Source: Hyphomicrobiaceae bacterium (GTDB lineage Bacteria; Pseudomonadota; Alphaproteobacteria; Rhizobiales; Xanthobacteraceae). From it: a stretch of DNA of 62,580 bases. Below, piece after piece: positions 1-62,580 of this stretch (position 1 is its first letter; the number at the start of each line of letters is the position of its first letter). The DNA lies in assembly GCA_021324465.1 (NCBI GenBank), contig JAJPJB010000021.1:1-62580 (forward strand). The letters are read 5' to 3'. The notes beneath the pieces are model-generated. The model did not search any database and was not told the DNA's origin. It worked only from the letters and a program-made list of their open reading frames with translations. The translations under genes and the position numbers were made by a program.

Positions 1-66
1 CTCGATCTGAAAGCCCTCGCGCGGGCCTTCTTCATTGATATGCACGGCTGCCGGCAGATCGCTCAT
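1..66 (-). CDS. HMG-CoA lyase-like protein, N-terminus only (cut by window edge)
   Basis: Only the first 22 codons are inside the window. They read from an ATG at 66 and include the stretch NEEGPREGFQIE. That is the beta-1 strand motif of the HMG-CoA lyase / DRE-TIM metallolyase family, where the family pattern is roughly E-V-G-P-R-(D/E)-G-x-Q. The start codon overlaps the stop of the downstream CoA-transferase gene by four bases (ATGA, 63-66), so the two are translationally coupled. A lyase plus a family III CoA-transferase is a usual pair in catabolism of branched or dicarboxylic acids, where an acid is made into its CoA thioester and then cleaved. The real substrate cannot be told from 22 residues. 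Confidence 0.75.
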   Translation of the reverse strand, partial: MSDLPAAVHINEEGPREGFQIE

Positions 67-1280
67 GATTGGCTCTTTGCTTTGTCCGCGCCGGCAATGA
101 CGCCGCGCCGATCGAGTTCCGCAATCTCGTCCGGTGCAAGGCCAAGCGCGGTGAGAATTTCGGCGGTGTGCTCGCCGATCGCGGGCGGCTGGCGGCGCAG
201 CGCGAAATCGTGTTCGCCGATCTCCACTGGTAGACGCGGCACCTTGGTCTGCGCGCCGCTCTGCAGCGCCAGTTTGAGCATGCGGCCGCCCGCATTGAGC
301 TGTGGATCGTCGAATAGATCGCCGGGCCTAGCCACGGGCGAATAGGGAATGGCAATGCGGTCGAACACCTCGATGAGTTCGACAAGCTTGTGCTGTTTCA
401 GGATGTCGGCAACGAGCGGCAGCAGCACCGGCCGCGCGCGCACGCGATCTTCATTGCTCTTGTAGGCGGGATCCCGCAACAGATCGGCGCGCCCAAAATG
501 CTCGCAGAAGCGGCGCCAGTGCCGGTCACTGGTGATGCCGAGGAAAATCTGTTGCCCATCGGCGGTGGCGAATGGCTCGTAAACCGCCCAGGCGCCTTCG
601 CGCGCCGGCATCGGCGGCGGCGGCCGTCCGGTGACCGCCTGGCCAACCATGTGCTGCATCATCAGAAAGCTCGTCGATTCGAACAGAGCGGTCTTCACCA
701 TCTGGCCACGCCCGGTGCGGTCGCGCTCGCGCAGCGCCGCTTGTACCGCGATCACCGCGAACATGCCGCCCATGATGTCGACGACCGACGAGCCGGCGCG
801 CAGCGGTTGGCCGGGCGGCCCGGTCATGTAAGCCAGCCCGGACATGAATTGCACGACTTCGTCGAGCGCCGGGCGGTGCTCGTAAGGCCCGCTCAGGAAC
901 CCTTTTAGCGCGCAGAAGATCAGTCGCGGATTTTTTGGCGACAGGTCATCGTAGCCGCAGCCCAGCCGGTCCATCGTGCCCGGCGCATAGTTTTCCAGCA
1001 CCACGTCGGACTTCGCCACGAGCCGGTGCAGCAGCGCGCGACCATCCTCGCATTTCAGATCGATCGCCAGGCTGCGTTTGTTGCGGTTGAAGGCCGGAAA
1101 AAATCCGGCGGCAAAGCCGGGCAGGCGCCGCGTGGTGTCGCCCGACGCCGGCTCGATCTTGATCACGTCGGCACCGAGATCGGCCAAAATGAGTCCCGCC
1201 GTCGGCCCCATGATGGTGTGGCAGAACTCGAGCACGCGCAGGCCGGCGAGCGGGAGGGGAGCCTTACTCTGGACGGTCAT
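63..1280 (-). CDS. Family III CoA-transferase (CaiB/BaiF)
   Basis: The protein has 405 residues, the usual size for this family, which moves CoA between carboxylic acids. The N-terminus carries the family signature around residues 25-43 (GPTAGLILADLGADVIKIE). Asp168, in SVVDIMGG, sits where formyl-CoA transferase has its catalytic Asp169. I chose the ATG at 1280 because the reading frame upstream (to 1370) falls in an intergenic repeat and looks non-coding. The gene overlaps the HMG-CoA-lyase-like start by 4 bp and probably shares its transcript, with the lyase first. The family is certain; the acid substrate is not known. Confidence 0.92.
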   Translation of the reverse strand: MTVQSKAPLPLAGLRVLEFCHTIMGPTAGLILADLGADVIKIEPASGDTTRRLPGFAAGFFPAFNRNKRSLAIDLKCEDGRALLHRLVAKSDVVLENYAPGTMDRLGCGYDDLSPKNPRLIFCALKGFLSGPYEHRPALDEVVQFMSGLAYMTGPPGQPLRAGSSVVDIMGGMFAVIAVQAALRERDRTGRGQMVKTALFESTSFLMMQHMVGQAVTGRPPPPMPAREGAWAVYEPFATADGQQIFLGITSDRHWRRFCEHFGRADLLRDPAYKSNEDRVRARPVLLPLVADILKQHKLVELIEVFDRIAIPYSPVARPGDLFDDPQLNAGGRMLKLALQSGAQTKVPRLPVEIGEHDFALRRQPPAIGEHTAEILTALGLAPDEIAELDRRGVIAGADKAKSQS

Positions 1281-1300
1281 GATCGCTAATCTAGGCTGCC

Positions 1301-1330
1301 ATGGCCGGGCTTGCACCGGCCATCCACGTC
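1301..1330. repeat. Dispersed 30-nt hairpin repeat, family A, copy 1
   Basis: The arms ATGGCCGG (1301-1308) and CCGGCCAT (1316-1323) pair perfectly around a 7-nt loop and are followed by CCACGTC. The same 30-nt pattern recurs in the gaps near 49650 (two copies, inverted) and 52595 (reverse orientation) with a handful of changes. All copies are intergenic, as expected for REP-like elements of Bradyrhizobium relatives. Confidence 0.6.
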
Positions 1331-1400
1331 TATGCCGCGCCGCATGGCATAACGACGCGGATGTCTGCAAGAGGTGCGGGCCTGACGCAGGGGAGGCGTT

Positions 1401-1793
1401 ATGCAGAAATCATTCGTGCGCGGCGCGCGGGCGCAGACGCGCGCATATTCGCCGGCTGTTATCACGGAAGGCGCGGGCAAGATCGTCTGGCTCGCCGGCC
1501 ATACCGGCGCCGTGGACGATGCCGGACAGTCGCTCGCCGGCGATTTCGACGCGCAGTGCCGGCAGACCTTCCGCAATATCGAGAAGACACTGGCCGAGGC
1601 CGGCGCCAAGCTTGCCGACCTCGTCACCATGACGGTATTTCTGATCGACGCGCGGCACACGACGCGCATGACCGAGCTGCGCACTGAGATTCTCGGCAAG
1701 GATTTTCCGGCGAGCGCCGCCATCACGGTGGCCGGCTTCGCGCAGCCCGAGATGATGATCGAGATTCAGGCGGTGGCGGTGGTGGGCCGGTAG
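1401..1793 (+). CDS. RidA/YjgF-family protein without the catalytic Arg
   Basis: This 130-residue protein has the single YjgF/YER057c/UK114 fold, typically a trimer with active sites between subunits. RidA proper hydrolyses reactive enamines and imines made by PLP enzymes. The C-terminal motif is recognisable (FPASAAITVAGF, then IEIQAVAVV). However, the Arg of the canonical P-A-R motif, which binds the substrate carboxylate in RidA, is Ser here. The protein therefore belongs to one of the other Rid subfamilies, and deaminase activity should not be assumed. The ATG at 1401 has a strong ribosome binding site (GGGGAGG, 4 nt upstream). It stands alone on the plus strand between two minus-strand genes. 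Confidence 0.88.
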   Translation: MQKSFVRGARAQTRAYSPAVITEGAGKIVWLAGHTGAVDDAGQSLAGDFDAQCRQTFRNIEKTLAEAGAKLADLVTMTVFLIDARHTTRMTELRTEILGKDFPASAAITVAGFAQPEMMIEIQAVAVVGR

Positions 1794-1860
1794 CGGCATC
1801 CGCTGATTCCGGTGCAAGCGCGTGCGGGCGGGGATCGAGGAGCGCGGCGCGGACATCCCA

Positions 1861-1890
1861 TTGGGTCCCCGCTTTATTGCGGGCGAGCGG
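1861..1890. repeat. Dispersed repeat, family C, copy 1
   Basis: A stretch of the form GGGTCCCCGCTTTATTGCGG followed by GCGAGCGG lies in the gap after the RidA-like gene. Related sequences occur at 35189-35218 (same orientation) and about 10362-10393 (reverse orientation), all between genes. The shared core is CCCGC, a short variable loop, GCGG-like arms, then GA(A/C)GAGCGG-like sequence. Confidence 0.45.
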
Positions 1891-1898
1891 TACTCCGA

Positions 1899-4226
1899 TC
1901 ACGCGCTCTTCGTCCGCGCATCCTTGATCGCGCGCCACAGCACTTCGGGCGTCGCCGGCATCGGCACATGCTTGATGCCGAGCACCGAGAGCGCGTCGAC
2001 CAGCGCATTGGCCACGGCCGGCATGGCCCCGACGCAGCCGGCTTCGCCGGCCCCTTTGATGCCGAGCGGATTGGTCTTGGTAGGCACCGGATTTGAGTCG
2101 ACATGAAAGGCGGTGAGATCAGCGGCGCGCGGCATGGCATAGTCCATGAACGAGCCGGTGAGCATTTGGCCGGACGAATCGAATTTGATGTCTTCCATCA
2201 GGATCTGGCCGACGCCCATGGCGATGCCGCCGTCGATCTGGCCGTGCAGCAATAATGGATTGAGCACAGTCCCGACATCGTCGACGACATTATAATTCAC
2301 GATCTCGACCGTGCCGGTCTCCTCGTCGATTTCGAGCTCGCAGACATGCACGCCATTGGGATAGCTTGCGACCGAGCCGCTATAGATCGCTTTCTCGATC
2401 AGGCCGGGCTCCATGCCCTTGGGCAGGTTGTTCGGGTCAAGTGAAGCCTTCGCCACTTCTTTGATCGTCAGCGTGCGATTGCTCTTCGGGCTCGAGAAGA
2501 TGCCTTCGTGGAAATTGATGTCGGCGACATCCACCTTGAGCATATGCGCGGCGATGGCCTTGCCTTTCGCTTCGATCTTCTCCGCCGCCAGCGTGAAGGC
2601 CGAGCCGGAAAACGCCGCCGAGCGTGAGCCGCCGGTGCCCTCGGCGAAGAAGACCTGGTCGGTGTCGCCTTGGATATAGGTCACTTCATGCGGGTCGAGC
2701 CCGAGCCGGTCGCAGACGACCTGCTTGAACGCCGTCTCATGCCCCTGGCCCTGGTTGATGCTGCCGGAGAAGATCGAAACCGAGCCGGTGCGGTCGAAGC
2801 GGATTTCGGCGCCTTCGAGGCCGGCCGCTGCCGAACGCTCGATGGTGTTGGAGAAACCGAAGCCGCGCAGCTTGCCGTTCTTGCGCGCGGCCGCGCGCCG
2901 CGCCTCAAAGCCCTTCTTGTCGGCGGCTTGCAGCGCCAGATCAAGATTCTTTTCAAACTCGCCGCAATCGTAGGTGAAGGTCACGCTGGTCTTGAACGGC
3001 ATGGCGCTCGGCGGAATGGTGTTGCGCTTGCGCAGTTCCGCCGGGTCGATGCCGAGCTGATCGGCGGCGAGATCGACCATGCGCTCGATCACATAGCCGG
3101 CCTCCGGCCTGCCATTGCCGCGATAGGGCCGCACCGGCTGGGTATTGGTGAACACGGCGGTGACATCGATATGCGAAGCCGGTGTGCGATAGACACCGGC
3201 AAGCGTACCGAGATTGCCAGTAAACGCCGGCATGCCGGTCTGCATATAGGCACCGATCGCGGCGATGATTTTTGCACGGAAGCCAAGAAAATTTCCATCC
3301 TTGTCGAGCGCAAGCTCGGCGGTCGTGACATTATCGCGCGCCTGCGCGTCGCAGAGAAAAGATTCCGAACGCGTTGCCGTCCATTTCACCGGCCGCCCGA
3401 TCAGCTTCGCCGCGCAGAGCACCAGCGCGACTTCGTTGTAGACAGCCGACTTCATGCCAAAGCTGCCGCCGATGTCGCCGCAGACGACGCGGATCTTGCT
3501 GTCAGGCACTTTCAGGACATGCTGCGACAGCTCGGTCTGAAACACGTTGGTGCGCTGCAGCGTCGTATAGATCGTGAACCGCCCTTCGATCGGCTCGAAT
3601 AGGCCGATGCAGCCGCGCGGCTCCATGGTCGCCGCCGTGACGCGGTTGATCACGAAATCATGTTTGACCACATGCGCCGCCTTCGCAAAGGCGGCATCAG
3701 TTGCCTCTTTGTTGCCTTCGACCTGCACGAAGCCGATATTGTTCGGGCAATCGTCCCACACCAGCGGCGCGCCCGGCTTGATCGCCTCGCCGGTCGACAC
3801 GATCGCGGGCAGCGGTTCGTAATCCACCTCGATCAGCTCCGACGCGTCGATCGCCTGATAGAGCGTCTCGCCAACGACAAATGCGACATAGTCGCCGATC
3901 ATGCGCACGCGATCTTCGGCGAGCGCCGGATAGCGCGGCCGGTAGCCCGGCGCGCCGTCGCGGCGCTTGAGCCCGCCCGGCACCGGCAGATCGCCGAAGC
4001 CGGCCATCTTGTAGTCGGCCGCGGTAATCACCGCGAGCACGCCGGGTGCGGCTCTGGCTTTCGACGTGTCGATCGAGCGGATGCGCGCATGGGCGTGCGG
4101 CGAGCGCAGCACGTAGCCGTAGACCATGCCGGGAAACACCATGTCGGCGATGTAGCGGCCGTGGCCCTTGACCAGCCGCGGATCCTCAAAGCGCGGGACT
4201 GGCTGCCCGATGGCGAATTCCCCCAT
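1899..4226 (-). CDS. Molybdenum hydroxylase large subunit (xanthine dehydrogenase / CoxL-like, not CO dehydrogenase)
   Basis: The product is a 775-residue molybdopterin-binding subunit of the xanthine oxidase family, which hydroxylates a C-H or aldehyde carbon using molybdenum. It starts with the family opening (GQPVPRFEDPRLVKGHGRY) and ends with the KGAGEAG motif near residue 726, which holds the catalytic Glu. The loop near residues 366-375 reads PYRGNGRPEA. True CO dehydrogenase has A-Y-x-C-S-F-R there, so CO is not the substrate. The ATG at 4226 is preceded by GAGGA, which decides the start. No medium (FAD) or small (2Fe-2S) subunit gene lies beside it in the window. Partners must be encoded elsewhere, or the protein uses unusual ones. 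It is divergent from an iron-sulfur protein gene. Confidence 0.92.
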   Translation of the reverse strand: MGEFAIGQPVPRFEDPRLVKGHGRYIADMVFPGMVYGYVLRSPHAHARIRSIDTSKARAAPGVLAVITAADYKMAGFGDLPVPGGLKRRDGAPGYRPRYPALAEDRVRMIGDYVAFVVGETLYQAIDASELIEVDYEPLPAIVSTGEAIKPGAPLVWDDCPNNIGFVQVEGNKEATDAAFAKAAHVVKHDFVINRVTAATMEPRGCIGLFEPIEGRFTIYTTLQRTNVFQTELSQHVLKVPDSKIRVVCGDIGGSFGMKSAVYNEVALVLCAAKLIGRPVKWTATRSESFLCDAQARDNVTTAELALDKDGNFLGFRAKIIAAIGAYMQTGMPAFTGNLGTLAGVYRTPASHIDVTAVFTNTQPVRPYRGNGRPEAGYVIERMVDLAADQLGIDPAELRKRNTIPPSAMPFKTSVTFTYDCGEFEKNLDLALQAADKKGFEARRAAARKNGKLRGFGFSNTIERSAAAGLEGAEIRFDRTGSVSIFSGSINQGQGHETAFKQVVCDRLGLDPHEVTYIQGDTDQVFFAEGTGGSRSAAFSGSAFTLAAEKIEAKGKAIAAHMLKVDVADINFHEGIFSSPKSNRTLTIKEVAKASLDPNNLPKGMEPGLIEKAIYSGSVASYPNGVHVCELEIDEETGTVEIVNYNVVDDVGTVLNPLLLHGQIDGGIAMGVGQILMEDIKFDSSGQMLTGSFMDYAMPRAADLTAFHVDSNPVPTKTNPLGIKGAGEAGCVGAMPAVANALVDALSVLGIKHVPMPATPEVLWRAIKDARTKSA

Positions 4227-4279
4227 GAATTCCTCGTCTGTCTGCGAAGCCGGATTGGTAAAGGCGCATACCAAAGACA

Positions 4280-4300
4280 TGCCCGGCGAGCGGCCGGGCA
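4280..4300. repeat. Perfect 8-bp hairpin between divergent genes
   Basis: The arms TGCCCGGC (4280-4287) and GCCGGGCA (4293-4300) flank a 5-nt loop in the 281-bp gap between the molybdenum hydroxylase and iron-sulfur genes. It resembles the stem of the family A repeats without the CCACGTC tail. It could also be an operator for the divergent promoters. Confidence 0.35.
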
Positions 4301-4507
4301 GGAATGCGCGGTCTTACATCGACTATGCAGGGCCTTCAATGTGCGGGTTGCTCAGGGCATGGGCGGCGACAAGGCAGACTTCCGCCGCCGGGGCCTGACG
4401 GGAAAAATGGCCGCCCTGCAGCAATGAAGGTTTCGCGCTGCAGCGCCGCCGTCGTGACCGGGCGATGCCCCCTTCAAGACACCCCTACTCGGCGCTACCT
4501 TAACGAC

Positions 4508-5872
4508 ATGACCGCCGCCGCACCCGAGACATTCGAATCTGCTCTGCGCGCCCGCGCGCAGGCCATGGCCGATGCCTGCACGCGCTGCGGCAAATGCGTC
4601 GAAGCCTGCCCGACGACCGAAGCTGCGGGCCTTACGCCTGAGGAGCGCGCCAATCCGGTCGAAGTGATCTCCGGTATCGTCGATCTGGTGCGGCAGGGCC
4701 AAGAGAGCAACAGCAGGGCCAACGACGCCGCGCGCAAATGGGCAAGCGGCTGCCTCCTGTCCGGCGAATGCATCAAGGCCTGCGATTACGGCGTCAATCC
4801 ACGCTTCCTGCTCTATATGGCGCGCATCGCCATGGCGCATGCCAAGGATGCGCCGGCCGAACAGCGTCGCGCCGGCGTCAACGGCTTCCGTCTGGTCGCC
4901 CGCGACGTGTCGCATCTGTCGCAGATACAGCTCGACGATGCGCTGCTCGCGCGGCTTGGTCAGGGGCCCAACCGGCCCGCCCGCGATCCCAACGCCAAGC
5001 CCGACTTCGTCTTCTATACCGGCTGCAATGTGCTCAAGACGCCACACATCGCTCTGCTCGCGCTCGACATTATGGATGCGCTCGGCGTGACCTATGAGGT
5101 GATGGGCGGCCCGACCCATTGCTGCGGCATCGTCCACATGCGCGCCGGCGATGTCGCGGCCTCAGGCCGTCTGGCCGAGAATACGATCGACAAACTATCG
5201 CAGAGCAGGACGGGGCAGGTCCTCTCCTGGTGTCCGTCCTGCCAGGTGCAGTTCACCGAGACCACGCTGCCGACGGTTGAGAAGCTGCGCGGCACAAGGC
5301 CGTTCGAGATGACGCCGTTCACGCTGTTCGTGCACAAGCATCTTGAACGCTTGCGGCCGCTGCTGCGCCGGCCGGTGCCGATGCGCATCGCGTTGCACCG
5401 CCATCCGGGCGTGCGCGGCGTGGTCGAGGCCGCACAGGACATTTTGCGCGCGGTGCCGGGCGTTGAACTGGTCGATCTGCGGCAGCCCGCGGTTGGGCTC
5501 CAGAGCAACAATCTGCGCGTGCTGCCGGAGTTTCGCAAGCAGCTGCAACTTGCCGAGCTTGATGCCGCGCAGGCCGCTGCGGTCGATGCACTGGTGGCCG
5601 TGTATCATTCCGATCACCGTGAGCTGTGCGCGCACGAGCGCGAGCGGCCGTTCCGCATCATGAATCTCTACGAAATCGTCGGGATGAGCATGGGCCTGCA
5701 CCGCGACGATCACTACAAGCGGCTGAAGATCATGCAGGACGCCGACGCGATCCTCGCCGATTGCCGGGACCTCGTGCAGAAACATGGCCTCGATGCTGCG
5801 ACCACACGCCTCGCAGTCCAGGCGATGCTCGACGAACAACCCGCGCCGCTGCGGGAAAGCAGAAACGTGTAA
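4508..5872 (+). CDS. HdrD/GlpC-like iron-sulfur oxidoreductase subunit with a modified second cluster motif
   Basis: The 454-residue protein has an N-terminal ferredoxin-type domain and a C-terminal cysteine-rich (CCG) region, as in heterodisulfide-reductase D and glycolate-oxidase iron-sulfur subunits. The first cluster motif is canonical (C24-x2-C27-x2-C30-x3-C34). The second is C82-x2-S85-x2-C88-x3-C92, with Ser replacing the second Cys, which suggests a [3Fe-4S] or Ser-ligated cluster. A CCG motif (THCCGIVHM) follows around residue 203, and a CPSC pair later. The ATG at 4508 begins the recognisable domain; upstream sequence in frame looks non-coding. It is divergent from the molybdenum hydroxylase gene, so it may pass electrons for that enzyme. 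That link is inference. Confidence 0.85.
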   Translation: MTAAAPETFESALRARAQAMADACTRCGKCVEACPTTEAAGLTPEERANPVEVISGIVDLVRQGQESNSRANDAARKWASGCLLSGECIKACDYGVNPRFLLYMARIAMAHAKDAPAEQRRAGVNGFRLVARDVSHLSQIQLDDALLARLGQGPNRPARDPNAKPDFVFYTGCNVLKTPHIALLALDIMDALGVTYEVMGGPTHCCGIVHMRAGDVAASGRLAENTIDKLSQSRTGQVLSWCPSCQVQFTETTLPTVEKLRGTRPFEMTPFTLFVHKHLERLRPLLRRPVPMRIALHRHPGVRGVVEAAQDILRAVPGVELVDLRQPAVGLQSNNLRVLPEFRKQLQLAELDAAQAAAVDALVAVYHSDHRELCAHERERPFRIMNLYEIVGMSMGLHRDDHYKRLKIMQDADAILADCRDLVQKHGLDAATTRLAVQAMLDEQPAPLRESRNV

Positions 5873-5880
5873 GTGAGATG

Positions 5881-5935
5881 GCCGCGAAAGCGGCATAGCC
5901 CACCACGGCATGCAGGGAAGCCGAAGGGTTCGGCT
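5881..5935. terminator. Possible terminator hairpins between convergent genes
   Basis: There are two small hairpins just after the iron-sulfur gene: GCCGC/GCGGC around a GAAA loop (5881-5894) and AGCCGAA/TTCGGCT around GGG (5919-5935). The second touches the stop of the convergent small gene. Neither is followed by a clear T-run on the plus strand, so intrinsic termination is only possible. Confidence 0.3.
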
Positions 5936-6155
5936 ATCGTTCAGTCTCTCTGCTGTGCCGAGGCGTGGCCGGACGCCTTTTTCGGCGCCCCGCCAATCCG
6001 TGAGAGGCAAAACTATCGATCTGATCGGCGAGCAGGCGCCAGCCCTGGGCGAGTTCGAGATAAGCCTGCTTGATCGCCGCATCCTTGGCGGTCTGGGCCG
6101 CCGCATAGCATTCGGCGGCATGCTTGCGGAAAAAATCAGAACGCGCAACCAGCAT
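5934..6155 (-). CDS. Small conserved hypothetical protein
   Basis: The product is 73 residues and probably soluble and helical. The core RSDFFRKHAAECYAAAQTAK, followed by a YLELAQGWRLLADQI segment, resembles a small protein I have seen repeatedly in Bradyrhizobium-type genomes with no assigned function. The ATG at 6155 has a good ribosome binding site (GGAAGG, 5-8 nt upstream). A longer in-frame start at 6248 lacks one. The C-terminal 20 residues are basic (GRRKRRPATPRHSRETER). It stands alone and is convergent with the iron-sulfur gene. Confidence 0.65.
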   Translation of the reverse strand: MLVARSDFFRKHAAECYAAAQTAKDAAIKQAYLELAQGWRLLADQIDSFASHGLAGRRKRRPATPRHSRETER

Positions 6156-6287
6156 AGCGCCTTCCGTCACCCGGCCAACAAGGGCAACGGCAAGGACTGT
6201 TATTTGGTTCCAAGGAATGGACGCGTAGGGTCGGCGCCGCGCGGTCAAGTGCTGCGCGCGATCTTGCCGAGCCGAGCGTTCAGACCC

Positions 6288-7250
6288 TTATTTCATGTAC
6301 CTATCGACAAGCATCTGCGCGCTCTGCCGATCCTTTTTCAGAAACGTCGCGAAGTCCGCCGTAGAGCCGGCAACCGGCTCAAGAAAATTCTGGTGGGCGA
6401 AGTCGGTGAATCTCGGGCTCTGGAAAATTTTGAGCAATTCATCATGCAGGCGCATGACGATCGGTGTTGGTGTGCCGGTAGGGACCACCACGCCCCAATA
6501 GATCGGTCCGGCCGGATAGGCGCCAAAGCCCGCTTCGGCAAAGGTCGGGATGTCGGGCCATTGCGGCGAACGATGCGAGGCGGTGATTGCCAGCACCTTG
6601 ACCTTGTCGCCCTTGATCTGGCTGACCATGTTGCCAACGCCGATCTTGGTGACATCGATCGTATTACCTAGCAGCGCGCTTGTGATCTCACTACCCCCTT
6701 TGTAGGGGATCGCCACGAATTTTGTGTTCCAGTGCTCGCCGAGCCATTGGCGAAAGGCGTCAGTCGTCGTGCGCTCGCCGAGGGTGCCGTAATTGAGTTT
6801 GCCGGGCTCGGCCACCGCTTTGGCCCGCAACTGGTCAAGGGAGCCGATGGCGGAGCCGCCGGGCACCATCAGGCCTTCCGTCACATTGTACATATGGATG
6901 ACCGGGACGAAATCTTTCTCAGGATCGTAGGGCAGGTTTGGGATGGTCAGCGGATTAAAGGACATCGTATCCGGGCTAACGAGACAGAGCGTATAGCCGT
7001 CGGGCGCCGCTTTGGCGCAGTCGGTGCCGCCCAGAACCATGGCGGCGCCCGGCCGATTCACTACGACGACAGGTTGGCCGAGCCGCTCCTGCAACTCTTG
7101 CGCCGTCAAGCGTGCCGCGACATCGGTGACCGAGCCGACCGAAATCGGCACGATCAGCTTGATCGAATGGTCCGGATAAGTCTGCGCGCTGGCCGGCCGA
7201 GCCAACGCTGCCAGCCCCACAATCACAATACCCCACAGCCAATGTCTCAT
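6288..7250 (-). CDS. Bug/TctC-family periplasmic solute-binding protein
   Basis: The 320-residue protein has a Sec signal peptide (about residues 1-22, cleaved after PASA) and then the typical Bug opening YPDHSIKLIVP. APDGYTL and PYKGGSE-type loops place carboxylates in this family. These proteins normally hand organic acids to the TctAB membrane pair, but no tctA or tctB gene is near. The start has GGGAGGG 5 nt upstream. It is the last gene of a probable three-gene minus-strand operon with the dienelactone-hydrolase-like and propeller-lyase genes (gaps of 36 and 27 bp), so the ligand is probably a small organic acid related to those enzymes. Confidence 0.92.
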   Translation of the reverse strand: MRHWLWGIVIVGLAALARPASAQTYPDHSIKLIVPISVGSVTDVAARLTAQELQERLGQPVVVVNRPGAAMVLGGTDCAKAAPDGYTLCLVSPDTMSFNPLTIPNLPYDPEKDFVPVIHMYNVTEGLMVPGGSAIGSLDQLRAKAVAEPGKLNYGTLGERTTTDAFRQWLGEHWNTKFVAIPYKGGSEITSALLGNTIDVTKIGVGNMVSQIKGDKVKVLAITASHRSPQWPDIPTFAEAGFGAYPAGPIYWGVVVPTGTPTPIVMRLHDELLKIFQSPRFTDFAHQNFLEPVAGSTADFATFLKKDRQSAQMLVDRYMK

Positions 7251-7286
7251 GTTGCCCTCCCTGTCTCGTCTGCGCCCGCTCCAGGC

Positions 7287-8027
7287 TTATTTTCCGGCGA
7301 TCCGCCCTTCGAAGGCATCGCTGATGAACTCTTCGATGAGGCGATAGGTCTGCCGCGCGGCGGCTTCGTTGTATTCGGCGACGCCGGGCACGTTCGCTTC
7401 CGGCTCGCAGAAGGAATGGACGAGATGACCAAAGGTCAGCATCTGCCAGCTCGCTTTGGCGGCTTCCATCTCTTGCTCGAAGGCGTCGCGCTGCGCTTTG
7501 GGCGAGACCGGATCGGCCGCGCCGTGCACCACGAGCAGCGCTGCCTTGACGTCGCCCGGCTTCGCCGCGATCGAGGTTGTGAGGTCGCCGTGCAATGAGA
7601 TCGCCGCCTGCAGGTCGGCGCCGCTGCGCGCCAGTTCGAGCACATTGCCGCCGCCAAAACAGAAGCCGACCGCTGCTTTGCGGGAGATATCGGCGATGCC
7701 ACGCTTTTCGCTCTCGCTCAGGAGCGTTGCGAGCGCCGCGGCAATGCGCAATCGCCGCTCCTTGGCGTCGGCGCGCAGCGCATCGGCAAGCTGCGCGGAT
7801 TCCGGCGGCCCCGCGCTCACCTTGCCGTCGCCATACATGTCGGCAACGAAGCCGATGAAGCGCGAGCCCGCCAGCATTTGGGTGCGCTCGATCGCCTCCT
7901 CGGTGACACCCAGCCAATTGGGCGCCACCAGAAGGAGCGGACGCTTGCTGCGCACGCGCTCGTTATAGACCAGCGCGCCGCTAAAGCGTCTGCCGCCAGC
8001 CTCATAGGTGACCCGTTCGACTGCCAT
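7287..8027 (-). CDS. Dienelactone-hydrolase family protein
   Basis: This 246-residue alpha/beta hydrolase has the dienelactone hydrolase signature. The nucleophile is Cys123 in GFCFGGG, and Asp172 (GAADPV) and His204 (LVHSFCEP) complete the Cys-Asp-His triad. Family members open lactone rings from chlorocatechol and related aromatic breakdown, although many act as general carboxylesterases. There is no signal peptide, so it is cytoplasmic. It sits between a Bug protein and a propeller lyase on the same strand. Confidence 0.9.
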   Translation of the reverse strand: MAVERVTYEAGGRRFSGALVYNERVRSKRPLLLVAPNWLGVTEEAIERTQMLAGSRFIGFVADMYGDGKVSAGPPESAQLADALRADAKERRLRIAAALATLLSESEKRGIADISRKAAVGFCFGGGNVLELARSGADLQAAISLHGDLTTSIAAKPGDVKAALLVVHGAADPVSPKAQRDAFEQEMEAAKASWQMLTFGHLVHSFCEPEANVPGVAEYNEAAARQTYRLIEEFISDAFEGRIAGK

Positions 8028-8054
8028 TTTTTGCTCGCTGCGGATAAGATCGCT

Positions 8055-8966
8055 CTATTGCGGGATGACTTCGCCGATCAGGCCGGCATCGAAGGCGGTG
8101 AAGAACAGCCGCCCGTCCGTCCAGGCGCAGATGCAGCGCGCGCCCGCATTCGCCGCCGGAATTGAATATTCGCCGACCACGCGGCCGTCGGGTTTCATGC
8201 GCCCGATTTTGTTGGCGGCATTCGCGGTGAACCAGAGATCGCCATCCGGGGCGACGCAGACGCCACGCAGCGACGAGTTCGGCGTCTCGACCGGATGCTC
8301 GGTGATCTTACCGTTGCGATCCATGCAGCCCAGCGAATTTGCGCCGGTTTGCACGAACCAAAGCGTGCCGTTGCAATGCGCGGTCATGGCGCGCGGCTGG
8401 CTGTCCGGACTCGGGATCGAAAACTCCGTGACCGCGCCGTCGACAGTGATACGCGCGATACGATTGCCGGCAGCCTCGCTGAACCAGAGTGCGCCGTCGC
8501 GTTCGGCAATGGACAGCGGGCGACTGCCCGGCGTGATGCCGTTCTTGAATTCGGTAATGTCGCCCTGCGGCGTGATGCGGCCGATCGCGCTCGCCTCGCT
8601 CTCCGAGAACCATACGTTCCCGTCGGGCCCGAGCAGCGTGCCGTCGGGTCCGGCATTCGACGTCGGCAGCGCGAACAGCGCGATTTCGCCGCCCGGCGTC
8701 ACGCGGCCAATCTTGTTCGCCTTCTTGGCGCAGAACCAGAGATTACCGTCGGAGCCGGGCGTGATGCCGATCGGCATCGCGTGGGGTTCCGGCACGGCAA
8801 ATTCATCGATAGCGCCGCTATCGACATCAAGCCGCCCGATCTTCGAGGCGCCGCTTTCGCAAAACCACAGCCGGCGATCTGGCCCGGCGATGCAGATATA
8901 GGGTTCGCTGTTCGGGCTGGGAATTTTGTGCAGTCGAAAGAGGGGGCCGGCTGTTGAACGGCTCAT
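8055..8966 (-). CDS. Virginiamycin B lyase-like seven-bladed propeller (streptogramin lyase family)
   Basis: The 303-residue protein is built from about seven repeats of the form G-x-L-W-F-x5-A-x-x-I-G-R (for example GNLWFCAKKANKIGR and GDLWFTANAANKIGR). This is the Vgb/streptogramin lyase beta-propeller. Vgb opens the lactone of cyclic depsipeptide antibiotics, but environmental homologues mostly have unknown, non-resistance roles. An ATG at 8966 and a GTG at 8975 are both possible; GGTGAG lies upstream of the ATG. It heads the operon with the dienelactone-hydrolase-like and Bug genes, which points to catabolism of a lactone. No signal peptide is seen. Confidence 0.82.
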   Translation of the reverse strand: MSRSTAGPLFRLHKIPSPNSEPYICIAGPDRRLWFCESGASKIGRLDVDSGAIDEFAVPEPHAMPIGITPGSDGNLWFCAKKANKIGRVTPGGEIALFALPTSNAGPDGTLLGPDGNVWFSESEASAIGRITPQGDITEFKNGITPGSRPLSIAERDGALWFSEAAGNRIARITVDGAVTEFSIPSPDSQPRAMTAHCNGTLWFVQTGANSLGCMDRNGKITEHPVETPNSSLRGVCVAPDGDLWFTANAANKIGRMKPDGRVVGEYSIPAANAGARCICAWTDGRLFFTAFDAGLIGEVIPQ

Positions 8967-9112
8967 TCCGCTCACCCTGTTGTACCGTATTGCGATACAT
9001 GCTGTTCGCTATGTGGCACATGGTAGGCACTGCCGCTTTGGACGAGTCAAGCGGGTTTCTCATCTCGATGCTTTCCTCATTCGAAAAGGTCACGTGCGCC
9101 CATCGCGTTTAA

Positions 9113-9148
9113 CGGAACCCTGCCCTGCAGCGGAACCCTGCCCTGAAG
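9113..9148. repeat. Tandem duplication of an 18-bp unit
   Basis: The unit CGGAACCCTGCCCTGCAG (9113-9130) is followed directly by CGGAACCCTGCCCTGAAG (9131-9148), with one mismatch. It lies in the 300-bp gap upstream of the propeller-lyase gene. I see no gene in that gap. The duplication could be replication slippage or a tandem operator. Confidence 0.6.
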
Positions 9149-9266
9149 CGGCACGTTGGACCGGTACTGCGATGCGCGCGTTGAAAGCTTTCTGGTCGCT
9201 GATCAAGCAGACCGCGGCATGCTGGATCGATCACCAGGACTGGTCGCGACGCCTCGCGGCGTTCGC

Positions 9267-10229
9267 TCATTCCGGTTGAATGCCGGCGTCCTGCACCATC
9301 TTCTGCCATTTGCCGAGCTGCAGCTTGATGTAGTCGCCGAGCTCGTCGGGCGTGGAGGAAAAGCCCTCGAAGCCGACATTGCGGAACTTCGCTCTGGTCG
9401 CCGGATCGTCGATGACCTGACGCAACGCGGCATTGAGCTTGGTGATTACCGCCGGCGGCGTCCTGGCCGGCGCAACGAATCCAGCCCAGGCATCGAGCTC
9501 GAAACCCTCGATGCCGGCTTCATCGAGCGTCGGCAGGTCCGGAAACAGCGCCGAGCGCTTGAGCCGTGTCATCGCAAGTGCGCGCACTTGCCCCGCCGCG
9601 ACATGCGGCATGGCGACCGTGAAGTCGACGATCATCATCGACACGCGGCCGGCGATCACGTCTTCGATGGCCTGCGGCGAGCTCTTATAGGGCACATGCA
9701 GCAGTTCGAGCCCGGCCCAATGCGCAAAGGTCTTGCCGCCGACGATGCCCGCGGTATTGCCGCTGGCAAACGACAGCTTGCCGGGATTGGCCTTGGCATA
9801 ATCGACCAGTTCCTTGACTGAATGCACCGGCAGGCTCGGATTGACCACGAGCATCAGGGTGAAGCTGCCGACGCGCGTCACCGGGGCGAAATCTTTCACA
9901 GGATCATAGCTGACCTGCCGCAGCAGAAACGGATCGGCCGAGAGCGGCGAATTGGTCGCGAGCATCAGCGTATAGCCGTCCGGATTGGCATGCTGCACAT
10001 ATTGCGCGGCAACCGCGCCGTCGGCGCCTGGACGATCTTCCACGATGACCGGCTGCTTCAAAGCGGCGCCAAGCGGGTCGGCGATGATGCGACAGAGCGT
10101 GTCGCTGGCGCTGCCAGGACCGAAGACCGCAACAAAAGTGATCGGTCGCGACGGAAAATCATCGGCGAAGAGCGGGGCAGAAAACAGAACGGCCGCCGCG
10201 GCCACGACAATGCAATGCAGCTTTTTCAT
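9267..10229 (-). CDS. Bug/TctC-family periplasmic solute-binding protein
   Basis: The 320-residue protein has a Sec signal peptide (about residues 1-22, ending FSAPLFA) followed by FPSRPITFVAVFGPGSASD, the ligand-pocket start of the family. NPDGYTL and the PYKSSPQ loop are in the expected places. The start has GGGAGG upstream. It stands alone as a single gene, with no TctAB permease genes beside it. The ligand is unknown, probably an organic acid. Confidence 0.92.
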   Translation of the reverse strand: MKKLHCIVVAAAAVLFSAPLFADDFPSRPITFVAVFGPGSASDTLCRIIADPLGAALKQPVIVEDRPGADGAVAAQYVQHANPDGYTLMLATNSPLSADPFLLRQVSYDPVKDFAPVTRVGSFTLMLVVNPSLPVHSVKELVDYAKANPGKLSFASGNTAGIVGGKTFAHWAGLELLHVPYKSSPQAIEDVIAGRVSMMIVDFTVAMPHVAAGQVRALAMTRLKRSALFPDLPTLDEAGIEGFELDAWAGFVAPARTPPAVITKLNAALRQVIDDPATRAKFRNVGFEGFSSTPDELGDYIKLQLGKWQKMVQDAGIQPE

Positions 10230-10361
10230 GCGCGGATCCTCCCTGGCTTTGTCGGTTTTTTCTTATTTGTTGTGCGACGGATCGAGCGATCCGCCGCTTA
10301 TCGTCGGGGGAGGATAGCAGATTTTGCGCCCTGTGGGTGCCCCATTTACGGAAAGCACCGA

Positions 10362-10393
10362 CCCCGCTCATTCGCGCCAAAGCGGGAGCCCCC
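10362..10393. repeat. Dispersed repeat, family C, copy 2 (reverse)
   Basis: On the minus strand the sequence reads GGGGGCTCCCGCTTTGGCGC followed by GAATGAGCGGGG. This is related to the copies at 1861 and 35189. It lies just after the pirin gene stop, in the 200-bp gap before the Bug gene promoter, and can fold back on itself. Confidence 0.4.
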
Positions 10394-10429
10394 GGCACCC
10401 GCATTCGCGTGGCCGGAGTGTTTGTTCAC

Positions 10430-11332
10430 TCAGCGAATGAACGTGCCGTCGCGCAGTTCGGCGAAAGCCTGCTGCAACTCGGCTTGCGTGTTCATCACGA
10501 TCGGCCCGTGCCAGGCGACCGGCTCTTCGATCGGCTTACCCGAGACCAGGAGGAAACGTACGCCCGCGTCGCCCGCCTGCACGGTGACCTCGTCGCCGCG
10601 GTCGAACAGGATCAGCGAACGATTGCCGGTCTGCTCGCGAACCAGAATTTCGTTGACGCCATCGGTCTTCTCGGTGAGTACGCCGAAAGGTTTTGACGCC
10701 GAGCGGAAATCGCCTAAGCCTTCGAATATGTAGGCGAAGGCATGGCGATCGACCTCGACCGGCAACGTCCTGCGTCTGCCGGGCGGCACAAAGACGTCGA
10801 GATAGCGCGGATCCGCAGCGACGCCTTCGACCGGACCGCGCCGGCCCCAAAAATCGCCGCAAACCACACGCACGCGGGTGCCGTCGTCGTCGATGATCTC
10901 GGGGATATCCGCCGCTTTGATGTCCTGATAACGCGGCGCAGTCATCTTCAGCGAAGACGGCAAATTCGCCCAAAGCTGAAAGCCATGCATGCGGCCACGC
11001 GCGTCGCCCTGCGGCATTTCCTGATGCAGGATGCCGCGGCCGGCGGTCATCCACTGCACGTCGCCCGCACCGAGATTGCCGCGATTGCCCAGGCTGTCGC
11101 CGTGCTCGACCGTGCCTGCCAAAACGTAAGTGATGGTCTCAATGCCACGGTGCGGATGCCAGGGAAAGCCGGCGCGATAATCCTCCGGCCGGTCGTTGCG
11201 GAAATCGTCGAGCAAGAGGAAGGGGTCGAATTCGGAAGTATTGCCGAAGCCGAAGGCGCGGTTGAGCTTGACGCCGGCGCCCTCAATCACGGGCTTGGAT
11301 GTGACGATGCTCTTCACGGGGCGGATGGACAT
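10430..11332 (-). CDS. Pirin-family protein
   Basis: This 300-residue bicupin has the pirin metal-binding motifs HPHRGIETITYV (His-x-His) and GRGILHQEMP (His and Glu) in the N-terminal cupin. Bacterial pirins may act as quercetin dioxygenases or as redox-sensing partners of metabolic enzymes. Function is not predictable from sequence alone. The ATG at 11332 is preceded by GGAGAGG at good spacing, which rules out the longer in-frame extension to 11593. It is a single gene on the minus strand. Confidence 0.92.
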   Translation of the reverse strand: MSIRPVKSIVTSKPVIEGAGVKLNRAFGFGNTSEFDPFLLLDDFRNDRPEDYRAGFPWHPHRGIETITYVLAGTVEHGDSLGNRGNLGAGDVQWMTAGRGILHQEMPQGDARGRMHGFQLWANLPSSLKMTAPRYQDIKAADIPEIIDDDGTRVRVVCGDFWGRRGPVEGVAADPRYLDVFVPPGRRRTLPVEVDRHAFAYIFEGLGDFRSASKPFGVLTEKTDGVNEILVREQTGNRSLILFDRGDEVTVQAGDAGVRFLLVSGKPIEEPVAWHGPIVMNTQAELQQAFAELRDGTFIR

Positions 11333-11745
11333 ATGCCTCTCCAGCGGATCGGTTGATTGCGATGAAAAATGGGTGACAAGAGCGCGGCTGCAAGAAGGCA
11401 CACGGCTGATACCGGTGCGCCTTTGTCGTCGCTGCTGGAATAGCGCGGCAGCCGCACAGCTGTGTTGCGCCCCGCTTCGATTTCTGCGCGCTGACTGAGC
11501 GCGAGAGGCAAGTTCCGTCGCGACGCAGGAACGGAGCCTCTGCGCCTGATTTGCTGCCGTGCAGGCAATGAAAGAGAAGCTTTGTGTCTGCAATCAAGTA
11601 TGGCAACAGCAACAGGACCGCAGGATGGCGGCTTCAGGAAGAGCACCGGAAGCGGCGTGGACACGGATCAGCAGCAAAAAATCCGGACGGCAAAACGGCC
11701 CGGCTTGGCATCAGCCAAGCCGGGCGTTCGTTTGTCTCCTGCGCG
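11333..11745. other. 413-bp gap without a gene
   Basis: This gap lies between the pirin start and the lactonase stop, both on the minus strand. It contains the lactonase terminator hairpin (11699-11724) and presumably the pirin promoter. Reading frames that cross it are Arg/Ser-rich and show no recognisable domain or ribosome binding site. Confidence 0.6.
11699..11724 (-). terminator. Rho-independent terminator of the lactonase gene
   Basis: A perfect 10-bp stem (CCCGGCTTGG and CCAAGCCGGG) has a 6-nt loop and lies 21 bp past the lactonase stop. On the minus strand it is followed by a TTTT run and then a TTTTTT run. Confidence 0.75.
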
Positions 11746-12900
11746 TCATGGCAGCGTAACCATGCCGCTCCAAAATTGCTGGGCGCCGCCAACATCGACG
11801 TCGTATTTGCGGACAAAGGTCAGCTTGCCGTCGCCGCCCATACGGAACACGGTGAGGCCTGCCGCGATCACGCTGCCGTCCGGCCGCGCCACCGGCAGGA
11901 TGCTCGCCGCAACGAGGAGGCGTCCGCCCGGATCGATGCTGAAGGTGCGCAGCTGCACGCCATGCCCGTCGATGTTCTGGATCCGCGTCGGCTCGCCGGT
12001 ATTGGCGTCGATTGCATAGACCGCAACGCTGTTTTCGCCCTCGGTCGACATTTTTCGCCCGCCGCTGGGCGACGCCGGAAAAGTGCGATTGGTCAGATAG
12101 AGGTACTTGCCGTTGGGGTGGACATGGATCGCACCGGCGCCTTGCTCAGCCTTGCCATGCGGATCAACAAGCGTGTCCTTGATGTAGAGTGGATCGCGCG
12201 ACAGCCCGGTCGCCGCATCCAGCCGGTAGACGAACAGTTTGTTCTGCCGCTCGATCGAGACAAAAGCCCACGGTTTTTCGGGATGGAAATCGAGATGGCG
12301 CGGGCCGAAGCCCAGGCCATTGCCGGGCGCGATCGAGGCGAGGCCTTTCAGAACCCCGTCGGTGAAGCTGAAAGCCTTGATGGCGCCCGGGTCCTCAGGC
12401 TTGCCGCTTTCGGCATTGTTGCCGCGCGTCACCAGCAGAACGGTGCGGTTTCCCGGCGCGACCATCACTTGATGCGCGAAGATTCCGGTATCGAGTTTCT
12501 CCGGCTGCACGACGGCCGCGCCGATCGTGCCATCGGCATTGAGCCGATGCACAGTGATATTGCTTGGAATGTTGAACGCGGTCAGGAGAAATTGCCCGGT
12601 GGCGTCGACGGTGGTGTGAATCGGGCGCGACGGCAGCAGGGCCGGCTCACCATGCGGCTTGAGCGCGCCGGTTGCCTGATCGATGGCCAGTGCATTGGCG
12701 AAATGGGCATCGCCGGCGACGCCCGGGCCGCCGGTCGAGGACACGACGTAGAGAAAGCGCCGCGCCGGATGCGGCCAGGCATATTGAATGTTTGCGGGCA
12801 GCCCGATCGCGCCGCGCTTGATCAGCGCGGCGCCCTCGATATCGAGATCATACAGCGTCAGCAGCGGCCCGACGCTGGCGTAAAAGACCGTCTTTGGCAT
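11746..12900 (-). CDS. Lactonase-family beta-propeller protein (6-phosphogluconolactonase-like)
   Basis: The 384-residue seven-bladed propeller belongs to the Pgl/YbhE lactonase family. Recognisable blades include PHPARRFLYVVSSTGG, GPRHLDFHPEKPWAFVSIE and IHVHPNGKYLYLTNR. The family opens sugar lactones such as 6-phosphogluconolactone, or related cyclic esters. No signal peptide is present, so it is cytoplasmic. No strong ribosome binding site is visible before the ATG at 12900. It is monocistronic, with its own terminator. The substrate is not deducible from context. Confidence 0.88.
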   Translation of the reverse strand: MPKTVFYASVGPLLTLYDLDIEGAALIKRGAIGLPANIQYAWPHPARRFLYVVSSTGGPGVAGDAHFANALAIDQATGALKPHGEPALLPSRPIHTTVDATGQFLLTAFNIPSNITVHRLNADGTIGAAVVQPEKLDTGIFAHQVMVAPGNRTVLLVTRGNNAESGKPEDPGAIKAFSFTDGVLKGLASIAPGNGLGFGPRHLDFHPEKPWAFVSIERQNKLFVYRLDAATGLSRDPLYIKDTLVDPHGKAEQGAGAIHVHPNGKYLYLTNRTFPASPSGGRKMSTEGENSVAVYAIDANTGEPTRIQNIDGHGVQLRTFSIDPGGRLLVAASILPVARPDGSVIAAGLTVFRMGGDGKLTFVRKYDVDVGGAQQFWSGMVTLP

Positions 12901-13030
12901 GTGGAGCGAACTCTGTGTGAAGCCTCAGGGCGGACATGCGGGCCCAAGTCGCGAGCTCGAAGTCGTCCCCTCCAGGCATCATCTCACTGCGCATGGCGAT
13001 CTGCCAGTAGGGCATTCGCTGTTCGCGCGC

Positions 13031-13294
13031 TTAGGCGGCCAGCAGCCTTTCGACCAGCGCATCGATCCGCGCGACGGTGCGGAAATTTGACGGCGTCATA
13101 TCGCCGTCCGGAATCTTGATCTCAAACTCGGCTTCGATCGCGAGCATGAGATTGACCAGGTCGAGCGAAGAGATGCCGCTGTCGCCTAAATCGTCGTTGC
13201 GGCCAATGCTGCGGTCGATCGACCGCTTTTTCAGGATGCTCTGCACAAGGCTTGTGATGCGATCGGATATGGACGAAGTGACGCGGTCCAGCAC
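13031..13294 (-). CDS. Carrier protein 1 (phosphopantetheine-binding), probable partner of the amino acid:CP ligase
   Basis: The product is an acyl-carrier-protein fold of about 87 residues. The pantetheine attachment Ser is Ser43, in DSGISSLDLVN, where the usual D-S-L is S-S-L. Helices follow in the normal order (LAIEAEFEIKIP, then FRTVARIDALVERL). The start is uncertain. GTG at 13294 gives an ACP-sized protein, while an ATG at 13384 in the same frame adds 30 residues that look unlike the family. An AAGGAG lies inside that extension, followed only by ATT/ATC codons. Characterised amino acid:CP ligases act on a small carrier protein encoded nearby. This gene is divergent from the flavoprotein and ligase genes, so it is the best candidate. 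Confidence 0.85.
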   Translation of the reverse strand: MLDRVTSSISDRITSLVQSILKKRSIDRSIGRNDDLGDSGISSLDLVNLMLAIEAEFEIKIPDGDMTPSNFRTVARIDALVERLLAA

Positions 13295-13514
13295 GGTGAA
13301 CGGTTCCCGAATTTCGATGCGAAAAATCGGCTCCTTTTCGCAACTTCTGGCGCAGTTCTGGCGCAGCGAAGGCTTATCACACAATAGGTTTTCGATTGGT
13401 AACCTTTACGCCAAAGAAGCGCGCTAATTGCGCGCAAAAAGCCGCGGGGAATTGTAAGTTTTGCGCTATTTGGTGCGGTAGCGAACTCATCCGGCGGGGC
13501 AGCCGCTCTGGAGC

Positions 13515-14786
13515 GTGAACTTACTCATGAATCCCCGAACCGCGACGATTCTCGAATCGGATCAGGACATCGGCGCGGCGGCGCGACATGCCGCACGCGG
13601 AATTTTGGCGGCGACTGATAATCCGGCCCTCGTCAAAGCCAGCCTGACGTCGCGGGCCGAGCGCGTCGCCGCTATTGCTTCGACACAGGCTGCCGCGGTC
13701 GATCGACATTCGCGCTTTCCGGCCGAAGCGATCGCGGCGCTCCGCGCCGAGAAGCTGCTCGGCCTCGCGGTGCCGCGCGAGCTTGGCGGTGAAGGCGCCG
13801 GCATCGCGAATATTGCCGAAATCTGTTACCTGCTCGGCCGCGCCTGCGCTTCGACGGCCATGATCTATGCGATGCATCAGACCAAGGTGGCCTGCATCGT
13901 GCGGCACGGATCGGCAAGCGCCTGGCATCAGCTATTGCTGCGTCGACTGGTCAACGAGCAATTGCTGCTGGCCTCCTCAACCACCGAAGGCCAAAGCGGT
14001 GGCGATATCCGCAACAGTGCTGCACCGATTGAGCGCGATGGCGGGCGCGTTCGCCTGGTGCGGCAGGCGGCGGTGATCTCCTATGGGGCTGCCGCGGACG
14101 GCATCGTCACCACAGCGCGCCGCACGCCCGACGCGGCGAGTTCGGACCAGGTGCTGGTCGCCTTTCTCAAAGACGACTACACGCTGACGCCTGTATCCGG
14201 CTGGGATGCTTTCGGCATGCGCGGCACGTGCAGCGAAGGTTTCAGGCTCGTCGCCTCCGGTACGAGCGAGCAGATACTGCCGGTCGCCTATGGCAAGATC
14301 CATGCACAGACCATGATGCCGGTCGCGCATTTGCTGTGGAGCTCCGTCTGGGCCGGAATCGCGGCGGCTGCGACGGAACGCGCGCGTGCATTCGTGCGCC
14401 AGGCCGCACGGCGTTCCGGCGGTGCGCTGCCGCCCGCGGCCGCGCACCTGACGCGGGCGGATGCCTCACTGCGTTCACTGCGCAGTCTGATCGCCGGCGC
14501 GTTGCGCCGTTTTGAGGCGGCCGATCCGGCCGCCATCGAGGCCATCGATTTTCAGACCGGTATGAACCTGCTCAAGGTCAATGCATCGGAGCTTGCCGTC
14601 GCTGCGGTGATTGGCGCCATGCAGACCTGCGGCCTCGCCGGCTATCGCAACGACAGCGCGTTCGGCATCGGCCGGCACCTGCGCGATATTTTGTCGGCGC
14701 CGATCATGATCAGCAATGATCGCATTCTTGCCAATATCGCCGGTGCAGCACTGCTGTCCGGCACGCCAGCCTCGCTGTGCGATTAG
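13515..14786 (+). CDS. Acyl-CoA dehydrogenase-like flavoprotein, possibly acting on carrier-bound substrate
   Basis: The 423-residue protein has the acyl-CoA dehydrogenase fold: N-terminal helical domain (LGLAVPRELGGEGAG), central beta domain (SSTTEGQSGGDIR) and C-terminal helical domain (GRHLRDILSAPIM). Where medium-chain enzymes have the catalytic Glu in Y-E-G-T, this protein reads M398-I-S-N. The standard base is therefore missing and may lie elsewhere, or the chemistry differs. Relatives of this fold oxidise carrier-bound amino acids, for example prolyl-carrier-protein in pyrrole biosynthesis. It sits 45 bp upstream of the amino acid:CP ligase and 220 bp divergent from carrier protein 1. 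GTG 13515 or ATG 13527 may be the start. Confidence 0.87.
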   Translation: MNLLMNPRTATILESDQDIGAAARHAARGILAATDNPALVKASLTSRAERVAAIASTQAAAVDRHSRFPAEAIAALRAEKLLGLAVPRELGGEGAGIANIAEICYLLGRACASTAMIYAMHQTKVACIVRHGSASAWHQLLLRRLVNEQLLLASSTTEGQSGGDIRNSAAPIERDGGRVRLVRQAAVISYGAAADGIVTTARRTPDAASSDQVLVAFLKDDYTLTPVSGWDAFGMRGTCSEGFRLVASGTSEQILPVAYGKIHAQTMMPVAHLLWSSVWAGIAAAATERARAFVRQAARRSGGALPPAAAHLTRADASLRSLRSLIAGALRRFEAADPAAIEAIDFQTGMNLLKVNASELAVAAVIGAMQTCGLAGYRNDSAFGIGRHLRDILSAPIMISNDRILANIAGAALLSGTPASLCD

Positions 14787-14831
14787 AGCTTCGCCGCACA
14801 AAAGGAAGCATCGAACAAGGGGCACAAACAG

Positions 14832-15755
14832 ATGAACCTGGCATTCAAGAAGCCGGCCCAAGCGCTGCGTTCGCTGGATTCGATCGCCGAGGCGCTGCTG
14901 CTGCCAAGCGGCATCGATGGTGTTTACGCGCGTACCGCGATTTTTGAGAAGGTGATCGACGGGCTTGCCGATCTGATTTCGTCCTATCGCGAGGACAAAA
15001 CCGAGGTGCTGCGCTTTCCGCCGGTCATGAGCCGCCGGCAGATCGAGAAATCCGGCTACTTGAAGAGCTTCCCGCATTTTCTCGGCTGTATATGCTGCTT
15101 GCACGGCGACGAGCGCGAAATTCAGGCCAATGTCGAGCGCTACGAAGCGGGCGGCGATTGGACCGGCGGGCTTTCCGCCGCCGATCTCGTGCTCAGCCCC
15201 GCCGCCTGCTATCCGGTCTATCCGCTGGCAGCAAGCCGCGGCCACGTGCCCGCTGAAGGCCTTATCTTCGACGTCGCTTGCGACTGTTTCCGACGCGAGC
15301 CGTCAAAGATGCTCGACCGCTTGCAGTCGTTTCGCATGCGCGAATATGTCCGCATCGGCACGCCCGCACAGGTCCAGAACTTCCGCTCGCGTTGGATCAA
15401 GCGCGGTGAACGTCTCGCGGCTCAATTGGGACTCAATTACCGCATCGATCAGGCGAGCGATCCGTTCTTCGGTCGCGGCGGCAAGCTGATGGCGATGAGC
15501 CAGGTCGAACAGGCGTTGAAATTCGAGCTGCTGGTGCCGATCCATTCCGAGCAGGAGCCGACCGCCTGCGTAAGCTTCAACTATCATCGCGAGCATTTCG
15601 GCGCGACCTGGAATCTGTGCAATGCCTCGGGTCAGATCGCGCATACCGGGTGCGTCGCCTTTGGCATGGATCGGCTCGCGCTCGCTTTGTTTGCAACGCA
15701 CGGCGTCGAGTTCGCGCAATGGCCGACGCGGGTGCGCCAGGCGCTGATGGTGTGA
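14832..15755 (+). CDS. Amino acid:[carrier protein] ligase (seryl-tRNA synthetase catalytic-core homologue)
   Basis: The 307-residue protein is a class II aminoacyl-tRNA synthetase core lacking any tRNA-binding domain. Motif 2 is visible as FDVACDCFRREPSKMLDRL and motif 3 as CVAFGMDRLALALF. Cys126, Glu171 and Cys274 match the zinc ligands of the amino acid:CP ligases and of atypical methanogen SerRS. Enzymes of this family from Bradyrhizobium and Agrobacterium activate glycine or alanine and load it on the phosphopantetheine of a small carrier protein, not on tRNA. The biological product is still unknown. Its ATG has AAGGGG upstream, and it follows the flavoprotein gene by 45 bp. It is convergent with the GNAT-like gene, with 4 bp between stops. 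Confidence 0.92.
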   Translation: MNLAFKKPAQALRSLDSIAEALLLPSGIDGVYARTAIFEKVIDGLADLISSYREDKTEVLRFPPVMSRRQIEKSGYLKSFPHFLGCICCLHGDEREIQANVERYEAGGDWTGGLSAADLVLSPAACYPVYPLAASRGHVPAEGLIFDVACDCFRREPSKMLDRLQSFRMREYVRIGTPAQVQNFRSRWIKRGERLAAQLGLNYRIDQASDPFFGRGGKLMAMSQVEQALKFELLVPIHSEQEPTACVSFNYHREHFGATWNLCNASGQIAHTGCVAFGMDRLALALFATHGVEFAQWPTRVRQALMV

Positions 15756-15759
15756 TCGG

Positions 15760-16629
15760 CTAAACGCCCAGAATCGCGTATTCGGTATAAGCGAGATCGC
15801 CGAGGCGCGGTCGTTGCGGGCCCTTGAAATATTTCGGCTTGCTGCCGCGGCGGAAGATGCCGACCAGCCCGGGAACAGGCCTATTGGCGTCGAGGATCAC
15901 AAAAGGCCGGCCGCGCCGCAGCAGATATTTGCCGATCGGACCGGCAAAGCGCGCGAGGTCGGCAATGTCGCGGCAATAGATCAGCTGTGCGCAGGGCACG
16001 AAGCCTTTGACCAGGCGCAGCCGAAAGACGAAGGGATAGGCGCGCTCGGACGTCGCACACCAAAGGCTGATGCAGTCATAGGCCGAATGCTCGACAAGCA
16101 CCGCGCGATCGAAAGCATCGAAGGTGACCGAGGGCTGTCGTCTCACGTCGAATACTTCGGCTTTGCCAGCCGCAAAGACATTCAGCGCCGGCATCGCGAT
16201 GAACAGGCCGTCGCTGTACCGGCGAAACCCCTGGGCCTCGATAATAGGCCAGGTGTGCGGTGCCGCCGAGATATCGGTATAGGTGACCTCTTTGTGGCGC
16301 ATCGCTTGCGCCACCAGGAGTGACGCATAGGCGCGAAAGGCGGGTTCGACATACCAGCTGGACAGATTGCAGCGCGCCGAGAGCGCGCCGCCGACCGGCA
16401 TCGCCGCGCAAATCAGCAAGATCACGCCGACCGGCGCGCCGGCGGTCTCGAGAAGGTAACCATAGCGCGGCAGACCGGGCGGCGGGTTATGCCGCGCGAG
16501 CTGCTGCAGCGCATTGACCCAGAAGGCGCGGCCGCGGCTCGGAAAGCCGCGCGTCAAGAGATCGGCGATGGCGGGCGTGTCGCCGTGCTCGATTTGGCGG
16601 CAGCGGATTTCTGCAGGCGGCGAAGCCAT
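15760..16629 (-). CDS. GNAT-like acyltransferase, role unknown
   Basis: The product is 289 residues. The N-terminal half looks like a GNAT N-acyltransferase: IRCRQIEHGDTPAIADLLTRGF opens like strand 1/helix 1, and the segment from about 75 to 135 reads like the acetyl-CoA core (VGVILLICAAM, then SSWYVEPAFRAYASLLV). The C-terminal half may be a second, degenerate GNAT domain. The ATG at 16629 begins the domain. A TTG at 16701 would add 24 atypical residues, and neither has a clear ribosome binding site. It lies between the amino acid:CP ligase and carrier protein 2, so it could acylate a carrier-bound amino acid or move it to an acceptor. That is inference; the GNAT call is itself moderate. 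Confidence 0.65.
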   Translation of the reverse strand: MASPPAEIRCRQIEHGDTPAIADLLTRGFPSRGRAFWVNALQQLARHNPPPGLPRYGYLLETAGAPVGVILLICAAMPVGGALSARCNLSSWYVEPAFRAYASLLVAQAMRHKEVTYTDISAAPHTWPIIEAQGFRRYSDGLFIAMPALNVFAAGKAEVFDVRRQPSVTFDAFDRAVLVEHSAYDCISLWCATSERAYPFVFRLRLVKGFVPCAQLIYCRDIADLARFAGPIGKYLLRRGRPFVILDANRPVPGLVGIFRRGSKPKYFKGPQRPRLGDLAYTEYAILGV

Positions 16630-16719
16630 TCGCGTTGACCACGAAACGGTCGTGAACTTGATCGTAATCGTTCCGCGACTATAGAGGCAGCGAATGAACA
16701 AACAGTAGGTCTGGCGGCA

Positions 16720-16965
16720 ATGTCGATAAAATTAACCATAATGGACCAGATGACGCAGATTGCGCGCGAGCACGGCAAGGCGCTTGCGCCGCTGCACGAC
16801 GATCTGGTGCTTTTGGAGTCCGGACTGGATTCGCTTGGCTTCGCTGTGCTGGTTGCCCGTCTCGAGGATCGGCTCGGCATCGATCCGTTCACGGCGGCCG
16901 AAGACGCGGTGTTCCCGGTCACGTTCGGCGATTTCGTGAAGGTTTATGAGAATGGCGCGCGCTGA
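16720..16965 (+). CDS. Carrier protein 2 (acyl carrier protein)
   Basis: This 81-residue acyl carrier protein has the pantetheine site at Ser38 (ESGLDSLGFAVL) and the usual following helices (VARLEDRLGIDPF, VTFGDFVKVY). The DSL motif is intact, unlike carrier protein 1. The gene overlaps the next gene, an acyl-adenylating ligase, by 20 bp, so the two are made together and the ligase probably loads this carrier. No phosphopantetheinyl transferase gene is in the window, so the cell's general enzyme must modify it. Confidence 0.9.
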   Translation: MSIKLTIMDQMTQIAREHGKALAPLHDDLVLLESGLDSLGFAVLVARLEDRLGIDPFTAAEDAVFPVTFGDFVKVYENGAR

Positions 16966-18364
16966 GGCGCCGTCGCTGCGCCGGCGCGCTGCCCACCATT
17001 CGGCAGAGCGCTTCTTCTTCGATCGCTTTGCGAGCGCGCGCTTTACCTCGCTTGCGAGCGCAACCTCGCTCGGCGGTCGACTCGGTGATTTGGCGGGAAG
17101 GTCGGTTTTGCTTGCGGCGTCGAGCCAGCTCACGGCGGCACTGGCCCTGATCGAACTCGACGGCGTCGCGCGGCGGATCACGATCCTGCCGCCGGACGTC
17201 GCGCCGGATCATTTGGCTGCCTTGATCCGCGGCGCCGAGATCGACGCCGTCGTGACCGATCTTGATCCTCCGCCGGAGGCGTTACGCGGAATTCCGATCC
17301 GCGTCGCGTGTGCCCCCACACTGGCAACGGCTTGCGATCTTCCCGCCGCTTTTGCCCAAACCGAATGGGTGATGTTGACGTCGGGCACCACGGGCGTGCC
17401 GAAAATGGTCGTGCACGATCTGGCCGGGCTTACCGCGGCCTTCGTCGCGCGCAAGCCGGAAGCCGGCGTCATATGGGGAACGTATTACGACATTCGCCGC
17501 TATGGCGGCCTGCAAATTTTCCTGCGCGCGGTGCTTGGCGGCACCTCGCTGATCTTATCGAGCCCCGGTGAGCCGGTCAGCGAGCACCTTGAGCGGCTGG
17601 CGCGGCATGGCGTCACCCATCTGCTCGGCACGCCCACGCACTGGCGTCGCGCCTTGATGTCGCCAGAGATCAAAAAAATAGCGCCACGTTACGTTCGCCT
17701 CTCCGGCGAGATCGCCGATCAGACAATTTTGGATGCGTTACGCGCAACATTTCCGCAAGCGATCGTCAGCCACGCTTTCGCCTCGACCGAAGCGGGAGTG
17801 GCCTTCGAGGTCCGCGACGGGCTTGCCGGCTTCCCCGCACGCTGGATCGGGCAAGCACGGGGCGGCGTCGAGATGAAAGTGAAAAACGGCTCGCTCTGCA
17901 TTCGCTCGCCGCGCACCGCGTCGCGCTATGTCGGCACCGATATGGCGCTGCGCGATGAGGGCGGCTTTGTCGATACCGGCGATATGGTGGAGCTGCGCGG
18001 TGATCGCTATGTGTTCGCCGGACGCCGCGGCGGCATCATCAATGTCGGCGGTCTAAAAGTCCATCCGGAGGAGATCGAGGCGGTGATCAACCGCCATCCG
18101 CAGGTGCGCATGTCACTGGTGCGGGGCAAGCGCAGCCCGGTCACGGGCGCGCTCGTGATCGCCGATGTGGTCTTGAAATCGAGCGGTGAAAGCAACGACA
18201 GCGCGAGCAGGCAAATCGGTGCGCGAGATCACGCGCTGGTCGAGGGCGACATTCTCAAATTGTGCCGCGATGCGCTGCCGCGCCACAAAGTGCCCGCCGC
18301 GATCAGCATCGTGCCGTCGCTCGATGTCGCGGCAACCGGCAAATTGGCGCGGCGCGAAAGCTGA
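16946..18364 (+). CDS. Acyl-adenylating ligase (AMP-binding, ANL superfamily)
   Basis: The 472-residue protein is short for the family. It has the P-loop-like motif MLTSGTTGVPKMV (about 143-155), the AFASTEAG motif (about 276-283), the DTGDM motif (about 332), the hinge and VGGLKVHPEEIE region, and the C-terminal catalytic Lys in AATGKLARRES. It activates a carboxylic acid as acyl-AMP and passes it to CoA or, given the overlapping acyl carrier gene, probably to carrier protein 2. Two starts are close (16946, 16952); GAAGG lies just upstream and suits the second slightly better. The SDR gene follows after 13 bp. The acid is not predictable. Confidence 0.9.
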   Translation: MRMARAEAPSLRRRAAHHSAERFFFDRFASARFTSLASATSLGGRLGDLAGRSVLLAASSQLTAALALIELDGVARRITILPPDVAPDHLAALIRGAEIDAVVTDLDPPPEALRGIPIRVACAPTLATACDLPAAFAQTEWVMLTSGTTGVPKMVVHDLAGLTAAFVARKPEAGVIWGTYYDIRRYGGLQIFLRAVLGGTSLILSSPGEPVSEHLERLARHGVTHLLGTPTHWRRALMSPEIKKIAPRYVRLSGEIADQTILDALRATFPQAIVSHAFASTEAGVAFEVRDGLAGFPARWIGQARGGVEMKVKNGSLCIRSPRTASRYVGTDMALRDEGGFVDTGDMVELRGDRYVFAGRRGGIINVGGLKVHPEEIEAVINRHPQVRMSLVRGKRSPVTGALVIADVVLKSSGESNDSASRQIGARDHALVEGDILKLCRDALPRHKVPAAISIVPSLDVAATGKLARRES

Positions 18365-18377
18365 AGCTGAAGCAAGC

Positions 18378-19130
18378 ATGGCCACAGCCGGCACAGCGAA
18401 ATCCATTCTGGTCACCGGCGGGAGCCGTGGTCTTGGCCTGGGCATCGCGCGCAAGCTCGCGGCGAGCGGTCATCGTGTCGTCGTGGTCGCTCGCAGCGAC
18501 AGCAAGGAGCTCAACGCAGCAATCGCCGCGGCCAGGCGTGCCAAGCGAGGCGCGCTGCATTTTGCGCCATTCGACCTCGGCGAGGTCGACAAGATCCCCG
18601 CCTTCGTGCGCGATCTGCGCAAGCAGTTTGGCCCGCTATTCGGCCTCGTCAACAATGCCGCAATCGGCTTCGATGGCGCGCTGTCATTGATGCACAATTC
18701 GCAGATCGAGCAGCTCGTCCGCATCAACACGCTCGCGCCGATCATGCTCACCAAATATGTCGTGCGCGGCATGATGTCGGACAATGCCGGCCGCATCATC
18801 AATATTGGCTCGATCATCGGCTTTACCGGCTATAGTGGCCTGTCGGTCTATGGCGCGACTAAGGCCGCGATGCTTGGCTTCACCCGTTCGCTGGCGCGCG
18901 AAGTCGGCCGGCTCGGCATTACCGTCAATGCCGTCGCGCCGGGCTTCCTCGACACCGACATGACGCATGGGCTTGCCGGCGAGCAGCGCGAGCAGGTGGT
19001 GCGGCGCAGCGCCTTGCGCCGTCTCGCCAGCGTCGACGATGTGGCGAATGCCGTCGAGTTTCTGCTCAGCGACAAGGCACAGAGCGTAACCGGCACCGTC
19101 TTGACCATCGATGCCGGGGCAACGGCTTAG
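18378..19130 (+). CDS. SDR-family reductase, FabG-like (3-oxoacyl-carrier reductase type)
   Basis: The 250-residue short-chain dehydrogenase has the TGGSRGLGLGIA cofactor loop at the N-terminus, NNA around residue 88, and Ser plus YGATK as catalytic residues (about 140-158). It ends with the usual VTGTVLTIDAG. It most resembles 3-oxoacyl-ACP reductases, which use NADPH. It is the third gene of a carrier protein - ligase - reductase operon, starting 13 bp after the ligase stop. The predicted job is reduction of a keto group on the carrier-bound acyl chain. It converges with the next SDR gene, with 8 bp between the stops. Confidence 0.9.
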   Translation: MATAGTAKSILVTGGSRGLGLGIARKLAASGHRVVVVARSDSKELNAAIAAARRAKRGALHFAPFDLGEVDKIPAFVRDLRKQFGPLFGLVNNAAIGFDGALSLMHNSQIEQLVRINTLAPIMLTKYVVRGMMSDNAGRIINIGSIIGFTGYSGLSVYGATKAAMLGFTRSLAREVGRLGITVNAVAPGFLDTDMTHGLAGEQREQVVRRSALRRLASVDDVANAVEFLLSDKAQSVTGTVLTIDAGATA

Positions 19131-19138
19131 CAAGACCG

Positions 19139-19972
19139 CTAGCGCGCCTCGGTATGTGTCTTGGTCAGCCCGGTTGGCGGACCGTCGATCGCGGTCCAAC
19201 CGCCATCAACCAGCAGTGCCGTGCCGGTTATGTAGCTCGCCGCGTCCGAAGCGAGGAAGGCAACGGCGGCGCCGACTTCGCTCGGCCGTGCCCATCTGTT
19301 GAAGACGGTATGCGCGCCGAGCGCACTCCAGATCTCCGGGCGCGCCCGCAGCGGCCCGACCAGCGCAGTTTCTACGATACTCGGCACGATGGCATTGACC
19401 CGCACGCCATACTGGCCCACTTCGGAGGCCAGCCCGCGCACCATCTGTATGATGCCGGCTTTGGTCGCGCCATAAATTGCAAGGCCCGGCTCGAGCGTCG
19501 TAGCGCGCACCGAGGAACTCGCGATCAGGCTGCCGCCGCCTTGCTTGACCATCATGCGACCGAAGGCGCGCAGGAAGAAAAACGTGCCGCGCAAATTGAG
19601 GTCAGCGACCCGGTCGTATTCGTCATCGGTATAATCCAGCATCAGCTTGCGCACATGGATCGCCGGTGTCGTCACTGCTATGTCGAGTCTTCCGTGCGTG
19701 TTGGCGATCGCCGCCGCCATGGCATTGACAGCCCCGCCATCGCCGGCATCGAGCATGTGAACTTCGGCGCGTCCGTTCATTCCAATCTCGGCTGCCGTCG
19801 CCTCGGCGCCGGCGCGGTTCTTGTCGGCGCAAATGACGGTTGCACCGAGCGCGGCAAGCGCCTCAGCTGACGCTTTGCCGATACCGGAGGCCGCGCCCAG
19901 CACCAGTGCAATCTTGCCGTCGAGCCGAAACAGCCTGCGATACGCCTCAAGGCGTGCTTCCACCGGCACCAT
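19139..19972 (-). CDS. SDR-family oxidoreductase of the TRAP operon
   Basis: The 277-residue classical SDR has GAASGIGKA as cofactor loop, a run of Ser (IASSSVRA) and YGATK as catalytic residues, and the C-terminal ITGTALLVDGG. The usual NNAG motif reads TTPA, which is odd but tolerated in some members. The ATG at 19972 has GGAG 8 nt upstream; a GTG at 19981 is less likely. It is the last gene after dctQM and dctP (26-bp gap), so it probably oxidises or reduces the compound the transporter brings in. Confidence 0.9.
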   Translation of the reverse strand: MVPVEARLEAYRRLFRLDGKIALVLGAASGIGKASAEALAALGATVICADKNRAGAEATAAEIGMNGRAEVHMLDAGDGGAVNAMAAAIANTHGRLDIAVTTPAIHVRKLMLDYTDDEYDRVADLNLRGTFFFLRAFGRMMVKQGGGSLIASSSVRATTLEPGLAIYGATKAGIIQMVRGLASEVGQYGVRVNAIVPSIVETALVGPLRARPEIWSALGAHTVFNRWARPSEVGAAVAFLASDAASYITGTALLVDGGWTAIDGPPTGLTKTHTEAR

Positions 19973-19998
19973 CGGGCGCACTCCGGACGCTGCGGCAC

Positions 19999-21015
19999 TC
20001 AGCCGGTGCGGCCCTGTTCGGCCATTTGCTGAAACTTCTCCACGTTATCAACGCCGGCGTAATTGGCAATTCGCTCGTTTGCCGGACCCATCAGTGCGCG
20101 GAACGGCGCGAGATTCGGCCGCGTTACGGTCATCCCGGCGGCTTCGATCTTCTTGATTTGATCTTCCTCCTGGTCGGCGATCATTTTGCGCATCAGATCG
20201 CCGGCGGCGGCGCTCTCCTCGTGGAAGATCGCCTGCTGCGTCGGATCGAGCTTCTTCCAGGTCACGGCGCTCACCGTATGGATCATGTTGTTGTAGATGT
20301 GTCGGGTAAGCGCCAGATATTTCTGCACTTCATAGAACTTGTTGAAATAGATTACCGCGATCGGATTCTCTTCACCGTCGACGACATGCTGCGAGAGCGC
20401 GAGATACAGCTCCGGGAACGCGATAGCCTGCACTGTGGCGCCGAGCGCTTCGAGCGACGCCTGGATCTGAAGTTCCGGCGGCGTGCGCAGCTTTAGGCCT
20501 TTGACATCTTCCGGCACATTGATTGGACGCACTGTGTTGGTCACGTTGCGGAAGCCATATTCCCAGTTGCGCAGCAAGATGAAACCTTGCTTTTCGGCGA
20601 GCGGGGCAAGCCAATCCATGGCCGGCCCGTCGAGCACGCGAAACGCATGCTGCGGGCTGTCCCAGATGAACGGCAGCATTACCGCCGCGAAGGCGGTGTC
20701 ATATTTGTCGAGCTGACCTTGCGTCGGCAGTCCCATATCGATGGTGCCGAGCTTGATCTGCTGCGCCTGTTCGGGCGGACCGCCCAGCACGTTGTTGGGA
20801 AAGATATTGATTTTGATCGCGCCATTGGTGCGGGTCTCGACCCGCTCCGCGAATTGCTTGGCGGCGATATTGCCCGGGTGATCCTCCGCGGCGAAATGAG
20901 CAAAGCGCAACGTGAGCGGCGCCGCGTGCAGCGAGACATAAGGCGCCGAGATCGAGAATGCCGCGCCCGCCGCGCCGGCCTTGAGCATTATCCTGCGACT
21001 CATTGCAAAGGTCAT
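19999..21015 (-). CDS. TRAP transporter solute-binding protein (DctP family)
   Basis: The 338-residue periplasmic binding protein starts with SRRIMLKAGAAGAAF, a Tat-like twin-arginine signal, then LTLRFAHFAAEDHPGNIAAK. The motif VKGLKLRTPPE near residue 165 carries the Arg that binds ligand carboxylates in this family. The start at 21015 has GGGAGG at 6 nt, which sets it inside a much longer open frame. It lies 23 bp downstream of the fused membrane subunit gene. The ligand is a carboxylic acid of unknown type. Confidence 0.94.
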   Translation of the reverse strand: MTFAMSRRIMLKAGAAGAAFSISAPYVSLHAAPLTLRFAHFAAEDHPGNIAAKQFAERVETRTNGAIKINIFPNNVLGGPPEQAQQIKLGTIDMGLPTQGQLDKYDTAFAAVMLPFIWDSPQHAFRVLDGPAMDWLAPLAEKQGFILLRNWEYGFRNVTNTVRPINVPEDVKGLKLRTPPELQIQASLEALGATVQAIAFPELYLALSQHVVDGEENPIAVIYFNKFYEVQKYLALTRHIYNNMIHTVSAVTWKKLDPTQQAIFHEESAAAGDLMRKMIADQEEDQIKKIEAAGMTVTRPNLAPFRALMGPANERIANYAGVDNVEKFQQMAEQGRTG

Positions 21016-21038
21016 GACGTCCTCCCGGCTTCTCTTTC

Positions 21039-22964
21039 TCAGACGCGAAAACCGATATAGCGCGGCAGCGCCAGTGCGAACCACGGAACAAAGGCTACCA
21101 CCAACAATCCGATCAGCACTATGATCAGATAAGGCAGCATTGCGCGCGACGCCTTTTCGATGTCGCAGCGCATGATAACACAGCAGACATAAAAGCCGAC
21201 GCCGGCCAGCGGCATGAAGCCGCCGACGCCCATGGCGATGATCAGAACCAGCGCGTAGTGCATTTGGCTCAAGCCAAGCTTGCCGGCGATCGGGATCAAA
21301 AGCGGTGCCACGACATTGAGTGACGGAAGGCCTTCGAGCAGCACGCCGACCGCGATAAGCAGCACGATCGAGCCAAGCATGAAAATTGCGGTCGAGCCGC
21401 CGAGCATATGCAAAAGCGCGACCAGCCGCTGCGGCAGATAGGCGACGGTAAGCGTCCATTGGAAGCAAGTTGCCGCGGCAAAGATGAATAGCAGCACGCC
21501 GGTAAGCGCCGCGGTGTCGAGCACCGTGCGCATAAACTCACCAAAATTCATTTCGCGATAGAACAGCATCGACAGTGCAAGCCCATAGATCACGGCAAAG
21601 CCCGCGACTTCGGTCGGCGTGGCGATGCCGAGCAGAATGCCACCGAGCAGCATCGCCGGCATTAACAGCGGCATGATCGCAGTGATTCCGGCCCGCGCCA
21701 TGGTCGCAATTGGGGCGCGCGGTGATGGCGGCATGCCGGCCCGGCGCGCGCGCAGATAGATCAACGCCATCAGGCAGAGCGCCAGCACGGCGGCCGGAAT
21801 GAGCCCGCCGATGAACATGGCGCCGACCGACACACTGGTGATCGAGCCGACGATCAGCATGGCGATGCTTGGTGGCACGGTCTCGCCCATAATGGCGGAT
21901 GCCGCGAGCACGGCCGCGCCTTCGGCCGAGCCGTGGCGCTCGCGCAATTCGTCGCGCATCACCGTGCCGACAGCGGCGACGTCGGCCGGCTTCGAGCCCG
22001 ACAGACCGGAGACTACATACATGCTCGCCACCGTGACCTGTAAGAGCCCGCCGCGCCAATGGCCGACCAGGGTGTGAATGAAGCGAACCAGCCGCACGCT
22101 GATGCCGCCGCGTTCCATGATCAGTCCGGCAAGAATAAAGAACGGGATCGCGAGCAGAATGAAATTGCCGGTGCCGTTCGCCATGGTCTGCGGCAGGATG
22201 ACGAAAGAGCCGGCATCGGCCGCCCACAGATAGGCGGCGGTGGCGAGAAGAAGGACAAAGCCGACCGGTACGCCGGCGAGGATCGTGACAAAGAACAGCG
22301 ACAGCGTCACGATAATCGCTGCATCGCCGCGGAGGTAGGGCAGCCACAGATCGCGCGTCGCCGCGGCAAGCACGAGCACGGCGATGAAGGCGATGCCGAC
22401 GGAGCAGGCGAGCCGCCGGTTCTGCCGGGACAGATTGTCCAGCGCATAGAGCGCCAAAAGCACCATGCCGAGCGGCAGCGGCAGGGCGATCAGCGCCGCC
22501 GGCAATTGCAGGACCGGCGTGAGCTCGCCCCAGCTTGAAGCGACGAATTGTGAGGAAGCAAAGCCGGTCAAGCCGACAACGAACACAACAATAATATCGG
22601 AAAACACGACGCAGGCTCGCTCGGCGGAAACCGGCAGCAGATTGAGCACGATGCGGACGAAAGCGTGCTCGCGCCGGCGATAGGCCACCGCGCCGCCGAT
22701 GAAAGCCAATATCGACAGCGCCAGCCGCGCCGCTTCGTCGGACCACAGAAACGAGTGACGGAAATAGACGCGCGCAAAGACATTGGCGAGGACAAGCGCG
22801 AGCTCGGCAAGCAGCGCGATGGCAACAACGGCTTCCGCCACCATTTCGAGCGGCCGCAGCAGCGAGTTTTTGCGCCCTACCGCCGTCTCATCGGAAGGCG
22901 CAGTCGCCTGATCAGCAAGATCAACAGAACTCTGCATCGACGCATCCACCCCGCGCGCCGGCAT
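21039..22964 (-). CDS. Fused TRAP transporter membrane protein (DctQ-DctM)
   Basis: The 641-residue membrane protein has about sixteen hydrophobic segments. Residues of about 38-190 match the small four-helix DctQ subunit (FLWSDEAARLALSILAFIGG). From about 215 to the end it is the DctM carrier domain (GVPVGFVLLLATAAYLW, then IPFFILAGLIMERGG). Fused DctQM subunits are common and use a sodium gradient. The operon is DctQM, DctP, SDR, which supplies a full transporter. The acyl-CoA synthetase lies 114 bp upstream on the same strand and may share the transcript. Start ATG 22964 or 22937. Confidence 0.93.
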   Translation of the reverse strand: MPARGVDASMQSSVDLADQATAPSDETAVGRKNSLLRPLEMVAEAVVAIALLAELALVLANVFARVYFRHSFLWSDEAARLALSILAFIGGAVAYRRREHAFVRIVLNLLPVSAERACVVFSDIIVVFVVGLTGFASSQFVASSWGELTPVLQLPAALIALPLPLGMVLLALYALDNLSRQNRRLACSVGIAFIAVLVLAAATRDLWLPYLRGDAAIIVTLSLFFVTILAGVPVGFVLLLATAAYLWAADAGSFVILPQTMANGTGNFILLAIPFFILAGLIMERGGISVRLVRFIHTLVGHWRGGLLQVTVASMYVVSGLSGSKPADVAAVGTVMRDELRERHGSAEGAAVLAASAIMGETVPPSIAMLIVGSITSVSVGAMFIGGLIPAAVLALCLMALIYLRARRAGMPPSPRAPIATMARAGITAIMPLLMPAMLLGGILLGIATPTEVAGFAVIYGLALSMLFYREMNFGEFMRTVLDTAALTGVLLFIFAAATCFQWTLTVAYLPQRLVALLHMLGGSTAIFMLGSIVLLIAVGVLLEGLPSLNVVAPLLIPIAGKLGLSQMHYALVLIIAMGVGGFMPLAGVGFYVCCVIMRCDIEKASRAMLPYLIIVLIGLLVVAFVPWFALALPRYIGFRV

Positions 22965-23078
22965 GGCCCCGCCGATCGCTGCGCCGATCCTAGCTGCTGA
23001 AATTAGTAAGTGCCAGCCGCAGCTGCGTTGCGTTCAACAATCGAGACAATAACCGCCTTAAAGGCGATATCAACAGCC

Positions 23079-24884
23079 CTAAAGCCGGATATCGCCCGCG
23101 GTGATCTTGCCATAGAGGGCTGCATCCAGCGGCTCATAGGCTTGGCTTTGCGGGTGATCGAAATAGATTTCGCACTCGGGGCGACGTGGATCAAAGCCCT
23201 CGCGTGCGAGCGCGGCCTTCCTGTGCCTGAAAGTCCCCGTGACGCCGATCGCATTTTGGATGCGCAGAAACAGCGGCCGCGCGTAAGGCGGCAGGCGCTG
23301 TATTAGGTGCTGCCGCAGCGAGGCGAGATCGAGCGTGCCGTGGGTGACGAGCGCCGCCATGCCAGCGGCGCCGTCGGTGCCGGGAATTTTGACGCCGTAG
23401 ACGCACGCCTCTTTGACGCCGGGAAAAGCCATGAGCGCGTCGAGGACTTCCGAGGTCGCGACGTTCTCGCCTTTCCAGCGAAACGTGTCGCCGATCCGGT
23501 CGACAAAATAATAGAAGCCGGCCGCGTCCATGCGCATCAGATCGCCGCTGCGGTACCAGGCATCGCCTGGCTCGAACACGTCGCGGAGGATTTTGCGCTT
23601 GGTGTCGTCGGCACTGGTATAGCCCTCGAATGCGCGACCGGGCCGGGCTCTGCCGTCGCGAATTCTGCCGATCGCCTCGCCGGCTTCACCCGGCGCGCAA
23701 CGCACACAGCGACCGTTGGCGTCCCGCGCCGGCGCGCCGGTCGCCGCATCGAATTTCACCAGCTCCAGCGCGAAGCGATGTTTTAGGAACGGCGGCACGC
23801 GGCCGATCGCACCGACTTTGCCCTCGACGTTATAGAGCGACACATTGCCTTCGGTCGCCGCGTAGAATTCCAGAATTTTCGGGATGGCAAAGCGCGATTG
23901 AAATGTCTCCCAGATATCGGCGCGCAGCCCGTTGCCTGCGCAGAGGCGCAGGCGGTGCTCGCGCTCGCGCGGATGCTTTGCAGCGTTGACCAAGTAGCGG
24001 CATAGTTCGCCGATATATTGGAACAGCGTGCAATCATAATCGGCGATATCGTCCCAGAATCGCTGCGCGGAAAATTTCTCGGCGATCACCACCGTGCCGC
24101 CGCGCGCCAGAATCGCGCCCACCGCTACCACGCCACCGACCGAATGATAGAGCGGCAGACAGTCATACATGCGGTCGTGCGGCCCCGCTTTCATCATGCC
24201 GGCAAACCAAAGACTCCATTCCAGGAGCCGGCGGTGGCTGACATTGGCGGCTTTGGGGAGGCCCGTCGTGCCCGACGTGTAGATCGTCAGCGCACGATCG
24301 CCGATCGTGACCGCGCGCCGCTCCATCGGGCCGAGCGCCGTGTCGGAGAACCGTTCGATATCGCGGTCAATGCGCGAGAAGTCATCGCTACCATGCGACC
24401 ACAGATCGGGTCGGCTCGTCAGGGGCGCGGAGCGAAACTCATCGATCAGCTCGTCGGCCACGATTACGTGCTTGGGCGCCACGAGGTCGATGCAATGGGC
24501 CAGCGACTGGCCTCGCAACTGCGTGTTGATCAGTGACACGACGCCACCCATGCTGGTGACGCCGAGCCAGATCGCCAGATATTCCGGCCGGTTCGGCATC
24601 ATCAGGCAGACAGTGTCGCCGTTACCCAGTTTTTGCGCGAGCGCCCAGCGCGCATAGCGGTTGGCGCGCGCGACAAGGCCCTGGTAAGTCAATGTCTCGC
24701 GCCCGGAAATCAGCGCGGGCGCAGCACCGTGTTGTTCTGCGCTCTCGGCGATGAGCGCCGGCAAGATGCGCTGCGGCGTCTGCGCAATAGGCGCGATAGC
24801 TTCGAGCGCGCGCAGCCAGGCGCGCGATGCGCTCTCGTCGCTGGCGCCGGCAAGCGCGGCCGGCTCGTTCTCGATCAAGGCCAT
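23079..24884 (-). CDS. Long-chain acyl-CoA synthetase (FATP/FadD-type)
   Basis: The 601-residue adenylate-forming enzyme has YTSGTTGLPKAANVSHRR (about 237-254), EFYAATEGN and, later, YRSGDLMRMDAAGFYYFVDR with the R-x-G-D-T-F-R-W-K-G-E-N segment typical of very-long-chain/FATP-type synthetases. It converts fatty or bile-acid-like acids to CoA thioesters with ATP. It was probably made from ATG 24884; in-frame sequence upstream to 25004 looks non-coding. Its position before the TRAP genes suggests that it activates the imported acid, but the 114-bp gap leaves this open. Confidence 0.9.
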   Translation of the reverse strand: MALIENEPAALAGASDESASRAWLRALEAIAPIAQTPQRILPALIAESAEQHGAAPALISGRETLTYQGLVARANRYARWALAQKLGNGDTVCLMMPNRPEYLAIWLGVTSMGGVVSLINTQLRGQSLAHCIDLVAPKHVIVADELIDEFRSAPLTSRPDLWSHGSDDFSRIDRDIERFSDTALGPMERRAVTIGDRALTIYTSGTTGLPKAANVSHRRLLEWSLWFAGMMKAGPHDRMYDCLPLYHSVGGVVAVGAILARGGTVVIAEKFSAQRFWDDIADYDCTLFQYIGELCRYLVNAAKHPREREHRLRLCAGNGLRADIWETFQSRFAIPKILEFYAATEGNVSLYNVEGKVGAIGRVPPFLKHRFALELVKFDAATGAPARDANGRCVRCAPGEAGEAIGRIRDGRARPGRAFEGYTSADDTKRKILRDVFEPGDAWYRSGDLMRMDAAGFYYFVDRIGDTFRWKGENVATSEVLDALMAFPGVKEACVYGVKIPGTDGAAGMAALVTHGTLDLASLRQHLIQRLPPYARPLFLRIQNAIGVTGTFRHRKAALAREGFDPRRPECEIYFDHPQSQAYEPLDAALYGKITAGDIRL

Positions 24885-25035
24885 GCCGGAGCATGGCGCA
24901 ACAACGTGAATCTTTCGCTTCAAGATCGGATAAAACTCTAATGATCCGGAACCTGCGGCTGGACGGTAGCGCCGCCGCACCGAATCGAAGTAGCAACATG
25001 GCAAAAGATTAAGGTTATTCGCTCGAATTCGTGTT

Positions 25036-25051
25036 GCTTACGTTCTTTTGC
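25036..25051 (+). promoter_or_regulatory. Motif GCTTACGTTCTTTTGC upstream of metY (copy 1)
   Basis: This 16-nt stretch recurs, with two extra T residues, at 27551-27568 upstream of the cupin gene. Both copies sit in short gaps before plus-strand genes (94 and 44 nt from the start codons). A shared promoter or operator is possible, but chance cannot be excluded. Confidence 0.3.
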
Positions 25052-25144
25052 CTACACAGCCACTGATAAGAAACGCAATCTCCGTAGCATTGCGTTCCCA
25101 AGCGCATTCAAAGAATTGCGCGATTGTGGGCAGGCGGTGGCAAC

Positions 25145-26449
25145 ATGAAGAGCGAAACAATAGCCATTCACGGCGGCTATGAAACCGATCCCACGACCAA
25201 GGCCGTGGCGGTGCCGATCTATCAGACCGTCGCCTATGAGTTCGACAGCGCCGATCACGGCGCCGCCCTGTTCAATCTCGAAATCGGAGGTTTTCGCTAT
25301 AGCCGCATCAGCAATCCGACCACGGCCGTGCTCGAGCGTCGTATCGCCCAGCTCGAAGGCGGCGTCGACGCGCTGTGCGTCGCGTCGGGTCAAGCGGCGT
25401 TGAGCTATGCGATCCTCAACCTCGCCGGCATGGGGCACAATATCGTTTCGGTGCCGCAGCTCTACGGCACGACCTATACGCTGTTCGGCCACATTCTGCC
25501 GAGCCAGGGCATTTCGGTGCGCTTTGCCGCATCCGATAGCGCTGACGCGATCGAGAAGCTGATCGACGACAATACGCGCGCGGTCTTCTGCGAAAGCGTC
25601 GGTAATCCGGCCGGCAATATTTGCGATATCGAGTCGTTGGCGCAGGTCGCCGAACGCAATGGCGTCCCGCTGGTCGTCGACAATACCGTGGCGACGCCGA
25701 TCCTGCTGCGGCCGATCGATTACGGCGCGCATATCGTCGTGCACTCGCTGACCAAATTCCTGGGCGGCCATGGCACCACGCTCGGCGGCGCCGTCGTCGA
25801 TTCCGGACGTTTCGCGTGGAAGGATCATGCGCGCCGCTTCCGCCAATTCAACGAGCCGGACGCGTCCTATCACGGCCTGGTTTATACTGATCATTTCGGC
25901 GCGCACGCCTATATTGCGCGGGCCCGCAGCGTCTTTCAGCGCACCACCGGCGCTATTCTTTCGCCGCTGTCGTCTTTCCTGTTGCTGCAAGGCATCGAAA
26001 CGGTGGCGCTGCGGGTCGAGCGGCATGTCCACAATGCGCGGCGCGTGGCCGAATTTCTGCGCGACGATCCGCGCGTCGAATGGGTCAACTATGCCGGCTT
26101 CCCCGATCATCCGCATCATGCGCTGGCGCAAAAATATCTCGGCGGCCGCGCCTGCTCGCTGCTCACATTCGGCGTATTCGGCGGTCTGGAAGCCGGCAAG
26201 GCATTTTACGACGCGCTCAGGCTGATCAAGCGGCTGGTCAATATGGGCGACGCCAAGTCGCTCGCCTGCCACCCCGCTTCGACCACGCATCGACAGATGT
26301 CGGCCGAGGAACACGCCAGGGCCGGCGTAAAGCCGGAAATGATCCGCCTGTCGATCGGCATCGAGCATGTCGACGACATCATTGCCGATCTCGATCAGGC
26401 GCTGGCGGCCTCGCAGGCGCGGCCCGCCGCGCTGCGGGCGGCGGAATAG
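25145..26449 (+). CDS. metY: O-acetyl(succinyl)homoserine sulfhydrylase-type PLP enzyme
   Basis: The 434-residue enzyme belongs to the Cys/Met metabolism PLP family. It has the PLP-binding Lys in HSLTKFLGGHGTTLGG (about residues 203-218), the FRYSRISNPTTAVLERR opening and ACHPASTTHRQMS near the end. It makes homocysteine directly from an acyl-homoserine and sulfide. The ATG at 25145 is used because the upstream in-frame GTG lacks a good context. It is followed 21 bp later by a MetA-type acyltransferase gene, so the pair covers acylation and sulfhydrylation of homoserine in methionine synthesis. Acyl specificity (acetyl versus succinyl) is uncertain. Confidence 0.92.
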   Translation: MKSETIAIHGGYETDPTTKAVAVPIYQTVAYEFDSADHGAALFNLEIGGFRYSRISNPTTAVLERRIAQLEGGVDALCVASGQAALSYAILNLAGMGHNIVSVPQLYGTTYTLFGHILPSQGISVRFAASDSADAIEKLIDDNTRAVFCESVGNPAGNICDIESLAQVAERNGVPLVVDNTVATPILLRPIDYGAHIVVHSLTKFLGGHGTTLGGAVVDSGRFAWKDHARRFRQFNEPDASYHGLVYTDHFGAHAYIARARSVFQRTTGAILSPLSSFLLLQGIETVALRVERHVHNARRVAEFLRDDPRVEWVNYAGFPDHPHHALAQKYLGGRACSLLTFGVFGGLEAGKAFYDALRLIKRLVNMGDAKSLACHPASTTHRQMSAEEHARAGVKPEMIRLSIGIEHVDDIIADLDQALAASQARPAALRAAE

Positions 26450-26470
26450 GGAGGCGGCTGGAAACGAGCC

Positions 26471-27526
26471 ATGCCGCTGTTCCTCGATACCGGCGCGCCT
26501 GCTTCCGAGCTGAGTGCTGCGAGCTGCATCACCGTCGGGCTCGTCAACAACATGCCCGATGCTGCGTTCGACACGACGGAGCGGCAGTTCGCCGAGCTCA
26601 TCCGCGCGGCGGCGCCGGACCGCGTGGTGCTGCTAAAGCTGTTCGTCATTCCGGAGCTGCCGCGCAGCGAGGCCATCCGGCGGGCGCTCGCCGCAAAATA
26701 TCGCAGCGTCACGGCGCTGTGGGATGCGCCGCTCGATGGCTTGATCGTCACCGGCACCGAGCCGCGCGCCAAAAAACTATCCGACGAGCCGTATTGGCAT
26801 AGCTTGAGCACGCTCGTTGATTGGGCGCGGGTTCACACCTTCTCGACCATCTGGTCGTGCCTTGCCGCGCATGCGGCGGTATTTCATGCCGATGGCATTG
26901 AGCGCTGCGCGCTGCCGCAAAAACAGTTTGGCGTGTTCGATTGCCGGCTCGCCAATGACCACCCGATGACGCAGCACTTTCCCGAGCCGCTTTGGGTGCC
27001 GCATTCGCGTTATAACGGCCTGTCGGAAGCCGCCCTTGCGTCATGCAATTATAGAATCCTCACGCGCTCCGACACCGCGGGTGTCGACGCCTTCGCCAAG
27101 CAGGACGGCAGCTTCTTTCTGTATTTCCAGGGCCATCCGGAATACGACGCCGACACTTTGTTGCGCGAATACCGCCGCGACGTGGCACGCTTTCTCAAAG
27201 GCGAGCGCGCGGTCTATCCGGCGCTGCCGCTCAACTATCTCGAAGCGGATGCCGCGGCGCAGGCGGAGGCGTTTCGGGCGCGCGCGGTTGCCTGCCGCGC
27301 CAGCGGCCTGATTAGTGACTTTCCGGAGCGTGCTCTGGCTGCAGGCTTGAAAAATCCCTGGCGCGCCGCAGCGCTTGGTTTCTACGCGAAATGGATCGCT
27401 TTTTTGGATGCGCGCAAGGCGGAGCGGCGGGAAACCGGCGCGGCAGCCCGGCATGTCCGGCTGCGGCGAACCTGGCGCGACTGGCCGCTGCCTTTGCGGC
27501 GGCCGGCGCAGAGCCGGGCGGGTTAA
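26471..27526 (+). CDS. metA: Homoserine O-acyltransferase, MetA family
   Basis: The 351-residue protein has the MetA (HTS) glutamine-amidotransferase-like fold. The nucleophile is Cys130 in IWSCLAAHAAV, and His222 and Glu224 in GHPEYDADTL complete the triad. PHSRY (178-182) is also conserved. The family name is succinyltransferase, although many MetA proteins use acetyl-CoA. The residue that decides this cannot be assigned confidently by eye. It lies 21 bp after metY in a two-gene operon. The C-terminal 40 residues are Arg-rich and extend past the usual family end. Confidence 0.88.
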   Translation: MPLFLDTGAPASELSAASCITVGLVNNMPDAAFDTTERQFAELIRAAAPDRVVLLKLFVIPELPRSEAIRRALAAKYRSVTALWDAPLDGLIVTGTEPRAKKLSDEPYWHSLSTLVDWARVHTFSTIWSCLAAHAAVFHADGIERCALPQKQFGVFDCRLANDHPMTQHFPEPLWVPHSRYNGLSEAALASCNYRILTRSDTAGVDAFAKQDGSFFLYFQGHPEYDADTLLREYRRDVARFLKGERAVYPALPLNYLEADAAAQAEAFRARAVACRASGLISDFPERALAAGLKNPWRAAALGFYAKWIAFLDARKAERRETGAAARHVRLRRTWRDWPLPLRRPAQSRAG

Positions 27527-27550
27527 CGGTTCGGTAGTCAATTTTCTGTC

Positions 27551-27568
27551 GCTTTACGTTCTTTTTGC
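27551..27568 (+). promoter_or_regulatory. Motif GCTTTACGTTCTTTTTGC upstream of the cupin gene (copy 2)
   Basis: This is the second copy of the motif seen at 25036-25051, with an additional T at two places. It ends 44 nt before the GTG start of the cupin gene. Confidence 0.3.
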
Positions 27569-27611
27569 GAGTGCTGCGGCCTAATGCAGGCCTTTCCCCT
27601 GGGAGAATCCT

Positions 27612-28106
27612 GTGTCGAACCCCGTCGTCTTTGCCACACCCGCTGATGTCGATCTCGATCCGGCGCCGATCCCGCCGCACTGGATCATCGAAGGCAATCC
27701 GACAGCGCGCTCCAAGCGGCTCGTGACAAGCGCTGACGGGACGTCGAGCGTCATGGCCTGGTCCTGTACGGCCGGCCGCTTCAAATGGAATTACGCGGTC
27801 GACGAGACAATTCATCTCATCTCCGGCGAAGTCTTCGTCACCGACGAGAACGGCAAGGTGCGCCGCGTCGGCCCTGGCGACATGGTGTTCTTCCCGGCCG
27901 GCAGCGTGAGTACCTGGTATATTCCCGATCATGTGCGCAAGCTTGCGGTGTGCCGGCAGAGCATGCCGCGCCCGCTCGGCTTTGCGCTGCGCGCCGTCAA
28001 CAAGATCATCAGCCTCATCACCGGCTTCGGCGGCGGCAGCGCTCTCGATGCCGTGCCGGTTGCTGCCGACGCCGCAAATGGCAAGCCGGCCCACAAGGCG
28101 GCCTAG
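27612..28106 (+). CDS. Cupin-domain protein
   Basis: This 164-residue single-domain cupin of the (S)-ureidoglycine aminohydrolase-like type contains AGRFKWNYAVDETIHLISGE (about 54-73) and GDMVFFPAGSVSTWYIPDHV (about 89-108), which form the barrel. The metal-binding residues of this subgroup are Glu-rich rather than His-rich, so catalysis is unclear. GTG at 27612 is set by GGGAGA about 6 nt upstream. The C-terminus ends in a hydrophobic helix plus an Ala-rich tail. It is convergent with a lipase gene. The role is unknown. Confidence 0.85.
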   Translation: MSNPVVFATPADVDLDPAPIPPHWIIEGNPTARSKRLVTSADGTSSVMAWSCTAGRFKWNYAVDETIHLISGEVFVTDENGKVRRVGPGDMVFFPAGSVSTWYIPDHVRKLAVCRQSMPRPLGFALRAVNKIISLITGFGGGSALDAVPVAADAANGKPAHKAA

Positions 28107-28124
28107 CGGCGGCGCATGGTGCGC

Positions 28125-29309
28125 TCAGCAATCGTTAGGAGCGGGCCGTTGCAAAAACCGGTCGACAATCCACGTGATCGCCGCGTCAGCGCCTCTGTAG
28201 CCGGCGAAGCCGTGGCTGACGCGCGGCATCATCAGCATTTTCACGTGACTGCCGGCGTGGCAAAGCTCTCCCATGTAGGCGCGAGTCACGTCCGGCCGCA
28301 CCAGGTCGTCTTTTGTGCCCTGCGCCAGAAAGACCGGAAGCTCGGAAGGTAGGGCGCGCGGCGTGTTGCGCGCGAGCAGCGATCGCCAAGGCTCAATGGT
28401 CGCCGGATTGCCGACGGTGAGGAACACCTTTTCCAGCGGGCCCGATATTTTCTCTCGGATAAAAATATCGAACATGCCTTCGATACATTGCTCGGCAAGC
28501 TGGTCGACGATCGGGATCGCCGCGGGCGCGATGATGCTGTCGATTGGTGCACCATAAAAACGCGCCCAGGACCACGCCGTCATTGCCGTCAAATTTCGAC
28601 CGCCTGACGTGTTGAGGTCATCTGTCATGAGCGTAGCGAGATCGGTCGCCGGCGCTGCGGCCGCAATGCCGAGAAGCTGCAGCTCCGGCGCGTAAGACTT
28701 TGCGATCATTCCGGTGAACAAAGCGGCTTGGCCCCCCTGCGAATGGCCCCAGACGGCAAAGCGGCTGGAATTCTCCAGGCCCGGGAATGAACGGGCAACG
28801 CGCACCGAATCGATCACCGCGCGCGCTTCGCTGTCTCCCACCAGATAAGGATGCGGCCCTGGCGTGCCGAGGCCCGGATAGTCGGTCGCGGCGATCGCGT
28901 AACCTCGTTCGAGCAATGCTCGGCTGCCGGCAATCTGCTGGAACAAAAATATTGCCAGTGACGGCGCGCAGCGGGATACGAGGCCGGTGGTCGGATGCGC
29001 CCAGGCGACAATGGGCCAGCCTGCCGGCGGCGGCGAGCCGCGCGGAACGATCACGATACCGGACACGGCGATCGGTTTGCCGTCGGGATCAGTGGAGCGA
29101 TAGAGCACTCGGTGCGCTGTAGCGCCGGCCGGAGCACCGGTCCGGATTTCTTCACGGATCAGGCTGCCGGGCGATCCGCTGATCTCGGCGCTGGAGGCTC
29201 GGTAAAAGGCGCTCTGAGCCTGCAAGCCGCCGATCGTGCATCCGAGAATGCCGAGAGCGATCATCGCAGCGCGTAGCGGCGCCGCTAAGCATTTTGGACG
29301 GGCTGGCAT
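28125..29309 (-). CDS. Secreted lipase/esterase-like alpha/beta hydrolase
   Basis: The product is 394 residues with a Sec signal peptide (about residues 8-33, ending GGLQA). The nucleophile elbow is GHSQGGQ (about 188-194), the Asp lies in QGTKDDLV, and the His in SHGFAGY near the end. The sequence resembles secretory (LIP-type) lipases that cleave lipid or polyester esters outside the cytoplasm. ATG 29309 is preferred over 29315 because AAGG is 7 nt upstream of it. It is a single gene, convergent with the cupin gene (18-bp gap). Its natural substrate is unknown. Confidence 0.85.
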   Translation of the reverse strand: MPARPKCLAAPLRAAMIALGILGCTIGGLQAQSAFYRASSAEISGSPGSLIREEIRTGAPAGATAHRVLYRSTDPDGKPIAVSGIVIVPRGSPPPAGWPIVAWAHPTTGLVSRCAPSLAIFLFQQIAGSRALLERGYAIAATDYPGLGTPGPHPYLVGDSEARAVIDSVRVARSFPGLENSSRFAVWGHSQGGQAALFTGMIAKSYAPELQLLGIAAAAPATDLATLMTDDLNTSGGRNLTAMTAWSWARFYGAPIDSIIAPAAIPIVDQLAEQCIEGMFDIFIREKISGPLEKVFLTVGNPATIEPWRSLLARNTPRALPSELPVFLAQGTKDDLVRPDVTRAYMGELCHAGSHVKMLMMPRVSHGFAGYRGADAAITWIVDRFLQRPAPNDC

Positions 29310-29330
29310 GATCATGCCTTATAGCATGTT

Positions 29331-30425
29331 CTAAATCTCGATCGGCCCGTCCATGGTCACGCGCGCCGGCGCCAGCGCGCGTGCGAGAGCGGACAATTGC
29401 GCGCGATCACAGAAGGCCGGGACCACAGTGTTTGCGTGTACGGTCCGCGCCACCGTCACCACATCGGGCAGCAGCGGATGCACGTTCCAGCGCATGGTCT
29501 GGGCGCGCCCGCTCTTGGTAAGCCGCTCCGCCGGCGTGTTCGGATTGATGTAGCCGGTGAACAGGATGGTGACTTCGGACACATTTTCCATTTGCGCAAT
29601 CAGTTGCGCGCTCGCGCCCGATGCGCCATCGGCGGCGCCCGCGAGCATGATGCCGCGCGCGCCGTCGATCGGTCTCACGATGTCGGCGAGGCGCTCGATC
29701 TCGTCGGACAGGCCGGGGCGCAACGAGCTGCTATCATTGCCGCAGAGGCGCCGCAGCGCGTTGCGCATTGCGTCATCGACATGGATCTCGTCGATGCCGT
29801 GGCGCATCAGTTCAAGCGCGATTTCCGGCCCGCGGCCGTTCGGCGGTATGGGCAAGAGCAGGGGAGGGCGGGCGACGAATGGCGCGAGCACGTTCCAGCA
29901 CTCCGCCAGCGGCATTTGATAATCGCCATAGGAGCAATCGAGGAGCGCGACGGCGGCGGGCTGTTGCGGCGGGTCGTAGTGGTAAAGGATCGATTCCGCC
30001 GAAAAGTCGCCGGTATAGAGCAGGCCGCCATTGGTCGAAAAATGCAGCCAGATGCCGCCGGGCGCGTGCCCGTTGCGGCCGGTCTCGACCGCAATGCCGA
30101 AGAGTTCAGTCCGGCCCGCGACCGGCAGGGTCCGCGTCGTCACGGTAACGGGCAAGGCGCGCGCGACGCTCTCGGTGGCATAGACCGGCGGGCTCCCAAG
30201 CCTTTCGAGCAGCTGGAGGCCACCGACATGGTCCTTATGGCCGTGACTCAAAATGAGCGCGTCGACCCTGCCGATACCGTTCAGATCCGGCAGGCGGCCG
30301 GGCGGCGGCCCCTCGCCGAGATCAAGCAGGAATTTTCGTCCGTGCGCCTCGACCAGAAAGCAGGCCGGCGCCTTGGCGCCGACGCCGGAAATGAGCCGCA
30401 GCGAGCCAAAATCCCTCGAATTCAT
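29331..30425 (-). CDS. Metallo-beta-lactamase-fold hydrolase
   Basis: The 364-residue protein has the metal site SHGHKDHVGG (about 74-83), an Asp in LLYTGDFSAES, and a His in NGHAPGG. These are the binuclear zinc ligands of the family. The layout, with a long C-terminal half (about 180-364), resembles beta-CASP-like or RNase Z-like exonuclease folds, but no clear beta-CASP motif is visible, so 'hydrolase' is as far as I can go. ATG 30425 is chosen from the domain start; the ribosome binding site is weak. It is divergent from rpmJ and the last of the minus-strand genes here. Confidence 0.85.
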   Translation of the reverse strand: MNSRDFGSLRLISGVGAKAPACFLVEAHGRKFLLDLGEGPPPGRLPDLNGIGRVDALILSHGHKDHVGGLQLLERLGSPPVYATESVARALPVTVTTRTLPVAGRTELFGIAVETGRNGHAPGGIWLHFSTNGGLLYTGDFSAESILYHYDPPQQPAAVALLDCSYGDYQMPLAECWNVLAPFVARPPLLLPIPPNGRGPEIALELMRHGIDEIHVDDAMRNALRRLCGNDSSSLRPGLSDEIERLADIVRPIDGARGIMLAGAADGASGASAQLIAQMENVSEVTILFTGYINPNTPAERLTKSGRAQTMRWNVHPLLPDVVTVARTVHANTVVPAFCDRAQLSALARALAPARVTMDGPIEI

Positions 30426-30518
30426 CGTTGTTTCGACCCTGTCTGACGGCAAAGCCTCGTAACGTTGACAAGCGGCACCCGCCTCCTTAATCAACGCGCC
30501 AAGTTGAAGGAACAAGCC

Positions 30519-30644
30519 ATGAAAGTCCGCAATTCATTGAAATCGCTGCGAGGCCGCCACCGCGACAATCGCATCGTGCGGCGCAAAGGCCGCGTCTATG
30601 TCATCAACAAGACGCAGCGCCGCTTCAAGGCCCGCCAGGGCTGA
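30519..30644 (+). CDS. rpmJ: 50S ribosomal protein L36
   Basis: This very short gene (41 codons) encodes a basic protein opening [16 protein letters not shown] and ending [12 protein letters not shown], the alphaproteobacterial L36. It lacks the Cys/His zinc ribbon of the classic L36, so it is the zinc-free form. L36 sits in the large subunit near the GTPase-associated region. The start has GAAGGA 7 nt upstream. It stands alone, as is usual for this gene in Hyphomicrobiales. Confidence 0.97.
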
Positions 30645-30768
30645 TGTGTCGGGCGGGTTGCCGCGCGGGGCGTAACCCGTTCAGCTGCTTCATTGCATCG
30701 CATTCCTCGCGCGCATTTGAGCGTTTTTCCGGCTTGCCGCTTGGCGGCGGCGGAATAGATTGTCGGAT

Positions 30769-31395
30769 ATGGAGCTGCGATTCCCGGTCGTTTCTGCTGT
30801 CGGCGCAATCGGCCTGTTGCTGACGGTGTCGGCAACGACGCCGGCCTCTGCCCAAAGTGTCGAACAATGGCTGTCGCCGCCCGCCGAGCCGCCGGAGCAT
30901 GCGCATAGCGGGCCGAAATACAATCTCGACACGCTGTTCGGCGCGCTGAAAGTCGCGCCTGACGAAGCCAGCGCCAAGGCGATCGAGGATCGCATCTGGG
31001 CGCTGTGGATCGCCTCAGGCAGCGACACCTGCACGCTGTTGATGAGCCGGGTCAAAGCGGCCACCGATGAGAAGGACTATGATCTCGCGATCCGGCTTCT
31101 CAATGCGGTGGTTGCGATCAAGCCCGATTATGTCGAGGCCTGGAATCGCCGCGCCACGATCTATTATCTCAAGCAGGATTACGCGCACGCCATCGCCGAT
31201 ATTCGCCAGGTCCTGGCGCGTGAGCCGCGTCACTTCGGCGCCCTTTCCGGCCTGGGTCTCATCCTGCAGGATATCGGCGACGACAAGGACGCGCTGGAAG
31301 CCTACCGCAAGGCGCTGTCAATCGATCCGCATCTCGAGAACATCCCGGACGTGGTCAAGACGCTGACCGAAAAGGTCGAAGGCCGGGATATTTAA
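30769..31395 (+). CDS. Exported TPR-repeat protein
   Basis: The 208-residue protein has a Sec signal peptide (about 1-29, ending TTPASA) and then two to three tetratricopeptide repeats from about residue 95: YDLAIRLLNAVVAIKPDYVE, AWNRRATIYYLKQDYAHAI and ALSGLGLILQDIGDDKDAL. TPR solenoids hold protein partners, here in the periplasm. ATG 30769 is assumed; a TTG at 30760 in frame has a possible GGCGGA upstream. Its function is unknown. Similar proteins are common in Bradyrhizobium relatives. Confidence 0.85.
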   Translation: MELRFPVVSAVGAIGLLLTVSATTPASAQSVEQWLSPPAEPPEHAHSGPKYNLDTLFGALKVAPDEASAKAIEDRIWALWIASGSDTCTLLMSRVKAATDEKDYDLAIRLLNAVVAIKPDYVEAWNRRATIYYLKQDYAHAIADIRQVLAREPRHFGALSGLGLILQDIGDDKDALEAYRKALSIDPHLENIPDVVKTLTEKVEGRDI

Positions 31396-31406
31396 TGGCA
31401 TTGTCG

Positions 31407-31473
31407 CCCGGATAACGTGAGAGCGTTATCCGGGAGAATTGTGCTCCCGGATCGAGCGCAGGCTCGATCCGGG
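31407..31473. repeat. Pair of strong palindromes (REP-like doublet)
   Basis: Two perfect hairpins lie in tandem: CCCGGATAACG / CGTTATCCGGG (31407-31417, 31424-31434, 6-nt loop) and CCCGGATCGAGC / GCTCGATCCGGG (31446-31457, 31462-31473, 4-nt loop). Both start with CCCGGAT and end with ATCCGGG. They sit 12 bp past the TPR stop and end 23 bp before the NTF2-like start. They may terminate transcription or be mobile REP units. Confidence 0.6.
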
Positions 31474-31495
31474 CTACGGTTGTTTGGGGGAAGCA

Positions 31496-32095
31496 ATGAC
31501 GGTTGTCGATGCCGATAAGCTGACAATCCGCGAACTCGTGGAAAACTGGGCGGTGTGGCGCGACGCGCGGCTGTGGGAGCAGTTCCGCACGGTCTGGCAT
31601 CCGGACGGCCGCATGTGGGCGACCTGGTTTCAGGGCACGTTCGAGGAATTCATCAAAGCCAATCAAGACGGCTGGGCGCGCGGCGTGCGCATTCTGCATT
31701 TTCTCGGCGGCAGCGCGATCGAGATCGCGGGCGCGCGTTCCATCGCGCAGACCAAAATGACCATCTCACAGCGCGCCGATGTCGACGGCGTGCTCTGCGA
31801 CGTGGTCTGCACCGGCCGCTTCTATGATTTCTTCGAGAAGCGCGACGGCCGCTGGGGCCTGGTGCTGCGCCGGCTCGTCTATGAAAAGGACCGGCTCGAT
31901 CCGGTCGACCCGTCCGCCAAGCTCATGCTCGACCAGGATCTGCTCAACAGCTTTCCCGAAGGCTACCGGCACTTGGCCTACCTGCAGACCAGGATCGGCT
32001 ACAAGGTGAAGCCGGATATGCCCGGCCTGGAAGGCCCCGATCTCGATGCGCTCTATGCCCAAGGGGCGCGCTGGCTCAAGGGCGGGCCGCTGTGA
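31496..32095 (+). CDS. SnoaL/NTF2-like domain protein
   Basis: The 199-residue protein has the cone-shaped NTF2-like fold of SnoaL-type hydrolases or isomerases. Residues of about 8-20 (LTIRELVENWAVW) and 36-60 (GRMWATWFQGTFEEFIKAN) form the typical start, and the C-terminal FYDFFEKRDGRWGLVLRR closes the barrel. The function is open; many relatives act in lignin-derived aromatic or steroid breakdown. GGGGGAA lies just before the ATG at 31496. It is followed after 3 bp by an alpha/beta hydrolase gene, so the two are co-translated. The in-frame upstream extension falls in a repeat and is rejected. Confidence 0.85.
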   Translation: MTVVDADKLTIRELVENWAVWRDARLWEQFRTVWHPDGRMWATWFQGTFEEFIKANQDGWARGVRILHFLGGSAIEIAGARSIAQTKMTISQRADVDGVLCDVVCTGRFYDFFEKRDGRWGLVLRRLVYEKDRLDPVDPSAKLMLDQDLLNSFPEGYRHLAYLQTRIGYKVKPDMPGLEGPDLDALYAQGARWLKGGPL

Positions 32096-32098
32096 TCA

Positions 32099-33127
32099 GT
32101 GCGCAAAGATTGCGAACCTGCGCCGGCATGTCGCAAGATATTGCCCGCGCTCGAACGGGCCGGAAATATCGCGCGGATTGGGCGGCCATTGCACGCGTTC
32201 TCGATTGCGGTTGAAATTCTTGCCGGTGGCGCGGTCATCACCGCGTTCGGCGCGGGGCTGATCGAGCGCGCCTATCCGCCGCGCGGGCGCTTTGTCGAGA
32301 TCGACGGCTTGCCTCAGCATGTCGTCGAGGTGGGGCCGGCTGTTGCGGCCGACAAGACGCCACCGATCGTTCTCATTCACGGCGCCGGCTGCAATCTGGA
32401 AGACATGCGGCTCTCGCTCGGCGACCGCCTCGCCGCCCATCGCCGCATCATTTTGGTCGATCGGCCGGGGCACGGCTGGAGCCGGCGCGGCGAGCAGGGA
32501 AGCTCACCCCGGTGTCAGGCGGCCATGGTGCGGGCGGTGCTGGAGCGGCTCGGTATTAGCCGCGCCGTCGTGGTCGGCCATTCCTGGGGCGGCGCGCTCG
32601 CGACGCGGCTTGCGCTTGACGATCCGCAGCGCGTTTGCGGTCTCGTCCTGCTGGCGCCGCCGCTTTATCCCCTTCGGCGCCGCACGACCTGGTTCTACGA
32701 GATCATGGCGATGCCGTTCCTCGGCTGGCTGATCGCGCACACCGTGCTGCTGCCGATCGGCCTCGTATTCATCGGCATTGGCTTCCGGGGCGCGTTTTTG
32801 CCGCAAATGCCGCCGCGGCATTACCTCAAGCGCGCCGGCACGCTGCTGTCGCTGCGACCGAAGACGTTTCTCGCAAGCGCGCGCGACATCGCGCATCTGA
32901 AAAGGAATTTGCCGTCGCAGGCGGAACGCTATGCGACGCTCAAAATGCCCACGGTGATCATGACCGGCGATTGCGATTTGATCGTCGCGCCGCAGCGGCA
33001 TGCGCTTGCCTTCGCCAAGGCGGTACCGGGTGCAAAGCTTGTCGTGTTGCCGCACATCGGCCATATGCTGCATCACGTTGCCGCCGACCGCGTGATTGCG
33101 GAGATCGAGGCGCTGGCGACGACTTAA
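32099..33127 (+). CDS. Alpha/beta hydrolase, probably membrane-attached
   Basis: The product is up to 342 residues. The alpha/beta hydrolase core carries LIHGAGCN (oxyanion loop), GHSWGGA (nucleophile Ser, about 164-170), an Asp in GDCDLIV and a final His in HIGHMLHH. An N-terminal hydrophobic helix of about residues 34-56 could anchor it. The start is GTG at 32099, only 3 bp after the previous stop. Later starts near 32190 are possible because the first 30 residues look unconserved. A second hydrophobic stretch (about 207-232) forms the cap. It is convergent with pyk, the ends overlapping by 4 bp. Substrate unknown. Confidence 0.85.
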   Translation: MRKDCEPAPACRKILPALERAGNIARIGRPLHAFSIAVEILAGGAVITAFGAGLIERAYPPRGRFVEIDGLPQHVVEVGPAVAADKTPPIVLIHGAGCNLEDMRLSLGDRLAAHRRIILVDRPGHGWSRRGEQGSSPRCQAAMVRAVLERLGISRAVVVGHSWGGALATRLALDDPQRVCGLVLLAPPLYPLRRRTTWFYEIMAMPFLGWLIAHTVLLPIGLVFIGIGFRGAFLPQMPPRHYLKRAGTLLSLRPKTFLASARDIAHLKRNLPSQAERYATLKMPTVIMTGDCDLIVAPQRHALAFAKAVPGAKLVVLPHIGHMLHHVAADRVIAEIEALATT

Positions 33128-34557
33128 TCGCCGGCCGCGCCGTCGCCGACATACGCAATGCGCATGAAATTCGTCGCGCCCGGGGTGCCGAGCGGCACGC
33201 CGGCCACCACGATCACGCGCTGGCCGGCTTTCGCAAAGCGCTCCTTGAAGGCGATGCGGCAGGCGCGCTCGACCATGTCGTCCTGGTCGTGGGCGTCCTC
33301 GTCGATGACGCAGTGGATGCCCCAGACCACCGACAATTTTCGGCCCGCGGCATCGATCGGCGAGATCGCGATGATCGGGCAGTTCGGCCGCTCGCGCGAA
33401 ACGCGCATGCCGGTCGAGCCGGAGCAGGTCCAGCAGACGATGGCCGACAGGTCGAGCGTCTCGGCCACCTGACGTGCCGCCGCTGCGATCGCGTCGGCGC
33501 CGGTCGCTTCGGGCTCGGTGTGCAGCACGTGGACTGACGGCAGGTAAGCCGCATCGTCCTCGACCTCCTCGGCGATGCGGTTCATGGTTGCCACCGCTTC
33601 CACCGGATATTGCCCCGACGCCGATTCCGCCGACAGCATGACCGCGTCGGCGCCGTCATAGATGGCGGTGGCGACGTCGGAGACCTCGGCGCGCGTCGGC
33701 ACCGGGCTTGCGATCATCGATTCCAGCATTTGCGTTGCCACCACCACCGGCTTGCCGGCGCGACGGCAAGCGCGGGTCATCTCCTTCTGTACGCCGGGAA
33801 CGCGCTCCAGCGGCATCTCGACGCCGAGATCGCCGCGCGCCACCATCAGTGCGTCGGCAAGTTCGAGAATGTCGGACAGTCGCGCGACGGCTTGCGGCTT
33901 CTCGATCTTCGCCATCACCGCGGCCCGGCCGCGCGTCAGCTTCTTGGCCTCGGCGACATCTTCCGGCCGCTGGATGAAAGACAGCGCGATCCAATCAACC
34001 CCGGCATCCAGTGCCGCTTCGAGATCGGCGATGTCCTTGGTCGCAAGAGCCGCAAGCGGAATGACCGTATCCGGCAGGCTGACGCCTTTGCGATTCGATA
34101 TTTTGCCGCCGATTTCGACCTCCGCGACGATGCGGTCGGGGGTCACCTCGGCGGCGACCAAGCGCAATTTGCCGTCATCGATGAGCAGCGAGTCACCGGG
34201 CTTGATGGCGGCGAAGATTTCCGGGTGCGGCAGCTGCACGCGCGTGGGGTCGCCGGGCGCCGGATCGGTGTCGAGCGTGAAGTGCTGGCCCTGATCGATG
34301 GTGACCGGGCCGTCCTTGAACGTACCGACACGCAGCTTTGGGCCCTGCAGGTCGACCAGAACGCCGATCGGCCGATTGTGCTCCGCTTCCACCGAGCGGA
34401 TCATCCCGACCAGTTCGCGCATGCGGTCCGGATGGGTGTGGCTCATATTGATGCGGAAGACGTCGGCGCCGGCTTCAAACATTCGGTTGATCATGACGCG
34501 GTCGCCGGAGGCGGGGCCGAGCGTCGCCACGACCTTCGTGCGCCGCTGTCGCCTCAT
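33124..34557 (-). CDS. pyk: Pyruvate kinase
   Basis: The 477-residue glycolytic enzyme converts phosphoenolpyruvate and ADP to pyruvate and ATP. It opens with RRTKVVATLGPASGD, then FRINMSHTH (active-site Arg and Asn). The K-x-E metal/Lys signature is MAKIEKPQAV (about 227-236), and ATQMLESM is later. The length is the normal 470-480. Its ATG at 34557 overlaps the stop of the upstream DUF1036 gene by 4 bp (ATGA), so the two are translationally coupled. This pairing recurs in alphaproteobacteria. Confidence 0.98.
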   Translation of the reverse strand: MRRQRRTKVVATLGPASGDRVMINRMFEAGADVFRINMSHTHPDRMRELVGMIRSVEAEHNRPIGVLVDLQGPKLRVGTFKDGPVTIDQGQHFTLDTDPAPGDPTRVQLPHPEIFAAIKPGDSLLIDDGKLRLVAAEVTPDRIVAEVEIGGKISNRKGVSLPDTVIPLAALATKDIADLEAALDAGVDWIALSFIQRPEDVAEAKKLTRGRAAVMAKIEKPQAVARLSDILELADALMVARGDLGVEMPLERVPGVQKEMTRACRRAGKPVVVATQMLESMIASPVPTRAEVSDVATAIYDGADAVMLSAESASGQYPVEAVATMNRIAEEVEDDAAYLPSVHVLHTEPEATGADAIAAAARQVAETLDLSAIVCWTCSGSTGMRVSRERPNCPIIAISPIDAAGRKLSVVWGIHCVIDEDAHDQDDMVERACRIAFKERFAKAGQRVIVVAGVPLGTPGATNFMRIAYVGDGAAGD

Positions 34558-35141
34558 TGGCTCCGGCTCCCCGAGGGCTTGGGAGCCGGCGGCACGCCGG
34601 GCGGCGACGTCGTCGCAGCCGGCATGGCGCCGGCGGGATTGACGATGGCCGGCGGCGCGGTACTGGCTGGCGCCGTGCTCATTGGCGCGGTGCTCATGGC
34701 ATTCCCCGGCGGCGCCTGCTTCGGCTGCTCGCCCGATTCGGTGAGCTGCACCGTCCAGGCACGCTGCTCGCCGGTATCGACCTCGAAAAACCCGGTGCGG
34801 TCGTAGCCGCGTGCCAGACAATCGCCGATGCCGCGAATGGTGAACTCCTTGTCGCGGGTGCACATATAGGCCTGTCCCATCCATTCACCGCCGCGATCAT
34901 AATCAATGGCATAGACGTAATAATAACGCGCGACGAGATTGCCCTTGAGCACGGTCTCGCAGGTGCGCGCCGGCAGGTTCCACCACCCTTCCGTAGTCCA
35001 ACCTTCGGCGTCCTTGTAGCCGATCGCGACGCCGACACGGCTCGACGTGTTGTTGCACAGCCGGAAATCCGCCGCAGCCGGCTGCGCTGAACCGACCACA
35101 AGAACGAGGGCGAGGAGCGCCAGGGCGCCCTTTCCGCCCAT
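34554..35141 (-). CDS. DUF1036 exported protein
   Basis: The 195-residue protein has a Sec signal peptide (about 1-23, ending QPAAA), then the DUF1036 domain with its start DFRLCNNTSSRVGVAIGYKD, four or more Cys that probably form disulfides, and FTIRGIGDCLARGYDRTGFF. The C-terminal 55 residues are Pro/Ala/Ser-rich low complexity. The fold is thought to be a beta-sandwich with unknown function. ATG 35141 is placed directly before the signal peptide; the longer frame upstream overlaps an intergenic repeat. It overlaps pyk by 4 bp. Confidence 0.88.
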   Translation of the reverse strand: MGGKGALALLALVLVVGSAQPAAADFRLCNNTSSRVGVAIGYKDAEGWTTEGWWNLPARTCETVLKGNLVARYYYVYAIDYDRGGEWMGQAYMCTRDKEFTIRGIGDCLARGYDRTGFFEVDTGEQRAWTVQLTESGEQPKQAPPGNAMSTAPMSTAPASTAPPAIVNPAGAMPAATTSPPGVPPAPKPSGSRSQ

Positions 35142-35188
35142 TGCCGCGAAAGCGCGAATCCAACTCCTCGCACCCAACCGCAAAGGCC

Positions 35189-35218
35189 GGGTCCCCGCCT
35201 TCGCCGCGACGAGCGAGG
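35189..35218. repeat. Dispersed repeat, family C, copy 3
   Basis: The sequence GGGTCCCCGCCTTCGCCGCG followed by ACGAGCGAGG lies in the gap between the glycerate kinase stop and the DUF1036 start. It matches the copy at 1861 in about 22 of 30 positions by eye. Confidence 0.45.
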
Positions 35219-35323
35219 GTCTGCATCTTTGACGGAAAGTCGCTGGCCTCATCTCTGGTTCAGGTTTCACGTCGCTTGTCCGCGCATGACCTTGTCCGAA
35301 AATCCGTACTCACTTTCGCGGGA

Positions 35324-36616
35324 TCATGCTCGGGGCCCGTCAACGACAATGGCACGGAAATCCGTGACGTTTGTGAACGTCGGACCGGGCCTGTACAAAT
35401 CGCCGATGCCGTTGAAAAACCCCGTGGAATCGTTGTCAGCGAGAAACGCGGCAGGAACGAGGCCGGCCGCGCGGGCCCGTGCCAGGGTTGTGTCGTCGAT
35501 AAAGGCGCCGGCCGGGTCGTCCGGCCGGCCCTGGCCGCCGTCGGTTCCGTCGGTGTCGCCGGCCATCGCGGCAATGCCCTTGGCGCCGTCAAGATGAATG
35601 GCAAGCGCCAGGGCATATTCCTGATTGGGCCCGCCGCGGCCTTTGCCGCGCAGCGTGACCGTGAGCTCGCCGCCGGACAGGATGGCAATCCGACGGCCCT
35701 GGCGCGCGTAATCGCGGGCGAGGCGGGCGTGCGCGGCGGCGACCTCGCGCGCCTCGCCTTGCAGGCGATCGCCGAGCACCACGCATTCATAGCCGGCCGC
35801 CTCCGCCCGCGCCCGCGCCGCGGCGAGCGCGTCGGCCGGGCGGGCGATGATGCGGAACTGCATATCGTTAAACACCGGATCGTCGGGCTTGGGCGATTCG
35901 TTGGCCGGATCATCGAGCGCGCGGACCACCGCCGTCGGCAGATCGAGCCGGTACTTGGCAATGATGGCGCGCGCGTCGGCAAGCGTCGTCGGATCCGGCA
36001 CCGTAGGGCCCGAGCCGATCACGGCCGGATCATCGCCGGGCACGTCGGAGATGGCGAGCGTGACGACCTTGGCGGGATGGGCGCGCTTGGCGAGGCGACC
36101 GCCTTTGATGCGCGAGAGATGCTTGCGAATGCAGTTGAACTCGCCGATCGCGGCGCCGCTGCGGAGGATTGCACGCGTCGCCGTTTGCTTGTCGGCAAAG
36201 CTGACGCCGGCGGCCGGCGCGATCCAATTGGCCGAAGCGCCGCCTGATAGCAGCACCAGGACAAGATCATCGGCGGTGGCGCCGTCGGCGATCCTGAGCG
36301 TCCGCTCGGCGGCGGCCAGCCCGGCCTCATCCGGCACCGGATGACCGGCCTCGACCACCGGAATACACCGGGTCGGTCGGCCGTAGCCATGCCGGGTGAC
36401 GGCAACGCCGTCGAGCCGCTCCGCCGGCATGCGGGCGAGATAATGCGCTTCCGCAGCCTGCGTGAGGGAGCCGGCGGCCTTGCCGGCCGCCAGCACAATC
36501 AGCCGGCCGCGGGCCGGCGGCTGCGGCAGATGCGGCGGCAGGCAGCGCGAGGGGTGGGCGGCTGCGACCGCGGTCAAGTACAGCGATTCGAGCAGTTCGC
36601 GCGATTGCGTGGCCAA
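35324..36616 (-). CDS. Glycerate 2-kinase (MOFRL/DUF4147 family)
   Basis: The 430-residue protein has the two-domain type II glycerate kinase layout. VLAAGKAAGSL is at about 41-51, LLSGGASANW at about 123-132, and the MOFRL C-terminal region with SGGELTVTLRGKGRGGPNQE and DTDGTDG. It phosphorylates D-glycerate, probably at C2, feeding 2-phosphoglycerate towards the pyruvate kinase encoded just downstream, and acts in glyoxylate, serine and tartronate pathways. The start is a TTG at 36616, chosen because the first residues align with the family start. A weak ribosome binding site fits a TTG start poorly. Confidence 0.92.
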   Translation of the reverse strand: MATQSRELLESLYLTAVAAAHPSRCLPPHLPQPPARGRLIVLAAGKAAGSLTQAAEAHYLARMPAERLDGVAVTRHGYGRPTRCIPVVEAGHPVPDEAGLAAAERTLRIADGATADDLVLVLLSGGASANWIAPAAGVSFADKQTATRAILRSGAAIGEFNCIRKHLSRIKGGRLAKRAHPAKVVTLAISDVPGDDPAVIGSGPTVPDPTTLADARAIIAKYRLDLPTAVVRALDDPANESPKPDDPVFNDMQFRIIARPADALAAARARAEAAGYECVVLGDRLQGEAREVAAAHARLARDYARQGRRIAILSGGELTVTLRGKGRGGPNQEYALALAIHLDGAKGIAAMAGDTDGTDGGQGRPDDPAGAFIDDTTLARARAAGLVPAAFLADNDSTGFFNGIGDLYRPGPTFTNVTDFRAIVVDGPRA

Positions 36617-36701
36617 GAGCTGATCCCGGGCGACTCGGGAGAGGATGGAAACGGCGCAATGAGTCGCTATCTTTCTTCCTACCTAACCCGCGGAGAAGAT
36701 C

Positions 36702-37016
36702 ATGGCTACAGACCCGGCTAGCGACGAGAAAACCCGCACGGAACTCGAGGCCGCCGTCTACCGCCGCCTGGTCGAGCACCTGCGCGCCCGCACCGATGTA
36801 CAGAACATCGATCTGATGAACCTCGCCGGCTTTTGCCGCAACTGTCTCTCCAACTGGATGAAAGAGGCGGCAGACGCCAGGGGCGTGCCGATGACCAAGG
36901 AGGAGAGCCGCGAGATCGTCTACGGCATGCCTTACGAGCAGTGGCGGGCGCTGCATCAGAAGGAGGCTACGCCTGAGCAGAAGGCCGCCTTCGAAAAAGC
37001 AAGCCAAAAGCACTGA
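36702..37016 (+). CDS. DUF1244 protein
   Basis: The 104-residue protein has the DUF1244 core: VYRRLVEHLRARTDVQNIDL, then NLAGFCRNCLSNWM with a C-x2-C pair and GVPMTKEESREIVYGMPYEQW. It is small, soluble and helical, with no assigned function. The two Cys could bind metal with neighbouring residues. The ATG has CGGAG 9 nt upstream. It is divergent from glycerate kinase and 144 bp before gapR, an arrangement seen in many Hyphomicrobiales. Confidence 0.93.
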   Translation: MATDPASDEKTRTELEAAVYRRLVEHLRARTDVQNIDLMNLAGFCRNCLSNWMKEAADARGVPMTKEESREIVYGMPYEQWRALHQKEATPEQKAAFEKASQKH

Positions 37017-37160
37017 CGCGGCAAGCTTTGCCACGCCCTCCTGTGCAGAGCGTGGATGAACGCGCGCTTGCCTTGACCCAAAGGCCTTCGCCCTTGAAAC
37101 CTCTCGCACGCTTTTCGGCGCGACCCTTGGCGGTTCGCGCCGCAAGTCAAGGAGTGCGCA

Positions 37161-37433
37161 ATGGCCACCGCTGCCGCCGTCAAGGACGAGCCGACCGCTC
37201 ACCGTTTTGCGAAGGACCAGCTGAAATCCTTTGTCGAGCGGGTGGAAAAACTCGAAGAAGAGAAGAAGGCGATCTCGGACGACATCCGTGACGTCTATGC
37301 CGAGGCCAAGGGCAATGGTTTTGACGTCAAGGCGCTGCGCGTCGTCGTGCGCATGCGCAAACAGGATGTCAACGAGCGCAAGGAGCACGAGGCCATTCTC
37401 GAGACCTATCTGCACGCGCTCGGGATGCTGTGA
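37161..37433 (+). CDS. gapR: GapR, nucleoid-associated protein (DUF2312)
   Basis: The 90-residue protein is almost entirely DUF2312: [20 protein letters not shown] then [20 protein letters not shown] and RMRKQD. In Caulobacter, GapR forms a tetrameric clamp on overtwisted AT-rich DNA ahead of polymerases and supports chromosome replication. The N-terminal 12 residues are unconserved. AAGGAG is at good spacing before the ATG. A possible terminator hairpin follows at 37436-37463. Confidence 0.95.
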
Positions 37434-37435
37434 CT

Positions 37436-37463
37436 GGCGCGTCGTTGCCAGGAGCGACGCGCC
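37436..37463 (+). terminator. Possible terminator after gapR
   Basis: A perfect 9-bp stem GGCGCGTCG / CGACGCGCC with a 10-nt loop begins 3 bp past the gapR stop. No T-run follows, so it may act as an mRNA-stabilising hairpin rather than as an intrinsic terminator. Confidence 0.4.
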
Positions 37464-37490
37464 GAAACGATCAGGCGCTGCGCGGCCGAA

Positions 37491-37520
37491 CTGATGCTTC
37501 GCCACCGCTTGCAATGACGG
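37491..37520. repeat. Dispersed repeat, family B, copy 1
   Basis: CTGATGCTTCGCCACCGCTT followed by GCAATGACGG matches the pattern GGATxGCTTCGxxxCGCTCGCAATGACG found also at 54208-54240 and 59410-59439. It lies at the boundary between gapR and the DUF882 gene. Confidence 0.45.
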
Positions 37521-37523
37521 TAG

Positions 37524-39449
37524 CTACCGCAGCAATGCCGTGCGCGATGGATAGGTCACAGTCGAGACAAACACGATCGCGGCGCCGCTGAAGTGATCGT
37601 AGGCCAGGCCCGGATTCGGGTCGGCGGCGAAGCTCATCATCACGGCGCTTGTCGGCTTGACCATCAGTGGCGCGAGCATGCGAAAGTCGCGGGCGCCGAG
37701 CGCGATCGTCGTCAAGAATTGGTGCACGCTTGGCGACAGCACGATCGCGCGCAGCCACGGATTTGCAAAATGCGGGCCGGACTTCACGACGGTGACCGAG
37801 CTTGAGCTCGCCGCCATGATCACCGAGACCGGCTGATTGACGGCGCGCTTGACGGCGACCGTCGTGTCGCTTGCGACCGGCAGGTCTGCCGGCACTGCAT
37901 TCACAGCAGGCTGCTGCGCCGGCATTGCGGCGGCGCGCAGCGCGGCGATGCCCATCGGCGCTGAGTTTGATATTGTGGCAGCGGTCGCCGCGAGGCCGCC
38001 GGACGGATCGGCATAAGCCAGCAATCCGGGCGCGCCACTATCGCCGTTCGGATTGGCAAACGGGCCGATTGCACCGGTCGCCTCGGCGGCTGCGCCCGAG
38101 GCGGGGCTGGCACTGCCTTTGGCACCCGGCGCGGTGGATTGCGCGCTGCGCTGCGGCCTTGGATTGGCGACGATCGTTCCGTCGGCCGGGCCCTGCCAGA
38201 AACCGCGCGCGGCAATGACCTGGCTGACCGGCGGTGATGTATTTGCTGCGGGCGAGACCGTCGCGCCCGCCGCCGGCGCCGCGGGCGCCGGCGGCTGTGT
38301 CGGCTGGGCCGGCTTGGAGCTCGGCGGCTGCAGCGGCGCTGCATCGGCAGTGCGGATCAACTTCACCTCCGACGCCGCATTCGCGACCTTGATCGCCACC
38401 GCCGCCGTGGTCTTTTCGGCAATTTGCGCGCCAAATTTGGCATCACGCGCGATCACCGCGAGCAGGGGATGCTGGGCCGGCATCGGCACTTGCGCCACCG
38501 CCGGCATTATCGTCGGTGCCACGGTTGGCGCGTTCGCCGCCACCGCCGGCGCCGGGCCCGCGTCCTCGTCATCATCCTCGTCTTTGGATGCCAGGCCCAA
38601 GAGCTTGGCGAAAGGGTTGGCGCGCGGGCGGTCGGTGCTGGCGACCAGCGTATCGACATCGACGCCGGCGGCGCGGGCGGCGTCGAGCGAATTGGCCGAC
38701 GGCAGGCTACCGCCGCGTTTCTGAATATCCGCCAGCGCCAGCGCATAGCCGGCAAGCGGCTTGCCATCGGTCGGAATATGCACGGTGCGGCCATCCGGGA
38801 AAACGCGCGACAGCTCCCCGCGGGTCATGCGCGGCCACATCCGGATACCGGCAGTGTCCATGTGCACGAAGGGCGAGCCGGAGGTCGGATAGAAGCCGAC
38901 GCCGCCCCGCTGCAGGCGCAGGCCGATCTCGCGCAGCTGCTCGAGCGAAATGCCGGGAATATAAAAATCCATGGCGTGGCCGAGCATGTGCTGACTGAAG
39001 CGCGCCACGCCCGAGGAGCGGTGGCGCAGCATTGCGTTGGTCTGCGGCGAGCGGTAGCCACAAACGACCTGGATCGGCTGCCCGGTATCGGCCTCGCGCT
39101 GCACCTCCCACACCAGATCGATCAGATGCGGATCCATCCGGGTCGCTTCGTTGCGCCGCCAATCGCGCAAGAACCAGTTGAGCTTCTCGAGCGCGGCCTC
39201 GTCGTATTGGCCGTCGCGCTTATAGGTGATGGTAATATCCTCGCCGGTGTGCAGGTGGTGCATGGATATTGTCCGCGTGTCGCCTTCGGCGACCGCGTTC
39301 TGCAGGGATTTTGCACCGATCAGAAAGAAGACGAGGGCGAGACCGCAGGTACAGCCGGCGCGAACGGACAAGCCACGAGTATTCAAGCGCGCGCGATGAA
39401 CGTGCACTGGCAATCTCGCTGTGAAGCGCTCAGGCAAATCACCCGCCAC
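37524..39449 (-). CDS. DUF882 / YcbK-like exported peptidase with long C-terminal extension
   Basis: The 641-residue protein has a hydrophobic N-terminal segment (about 28-52, signal peptide or anchor) then the M15-like DUF882 domain (about 60-240). VCGYRSPQTN, RFSQHMLGHAMDF and PFVHMDTAGIRMW hold the His/Asp/His zinc site of D-Ala-D-Ala peptidase-like enzymes. From about 280 to 480 it is Pro/Ala/Thr low complexity, and the last 120 residues are a novel tail that looks beta-rich. It probably trims or remodels peptidoglycan. The start is a GTG at 39449. A near-CtrA-like site lies 51-65 bp upstream. Catalytic role inferred only. Confidence 0.85.
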   Translation of the reverse strand: MAGDLPERFTARLPVHVHRARLNTRGLSVRAGCTCGLALVFFLIGAKSLQNAVAEGDTRTISMHHLHTGEDITITYKRDGQYDEAALEKLNWFLRDWRRNEATRMDPHLIDLVWEVQREADTGQPIQVVCGYRSPQTNAMLRHRSSGVARFSQHMLGHAMDFYIPGISLEQLREIGLRLQRGGVGFYPTSGSPFVHMDTAGIRMWPRMTRGELSRVFPDGRTVHIPTDGKPLAGYALALADIQKRGGSLPSANSLDAARAAGVDVDTLVASTDRPRANPFAKLLGLASKDEDDDEDAGPAPAVAANAPTVAPTIMPAVAQVPMPAQHPLLAVIARDAKFGAQIAEKTTAAVAIKVANAASEVKLIRTADAAPLQPPSSKPAQPTQPPAPAAPAAGATVSPAANTSPPVSQVIAARGFWQGPADGTIVANPRPQRSAQSTAPGAKGSASPASGAAAEATGAIGPFANPNGDSGAPGLLAYADPSGGLAATAATISNSAPMGIAALRAAAMPAQQPAVNAVPADLPVASDTTVAVKRAVNQPVSVIMAASSSSVTVVKSGPHFANPWLRAIVLSPSVHQFLTTIALGARDFRMLAPLMVKPTSAVMMSFAADPNPGLAYDHFSGAAIVFVSTVTYPSRTALLR

Positions 39450-39499
39450 GGCCGCGCGCCGTGCCGAATAACCCTAACGCATTGTTAATTTGGGAAGGG

Positions 39500-39514
39500 T
39501 TAACGAGACGTTAC
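39500..39514 (-). promoter_or_regulatory. CtrA-like half-perfect site upstream of the DUF882 gene
   Basis: TTAA-CGAGACG-TTAC matches the CtrA box TTAA-N7-TTAAC in the first half and three or four bases of the second. It lies within the 283-bp gap between the two cell-wall genes. The match is weak by itself; a better one precedes the response regulator gene at 43740. Confidence 0.25.
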
Positions 39515-39732
39515 TGTCACCCCACCCCCGACCCGATTAGGGCTAACGTCCTAGTGTGGCAAAAAATGGCCATTGTTCCAGGCCGGCTGGTATCAGGCTC
39601 CGCTCGGCGCGCAACAGGTTAATGATGCAGGTCATCTTGCGGCCGCGCCCGGGGTCCCGGCCGGCACACTAACCATTTGCAAACCATTGCCTTTGCGCGA
39701 CTGCGCCGACTCCGGCGCAGTTTTCCACAAGC

Positions 39733-41949
39733 CTAACGCCAGACCGTCTGGCCGCTGGAGCGGGTGACCTTGCGGGTGTGCGGTATCGGCCGCCGTGGCA
39801 CCGGCGGAGGCTCTGCGCCGAAGCCGCCGAACAGTCGCGAGAAGAAATTGTCGCCGGACGAGTAGCCGTCCCCGCCGAACAGGCCACGCCGATTGCCGCC
39901 GCCGAAGAAGCTTGGCTGATCGGGCATGGCCAGGACCTCGCGGTGCGATATGTCCTCTTTGTGCTCGACCGGAATGTCGGCGATCTTGCGTTCGTCGCCC
40001 TTGAGAAGCGCAATCAGCGCACGGTCGCGGCCATAGATGTCGTCGCGGAACTGCAGTTTGCCGTCATCGTCGACGAAGGCGGTCTGATAGGTCAGGTTGA
40101 CCTGGATATAGGTCGGAAACTGGATGTCGGTTTCGCCGCCTTCGGCAATCATCCGTTTGATGCGCTCTTCGCTATAGCCGTCATTGGGCCGCACCAGCGA
40201 CAACAGCACTTCGGCGTAATGCTGCGGATTCTGCACCCGCATGCAGCCGTGACTGAACGCCCGCTTGTCGTAGGCGAACATGTATTTGTCCGGCGTGTCG
40301 TGCTGGTAGACCAAAAATTTATTGGGGAAGTTGAAGCGGATGCGGCCGAGCGCGTTCTTGTCGCCCGGCGGCTGCCAGATATGCACGCTGCCATCGCGAT
40401 TATAGTCGACCCGCAGTCCCATCCGCTCGAGCACGGTCGGATCCTGCGCCAGCGCCGGCAGATATTCGTGATTGACAATCGACGGCGGTACATTCCAGGT
40501 GGGATTGATGGTGATGTATTTCATCTCCGCGGTCATGATCGGCGTCGGCATGTCCGGCTTGCCGATCACGATGCGCGTGGTCCAGATCGGCTTGCCGTCA
40601 TGCATCACGCGCAGCGTGAAGTCCGGCAGATTCACGATCACATAGTTTTCCGGGAAATGATGCGGCATCCAGCGCCAGCGTTCCATATTGGCGATGACGA
40701 CGTCGGTGATGTGATCCGGGCGCTTGCCGTTGAGCGCCTCGACCGTCGCTGAGGTGAGCGTTCCGGTTGCCGCGATCTGGTGCTGCTGCTGGAATTTCTT
40801 CACCGCGTCCGCAAGCGGCTTGTCATAGGCGGTGCCGCCGTCGCCGAGCACGCCGAGCCGCTCGCGCAGCGCCGGCACGCGATCGTCCTGCATGCCGACC
40901 TTGAGCACCGGGCCGGTCGCGATGCGCGCCGCGGTCTTTTCGGTTTTCCCGGCGCGAATGTCGGCGAGCTTGGCCTTGAGCGCGAGGTAGCCCGGCGTCT
41001 TCGGCTCGTAGGCATCGAGCGCCGCACCGACATCGCTGGCGTTGAGCACGCCGGCGAGGACGTCAGCCGGCTCGGGCGCTTTTTCCTCATAAAGAATGTC
41101 GGCGCTCACCCGCGACCAGTGCACCCGGCCGACGGCGGCATGATGCGCGTAAGCGATGACTGAGGTCGTCAGTTGAACCTCCGCATTGGCCAGCGCGGCT
41201 GGATCGGTGATCGCGGCGAAATTTGGCACCGGATAGTCGGCCGGATCGAGGCCGTCGGCATCGACATGGCTGAGATAACTGATCGCCGCGGCGGCGCGGG
41301 CATTGCTCTTGCCGTCGGTGATCCACAGCGGCGCGTAATTGCGCCCGGAATAGAAGGCGTCGATCTGCGCGCGGTTCTTCTTGTCGCCGATGATCTGGTC
41401 GAACTTGCCGCTCGCAAGGTTATGCAGCGCGTCGGCGATCGGCTGATCGGCTGCCGATAGGCTGGGCCCGGCAGGCGGCGCGCTCGTGGCTGCCGTCGGG
41501 GCTGGCGCCGCAGGTGCATTTGCGGTCGCGGCCGGCGCCGGGCCGGCGGCCGGCGTTGCCGCGGGTGGGACGGCGGCAGCGGGTGCCGTGCTCGCGTTCG
41601 AGGCGGGCGCGGTCGCACTTGCAGGCTCGGGCGTGGCGAGAGGTGTCGCGGCCGTCGCTGTCGGGCTCGCGGCCGGCGTGGACTCGGCGGGAGCCGGCGC
41701 GGCAGCGGCAGGGGCGGCAGCGGGCATAGGATTGTCGCCGGAATGAGGCTTTTGCGCCGAAGCCGCCGGTGCAGCGAGGGTTGTGGCAGGCGTCGTTGCG
41801 TCCGAGGCTGGGCCTGCCGTCGCCGCGCTGTCGACTGTTGCGGCATCCGTCGGATCGGCCAAAGCGCCGTCGGCGGCTGCCGTGACGCACAAAAGAACGG
41901 CCGTCGAGGCAAAAAGGTGATGAAACCGCTTGGCACGAATCCCGGCCAT
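39733..41949 (-). CDS. L,D-transpeptidase, YcbB type, with Ala/Pro-rich N-terminal region
   Basis: The 738-residue exported protein has a signal peptide (about 1-31) and an Ala/Pro/Thr linker (about 40-165). Next come a YcbB scaffold domain, a peptidoglycan-binding domain (KKFQQQHQIAATGTLTSATV, about 385-404), and the YkuD catalytic domain with the nucleophile Cys in SHGCMRVQNP (about 563-572). YcbB-type enzymes form 3-3 cross-links in peptidoglycan and resist most beta-lactams. The C-terminal 60 residues are Gly-rich and unusual. It is divergent from nothing close and about 280 bp from the DUF882 gene, on the same strand, so the two may be co-regulated. Confidence 0.93.
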   Translation of the reverse strand: MAGIRAKRFHHLFASTAVLLCVTAAADGALADPTDAATVDSAATAGPASDATTPATTLAAPAASAQKPHSGDNPMPAAAPAAAAPAPAESTPAASPTATAATPLATPEPASATAPASNASTAPAAAVPPAATPAAGPAPAATANAPAAPAPTAATSAPPAGPSLSAADQPIADALHNLASGKFDQIIGDKKNRAQIDAFYSGRNYAPLWITDGKSNARAAAAISYLSHVDADGLDPADYPVPNFAAITDPAALANAEVQLTTSVIAYAHHAAVGRVHWSRVSADILYEEKAPEPADVLAGVLNASDVGAALDAYEPKTPGYLALKAKLADIRAGKTEKTAARIATGPVLKVGMQDDRVPALRERLGVLGDGGTAYDKPLADAVKKFQQQHQIAATGTLTSATVEALNGKRPDHITDVVIANMERWRWMPHHFPENYVIVNLPDFTLRVMHDGKPIWTTRIVIGKPDMPTPIMTAEMKYITINPTWNVPPSIVNHEYLPALAQDPTVLERMGLRVDYNRDGSVHIWQPPGDKNALGRIRFNFPNKFLVYQHDTPDKYMFAYDKRAFSHGCMRVQNPQHYAEVLLSLVRPNDGYSEERIKRMIAEGGETDIQFPTYIQVNLTYQTAFVDDDGKLQFRDDIYGRDRALIALLKGDERKIADIPVEHKEDISHREVLAMPDQPSFFGGGNRRGLFGGDGYSSGDNFFSRLFGGFGAEPPPVPRRPIPHTRKVTRSSGQTVWR

Positions 41950-42110
41950 TGCAAATTCTCCTCAATCGAACCTGCGTGATTTCGGCGAAAACCCCCGGCC
42001 CCTTGAGGGTTTTGTCCGCAATACGGTCGAAGCCACAAACGAAACGGGCGTTCACCTTACGTGAGCCGCCACACATTGTCCCGTGAAGAACAAGGTAATA
42101 TTCGGGCGCA

Positions 42111-43685
42111 TCACGCGATTTTCCGGCCGTGTCGCTCCGCGGCCACGCCAGCCGTGCCGATCTCGCCATCCGCTTCAGGACGCTCGCTATTTAGCCCCAG
42201 TGCTTCGAGCTTGCGGTACAGCGTCGAGCGACCGATCTGCAGCCGCCTTGCCACTTCCGACATCTGTCCCCGGTAATGGCTTATGGCGTAGCGGATCAGC
42301 TCGGCCTCGATTTCCTCAAGCGGCCGCACCTCGCCCTGCGCATCGAGAAGCGGCAGCGCGTCGGCCGGCGCGAGGGAGGGGCCCAAAGCGGCGGCCAACG
42401 ACTGCTCTTCCGCATAGGCGGCCGGGATCAGAGCCGGCTCGAATTCCTCGGCATCGCGCGCCGCCGGCGTTCCCGCGGTTTCCGGGTGTGCGGACTCGCC
42501 CGCATTGGCGGTTTGGGCGGCGATTTGCGGGAATTCGGCGACCCCGATTTCGTCGCTCTCGGCAAGCACGACCGCGCGAAACACCGCATTTTCGAGCTGC
42601 CGGATATTGCCGGGCCAGCGAAAGGCGGTGAGCACGCGCAATGCTTCGGGCGTGATCAGACGAATGCGCTTGCCTTCTTCGGCGGCAAAGCGCGCCAGAA
42701 AATGGCGGGCAAGCGGCGGAATGTCGGCTGCACGCTCGCGCAGCGGCGGCACGGCGATCGGGAAAACATGCAGCCGATAGAACAGATCTTCGCGAAAGCG
42801 GCCGGCTTTCACGTCCGCAATCAGATCGCGATTGGTCGCAGAGATAAGCCGCACATCGACCTTGCTCGGCTTGCGCGCGCCGACCGGCTCGACTTCGCCT
42901 TCCTGAATAGCGCGCAGGAGCTTCACCTGGGCGGCCGGCGGCAATTCGCCGATTTCGTCGAGAAACAGTGTGCCGCCGGACGCCTCAACGAATTTGCCGA
43001 CATGGCGCTCGGTGGCGCCGGTGAACGCGCCTTTCTCATGGCCGAACAGAATCGACTCGACCAGGTTCTCCGGCAGCGCACCGCAATTCACCGCGATGAA
43101 AGGCTTTGTGCGCCGCTCGCCCGAGCCGTGGATGGCGCGGGCGATCATCTCTTTGCCGACGCCCGATTCGCCGGAGATCAGCACCGGAATGGTCGAGGCG
43201 GCGGCCTTCTCGGCGATGCGGATCACCGCCTGCATCGAGGCGCTTTTGGTGATGATGTCGGAAAGGCCGAGCGTGCCGGAGCGGCTCTTCTTCATGCGCG
43301 CGATTTCACCTTCGAGCGCGCTGGCGTTGAGCGCGTTGCGCAGGCTGACCTGCAACCGCTCGGCGCCGACCGGCTTGACCACGAAATCGGCGGCGCCGGC
43401 GCGCATCGCCGAGACGACATTATCGATGCCGCCATGGGCGGTCTGCACGATCACCGGCACATTGATCGCGTTCTGCCGCATCTTGGCGAGGACACCCAGC
43501 CCGTCGAGATTGGGCATCACCAGATCGAGGATCACGCAATCGATCTGCGCGCCGTCAGGTCCGCAGAGCAGGTCAAGTGCCGCCTCACCCGAGTCACGCG
43601 TGACCGTCTCGTAGGCAAATTTGTGCAGCATCCCTTCGAGGAGCCGGCACTGCACCGGATCGTCGTCGACAATGAGAATGGTCAT
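42111..43685 (-). CDS. Orphan sigma-54-dependent response regulator (NtrC family)
   Basis: The 524-residue protein has a receiver domain with phospho-acceptor Asp54 (VILDLVMP). The AAA+ sigma-54 activation domain follows, with Walker A GESGVGKE (about 171-178), the GAFTGA loop that contacts sigma-54 (about 220), and Walker B GGTLFLDEIGELP. A low-complexity linker (about 380-460) leads to a Fis-type HTH (GQMSEVARRLQIGRSTLYRK). No histidine kinase gene lies near. ATG 43685 is the start; a frame extension to 43724 is unlikely. The linker between AAA+ and HTH is long. It is beside the L,D-transpeptidase gene and may control envelope genes. Confidence 0.95.
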   Translation of the reverse strand: MTILIVDDDPVQCRLLEGMLHKFAYETVTRDSGEAALDLLCGPDGAQIDCVILDLVMPNLDGLGVLAKMRQNAINVPVIVQTAHGGIDNVVSAMRAGAADFVVKPVGAERLQVSLRNALNASALEGEIARMKKSRSGTLGLSDIITKSASMQAVIRIAEKAAASTIPVLISGESGVGKEMIARAIHGSGERRTKPFIAVNCGALPENLVESILFGHEKGAFTGATERHVGKFVEASGGTLFLDEIGELPPAAQVKLLRAIQEGEVEPVGARKPSKVDVRLISATNRDLIADVKAGRFREDLFYRLHVFPIAVPPLRERAADIPPLARHFLARFAAEEGKRIRLITPEALRVLTAFRWPGNIRQLENAVFRAVVLAESDEIGVAEFPQIAAQTANAGESAHPETAGTPAARDAEEFEPALIPAAYAEEQSLAAALGPSLAPADALPLLDAQGEVRPLEEIEAELIRYAISHYRGQMSEVARRLQIGRSTLYRKLEALGLNSERPEADGEIGTAGVAAERHGRKIA

Positions 43686-43739
43686 GCAGTCCTGCCGGCC
43701 TGTTGCTGTCCCGTTTCGGGGCACTCTGGCGCAGCAGGC

Positions 43740-43755
43740 TTAACGGGGTGTTAAA
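43740..43755 (-). promoter_or_regulatory. CtrA-like binding site upstream of the response regulator gene
   Basis: TTAA-CGGGGTG-TTAA is a near-perfect match to the CtrA consensus TTAA-N7-TTAAC and reads the same way on the other strand (TTAA-CACCCCG-TTAA). It lies 55 bp upstream of the response regulator start. Direct binding is inference from the family consensus. Confidence 0.4.
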
Positions 43756-43859
43756 GTGAGCCGTCTTCCGTCGCTGTATTGCGGCGAGCATGGGCGCCCG
43801 TCGCAGGACGTATTTGACTTAAAGGACGCCCGGCTCCCTACAATGTCGGCAAGCTCGCC

Positions 43860-45254
43860 ATGTCTGCTCCGAATGCAAACACCGTTCTTGCCGCCTTGTG
43901 GCGCGCCGCGCTTCTGGACGATGCGGCGCTGAACTATGCCGACCTGACTGGCGCCGAGCCGGCTTTGCCGTCTTCGTTCGCCGTCGGCACGGCGGCGCAG
44001 GCGACCATTGCGGCGTCAGCGCTTGCTGCCGCCGAGCTTTATCATCTGCGCACCGGCCGCCGCCAGCGCGTCGGTGTCGATATGCGGCGTGCGGCGATCG
44101 AATTTCGCAGCGAACATTACCTGCGGGTCGACGGCAAGGAGCCAGATGATGTTTGGGACAAGGTTGCCGGTCTTTATCGTTGCGGCGATGGTCGTTGGGT
44201 GAGGGTGCACGCCAATCTGCCCCACCATCGCGACGGCTTTCTGAAATTGCTCGGGGTTCCGCACGACAGAGCGGCCGTGCAGCGTGCCCTGGATGACTGG
44301 CAGGGTGAAGCGCTCGAAACAGCAGCCGCGGAAGCGGGGCTCGTTGTCACCGCATGCCGCTCTTTCGCCGAATGGGATGCGCATGCGCAAGGCCGGGCGC
44401 TGGCGGGACTTCCCTTGTTCAGTATCGACAAGATCGGCGAGGCGCCACCGCAAAAATTGGCTCCCGCGGCACGACCGCTCGCCGGCATCAAAGTCCTCGA
44501 TCTCACGCGCATCATCGCCGGGCCGGTCTGCGGCCGCACGCTCGCGGCGCACGGCGCCGACGTTCTGCTCATCACGGCCAGGCATCTGCCGTCGATGCTG
44601 CCGCTCGTCATTGATACCGGCCGAGGAAAATTGTCGGCATCACTCGATCTGCGCGAGGGAAGCGCCCGAGAAGCATTGAGATCGCTGCTGCGCGAGGCTG
44701 ACATTTTCGTCCAGGGCTATCGCCCCGGCGCCGTTGCCGGCCACGGCTTTTCGCCGCACCAGGCCGCGCGGGTGCGTCCCGGCATCATTTATGTCTCGCT
44801 CTGCGCGTACGGCCATGCGGGCCCGTGGGCGGACCGCCGCGGCTTCGATTCGCTCGTACAGACCGCAAGCGGCATGAATGACGCCGAGGCGCAAGCGTTC
44901 GGTTCACGCGAGCCGCGGGCGCTCCCGGCGCAGGCGCTCGATCACGCAACCGGTTATTTGCTCGCCTTCGCGGCGATGGCGGCGCTCGCGCGTCGCGCGC
45001 GCGAAGGCGGCTCCTGGCATGTGCGCCTGTCGCTGGCGCAAACCGGCCATTGGTTGCGCCGGCTCGGCCGCATCGATGGCATGCAATGCCCGCTTCCTAC
45101 CTTTTACGACGTGCGCGATTGTTTGGAGGAAACACGTTCCGGCTTCGGCCGTATCACCGCCGTGCGCCATTCCGCCGCGATGGCCGCGACGCCGCCGCAT
45201 TGGGCACGACCGAGCGTCCCGCTCGGCACCCATCCGCCGGCGTGGCCGGATTGA
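43860..45254 (+). CDS. Family III CoA-transferase with rearranged domains
   Basis: The 464-residue protein has an unusual order. Residues of about 90-180 read like the C-terminal part of a CaiB-type enzyme (KVAGLYRCGDGRWVRVHANL, EWDAHAQGRAL). From about 204 a fresh N-terminal CaiB domain begins (ARPLAGIKVLDLTRIIAGPV, HGADVLLI). The candidate catalytic Asp is Asp361 (ALDHATGYLL), which fits the position of Asp168/169 in single-domain members. It looks like a permuted or fused pair in which the first copy lost its N-terminal half. It may still form the family's interlocked fold on its own. Divergent from the response regulator. Confidence 0.85.
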   Translation: MSAPNANTVLAALWRAALLDDAALNYADLTGAEPALPSSFAVGTAAQATIAASALAAAELYHLRTGRRQRVGVDMRRAAIEFRSEHYLRVDGKEPDDVWDKVAGLYRCGDGRWVRVHANLPHHRDGFLKLLGVPHDRAAVQRALDDWQGEALETAAAEAGLVVTACRSFAEWDAHAQGRALAGLPLFSIDKIGEAPPQKLAPAARPLAGIKVLDLTRIIAGPVCGRTLAAHGADVLLITARHLPSMLPLVIDTGRGKLSASLDLREGSAREALRSLLREADIFVQGYRPGAVAGHGFSPHQAARVRPGIIYVSLCAYGHAGPWADRRGFDSLVQTASGMNDAEAQAFGSREPRALPAQALDHATGYLLAFAAMAALARRAREGGSWHVRLSLAQTGHWLRRLGRIDGMQCPLPTFYDVRDCLEETRSGFGRITAVRHSAAMAATPPHWARPSVPLGTHPPAWPD

Positions 45255-45324
45255 CACAGAGTTATTCACGCATATTGACGACATGCACTGCAGCCTTGCG
45301 GGCGCCGCGCGGCTGCGCCACATG

Positions 45325-45359
45325 AAATGACATTCATCCGCCAAATGACATTCATCCGC
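45325..45359. repeat. Tandem 18-bp repeat holding the palindrome AATGACATT
   Basis: AAATGACATTCATCCGC occurs at 45325-45341 and again at 45343-45359 with 18-bp spacing. Each contains the odd-centred palindrome AATG-A-CATT. It lies upstream of the chosen oligoendopeptidase start and looks like a tandem operator for a dimeric repressor, although slippage could also produce it. Confidence 0.5.
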
Positions 45360-45398
45360 TTTCGCCACCCGTCTTCGCACATGTCCCGGTCCCGCAAG

Positions 45399-47237
45399 AT
45401 GTCTACAGCCATTGCCGCGAAAAGAGCCGGCAAAGCGCCGCTCCCGGCGGCTAAATCCGCGCTCGGCCGCTTGCCGGAGTGGAATCTCGACGACCTTTAT
45501 TCCGGTCTCGATGATCCGGCGATCAAGCGCGACCTCGACCGTGCCGATACCGAATGCCTCGCCTTCGAGGAGGCCTATAAGGGCAGGCTTGCCCAGATGG
45601 CGGCGGCGGCAGACGGCGGCGCACAGCTTGCCGCGGCGGTGCGGCGCTATGAGGAAATCGACGATCTGATGGGCCGGGTCGGCTCTTATGCCGGCCTCGT
45701 CCATGCCGGCAATACGGTCGATCCCGCGCGCACCAAATTCTATGGCGACGTGCAGGAGCGCATGACGTCGGCGTCAACGCATCTGCTGTTCTTCACGCTC
45801 GAACTTAATCGCATCGATGACGACGTGCTGGAAAAGGCGATGGCCGATCCGGCGCTCGGTCATTATCGGCCGTGGCTCGAAGATGTGCGCCGCTACAAGC
45901 CCTATCAGCTCGAAGATCGCGTTGAGCAATTGTTTCATGAAAAATCGGTAACGGCTTATTCGGCCTGGAACCGGCAATTCGACGCCGCCATTGCCGGCTT
46001 GCGCTTCAAGGTCGCCGGCAGGTCGCTCGCCATCGAGCCGACATTAAACCTTCTCGTCGATCGATCCGGCGCCAAACGCAAGGCGGCGGCCGAAGCGCTC
46101 GCGCGCACGTTCAAGGAACATGTGAACGCGTTCGCGCTGATCACCAACACGCTCGCCAAAGATAAGGAGATCTCCGACCGCTGGCGCGGCTTTGCCGACA
46201 TTGCCGACGATCGCCATTTGTCCAATCGCGTCGAGCGTGAAGTGGTCGATGCGCTGGTGGCGGCCGTGCGCGCGGCCTATCCGCGGCTGTCGCACCGCTA
46301 TTATGCGCTCAAGGCCAAATGGTTCGGCAAAAAGAAGCTGCCGCATTGGGATCGCAACGCGCCGCTGCCGCAGGTGCCCACGCGCACCGTCGGCTGGGCC
46401 GAGGCAAAGGAAACCGTGCTCGCGGCCTATGCAGCCTTCTCGCCGAAAATGGCGGCGATTGCCGAGCGCTTCTTTGCCGATCGCTGGATCGACGCGCCGG
46501 TCCGGCCGGGCAAGGCGCCGGGCGCCTTTGCCCATCCGACTACGCCGTCGGTGCATCCTTATGTGCTGCTCAACTACCAGGGCAAGCCGCGCGACGTGAT
46601 GACGCTCGCGCACGAACTCGGCCACGGCGTGCATCAAGTGCTCGCCGCACCCAACGGCGCACTGATGGCACCGACGCCGCTGACCTTGGCCGAGACCGCC
46701 AGCGTGTTCGGCGAGATGCTCACGTTCAAGAGACTTTTGGCGGCGACGCGCGACAAGAAGGAGCGCAAGGCCATGCTCGCCGCCAAGGTCGAGGACATGA
46801 TCAACACGGTGGTGCGGCAGATCGCGTTCTATACCTTCGAGCGCGCCGTTCATACCGAGCGCAAGAATGGCGAACTAACCGCCGCGCGCATCGGTCAATT
46901 ATGGCTGGAAGTGCAGCGCGAATCGCTCGGCCCGGCGATCGAGCTGAAGCCGGGCTATGAGACGTTCTGGGTCTATATCCCGCATTTCATCCATTCGCCG
47001 TTCTATGTCTATGCCTATGCGTTCGGCGACTGTCTGGTGAACTCCCTCTATGCGGTCTACGAGCACGCCGCCGATGGCTTTGCCGAGCGCTATCTCGCCA
47101 TGCTGTCTGCCGGGGGCACCAAGCATCATTCCGAACTGCTCAAGCCGTTCGGCCTCGACGCCCGCGATCCCAAGTTCTGGGAGGGCGGGCTTGGCGTGAT
47201 CGAGCGGATGATTGGAGAGCTGGAAACGCTCAATTGA
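45399..47237 (+). CDS. pepF: M3-family oligoendopeptidase F
   Basis: The 612-residue zinc peptidase has the HELGHGVHQ zinc-binding motif (about residues 405-413), a third ligand Glu in LAETASVFGEML and the helical PepF N-domain (LPEWNLDDLYSGL). It cuts peptides of about 7-17 residues in the cytoplasm, clearing signal-peptide and protein fragments. ATG 45399 is chosen by family length. 45381 is also possible, and sequence further upstream is a tandem repeat. No clear ribosome binding site is seen, so the start is uncertain by about six codons. Confidence 0.93.
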   Translation: MSTAIAAKRAGKAPLPAAKSALGRLPEWNLDDLYSGLDDPAIKRDLDRADTECLAFEEAYKGRLAQMAAAADGGAQLAAAVRRYEEIDDLMGRVGSYAGLVHAGNTVDPARTKFYGDVQERMTSASTHLLFFTLELNRIDDDVLEKAMADPALGHYRPWLEDVRRYKPYQLEDRVEQLFHEKSVTAYSAWNRQFDAAIAGLRFKVAGRSLAIEPTLNLLVDRSGAKRKAAAEALARTFKEHVNAFALITNTLAKDKEISDRWRGFADIADDRHLSNRVEREVVDALVAAVRAAYPRLSHRYYALKAKWFGKKKLPHWDRNAPLPQVPTRTVGWAEAKETVLAAYAAFSPKMAAIAERFFADRWIDAPVRPGKAPGAFAHPTTPSVHPYVLLNYQGKPRDVMTLAHELGHGVHQVLAAPNGALMAPTPLTLAETASVFGEMLTFKRLLAATRDKKERKAMLAAKVEDMINTVVRQIAFYTFERAVHTERKNGELTAARIGQLWLEVQRESLGPAIELKPGYETFWVYIPHFIHSPFYVYAYAFGDCLVNSLYAVYEHAADGFAERYLAMLSAGGTKHHSELLKPFGLDARDPKFWEGGLGVIERMIGELETLN

Positions 47238-47268
47238 GACGTGAAACAGCGTTGAACAACGCGAGAGT

Positions 47269-47291
47269 GTGTTATACAACATGTAATACAC
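47269..47291 (+). promoter_or_regulatory. Operator/promoter of the AbrB-Doc toxin-antitoxin operon
   Basis: The arms GTGTTATACA (47269-47278) and TGTAATACAC (47282-47291) form an inverted repeat with 8 of 10 paired positions and a 3-nt centre. A TATACA-like -10 lies within the left arm, and TTGAAC at 47252-47257 may be the -35. The repeat is 25 bp before the antitoxin GTG, where AbrB/MazE antitoxins usually bind to repress their own operon. Confidence 0.6.
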
Positions 47292-47315
47292 GCCAGCTTT
47301 GGTGAGACCTCGGTC

Positions 47316-47540
47316 GTGAAGATCGAAGTAAAGCGAATCGGAAATTCCGACGGCTTCATTCTGCCCCGAGAGCTTGTGCAGCGGCTCGATATCAAGCGCG
47401 GACAGGAATTTCATGTCACTGAGCTTCCGGGCGGCGGCCTGCAGCTGCTTCCATACGATCCCGATTTTGAGGCCACGATGGAAGCCGCGGAAGAAATCAT
47501 GGATGAATATCGCGACACGCTGGCAACGCTTGCAAAATGA
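47316..47540 (+). CDS. AbrB/MazE-type antitoxin
   Basis: The 74-residue protein has the swapped-hairpin SpoVT-AbrB DNA-binding domain at residues 1-45 (VKRIGNSDGFILPRELVQRL). A C-terminal acidic tail (FEATMEAAEEIMDEYRDTL) probably wraps around the toxin. It should dimerise, bind the palindrome upstream and neutralise the Doc toxin. The start is GTG at 47316. The toxin begins 12 bp after its stop. Pairing an AbrB-fold antitoxin with a Doc toxin differs from the classic Phd-Doc pair. Confidence 0.9.
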   Translation: MKIEVKRIGNSDGFILPRELVQRLDIKRGQEFHVTELPGGGLQLLPYDPDFEATMEAAEEIMDEYRDTLATLAK

Positions 47541-47552
47541 CTGCGGCGTGGC

Positions 47553-47939
47553 ATGGCGAAGGAACCCAGGTGGCTGACCTACGATCAGCTCGCCGCCATC
47601 CATAGTCGTCAGCTGCGTCGTTTCGGCGGAGGAGCGGGGCTACGCGATGACGGCTTGCTGCGCTCCGCAATCGGCCGTCCAGTAGACAAATGGCATTGCG
47701 AGCAAGCCGACCTTCCCGAACTCGCAGCCGCCTATGCGTTTGGATTGGCCAAAAATCATCCTTTCGTCGATGGCAATAAACGCATCGCATTCATGAGCAC
47801 GATGACGTTCCTGCGTAAGAATAAAGCGAGGTTCGCTCCTGATCAGGCCCACGCCACAAAGATCATAATGGCGCTTGCGGCTGGTGAGGTGAGCGAGGAA
47901 AGTCTTACGCGCTGGATCCGCGACAACTGGCCCAAATAG
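47553..47939 (+). CDS. Doc-type toxin (Fic/Doc family)
   Basis: The 128-residue protein has the Doc motif HPFVDGNKRIA (residues 69-79), matching H-x-F-x-(D/N)-x-N-K-R. Doc proteins phosphorylate and inactivate elongation factor EF-Tu, which stops translation. Upstream, LRDDGLLRSAIGRP and AAYAFGLAKN match the family's first helices. All key residues are present, so the toxin should be active. The system is complete and probably autoregulated. Confidence 0.92.
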   Translation: MAKEPRWLTYDQLAAIHSRQLRRFGGGAGLRDDGLLRSAIGRPVDKWHCEQADLPELAAAYAFGLAKNHPFVDGNKRIAFMSTMTFLRKNKARFAPDQAHATKIIMALAAGEVSEESLTRWIRDNWPK

Positions 47940-47951
47940 CCGACGCACGTT

Positions 47952-49316
47952 ATGGCGAACCGCGAAAAATCCGATCGCGAAAAGAATCGCTTTTCCGCCC
48001 GCGCCGCGCGCTATGCACGCGTCGGCGCCAATGTCGGCACGGTCGCGGCGCGCTATGCCGGGCGGCGGCTTCTTGGCGGCGAGGCCGACCGCGTCGCCGA
48101 AGCGAGCGCTTTGTCATTGGCGCTCGGGCGGCTCAAAGGGCCGCTGATGAAGGTCGCACAATTGATGGCGACCGTGCCCGATCTGTTGCCGCCGGAATAT
48201 GCCGTCGAATTGCAGAAGCTGCAAAGCGAAGCTCCGCCAATGGGCTGGGCCTTCGTCAAGCGTCGCATGATGGCCGAGCTCGGCGCCGGCTGGGAAAAGA
48301 AGTTCGCCGCGTTCGAGCATCATCCGGCGGCCGCCGCCTCGCTCGGCCAGGTGCACCGGGCGCGCGCGCTCGACGGCAAGCCGCTTGCCTGCAAGCTGCA
48401 ATATCCCGACATGCAGTCCGCCGTGGAAGCGGACTTGCACCAGTTGCAATGGCTGCTGGCGCTGCGCCGCCGCTTCGATTCGGCCATCGATACGACCGAG
48501 ATCGCCAAGGAGATCGGCGCGCGGGTGCGCGAGGAGCTCGACTACCGGCGCGAGGCCATGCATGTCGCGCTCTATCGCGATATGCTCGCCGGCATCGATT
48601 GCGTGCGGGTGCCGCGCGCTTGGCCGGACTTATCGAGCGGCCGGCTGCTGACGCTGGACTGGCTCGATGGAACAAAAATGCTCACGCACAAGAACGATCC
48701 GCTCGATGCGCGCAACAGGCTCGCGACCGCCATGTTCACCGCATGGTGGTTTCCGTTCAGCCGCTTTGGCGTCATCCACGGCGATCCGCATCTCGGCAAT
48801 TACTCGGTATTCACCGACCATGGCGCGCCGGCTGGCATCAACCTGCTCGACTATGGCTGCATCCGCATCTTTGCGCCGAAATTCGTGGGCGGCGTCGTCG
48901 ATCTGTATCACGGCCTGTTGCACGGCAAGGACGATCTCATCGTCCATGCCTACGAAACCTGGGGCTTTCGAAACCTGTCGCGCGACCTGATCGATACGCT
49001 CAATATCTGGGCGCGCTTCATCTATGGGCCGCTGCTCGACGACCGGGTGCGCACCATCGCCGACGGCGTAAAACCCTCGGAATACGGCCGCCGCGAAGCC
49101 TTTCGCGTGCACCAGGCGCTGAAGCAAAAGGGCCCGGTCACGGTGCCGCGCGAATTCGTGTTCATGGATCGCGCCGCGATCGGGCTCGGCGCTGTGTTCC
49201 TGCATCTGCGCGCGGAGCTCAATTTCTACCGGCTGTTCAATGAGGCGATCGAGAAGTTTTCGCTGGATCGTGTGAGCAGGAGCCAACAGGCCGCGCTGAA
49301 GAAGGCGGGGCTGTAG
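47952..49316 (+). CDS. ABC1/UbiB-family atypical kinase
   Basis: The 454-residue protein has the ABC1 protein-kinase-like domain. The hallmark K-x-G-Q reads MKVAQ (about 66-70), with Ala for Gly. AAASLGQVHRA (about 118-128) is the Ala-rich loop, GDPHLGNY the catalytic loop and LLDYGCI the metal Asp. The family is tied to coenzyme Q synthesis and lipid ATPase activity. Substrate and partner here are unknown. No signal peptide is seen. The gene follows the Doc toxin by 12 bp, which may be chance read-through. Confidence 0.9.
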   Translation: MANREKSDREKNRFSARAARYARVGANVGTVAARYAGRRLLGGEADRVAEASALSLALGRLKGPLMKVAQLMATVPDLLPPEYAVELQKLQSEAPPMGWAFVKRRMMAELGAGWEKKFAAFEHHPAAAASLGQVHRARALDGKPLACKLQYPDMQSAVEADLHQLQWLLALRRRFDSAIDTTEIAKEIGARVREELDYRREAMHVALYRDMLAGIDCVRVPRAWPDLSSGRLLTLDWLDGTKMLTHKNDPLDARNRLATAMFTAWWFPFSRFGVIHGDPHLGNYSVFTDHGAPAGINLLDYGCIRIFAPKFVGGVVDLYHGLLHGKDDLIVHAYETWGFRNLSRDLIDTLNIWARFIYGPLLDDRVRTIADGVKPSEYGRREAFRVHQALKQKGPVTVPREFVFMDRAAIGLGAVFLHLRAELNFYRLFNEAIEKFSLDRVSRSQQAALKKAGL

Positions 49317-49336
49317 AGCACGAAAATCTCTGACGG

Positions 49337-49636
49337 CTAGCAGCAGTCGCAATCGGCGCCGTCGAGCGCGATCAGCGCGTTCTTCATGAAGGCCGGCGGC
49401 AGGTCGTCTCCGGTGACTTCGGCAAGCGGCTTGAAAATCTTGTAGTGGTGCCGCCCGCGCGCGGTCCAGAACACGATATGCGTCTCGATCGGCGGGCAGC
49501 CCGGGACGCTGCAGGACACCTCCGACACCATGACGGTCTCGTCTTCGGCCAACTCAAACCGTGCACGGGTCCATTCGCGGACCTGATCAAGCGCCGCGGT
49601 GTCTTCGATCTTCTTCCTGGCAAAGCCGAGCTTCAT
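49337..49636 (-). CDS. Conserved small protein with C-terminal CDCC
   Basis: This 99-residue protein is of unknown function. It contains VSEVSCSVPGCPPIETHIVFW (split by a C-x5-C pair at about 42 and 48), a basic RGRHHYKIFKPL segment and ends in DGADCDCC. The Cys pattern suggests metal or disulfide binding. Similar 90-100-residue proteins occur in Bradyrhizobium relatives. It is convergent with the ABC1 gene. I see no signal peptide and no characterised family. Confidence 0.7.
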   Translation of the reverse strand: MKLGFARKKIEDTAALDQVREWTRARFELAEDETVMVSEVSCSVPGCPPIETHIVFWTARGRHHYKIFKPLAEVTGDDLPPAFMKNALIALDGADCDCC

Positions 49637-49647
49637 CCTGGCGACTT

Positions 49648-49732
49648 TGATGCCCGGGCTTGTCCCGGGCGTCGACGTCCTTATACACCTCAGCGCATTA
49701 AAGGGGTGGACGCCGGGACAAGCTCGGCATCA
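49648..49732. repeat. Inverted pair of family A hairpin repeats (copies 2 and 3)
   Basis: The left arm, from 49648, reads TGATGCCCGGGCTTGTCCCG then GGCGTCGACGTC; the right arm, ending at 49732, is its near-complement with GGTGGACGCCGGGACAAGCT then CGGCATCA. Each half is itself a hairpin. They flank 24 bp. The pair lies between the small protein gene and the zinc dehydrogenase gene, so it could form a large cruciform and end transcription in both directions. Confidence 0.65.
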
Positions 49733-49753
49733 CCAAGCAGGAGAGGTTTCGAA

Positions 49754-50863
49754 GTGGCCGAGACAGTATTGGCGGCGGTGCGAACCGGGCCGAGCCAGAC
49801 GGAATTTCGCGAATTTCCCATGCCGGAGGTTCCGGAAGATGCCGCGCTGATGAAAATGGAGGTGGGCGGCATCTGCGGAACCGATGTGAAGCTCTACAAG
49901 CATCCGCCGTCGAGCGCACCGGTGATCATGGGGCATGAGAATATCGGCGTCATCGCCAAGGCCGGCCGCGAATTCACCCGCCGCAAGGGATTTAAGGAAG
50001 GCGACCTGGTCTTTGTCGAGCATTATGTCTCCTGCGGCAAATGCGAATGGTGCCATGCCGGCCAATATCGCCATTGCGAGAATACCAACTGGCGCACCAA
50101 TCCGGACGCCATACGCTATGGCTACACCTCGGCCGAGAAGGCGCCGCATCTGTGGGGCGGTTTCGCGCAATATGTCTATCTGCCCTGGAACGCGGTGGTG
50201 CACCACGTGCCCAAGGGCGTTTCCGCCGAGTTGGCCGGCCTGGTCACGCCGATGGCCAACGGCGTCGAATGGTCGCTGTTCGACGGCGGCGTCGGCTATA
50301 ATTCAACCGTGCTGATCCAGGGTCCCGGCCAGCAGGGCCTGTCGCAGACCGTGATCTGCAAGCAGGCCGGCGCCTCGCTCATCATCGTCACCGGCACCAG
50401 CAAGGACAAAGCGCGCCTGGACGTCGCCAAAAAACTCGGCGCCGATTATGTCATCGACGTGCAGAAGGAAGACCCGCTCGAGCGCATCATGGCGATCACC
50501 GGCGGCAAAGGCGTGGATGTGTCGCTCGACTGCACGGCGGGCGCCGGCACCATCCCGATCCTGCTCGGCGTCGAGGCGCTCAAGCGCAAGGGCGGCGTCA
50601 TCGTGGCACAGGGCGAGATGGCGCAATTTCCGAATTTCCCGCTCGAGAAATTCACGGTGAAATTCATCACCATGAAGAGCGCGCGCGGCCATAGCTATAA
50701 GGCCTGCGAGCTCGCGCTGGCCCAGCTCGCCTCAAAGCGCTTCCCGCTGGAACTGGTGACCACGCATCGTTTCGGGCTCAAGGATGTCGATCTTGCCATC
50801 CGTTCGGTGGGCGGGGAGGGCGTGCCGGACGTGATCCACGCTTCCCTGATGCCGTGGCTGTGA
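49754..50863 (+). CDS. Zinc-containing alcohol dehydrogenase-like protein (MDR family)
   Basis: The 369-residue medium-chain dehydrogenase/reductase has Cys41 (CGTD) and GHE as catalytic zinc ligands, and SCGKCEWCHAGQYRHC (about 93-108) as the structural zinc site. The Rossmann motif is GPGQQGL (about 196). Members of this subgroup act on polyols, threonine or aromatic alcohols. GTG at 49754 has GGAGAGG at 7 nt upstream, which sets the start after the repeat pair. Neighbours do not reveal the substrate. Confidence 0.92.
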   Translation: MAETVLAAVRTGPSQTEFREFPMPEVPEDAALMKMEVGGICGTDVKLYKHPPSSAPVIMGHENIGVIAKAGREFTRRKGFKEGDLVFVEHYVSCGKCEWCHAGQYRHCENTNWRTNPDAIRYGYTSAEKAPHLWGGFAQYVYLPWNAVVHHVPKGVSAELAGLVTPMANGVEWSLFDGGVGYNSTVLIQGPGQQGLSQTVICKQAGASLIIVTGTSKDKARLDVAKKLGADYVIDVQKEDPLERIMAITGGKGVDVSLDCTAGAGTIPILLGVEALKRKGGVIVAQGEMAQFPNFPLEKFTVKFITMKSARGHSYKACELALAQLASKRFPLELVTTHRFGLKDVDLAIRSVGGEGVPDVIHASLMPWL

Positions 50864-50985
50864 GACTGATGCGGCGCACCCCCGCCGCTTCACGTGATTG
50901 GGGGAGAGCGCCAGGCGTGCAACCAAAGCTGCGCTTGTTTGTTGTTGATTGCTGAGTGCGGTGGCTGCCTTGGAGGAGGACCGCC

Positions 50986-52497
<1,512 letters not shown>

Positions 52498-52594
52498 GAG
52501 TAATAAGGACGTTATGTAGCCTGCCGTGCCCGCGCATAGTCGTGCGCGGAACGGTCTATGTCGCGGCGTCCATGTCTTGCGGCCAAAATCAAAG

Positions 52595-52629
52595 GACGTG
52601 GATGGTCGGAACAAGTCCGGCCATCACGG
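52595..52629. repeat. Family A hairpin repeat, copy 4 (reverse)
   Basis: The sequence GACGTG then GATGGTCGGA / TCCGGCCATC arms (52601-52610 and 52616-52625, one wobble) is the reverse of the copy at 1301-1330 with about four changes in 30 positions. It lies in the 225-bp gap between the permease and aminopeptidase genes. Confidence 0.6.
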
Positions 52630-52722
52630 GCTGGGATGCTTGTTGCTTTGGCGAACCCCGCTCGGGGTGACGGAAATCGTATAGCGTGCTAGCAGGGCCG
52701 AGCGTCAATAGGCAGGCACGCA

Positions 52723-54105
52723 ATGGACTCGATCTTCGTCACACACAAGGCGGCGGATGCGATCCCGATCTGGTTCGTCACCGCCGCGAACTACAAAGAT
52801 GTGCGCAAAATGATCGGCGCGGCGGCGTCGTCCTTTGCCGACGCGGCGGGTTTCGAGCCGAAGTCCGGCCGCTATTTGCCGCTGCCGGGCAAGAGCGCAG
52901 AGGAGGCGCGCCTCGCCGGCGTGCTGTTCGGGCTCGAAGGCGGCGAGGAGGCGAGGGATCCGTTTCTGCCGGGGCGTCTGGCGCAGCAATTGCCGGACGG
53001 CGTGTATCGCTTCGCCAACGAGCCGCACGATACGCGGCTGGCCGCGCTTGCCTTTGCGCTCGGCACCTATCGCTTCACCCGCTACCGCAAGGCGGATGCG
53101 CATGCGGTAAAGCTCGATCTGCCGCAGGGTCTGGATCGCGACGAACTCACCCACATCGTCGAAGGCGTCACGCTCGCCCGCGATCTCATCAATACGCCGG
53201 CAAACGACATGGGCCCCGCCCAGCTCGAGCAGGCGGCGCGCAAAGTCGCGGCGCGCCACAATGCCAGCATCGCCGCAATCATCGGCGACGAGCTTCTCGA
53301 ACAAAACTTTCCGCTCATTCACGCCGTCGGCCGTGCGGCTGCCGGCGCGCCGCGACTCATCGACATGTCCTGGGGCGAGAAAAAGCACCCACGCGTGACG
53401 CTGGTCGGCAAAGGCGTCTGCTTCGATACCGGCGGCCTCGACATCAAGCCGGATTCGTCCATGTTGAACATGAAGAAGGACATGGGCGGCGCTGCCACCG
53501 CGCTCGCGCTCGCGCATATGATCATGGCGCGCAAGCTGAAAGTGCGGCTGCGCGTGCTTGTTCCGGCGGTAGAGAATTCGATCGCCGGCGCGAGCTTTCG
53601 TCCGCGCGATATCTACACCTCGCGCAAAGGCATCACCGTCGAGATCGGCAATACGGATGCAGAAGGGCGGCTGATCCTCGCCGACGCGCTGGCGCTCGCC
53701 GATGAGGACAAGCCCGAGCTCATCGCCGATTTCGCCACTCTCACCGGTGCGGCGCGCGTCGCGCTCGGTCCCGACGTGCCGGCGTTTTTTACCGATGATG
53801 ATGGCCTCGCACGTGATCTTATGAATTACGCATCGAGCGAAAACGATCCGCTCTGGCGCCTGCCGCTGTGGCGGCCTTATGAGTCGATGCTGGAGTCCAA
53901 AATTGCCGACACCAACAACGTGGGCGGCAGCCAGGCGGGAGCGATCACGGCCGCTTTGTTCATGCGTCGCTTCGTGACGACGAAATCCTGGCTGCATTTC
54001 GATGTGTTCGCGTGGAATGCCGCGGCCAAAGCCGCGCGGCCGGAAGGCGGCGAATTGCAGGCTGCGCGCGCACTCTACGCGCTCCTTGCGGCGCGCTATG
54101 GCTGA
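52723..54105 (+). CDS. M17 leucyl aminopeptidase-family protein
   Basis: The 460-residue protein has the M17 catalytic domain: GKGVCFDTGGLDIKP (about 227-241) and NTDAEGRLILADALALA (about 307-323), which carry the two-metal ligands and catalytic Arg. It forms hexamers and removes N-terminal residues from peptides. The N-terminal domain is shorter and poorly conserved. It follows a permease and precedes an NlpC/P60 hydrolase, so the context is peptide and wall turnover. The ATG is at 52723. Confidence 0.94.
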   Translation: MDSIFVTHKAADAIPIWFVTAANYKDVRKMIGAAASSFADAAGFEPKSGRYLPLPGKSAEEARLAGVLFGLEGGEEARDPFLPGRLAQQLPDGVYRFANEPHDTRLAALAFALGTYRFTRYRKADAHAVKLDLPQGLDRDELTHIVEGVTLARDLINTPANDMGPAQLEQAARKVAARHNASIAAIIGDELLEQNFPLIHAVGRAAAGAPRLIDMSWGEKKHPRVTLVGKGVCFDTGGLDIKPDSSMLNMKKDMGGAATALALAHMIMARKLKVRLRVLVPAVENSIAGASFRPRDIYTSRKGITVEIGNTDAEGRLILADALALADEDKPELIADFATLTGAARVALGPDVPAFFTDDDGLARDLMNYASSENDPLWRLPLWRPYESMLESKIADTNNVGGSQAGAITAALFMRRFVTTKSWLHFDVFAWNAAAKAARPEGGELQAARALYALLAARYG

Positions 54106-54207
54106 GTGCGGCAATTCAGAAACGTTTCATTGCGTGCCGAGCAATCGGCACGAAACTTGCGGCCCGATGACCGGCTCCGCGAAGCAATCCAAGCGGCGGC
54201 GTAGGCC

Positions 54208-54240
54208 GGATCGCTTCGTCGCTTCGCTTCCGGCAATGAC
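54208..54240. repeat. Dispersed repeat, family B, copy 2
   Basis: GGATCGCTTCGTCGCTTCGC followed by TTCCGGCAATGAC lies just before the NlpC/P60 gene. It belongs to the family that includes 37491-37520 and 59410-59439. Part of an older copy (GCGAAGCAATCC, 54179-54190) lies in reverse nearby, giving an imperfect long stem. Confidence 0.5.
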
Positions 54241-54245
54241 CTATC

Positions 54246-55130
54246 ATGCCCACTATGAGCCCGCATTGTAACCTCGATCCTCGCGTCACGCCGTTTCGTT
54301 CCGATCTCGCTGCCAGGCATCTGCAGGGCAAAGTCGAGGCGAAGCGCTTTGTCGAAGGACGCCTGATGGAAGTGATCGCGCCGCAGGCGCCGCTTCGCCG
54401 CGAGCCGCGGCCGGACGCGCCGCTTGATACCGAGGCGCTCAAAGGCGAGCGTGTGACGATCTATGAGAGCACCCCCGAAGGCTGGTCATGGGGCCAGCTT
54501 GCTGCCGATCATTACGTCGGTTGGTTGCCCTCAAGCGCGCTTGCGCCGCCCGGGGCTGCGCCGACGCACAAGGTCGCGGCGCTGCGCACGCTGGCGTTTC
54601 CCGGACCTTCAATCAAAGTGCCGCCGCTTGCGGCACTGCCGCTCGGTGCGGCGCTTGCGATCTCGCGCGTCGTGGAGCGCATGGCGGTAACGCAGGATGG
54701 CGCCTTCGTGCCGGCGATCCATCTCAAGCCGATCGAGGAGAATGAGCCCGATTTCGTCGCGGTCGCCGAGCGCTTTGTCGGCGCGCCATATCTGTGGGGC
54801 GGCAAGACCGCGCTCGGCCTCGATTGTTCCGGCCTGGTGCAGCTTGCGCTCGCCGCCTGCGGCATCGCCAGTCCGCGCGACAGCGACATGCAGGAGACCG
54901 CGCTCGGCGCGCCTGTCGGCCGCGGCACCGACAAGCTCGCAACTGTTCAGCGCGGCGATCTCATCTTCTGGAAAGGCCATGTCGCCATTATGCGCGATCG
55001 CGACACGCTTATTCACGCCAACGCGCATCACATGGCGGTTGCCATTGAGCCCGTCGCCCAAGCGCTCGCCCGCATCCGCGGTTCGGGCAGCGCCGTCACG
55101 AGCATCAAGCGCATCATTGCGGCGCTTTGA
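54246..55130 (+). CDS. NlpC/P60 peptidoglycan hydrolase with SH3-like domains
   Basis: The 294-residue protein ends with the NlpC/P60 cysteine peptidase domain: LDCSGLVQLAL (nucleophile Cys at about 196), GHVAIM (His) and HANAHHMAVAI. The N-terminal 150 residues form two SH3-like modules. These enzymes cut the gamma-D-Glu-Dap bond in muropeptides. There is no classic signal peptide, which suggests that it acts on recycled muropeptides in the cytoplasm. The start is ATG 54246 or 54255. The 3' end overlaps the convergent Bug gene by 17 bp. Confidence 0.92.
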   Translation: MPTMSPHCNLDPRVTPFRSDLAARHLQGKVEAKRFVEGRLMEVIAPQAPLRREPRPDAPLDTEALKGERVTIYESTPEGWSWGQLAADHYVGWLPSSALAPPGAAPTHKVAALRTLAFPGPSIKVPPLAALPLGAALAISRVVERMAVTQDGAFVPAIHLKPIEENEPDFVAVAERFVGAPYLWGGKTALGLDCSGLVQLALAACGIASPRDSDMQETALGAPVGRGTDKLATVQRGDLIFWKGHVAIMRDRDTLIHANAHHMAVAIEPVAQALARIRGSGSAVTSIKRIIAAL

Positions 55131-56085
55131 GACCGAGCAATTTGGCGAACTTGCCCAGTTGCAAGTTCTGATCGTCGATATTGGCGGCAAACTCCTTGGG
55201 TCCGCGCAGCGTCATGATCTGCCCGGTATCGATCAGGCGCTGGTTGATGACCGGATCGCTGTCGGCAATGTCGCGGAAGTCCGCAGCGATGCTTTCGCGC
55301 AGCCTTTCCGCCATGCCCTTGGGCCCGTAGAGGCCGCCGGCGGTTTCCATGGTGAGCTGCGGATAGCCGGCCTCTGCCGCCGTCGGAATGTCCGGCGCGA
55401 TCTGCGCGCGTTTCCGGCTGGTGACGAGCAAAACCTTGATGCGGCCGGCGGCGCGCAGCGGCAGCGCCACCGCCAGCGAAGTGGACAGTACCTGGATGCG
55501 GTTCTCGGCGAGATCGTTCGGCGCCTGCATGATGTCACGATAGGGCACCTTGGTGATCTGCAGATTCATGTCCTTGATGAATCCGAAGATCAAAAAATCG
55601 GAATTGCCGGTCGCCGCCGCTGCATTGAGCTTGCCAGGCTCGGCACGCGCCAGCTTTATCAGATCGTCCATTGAGTTGAGGTGCAGCGCTTCGGGTACCG
55701 AGATCGCGAGCACGGTGACATAGACGCCGACGATCGGCGCGATGTCGCTCAGCGCATAGGGCGGTGCATCCGGATCATAAAGATGCACCAGGAAGATCGC
55801 GGCCGGCCCGAAGAACAGCGTGTGATCGTCGTGCGCATCAATGAAGGCCTTCATCGCGACCAGGCCGTCGCCGCCGGGCCGGTTCTCGACCACGATCGGC
55901 TTGCCCCAGCGCTTGGTCAGCCGGTCCGCGAACAGGCGTGCCGTCGTGTCGGTGGCGCTGCCCGGATTATACGGCAGAATGAGCCGCACCGCTCGTTGCG
56001 GGTAAGTCTGTTGCGCTTGTGCATCGCCGACGGATTGCAGAAGCGCCGCGATGGCGAGAGCGGCAAGCATGACGGGCCGGCGCAT
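55114..56085 (-). CDS. Bug/TctC-family periplasmic solute-binding protein
   Basis: This 323-residue protein has a Sec signal peptide (about 1-24, ending GDAQA), then YPQRAVRLILPYNPGSATD and ENRPGGDGLVAM. The PDGYTL motif of the other copies is altered (HDDHTLFFG). It overlaps the NlpC/P60 gene by 17 bp at their 3' ends. There is no permease gene beside it, as for the three other Bug genes in the window. Its ligand is unknown. Confidence 0.9.
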   Translation of the reverse strand: MRRPVMLAALAIAALLQSVGDAQAQQTYPQRAVRLILPYNPGSATDTTARLFADRLTKRWGKPIVVENRPGGDGLVAMKAFIDAHDDHTLFFGPAAIFLVHLYDPDAPPYALSDIAPIVGVYVTVLAISVPEALHLNSMDDLIKLARAEPGKLNAAAATGNSDFLIFGFIKDMNLQITKVPYRDIMQAPNDLAENRIQVLSTSLAVALPLRAAGRIKVLLVTSRKRAQIAPDIPTAAEAGYPQLTMETAGGLYGPKGMAERLRESIAADFRDIADSDPVINQRLIDTGQIMTLRGPKEFAANIDDQNLQLGKFAKLLGLKAPQ

Positions 56086-56159
56086 CGATGTCCTCCCCTT
56101 GCAAGAGTCGGTCTCTCCAAGGCCCCGCCTCTTGGCCCTATTCGAGCCGGGGACGGGTT

Positions 56160-57002
56160 TCAGTGCAAGGCCTGGTAGCCGGCGATCAGCAATTCCACGG
56201 CGATCAAGACGACGATGATCATTTCCAAGCGAAACGAGCGCTTGGTGTCGAGAATGTCGCCCAGCACCTGCGCCGAATCAGCGATCACAGTGAGCTTGCG
56301 GAACAATGCATCGGCGCGCTCCTTGAGCTCGTATTCGTCCTCAAGCCGCGCATAGAGCCGTTCGAGATCGGGTCGGTCCCACAACACGTCCGGCTTGTCG
56401 GTGACCGCGACGCGACCGGAAACGCGCTGCTGCACCAGAAGCGCATTGCCGATCTGTCTGAGAATGGTGTGGCGACTGGCATAGGCGGAGCCTTTTTCGG
56501 CAAGCTGTCGTGCGAACGGCTCGACCAGATCGAAGACCGCGGCGACTTCCCGTTCGTCGCGCGCCAGCACCACGCTTTTCGACAGCGCGTCGGCGATCAC
56601 GATCAGGCAGGCGGGCGTGATCGCCTTCAGGCTGATCGGACCGCCCGGCAGTATTTGATCATCTTTGTCATGGTTGAGCTCGATGGATACCGTCTCTTCC
56701 TCGGACGGGCTGACGGGACGAACGAGCCGCGGCCGCAGGCTGCGCAGCACGTCATCCTCTTCCTCCGGCGCCAGCCCGATCATGACGGCGACGCCATAGC
56801 GGAACAGAACAATGAAGCCGTTTTTGCCGTACTGATAGGTCAGCGGAACCGTCGCGACGACGTGATCGTGTTCCAGCTGCGACGTATCGATGCGGTCACT
56901 CAAGAGAATCGCACGCACACGTTTGCGGCCGGCCGGCGATGCCTTGGCCGGGCTCGGAACCTCGATCAGCGGATAGGCCAAAGTATCAGTCATCGATAGC
57001 AT
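56160..57002 (-). CDS. DUF155 / RMD1-YagE family membrane protein
   Basis: The 280-residue protein has the DUF155 domain: FIVLFRYGVAVMIGL (about 62-76) and a C-terminal hydrophobic helix (MIIVVLIAVELLIAGYQAL) that anchors it to a membrane. Eukaryotic members (Rmd1, Rmd8) associate with mitochondrial ribosomes or the cytoskeleton; bacterial members are undefined. ATG 57002 or 56993 may be the start, neither with a strong ribosome binding site. It is a single gene. Confidence 0.87.
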   Translation of the reverse strand: MLSMTDTLAYPLIEVPSPAKASPAGRKRVRAILLSDRIDTSQLEHDHVVATVPLTYQYGKNGFIVLFRYGVAVMIGLAPEEEDDVLRSLRPRLVRPVSPSEEETVSIELNHDKDDQILPGGPISLKAITPACLIVIADALSKSVVLARDEREVAAVFDLVEPFARQLAEKGSAYASRHTILRQIGNALLVQQRVSGRVAVTDKPDVLWDRPDLERLYARLEDEYELKERADALFRKLTVIADSAQVLGDILDTKRSFRLEMIIVVLIAVELLIAGYQALH

Positions 57003-57229
57003 GATGCGCCAACTTTGCCGTGCCGCCTAGCGCATGCGCGCAACCGCACCCGAAGGTGCATTGCGCGCGAGCTCGACACCTACCCCGCTCTTTGCAGCTA
57101 GGGATTCTCGGCGGCAATGTAAAGCGCCGGTGCGATCATTAAAGACGTTCAAAAATGCAACCACTCAAATGCGGATGATTTCACGATCGTGTAATGTTGT
57201 GCTTGCAACGCGGGACGCTGTTTGAGCCT

Positions 57230-57493
57230 CTACTTGGCTGTCTCGGCGATGCGCAGAATGTAGATGGGTACCTCGGCCACCGCGCGATAGAGCTCGACCG
57301 GGATCTCCTGATCGATCTCCAGACGCGAGAGCGCGAGCGCAAGCTCGGGCTTATCTGTGATCGGCACTTTGCCTGCCTGCGCAATCTCGACAATGCGGCG
57401 CGCCAGGTCGCCGCGGCCAATCGCGGTTATGCGCGGCGTGCCGGGGCTTGCATAGGCAAAGAGCGCGAGCACTGCAAACAACAGCCTGAGCAT
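57230..57493 (-). CDS. Orphan FlhB C-terminal-like protein with a signal peptide
   Basis: The 87-residue protein matches the cytoplasmic C-terminal domain of FlhB/EscU, the export-switch subunit of type III secretion: ITAIGRGDLARRIVEIAQAG then KVPITDKPELALAL and EIPVELYRAVAEV. It lacks the N-P-T-H cleavage site and starts with a hydrophobic stretch (LRLLFAVLALFAYASPGT) that reads as a Sec signal peptide. If exported, an FlhB-like domain would be outside the cytoplasm, which is unexpected. GGGAGG 5 nt upstream of the ATG supports the gene. No other flagellar or type III genes are in the window. Confidence 0.75.
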   Translation of the reverse strand: MLRLLFAVLALFAYASPGTPRITAIGRGDLARRIVEIAQAGKVPITDKPELALALSRLEIDQEIPVELYRAVAEVPIYILRIAETAK

Positions 57494-57637
57494 CAGCGCC
57501 TCCCCGCCGCCGTGCGGAAGGGTGATGGCAATATTGATCGCATGCCGCAGGAGCGGGGTTCAATGCGCCTCGCGTGCTGGTACGGCGCGACGTCCTCCTC
57601 TACCATGCGCGCGACTGTCAGGGAATTGGAGACGCGG

Positions 57638-58435
57638 ATGCCGGGACGTGTCGAGGGGAAGGTCGCGCTGATTGTCGGCGCGGGCTGTGTCGGGCCGGGC
57701 TGGGGCAATGGCCGTGCCGCGGCCGTTTTGTTCGCGCGCGAGGGCGCGAAGGTCTTCGCCGTGGACAAAGATGCCGATTCGATGAGCGAAACCGTCGCGC
57801 GTGTCGGCAATGACGGCGAGATCGCGACCCATGTTTGCGACGTGCTCGACGATGCGCAGGTCACCGCGATGGCGCAAGCCTGCCAAAAAAAGTTCGGCCG
57901 CATCGATATCCTGGTCAACAATGTCGGTGGCTCGGCGGCGGGCGGCGCCGCTGAAATCTCCGAAGAGAATTTCGACAAGCAGATCGATTACAATCTCAAG
58001 AGCGTATTTTTAACCTGCCGGCACGTGATTCCGGTGATGGTCGAGCAGGGCGGCGGCGCGATCGTCAATACGGCATCGAGCTCCGGCATTCGCTATACCG
58101 GCTCGCCGCAGATCGGCTATGCCGCCGCAAAAGCCGCGGTGATCCAGTTCTCGCGCGTCACGGCCGTGCAATATGCCAGGAACGGTATCCGCGTGAACAC
58201 CGTGATCCCGGGGCAGATGCACACGCCGATGGTCGAGGCGCGGCTTGCCAAGCAGCGCGCCGGCGGCGACGTCGAGGCGCTGTTGAAATCGCGCGTGGCG
58301 CGGATCCCGCTCGGCTTCATGGGCGACGGTCGCGACACCGCTGCCGCCGTTCTGTTTCTCGCCTCCGACGAAGCGCGTTTCATCACCGGCACCGAAATCG
58401 TGGTCGATGGCGGGATGACCGCGCGCTGCGACTGA
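57638..58435 (+). CDS. SDR-family oxidoreductase (aromatic/catabolic cluster)
   Basis: The 265-residue SDR has an extended cofactor loop GAGCVGPGWGNGRAAA (two residues longer than TGxxxGIG), NNVGG at about 89, and YAAAK as the catalytic motif, closing with ITGTEIVVDGG. ATG 57638 has GGAG 6 nt upstream. A longer upstream frame is rejected. It is the first of the SDR - amidohydrolase - RraA run, with 18 bp to the next gene, so it probably oxidises or reduces an intermediate of that pathway. Confidence 0.92.
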   Translation: MPGRVEGKVALIVGAGCVGPGWGNGRAAAVLFAREGAKVFAVDKDADSMSETVARVGNDGEIATHVCDVLDDAQVTAMAQACQKKFGRIDILVNNVGGSAAGGAAEISEENFDKQIDYNLKSVFLTCRHVIPVMVEQGGGAIVNTASSSGIRYTGSPQIGYAAAKAAVIQFSRVTAVQYARNGIRVNTVIPGQMHTPMVEARLAKQRAGGDVEALLKSRVARIPLGFMGDGRDTAAAVLFLASDEARFITGTEIVVDGGMTARCD

Positions 58436-58453
58436 TTTTTGAGGACAAATCAA

Positions 58454-59341
58454 ATGCCAATTCGCGCCGACGATCTCACGCCGACCATTGCGCCGCATGA
58501 CCCCAATCCGAAGAAGCCGCGCATCACGCTGCCGCCGCTCGCCTGCGACTCGCATTTTCATGTCTTCGGGCCGCACAAGAAATTTCCCTATGCGCCGGAC
58601 CGGCCGTTCACGCCGACCGATGCGCCGAAAGAGGATTTGTTTCGGCTGCACAGACTTTTGGGCTTCGAACGCGGCGTCTTCGTGCAGTCGACCTGTCACG
58701 GCAGCGATCATGCGGCGCTGGTCGATCTGTTAGCCACCGGCCAAGGCCGTTATCGCGGCGTCGCGCTGCTCGAGCCGACCACACCGCCAGCCGAAGTCGA
58801 GCGCCTCGACCAAGCCGGCGTGCGCGGCGCGCGGCTGCATTTTTATTTCGCGCATGGCGGCACGCCGATGCCGCGCGAGCAGCTGCGCCAGGTCATTGCC
58901 CTGGTCGAGCCGTATGGCTGGCATATCGCGATTCACTGCGGCGGCAACGGCGTCGTCGAGCTCTACGAGTTCATTCGTTCGATCAACGCGCCGGTGGTGA
59001 TCGACCATATCGCGCGCATCGATATCGGCGAGGGCCGTAACGGCAAGGCGTTTTCGACGCTGCGCCGCCTGCTCGATACCGGCAATGTCTGGGTGAAGCT
59101 TTCGGGCACCGACCGCATCACCAAGCAGAAGTATCCCTATGCCGACGCTGTGCCGTTCGCGCGCGATCTCGCCGCGCATGCGCCCGAGCGCATCGTATGG
59201 GGCACCGACTGGCCGCATCCGAACCACAAGGCTGTGCCCAATGACGGCGACCTGGTTGATCTCATTGCGGAGATCGCACCCGACGAGCGCACTCGCCGTC
59301 TGATGCTGGTCGATAATCCGGCAAAGCTATTCGGATTCTAG
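58454..59341 (+). CDS. 2-pyrone-4,6-dicarboxylate hydrolase-like amidohydrolase
   Basis: The 295-residue protein is an amidohydrolase-2 family member with CDSHFHVFGP (His-x-His, about 31-40), a His in IAIHCGG and the metal-free Asp in WGTDWPHPNH. This layout resembles LigI, the lactonase that opens 2-pyrone-4,6-dicarboxylate in protocatechuate 4,5-cleavage, which needs no metal. The start ATG has GAGGA 9 nt upstream. It is co-transcribed with the SDR (18-bp gap). The RraA-type aldolase follows 145 bp later, after a repeat, so the three may form one pathway. Confidence 0.88.
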   Translation: MPIRADDLTPTIAPHDPNPKKPRITLPPLACDSHFHVFGPHKKFPYAPDRPFTPTDAPKEDLFRLHRLLGFERGVFVQSTCHGSDHAALVDLLATGQGRYRGVALLEPTTPPAEVERLDQAGVRGARLHFYFAHGGTPMPREQLRQVIALVEPYGWHIAIHCGGNGVVELYEFIRSINAPVVIDHIARIDIGEGRNGKAFSTLRRLLDTGNVWVKLSGTDRITKQKYPYADAVPFARDLAAHAPERIVWGTDWPHPNHKAVPNDGDLVDLIAEIAPDERTRRLMLVDNPAKLFGF

Positions 59342-59409
59342 CTTGCAATCAGCGCATCTTTGCGAGGCGAGGGGCAATAGCGACGCAGCGATCCAGCTCA
59401 GAGTCGCCT

Positions 59410-59439
59410 GGGATTGCTTCGTTTTGCTCGCAACGACGA
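59410..59439. repeat. Dispersed repeat, family B, copy 3
   Basis: GGGATTGCTTCGTTTTGCTC then GCAACGACGA, with GCGACGCAGCGATCCAG-like sequence upstream (59380-59396), makes a fold-back element. It lies between the amidohydrolase and RraA-like genes. Confidence 0.5.
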
Positions 59440-59485
59440 TGCAGTTCGCATCCACCTCATTTCGTCACGGCTTCGGAGTTGCACG

Positions 59486-60214
59486 ATGACCAAAAGCACT
59501 CTGGGCAAGCTTCCCGATGCAGCCTTTGGGACGCTTGTGCTACCCCTCATGCCGCCGCAGATTATCGACGGCTTTCGCGCCTTGCCGGATCTCACTGGCA
59601 TCGCCTCCGATGTCATGGACGAGCTCGGCATCGTCGGCGCCATTCCTGCCTCGATTCTGGTGCCGCGCGATCCAAGCGCGCGCCTGGTCGGCCGCGCGCT
59701 GACGGTGCGCAATGTCGCGGCCAGCACGCCCGTGCCAGACAGGGTCAAAGCCGGCATTTCCGGACTTGGCGAAATCGAAGCGCATAATCTCGCCGAGCCC
59801 GGCGATGTCATCGTGGTGCAGGGCGTCGAGCTGTGCTCCAATCTCGGCGGCATCTCCGCCAGCATCGGCCGCCGCCAGGGCGAGCTCGGCGCCATTGTCG
59901 ACGGCGGCGTGCGCGACATCGATCATTCGCGCGGCATCGGTTACGCGGTGTGGTCGCGCAGCGTCAGCCCGATCACCGGCAAATGGCGCGTCGAGACGGT
60001 CGCGATCAACAGGGCCGTGTCGATCTGCGGCATCACGGTCGATCCTGGCGATCTCGTGCTGGCCGACGAGACCGGCGTGTGTTTCATTCCACACGGCCGC
60101 GCCGCCGAGGTGCTGCGGCGCGCGCAGCGCAATGTCGCCGCGGAGAAACTGCGCGAACAGAAGATTGCCTCCGGGGCGCCGGTGTCGGAATTGTTCGGCA
60201 AAGCGAGCCGGTAA
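59486..60214 (+). CDS. RraA-family aldolase (HMG/CHA aldolase-like)
   Basis: The 242-residue protein has the RraA core: SDVMDELGIVGAI at about 41-53, GVELCSNLGGISASIGRRQG, DGGVRDIDHSRGIG (Arg and Asp of the metal/oxaloacetate site) and FIPHGRA near the C-terminus. Members of this family cleave 4-hydroxy-4-methyl-2-oxoglutarate or 4-carboxy-4-hydroxy-2-oxoadipate in protocatechuate 4,5-cleavage; E. coli RraA itself inhibits RNase E. Context with a LigI-like enzyme favours the aldolase role. GGAG lies 8 nt before the ATG at 59486. Confidence 0.88.
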   Translation: MTKSTLGKLPDAAFGTLVLPLMPPQIIDGFRALPDLTGIASDVMDELGIVGAIPASILVPRDPSARLVGRALTVRNVAASTPVPDRVKAGISGLGEIEAHNLAEPGDVIVVQGVELCSNLGGISASIGRRQGELGAIVDGGVRDIDHSRGIGYAVWSRSVSPITGKWRVETVAINRAVSICGITVDPGDLVLADETGVCFIPHGRAAEVLRRAQRNVAAEKLREQKIASGAPVSELFGKASR

Positions 60215-60290
60215 CGATGGTCGTCGCCCCGAGGTGCTCGACGCCAAGCGGCGAGCCTCGAAGGGCGCGTTCGGGGCGAGGCCTGGACAG

Positions 60291-60332
60291 CATCCTTGGA
60301 GGCCCGCGCTCGCGCACGGGCACCTGCGGATG
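60291..60332. repeat. Imperfect long hairpin repeat
   Basis: CATCCTTGGAGGCCCGCGCT pairs imperfectly with GCGCACGGGCACCTGCGGATG just after it. The form CATCC-stem-GGATGACG is familiar from intergenic repeats of Bradyrhizobium relatives. It lies between the convergent RraA-like and Bug genes and may act as a bidirectional terminator. Confidence 0.5.
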
Positions 60333-60346
60333 ACGAAGCAGAGGCT

Positions 60347-61312
60347 TTACTCCCCGGTAATCTCCAGCGCCTTTATCGTCTTCGGCCAGGTCGAAAAGTC
60401 CTTCGCGAGCCGCGCCTCAAAGGCCGTATGGCCGAGCGTGCCATGCATGCCGAGCTGGGCGAAACGCTGCTTGACCAGAGGCGTCGCCACCGCGGCGAAC
60501 AGCGCCTGTTCGAGACGGTCGCGAATCGGCGCCGGCGTGCCCGCCGGCAAGAACGCGCCATACCAGCTTTCCATAACTACGCTTGGCAACCCGAGCTCCT
60601 TGGTCGTCGGCAGATCGGGCAGCAGCGGCGTGCGCTCGCCGGCGAACAGCGCGATCGGCTTCACCGTCCCGGCTTTCACCAGCGGCAGCAGCACTGGCAG
60701 GTCGGCATTGAGCATGTCGACATGGCCGCCGAGCAGATCGTTGATCGCCGGCGCCGCGCCGCGATAGGGCACATGCGTGATCTTCACATGGGCGGCCGCA
60801 TTGAGCATCTCGACCGCGATATTCATGGTCGTGCCTGGCCCGGCCGAGCCATAAGTGAGCTTCTGCGCCTTCGCTTTGGCGAGCAGGCTCTTCATGTCGT
60901 CAACGCCCAGGTCGCGATTGACCACCAGGAGCGACGGCTGGCTGGCGACCAGCATGACCGGCTCGAAGGATTTGACCGGATCATAAGTCGTCGGCGGCCG
61001 CAGGATCGGGCCCAGGACTTGGCCGCCCATGCTGGCGAGCAGTATCGTATTGCCATCGGGCGCGGCGTGAGCGACGAATTCCGCGCCAATCGCGCCGCCT
61101 GCGCCGGCACGGTCGTCGACAATCACGTCGGCTTTCAACTGCGATCCAAGCTCCGGCGCAAGCAGGCGCGCCAATTGATCGATCGGCCCGCCGGCCGCAA
61201 ACGGCACTACGATCTTGACGGTCTCGGCGAGAGCCGGCGTGGCGAGCAGTGCTGCGAGTGCTAATGACGCGAGCCGGCAGGAGCCCGCGCGCGAGCTGCA
61301 TAGGCGCCGCAT
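60347..61312 (-). CDS. Bug/TctC-family periplasmic solute-binding protein
   Basis: The 321-residue protein has a Sec signal peptide (about 1-29, ending ATPALA), then VKIVVPFAAGGPIDQLAR and a cluster of APDGNTILLASMG and PYRGAAPAINDLL loops. It is the fourth such protein in the window and lies convergent with the RraA-like gene. It is followed upstream by an ABC ATPase gene on the same strand, but that gene is not a TctAB partner. Its ligand may be an aromatic breakdown acid. Confidence 0.92.
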   Translation of the reverse strand: MRRLCSSRAGSCRLASLALAALLATPALAETVKIVVPFAAGGPIDQLARLLAPELGSQLKADVIVDDRAGAGGAIGAEFVAHAAPDGNTILLASMGGQVLGPILRPPTTYDPVKSFEPVMLVASQPSLLVVNRDLGVDDMKSLLAKAKAQKLTYGSAGPGTTMNIAVEMLNAAAHVKITHVPYRGAAPAINDLLGGHVDMLNADLPVLLPLVKAGTVKPIALFAGERTPLLPDLPTTKELGLPSVVMESWYGAFLPAGTPAPIRDRLEQALFAAVATPLVKQRFAQLGMHGTLGHTAFEARLAKDFSTWPKTIKALEITGE

Positions 61313-61360
61313 TTCCTTTCCCCACTATCGCACCGCCTCGTTGGGCGACGCTTCCTTATC

Positions 61361-62580
61361 TTACTGCGCGACGACGCCTTCCGGCGACGTTTCCAGCTTG
61401 AACGCGGCGGCGAACAGCGCGCGCGTATAATCGGATTTGGGATTGCGGAACAGCTCGGCGGCATCGCCGGCTTCGACCACCAGCCCCTGCTTCATCACCA
61501 ACAGTCGGCTCGCCAGCGCGGCGACGACGCGCAGATCGTGCGAGATGAACAGATAAGTGAGATTGTGCCGCTTCTGCAGGTCGCGCAAGAGATCGACCAT
61601 CTGCGCCTGGATCAGCATGTCGAGCGCGCTGGTCGGTTCGTCGAGCACGATGAAGCTCGGCTCGAGCACAAGCGCGCGTGCAATCGCGATGCGCTGGCGC
61701 TGTCCGCCGGAGAATTCGTGCGGAAAGCGGAAGCGCACGTCCGGGTTAAGGCCGACATCCTTGATCGCCTGCACGACGCGTTCGTCGCGCTGGCGATCGG
61801 TCAGATCGGGATGATGGACCTTAAGCCCCTCTTTGACGATGTCGGCAATCGACATGCGCGGCGACAGCGAGCCGTAAGGATCCTGGAACACGATCTGCAT
61901 GTTGCGCCGGTACGGCCGCATCTGCTTGAACGTCAGGCCCTGCAGATTGTGGCCCATAAATGCGATGCCGCCTTCGGACGAGATCAGGCGCAGGATAGCG
62001 CGCCCCAGCGTAGACTTGCCCGAACCGGATTCGCCGACGACGCCGAGCGTCTCGCCTTGGCGCAGCGCGATGGTCAGTCCGTCGCAGGCTTTGACATGAC
62101 CGACCGTCTTGCGCATCACGCCGCGCAGGATCGGAAACCAGACCTTCAGCTGCTCCGTCTCCAGCACGATCGGCGCGTTGGGCTGCGGCGGCGCCGGATC
62201 GGGCTTGGGCTCGGCGGCAAGAAGCGCCTTCGTATAGGGATGCTGCGGTGACGAAAACACCCGCTCGACCGTGCCCTTTTCCACGATCTTGCCGTCCTTC
62301 ATCACGCAGACCTTCTGCGCGATCTTGCGCACGATGCCGAGATCGTGAGTGATGAACAGGAGCGACATGCCGAGCCGCGCCTGAATCTCCTTCAGAAGCG
62401 CGATGATCTGCGCCTGCACGGTGACATCGAGCGCGGTGGTGGGCTCATTGGCGATCAGCAGATCGGGCTCGTTGGCCAGCGCCATGGCGATCATCACGCG
62501 CTGGCGCTGGCCGCCGGAGAGCTGATGCGGATAGCTTTTCAGGCGCGTTTCGGGATCGCGAATGCCGACCTGGGTGAGCA
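61361..62580 (-). CDS. Double-ATPase ABC transporter subunit (peptide/dipeptide type), cut by window edge
   Basis: About 406 codons are visible; the N-terminus lies beyond the right edge. The piece holds the end of the first nucleotide-binding domain ([20 protein letters not shown], Walker B LLIANEP) and the whole second one, with Walker [26 protein letters not shown] and LDEPTSALD. Fused ATPases of this type drive peptide, microcin or glutathione import (YejF/GsiA-like). The internal ATG at 62497 is not the true start because the frame continues upstream through the signature motif. Permease and binding-protein genes are probably outside the window. Confidence 0.93.

What the first reader, a model, noticed from the sequence alone, without database searches (positions are those of the whole stretch)
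13031..19130. Amino acid:[carrier protein] ligase embedded in a compact two-carrier assembly line
Seven genes in 6.1 kb combine carrier protein 1, an acyl-CoA-dehydrogenase-like flavoprotein, a SerRS-core ligase (Cys126/Glu171/Cys274 zinc site, no tRNA-binding domain), a GNAT-like protein, carrier protein 2, an acyl-adenylating ligase overlapping it by 20 bp and a FabG-like reductase. The ligase family is known to load Gly or Ala onto a carrier protein, but its product is unknown. Having acyl activation, reduction and amino acid loading together suggests a small aminoacyl or N-acyl-amino-acid product made without a ketosynthase or NRPS module. Seen: gene order, motifs and overlap. Known: ligase family activity. 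Inferred: that all seven act together.
Basis: partly seen in the sequence, partly recalled or inferred. Interest (0 to 1): 0.88.

Follow-up and report, generated by a model that had tools for sequence, protein, structure and literature searches.

The report
Dispersed pathway built on amino-acid ligase
Seven neighbouring genes of a bacterium are part of a larger, jointly inherited set that seems to build an unknown small molecule by loading glycine or alanine and a second acid onto two carrier proteins and joining them, which gives an orphan enzyme family a testable job.

Summary
In detail: the seven genes lie where stated, with the stated motifs and 20-bp overlap, and the ligase is a clear member of the known amino acid:[carrier protein] ligase family (Bll0957 type). 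New here: (1) the array is two fixed units, ACP1-ACAD-ligase and ACP2-AMP ligase-SDR, linked by a tandem-GNAT protein. (2) The units are co-inherited even when unlinked. (3) The ligase family splits into two clades (support 100/100): one sits with DUF1839 and a GH2-like gene, often near glycan genes; the window's clade sits with the tandem GNAT; no locus held both. (4) The pathway is larger: window 23.1-28.1 kb encodes an acyl-CoA ligase, MetY-like and MetA-like enzymes and a cupin. That MetA subtype is in 20 of 20 tested genomes with a window-type ligase and 0 of 57 others, unlinked in 11 of the 20. (5) The acyl-CoA-dehydrogenase-like protein lacks both known catalytic-glutamate positions. 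Best reading: a two-carrier amide pathway without ketosynthase or NRPS condensation domain, with a homoserine-derived part. The product is unknown, and decoration of a surface glycan remains a live rival.

The parts
13031..13384 (-). ACP1, carrier protein of the ligase unit (start uncertain)
   Evidence: PP-binding 34.4 bits; nearest NCBIfam PRK07081 at 52.9 bits, below its cut-off of 72; an ACP1 match within 3 kb of the ligase at 102 of 104 loci
13515..14786 (+). ACAD-fold flavoprotein, probably oxygenase or oxidase
   Evidence: Pfam Acyl-CoA_dh N and C; both catalytic-Glu positions lost in 10 of 10 aligned; within 400 bp of the ligase at 104 of 104 loci
14832..15755 (+). Amino acid:[carrier protein] ligase
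   Evidence: NF005479 462.1 bits v cut-off 357; PDB 4h2w/3mey relative; tree position
15760..16701 (-). Tandem-GNAT protein, proposed amide-forming acyltransferase
   Evidence: AlphaFold model pLDDT 93.6; Foldseek matches to two-domain GNATs; co-occurrence with ligase in 33 of 36 genomes
16720..16965 (+). ACP2, carrier protein of AMP ligase 1
   Evidence: PP-binding 26.9 bits; 17-26% identical to window ACP1 as a group; within 400 bp of AMP ligase 1 at 45 of 46 loci
16946..18364 (+). AMP ligase 1, proposed to load ACP2
   Evidence: AMP-binding and AMP-binding_C; overlaps ACP2 by 20 bp; order-wide search
18390..19130 (+). FabG-like short-chain reductase (conserved part)
   Evidence: adh_short; within 400 bp of AMP ligase 1 at 44 of 46 loci
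19139..22964 (-). Second SDR and TRAP-transporter-like genes lying between the parts; membership doubtful
   Evidence: No close counterpart in most relatives; distant TRAP matches (29-34%) after SDR1 in L023; the TRAP names are from sequence appearance, not from a family scan
23079..25004 (-). Long-chain acyl-CoA synthetase (AMP ligase 2)
   Evidence: PRK08279 748.6 bits v cut-off 625; on the same stretch within 12 kb of AMP ligase 1 at 40 of 46 loci
25124..26449 (+). MetY-like PLP enzyme
   Evidence: Cys_Met_Meta_PP; TIGR01326 604 bits v cut-off 495.1; beside MetA-like gene in 9 of 9 separately fetched loci
26471..27526 (+). MetA-like acyltransferase, subtype PRK05368.1-3
   Evidence: 388 bits v cut-off 358; 20 of 20 window-type ligase genomes v 0 of 57 others at 290 bits or more
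27612..28106 (+). EutQ-like cupin
   Evidence: Cupin_3; relatives near the ligase in L079, L090, L187, L196, L202 and L219

Best explanation
The seven genes are the core of a larger, co-inherited pathway that makes a small amide on carrier proteins, without ketosynthase, NRPS condensation domain or tRNA. Proposed steps: (1) the ligase activates glycine or alanine and loads ACP1 (family activity known; substrate here inferred). (2) The ACAD-fold flavoprotein oxidises or oxygenates the carrier-bound aminoacyl group (inferred from its lost dehydrogenase base and constant pairing with the ligase). (3) AMP ligase 1 loads a second acid on ACP2 and the FabG-like enzyme reduces it, for example to a hydroxyacyl group (inferred from fixed gene order and overlap). 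(4) The tandem GNAT moves the acyl group from ACP2 to an amine, most simply that of aminoacyl-ACP1, giving an N-acyl-aminoacyl thioester (inferred). (5) MetA-like and MetY-like enzymes supply a homoserine-derived part; an aminotransferase, a ThDP enzyme, a hydrolase and a cupin accompany them in many relatives (MetA membership shown by co-inheritance, the rest by neighbourhood; chemistry inferred). Shown: anatomy, two fixed units, co-inheritance, two ligase clades. That the genes form one pathway I put near 0.9; the confidence below is for the mechanism.
For: ACAD within 400 bp of the ligase at 104 of 104 loci, ACP1 within 3 kb at 102 of 104; ACP2 and SDR at 45 and 44 of 46 AMP ligase loci. 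In 347 genomes of the order: GNAT and ligase 33 of 36, AMP ligase and ligase 21 of 23, AMP ligase and GNAT 22 of 23; genus-level p 5e-6 and 2.5e-5 for the first two. In genus g43, 8 genomes have all three and 3 have none, with the AMP ligase elsewhere on the genome. MetA subtype 20 of 20 v 0 of 57. No DUF1839 beside any of 88 GNAT-bearing ligase loci. A distant GNAT branch stands with a carrier and an AMP ligase in L204, L205, L206 and L218. ACAD base lost in 10 of 10.
Against: No product or activity is known for the non-ligase steps. Unit two occurs without the ligase in G224, and G334 has AMP ligase without ligase or GNAT. G291 has unit two with a DUF1839-clade ligase and no MetA subtype. 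Four of 19 other genomes of the window's genus lack the ligase. Seven distant-GNAT loci show neither of the ligase and decarboxylase queries. Four window-clade loci lie in exopolysaccharide genes. The class IV aminotransferase lies on another contig of the window's genome; the ThDP enzyme was not sought there.
Confidence: 0.5

Rival explanations
1. The system decorates a cell-surface glycan: the carrier-bound aminoacyl or N-acyl-aminoacyl group is put on an amino sugar of an exopolysaccharide, by DUF1839 in one ligase clade and by the tandem GNAT in the other.
For: The sister clade has DUF1839, a GH2-like gene at 19 of 20 loci and glycan genes at 13 of 20; the 2010 note predicts sugar aminoacylation there (PMC2922099). 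L037, L122, L213 and L219 of the window's clade lie among Wzz, Wzx, Wzy-like and glycosyltransferase genes, and L302 has flippase and glycosyltransferase matches near MetA.
Against: 25 of 31 long window-clade loci, the window among them, show none of the glycan query genes. MetA-like, MetY-like and acyl-CoA ligase genes fit a free metabolite better (inference).
Confidence: 0.3
2. The GNAT acylates a free amine, such as the homoserine-derived amino acid, and not aminoacyl-ACP1; the ligase unit then feeds another step of the same pathway.
For: Unit two with GNAT occurs without the ligase unit in G224. The distant GNAT branch stands with a PLP decarboxylase, which would supply an amine, and without the ligase beside it. 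Known GNATs such as OlsB and FeeM acylate free amino acids (recalled).
Against: In Bradyrhizobium-type loci the GNAT lies directly beside the ligase, with ACP2 elsewhere.
Confidence: 0.35
3. The ligase unit and the AMP ligase unit are separate systems that only happen to be neighbours.
For: Each unit can occur alone (G224, G291 and the DUF1839 clade).
Against: Co-inheritance when unlinked, with an 8 to 3 contrast inside one genus, and the MetA result of 20 of 20 v 0 of 57.
Confidence: 0.05

Closest known systems
Amino acid:[carrier protein] ligases of the Bll0957 type (PDB 3mey, 4h2s-4h2y)
   Same: Sequence family, catalytic core and invariant Cys/Glu/Cys; carrier protein and ACAD gene nearby. 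Window ligase is 67% identical to a B. japonicum ligase.
   Different: The published work (PNAS 2010 and Structure 2013, recalled, not seen) concerns ligase and carrier. The GNAT, ACP2, AMP ligase, SDR, MetA and MetY set was not found described in my searches of an open-licence library.
Predicted sugar-aminoacylation system around Atu2574 (PMC2922099 note in proof; section seen)
   Same: Ligase, carrier and redox enzyme.
   Different: That system has a conserved unknown protein (by position DUF1839, my inference) and a glycosidase; the window has neither beside the ligase and its ligase is in the other clade.
Exosortase-A-associated AMP ligase and decarboxylase (TIGR03098, TIGR03099)
   Same: A distant tandem GNAT stands with a carrier and near-members of these families in L204 (558.7 v 592.35 and 441.4 v 478.45 bits).
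   Different: AMP ligase 1 of the window scores 49.8 bits against TIGR03098, and there is no decarboxylase in the set.
ACAD-fold oxygenases and carrier-bound amino acid oxidases (DnmZ, ORF36-type nitrososynthases; RedW/PigA)
   Same: Fold and weak sequence match: DnmZ E 4e-18, nitrososynthase E 7e-16; RedW and PigA models at 28.8 and 47.8 bits.
   Different: True dehydrogenases match as well or better; the reaction here is unknown.
Two-domain GNATs (Eis, N-myristoyltransferase, 2ozg)
   Same: Tandem GNAT fold, TM by query length 0.38-0.59 in the 50 rows shown.
   Different: 8-15% identity in those rows; Pfam GNAT reached in 3 of 50 homologues at E 0.01.
Acyl-ACP-using GNATs OlsB and FeeM; rhizobitoxine synthesis with a MetY-like part
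   Same: Recalled resemblance: N-acylation from an acyl carrier protein; use of a MetY-like enzyme.
   Different: Not compared by any search.

Membership tests
Amino acid:[carrier protein] ligase (NF005479) | Score above the curated cut-off | tested here: met
   462.1 v 357 bits
Amino acid:[carrier protein] ligase (NF005479) | SerRS-type catalytic core without tRNA-binding domain | tested here: met
   307 aa; the only Pfam match is tRNA-synt_2b at 119-288; residues 11-305 align with Bll0957
Amino acid:[carrier protein] ligase (NF005479) | Cys/Glu/Cys metal site | tested here: met
   C126, E171, C274 invariant in 8 of 8; zinc binding itself recalled
Amino acid:[carrier protein] ligase (NF005479) | Loads Gly or Ala on a carrier protein | not testable with these tools
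   Needs purified protein
Acyl-CoA dehydrogenase | Catalytic Glu at the C-terminal or the isovaleryl-type position | tested here: not met
   Ile in 10 of 10, and Ala (8) or Ser (2); six other ACADs of the genome each have Glu at one of the two
FabG (3-oxoacyl-ACP reductase equivalogs) | Score above the curated cut-off | tested here: not met
   TIGR01830 209.8 v 297.75 bits; below the cut-off in each of the 25 families shown of 245
Glycan-type ligase system with DUF1839 | DUF1839 gene beside the ligase | tested here: not met
   No DUF1839 match in the window or in any of 88 GNAT-bearing ligase loci; 22 of 133 loci have it
NRPS or PKS | Condensation or ketosynthase domain in the cluster | tested here: not met
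   None in the Pfam scans of the twelve window genes proposed as members and the SDR at 19139; the rest of the window was not scanned for them
Exosortase-A-associated AMP ligase (TIGR03098) | Score above the curated cut-off | tested here: not met
   AMP ligase 1: 49.8 v 592.35 bits
MetA, subtype PRK05368.1-3 (NF003776) | Score above the curated cut-off | tested here: met
   388 v 358 bits; its named activity, homoserine O-succinyltransferase, is not tested
GNAT | GNAT fold | tested here: met
   Model of pLDDT 93.6, Foldseek matches with probability 1.00 to two-domain GNATs; sequence alone gives no Pfam match for the window protein

The most novel reading that the evidence does not exclude
A thiotemplated pathway of a kind not yet described, in which a SerRS-derived ligase takes the place of the NRPS adenylation domain and a tandem GNAT that of the condensation domain. 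It joins glycine or alanine on one carrier to a reduced acyl group on another and to a homoserine-derived part, and makes an unknown class of metabolite in Alphaproteobacteria such as Bradyrhizobium, Rhodopseudomonas and Methylobacterium, with its genes often split over three chromosomal sites.
Probability: 0.4. Interest if true: 0.87.

Novelty: new variant of a known kind. Interest (0 to 1): 0.72.

Why it matters
The ligase family was shown in 2010 to load amino acids on carrier proteins (PNAS paper as told in PMC2922099); what the loaded carrier is for has, as far as my searches show, stayed open. The comparison here gives the two branches of the family different partners, and a list of genes (MetA subtype, MetY-like, tandem GNAT, ACP2 with AMP ligase and SDR, long-chain acyl-CoA ligase) that can be deleted one by one in a laboratory Bradyrhizobium strain. 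If the mechanism is right, amide bonds are made between two carriers without NRPS parts. Because the genes are often scattered, searches for compact clusters could miss such a pathway (inference).

Tried and rejected
MetY-MetA gene fusion: my frame finder gave one long frame over both in L106 and L219. The NCBIfam scan of the L219 frame found MetA only, and the two matches in L106 start in different frames, so the claim is dropped. Methionine housekeeping as the role of MetA and MetY: made unlikely by a near full-length MetX match elsewhere (478.3 bits, below that model's cut-off of 500) and four other strong PF01053 genes. A shallow GNAT model (8 rows, pLDDT 58.7) was replaced by the 50-row model. 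PDB sequence search with the GNAT profile: no hit at E 5. AMP ligase 1 against PDB: one hit, over its C-terminal part (3etc), no substrate clue. A shared-neighbour search in full clusters added only transport and glycan genes found in 3 to 7 of 34 loci.

Literature: no description of this gene set was found (and 45 for DUF1839), in a library of open-licence PMC papers only. The PNAS 2010 paper is not held. The Structure 2013 paper is recalled and was not looked up. PMC2922099: passages and section 17 seen. PMC10888616: passage and section 35, part 1, seen. PMC10318531: passages seen. Other papers: search listings only. Rhizobitoxine synthesis was considered from memory and not tested.

Rows dropped before counts: five weak ligase hits (E 1e-40 to 1e-44) of 81. 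Twelve loci named as duplicates; of these L220, L222, L235 and L236 are loci of distinct genomes, dropped too, and L142 was not in the set anyway. L105 and L210 are one contig and both were counted. The 133 loci still hold all duplicates. The 80 named loci are the best 80 of 579 hits, so they lean to window-like ligases.
Full report
What is there. The seven genes were confirmed by reading frames, Pfam and NCBIfam. The ligase is a family member by score (462.1 v 357 bits) and by its match to Bll0957 structures. The stated Cys/Glu/Cys residues are invariant in 8 of 8 aligned ligases. ACP2 and AMP ligase 1 overlap by 20 bp. The two carriers belong to different groups: window ACP1 is 27-57% identical to ten other ACP1 rows and 17-26% to ten ACP2 rows.

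Distribution near the window. Of 61 near genomes, 21 have the ligase; in the window's genus it is missing in 4 of 19 other genomes, which are 79-97% complete.

Two fixed units. In 20 stretches from relatives and 80 named loci (the best 80 of 579 hits), ACP1-ACAD-ligase recurs where the contig reaches far enough, and GNAT-ACP2-AMP ligase-SDR recurs as a second unit with varying order. Counted (12 rows dropped, see Tried and rejected; 18 ligase and 3 AMP ligase loci set aside as too near a contig end), ACAD lies within 400 bp of the ligase at 104 of 104 loci and an ACP1 match within 3 kb at 102 of 104 (misses L185, L234). ACP2 and SDR lie within 400 bp of AMP ligase 1 at 45 and 44 of 46; the three misses are in L115 and L118, where some matches are broken up. 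GNAT lies within 1.2 kb of AMP ligase 1 at 24 of 46 and the ligase within 12 kb at 33 of 46.

Co-inheritance. In 347 genomes of the order the ligase is in 81; I dropped 5 weak SerRS-like hits, leaving 76. The GNAT is in 36 and AMP ligase 1 in 23. Overlaps: GNAT and ligase 33 of 36 (exceptions G114, a weak hit, G224 and G378); AMP ligase and ligase 21 of 23 (exceptions G224, G334); AMP ligase and GNAT 22 of 23 (exception G334). Fisher p by genome 1e-21, 2e-13 and 2e-24; by genus 5e-6 and 2.5e-5 for the first two. Genomes are related, so the genus values are the safer ones. The 14 GNAT hits without AMP ligase are mostly the distant branch described below. In the 8, the AMP ligase lies elsewhere, in the order AMP ligase 2-ACP2-AMP ligase 1-SDR, in 8 of 8 fetched loci.

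Two clades of ligase. Of 133 ligase loci (duplicates included), 88 carry the GNAT, 22 carry DUF1839, none both and 23 neither; of the 23, 15 carry other genes of the set and some are cut short. A tree of 62 non-redundant ligases has one split with 100/100 support: 20 rows (19 DUF1839, one other) against 42 rows (27 GNAT, 10 with AMP ligase or Met genes, 5 other). The DUF1839 rows as such are one side of a branch with 76/96 support, and the tool warns of the long row L041. The DUF1839 clade has a GH2-like gene at 19 of 20 loci and glycan genes at 13 of 20. In a sample of 398 genomes of the phylum, 4 of the 28 hits lie outside the order; they are of one family and all four have DUF1839. Window-type ligases do occur outside the order in named records labelled Caulobacteraceae, Beta- and Gammaproteobacteria, all of them metagenome assemblies (L091, L051, L110, L112, L113, L116, L121). 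The glycan setting was noticed in 2010, with a prediction of sugar aminoacylation and monooxygenation (PMC2922099); that the unknown protein named there is DUF1839 is my inference. A 2023 paper places DUF1839 in the papain-like fold and suggests glycan processing (PMC10318531, passages).

The pathway is larger than seven genes. Window 23079-28106 encodes a long-chain acyl-CoA synthetase, MetY-like and MetA-like enzymes and a cupin. Relatives of these stand near the ligase in L079, L196, L202 and L219 and others, together with a class IV aminotransferase, a ThDP enzyme and a hydrolase in many. Test: the MetA subtype PRK05368.1-3 was sought in 77 genomes that I chose: 20 with a window-type ligase (typed by the tree for some, by neighbours or likeness for the rest), G291 (second unit with a DUF1839-clade ligase), G224 (second unit only), 21 with the DUF1839 type and 34 without ligase. 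At 290 bits or more it is in 20 of the 20 (17 over the curated cut-off of 358) and in 0 of the other 57, whose best score is 190.4. The 290-bit line was drawn after seeing the scores, and G078 and G183 had MetA beside the ligase before the test. The gene lies within 25 kb of the ligase in 9 and is unlinked in 11, among them the 8 Bradyrhizobium-like genomes, with 0 of 3 in the ligase-free genomes of that genus. In 9 MetA loci fetched afterwards MetY is beside it in 9, and an aminotransferase or hydrolase of the set is in the stretch in 8. The window genome has the PRK13356 aminotransferase on another contig (470 bits, cut-off 262), a separate MetX-like gene and four other strong PF01053 genes.

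The flavoprotein. Aligned with six other ACADs of its own genome (of eleven fetched, those that matched the profile), the window protein and nine relatives have Ile where three of the controls have the C-terminal catalytic Glu, and Ala or Ser where the other three have the isovaleryl-type Glu (the roles of these Glu are recalled). Of 116 ACAD-like sequences, 93 show the motif M-I-[NSAH]-N-D; 23 did not fit my pattern and were not examined. Solved relatives are mostly dehydrogenases, the best at E 1e-23, with DnmZ and nitrososynthases at 4e-18 and 7e-16. I infer oxygenase or oxidase chemistry; no flavin reductase gene was recognised in the cluster, and I did not search for one.

The GNAT. A 50-row alignment gave a confident model whose PDB matches are two-domain GNATs (Eis, 2ozg, N-myristoyltransferase). 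A distant branch, 25-30% identical, stands with a carrier, an AMP ligase and a PLP decarboxylase in L204, L205, L206 and L218; in L291 GNAT, ligase and decarboxylase matches and a carrier match lie together. Seven other distant loci (L286-L290, L292, L293) show neither ligase nor decarboxylase. So the partnership of GNAT with carrier and AMP ligase holds in two branches, not in all. Nine phylum genomes outside the ligase set have only such distant GNATs or G730-like hits.

Independent hint. In Bradyrhizobium diazoefficiens a table of 30 genes raised in a phaR mutant at transcript and protein level holds bll0957, the ligase by the PDB name, bll0958, called acyl-CoA dehydrogenase there, and bll7459, a branched-chain aminotransferase (PMC10888616 Table 1). 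Whether bll7459 is the pathway's aminotransferase was not tested.

Reading. One pathway: about 0.9. The mechanism as written, with amide formation by the GNAT between two carriers: about 0.5. Glycan decoration as the end use: about 0.3, since four window-clade loci lie in exopolysaccharide genes and L302 shows flippase and glycosyltransferase matches near MetA, although 25 of 31 long loci, the window among them, show none of the glycan genes searched for.

Noticed in passing
L204:6490-10426, L205:9676-13596, L206:6579-10562, L218:6565-10595: A distant tandem GNAT, a carrier, a TIGR03098-like AMP ligase and a TIGR03099-like decarboxylase form a compact operon away from the ligase.
   Followed up: partly
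L219:3033-4592, L037:5517-7058, L122:6676-8202, L213:12314-13888: Proteins with similarity among themselves, one with a GINT1_N Pfam match, stand at the edge of the cluster in the four loci that lie among exopolysaccharide genes.
   Followed up: partly
window 19139-22964; L043:9233-11353: Where the window has an SDR and TRAP-like genes after SDR1, several loci of the same genus have a BacA/SbmA-like ABC transporter, so the transporter differs within the genus.
   Followed up: partly
L115, L117, L118: Some Bradyrhizobium loci have shortened or split AMP ligase, SDR or GNAT matches while ligase and ACAD matches look whole, as if the second unit were decaying.
   Followed up: no
L053: A record titled Frankia sp. 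RB7 carries the ligase in the same gene order as Bradyrhizobium records, which suggests a wrong label or contamination.
   Followed up: no
G274 and G308 (L202, L208, L214): Two GNAT copies in one genome; in G308 they lie about 3 kb apart with the ThDP enzyme between them.
   Followed up: no
L185, L234 (G078, G183): Ligase and ACAD lie beside MetY and MetA, with no ACP1 match within 3 kb.
   Followed up: no
window 31439-32095: A SnoaL_4-domain protein (48.7 bits) lies a few kb beyond the cluster; SnoaL-like genes of another Pfam type stand near the ligase in several relatives.
   Followed up: no
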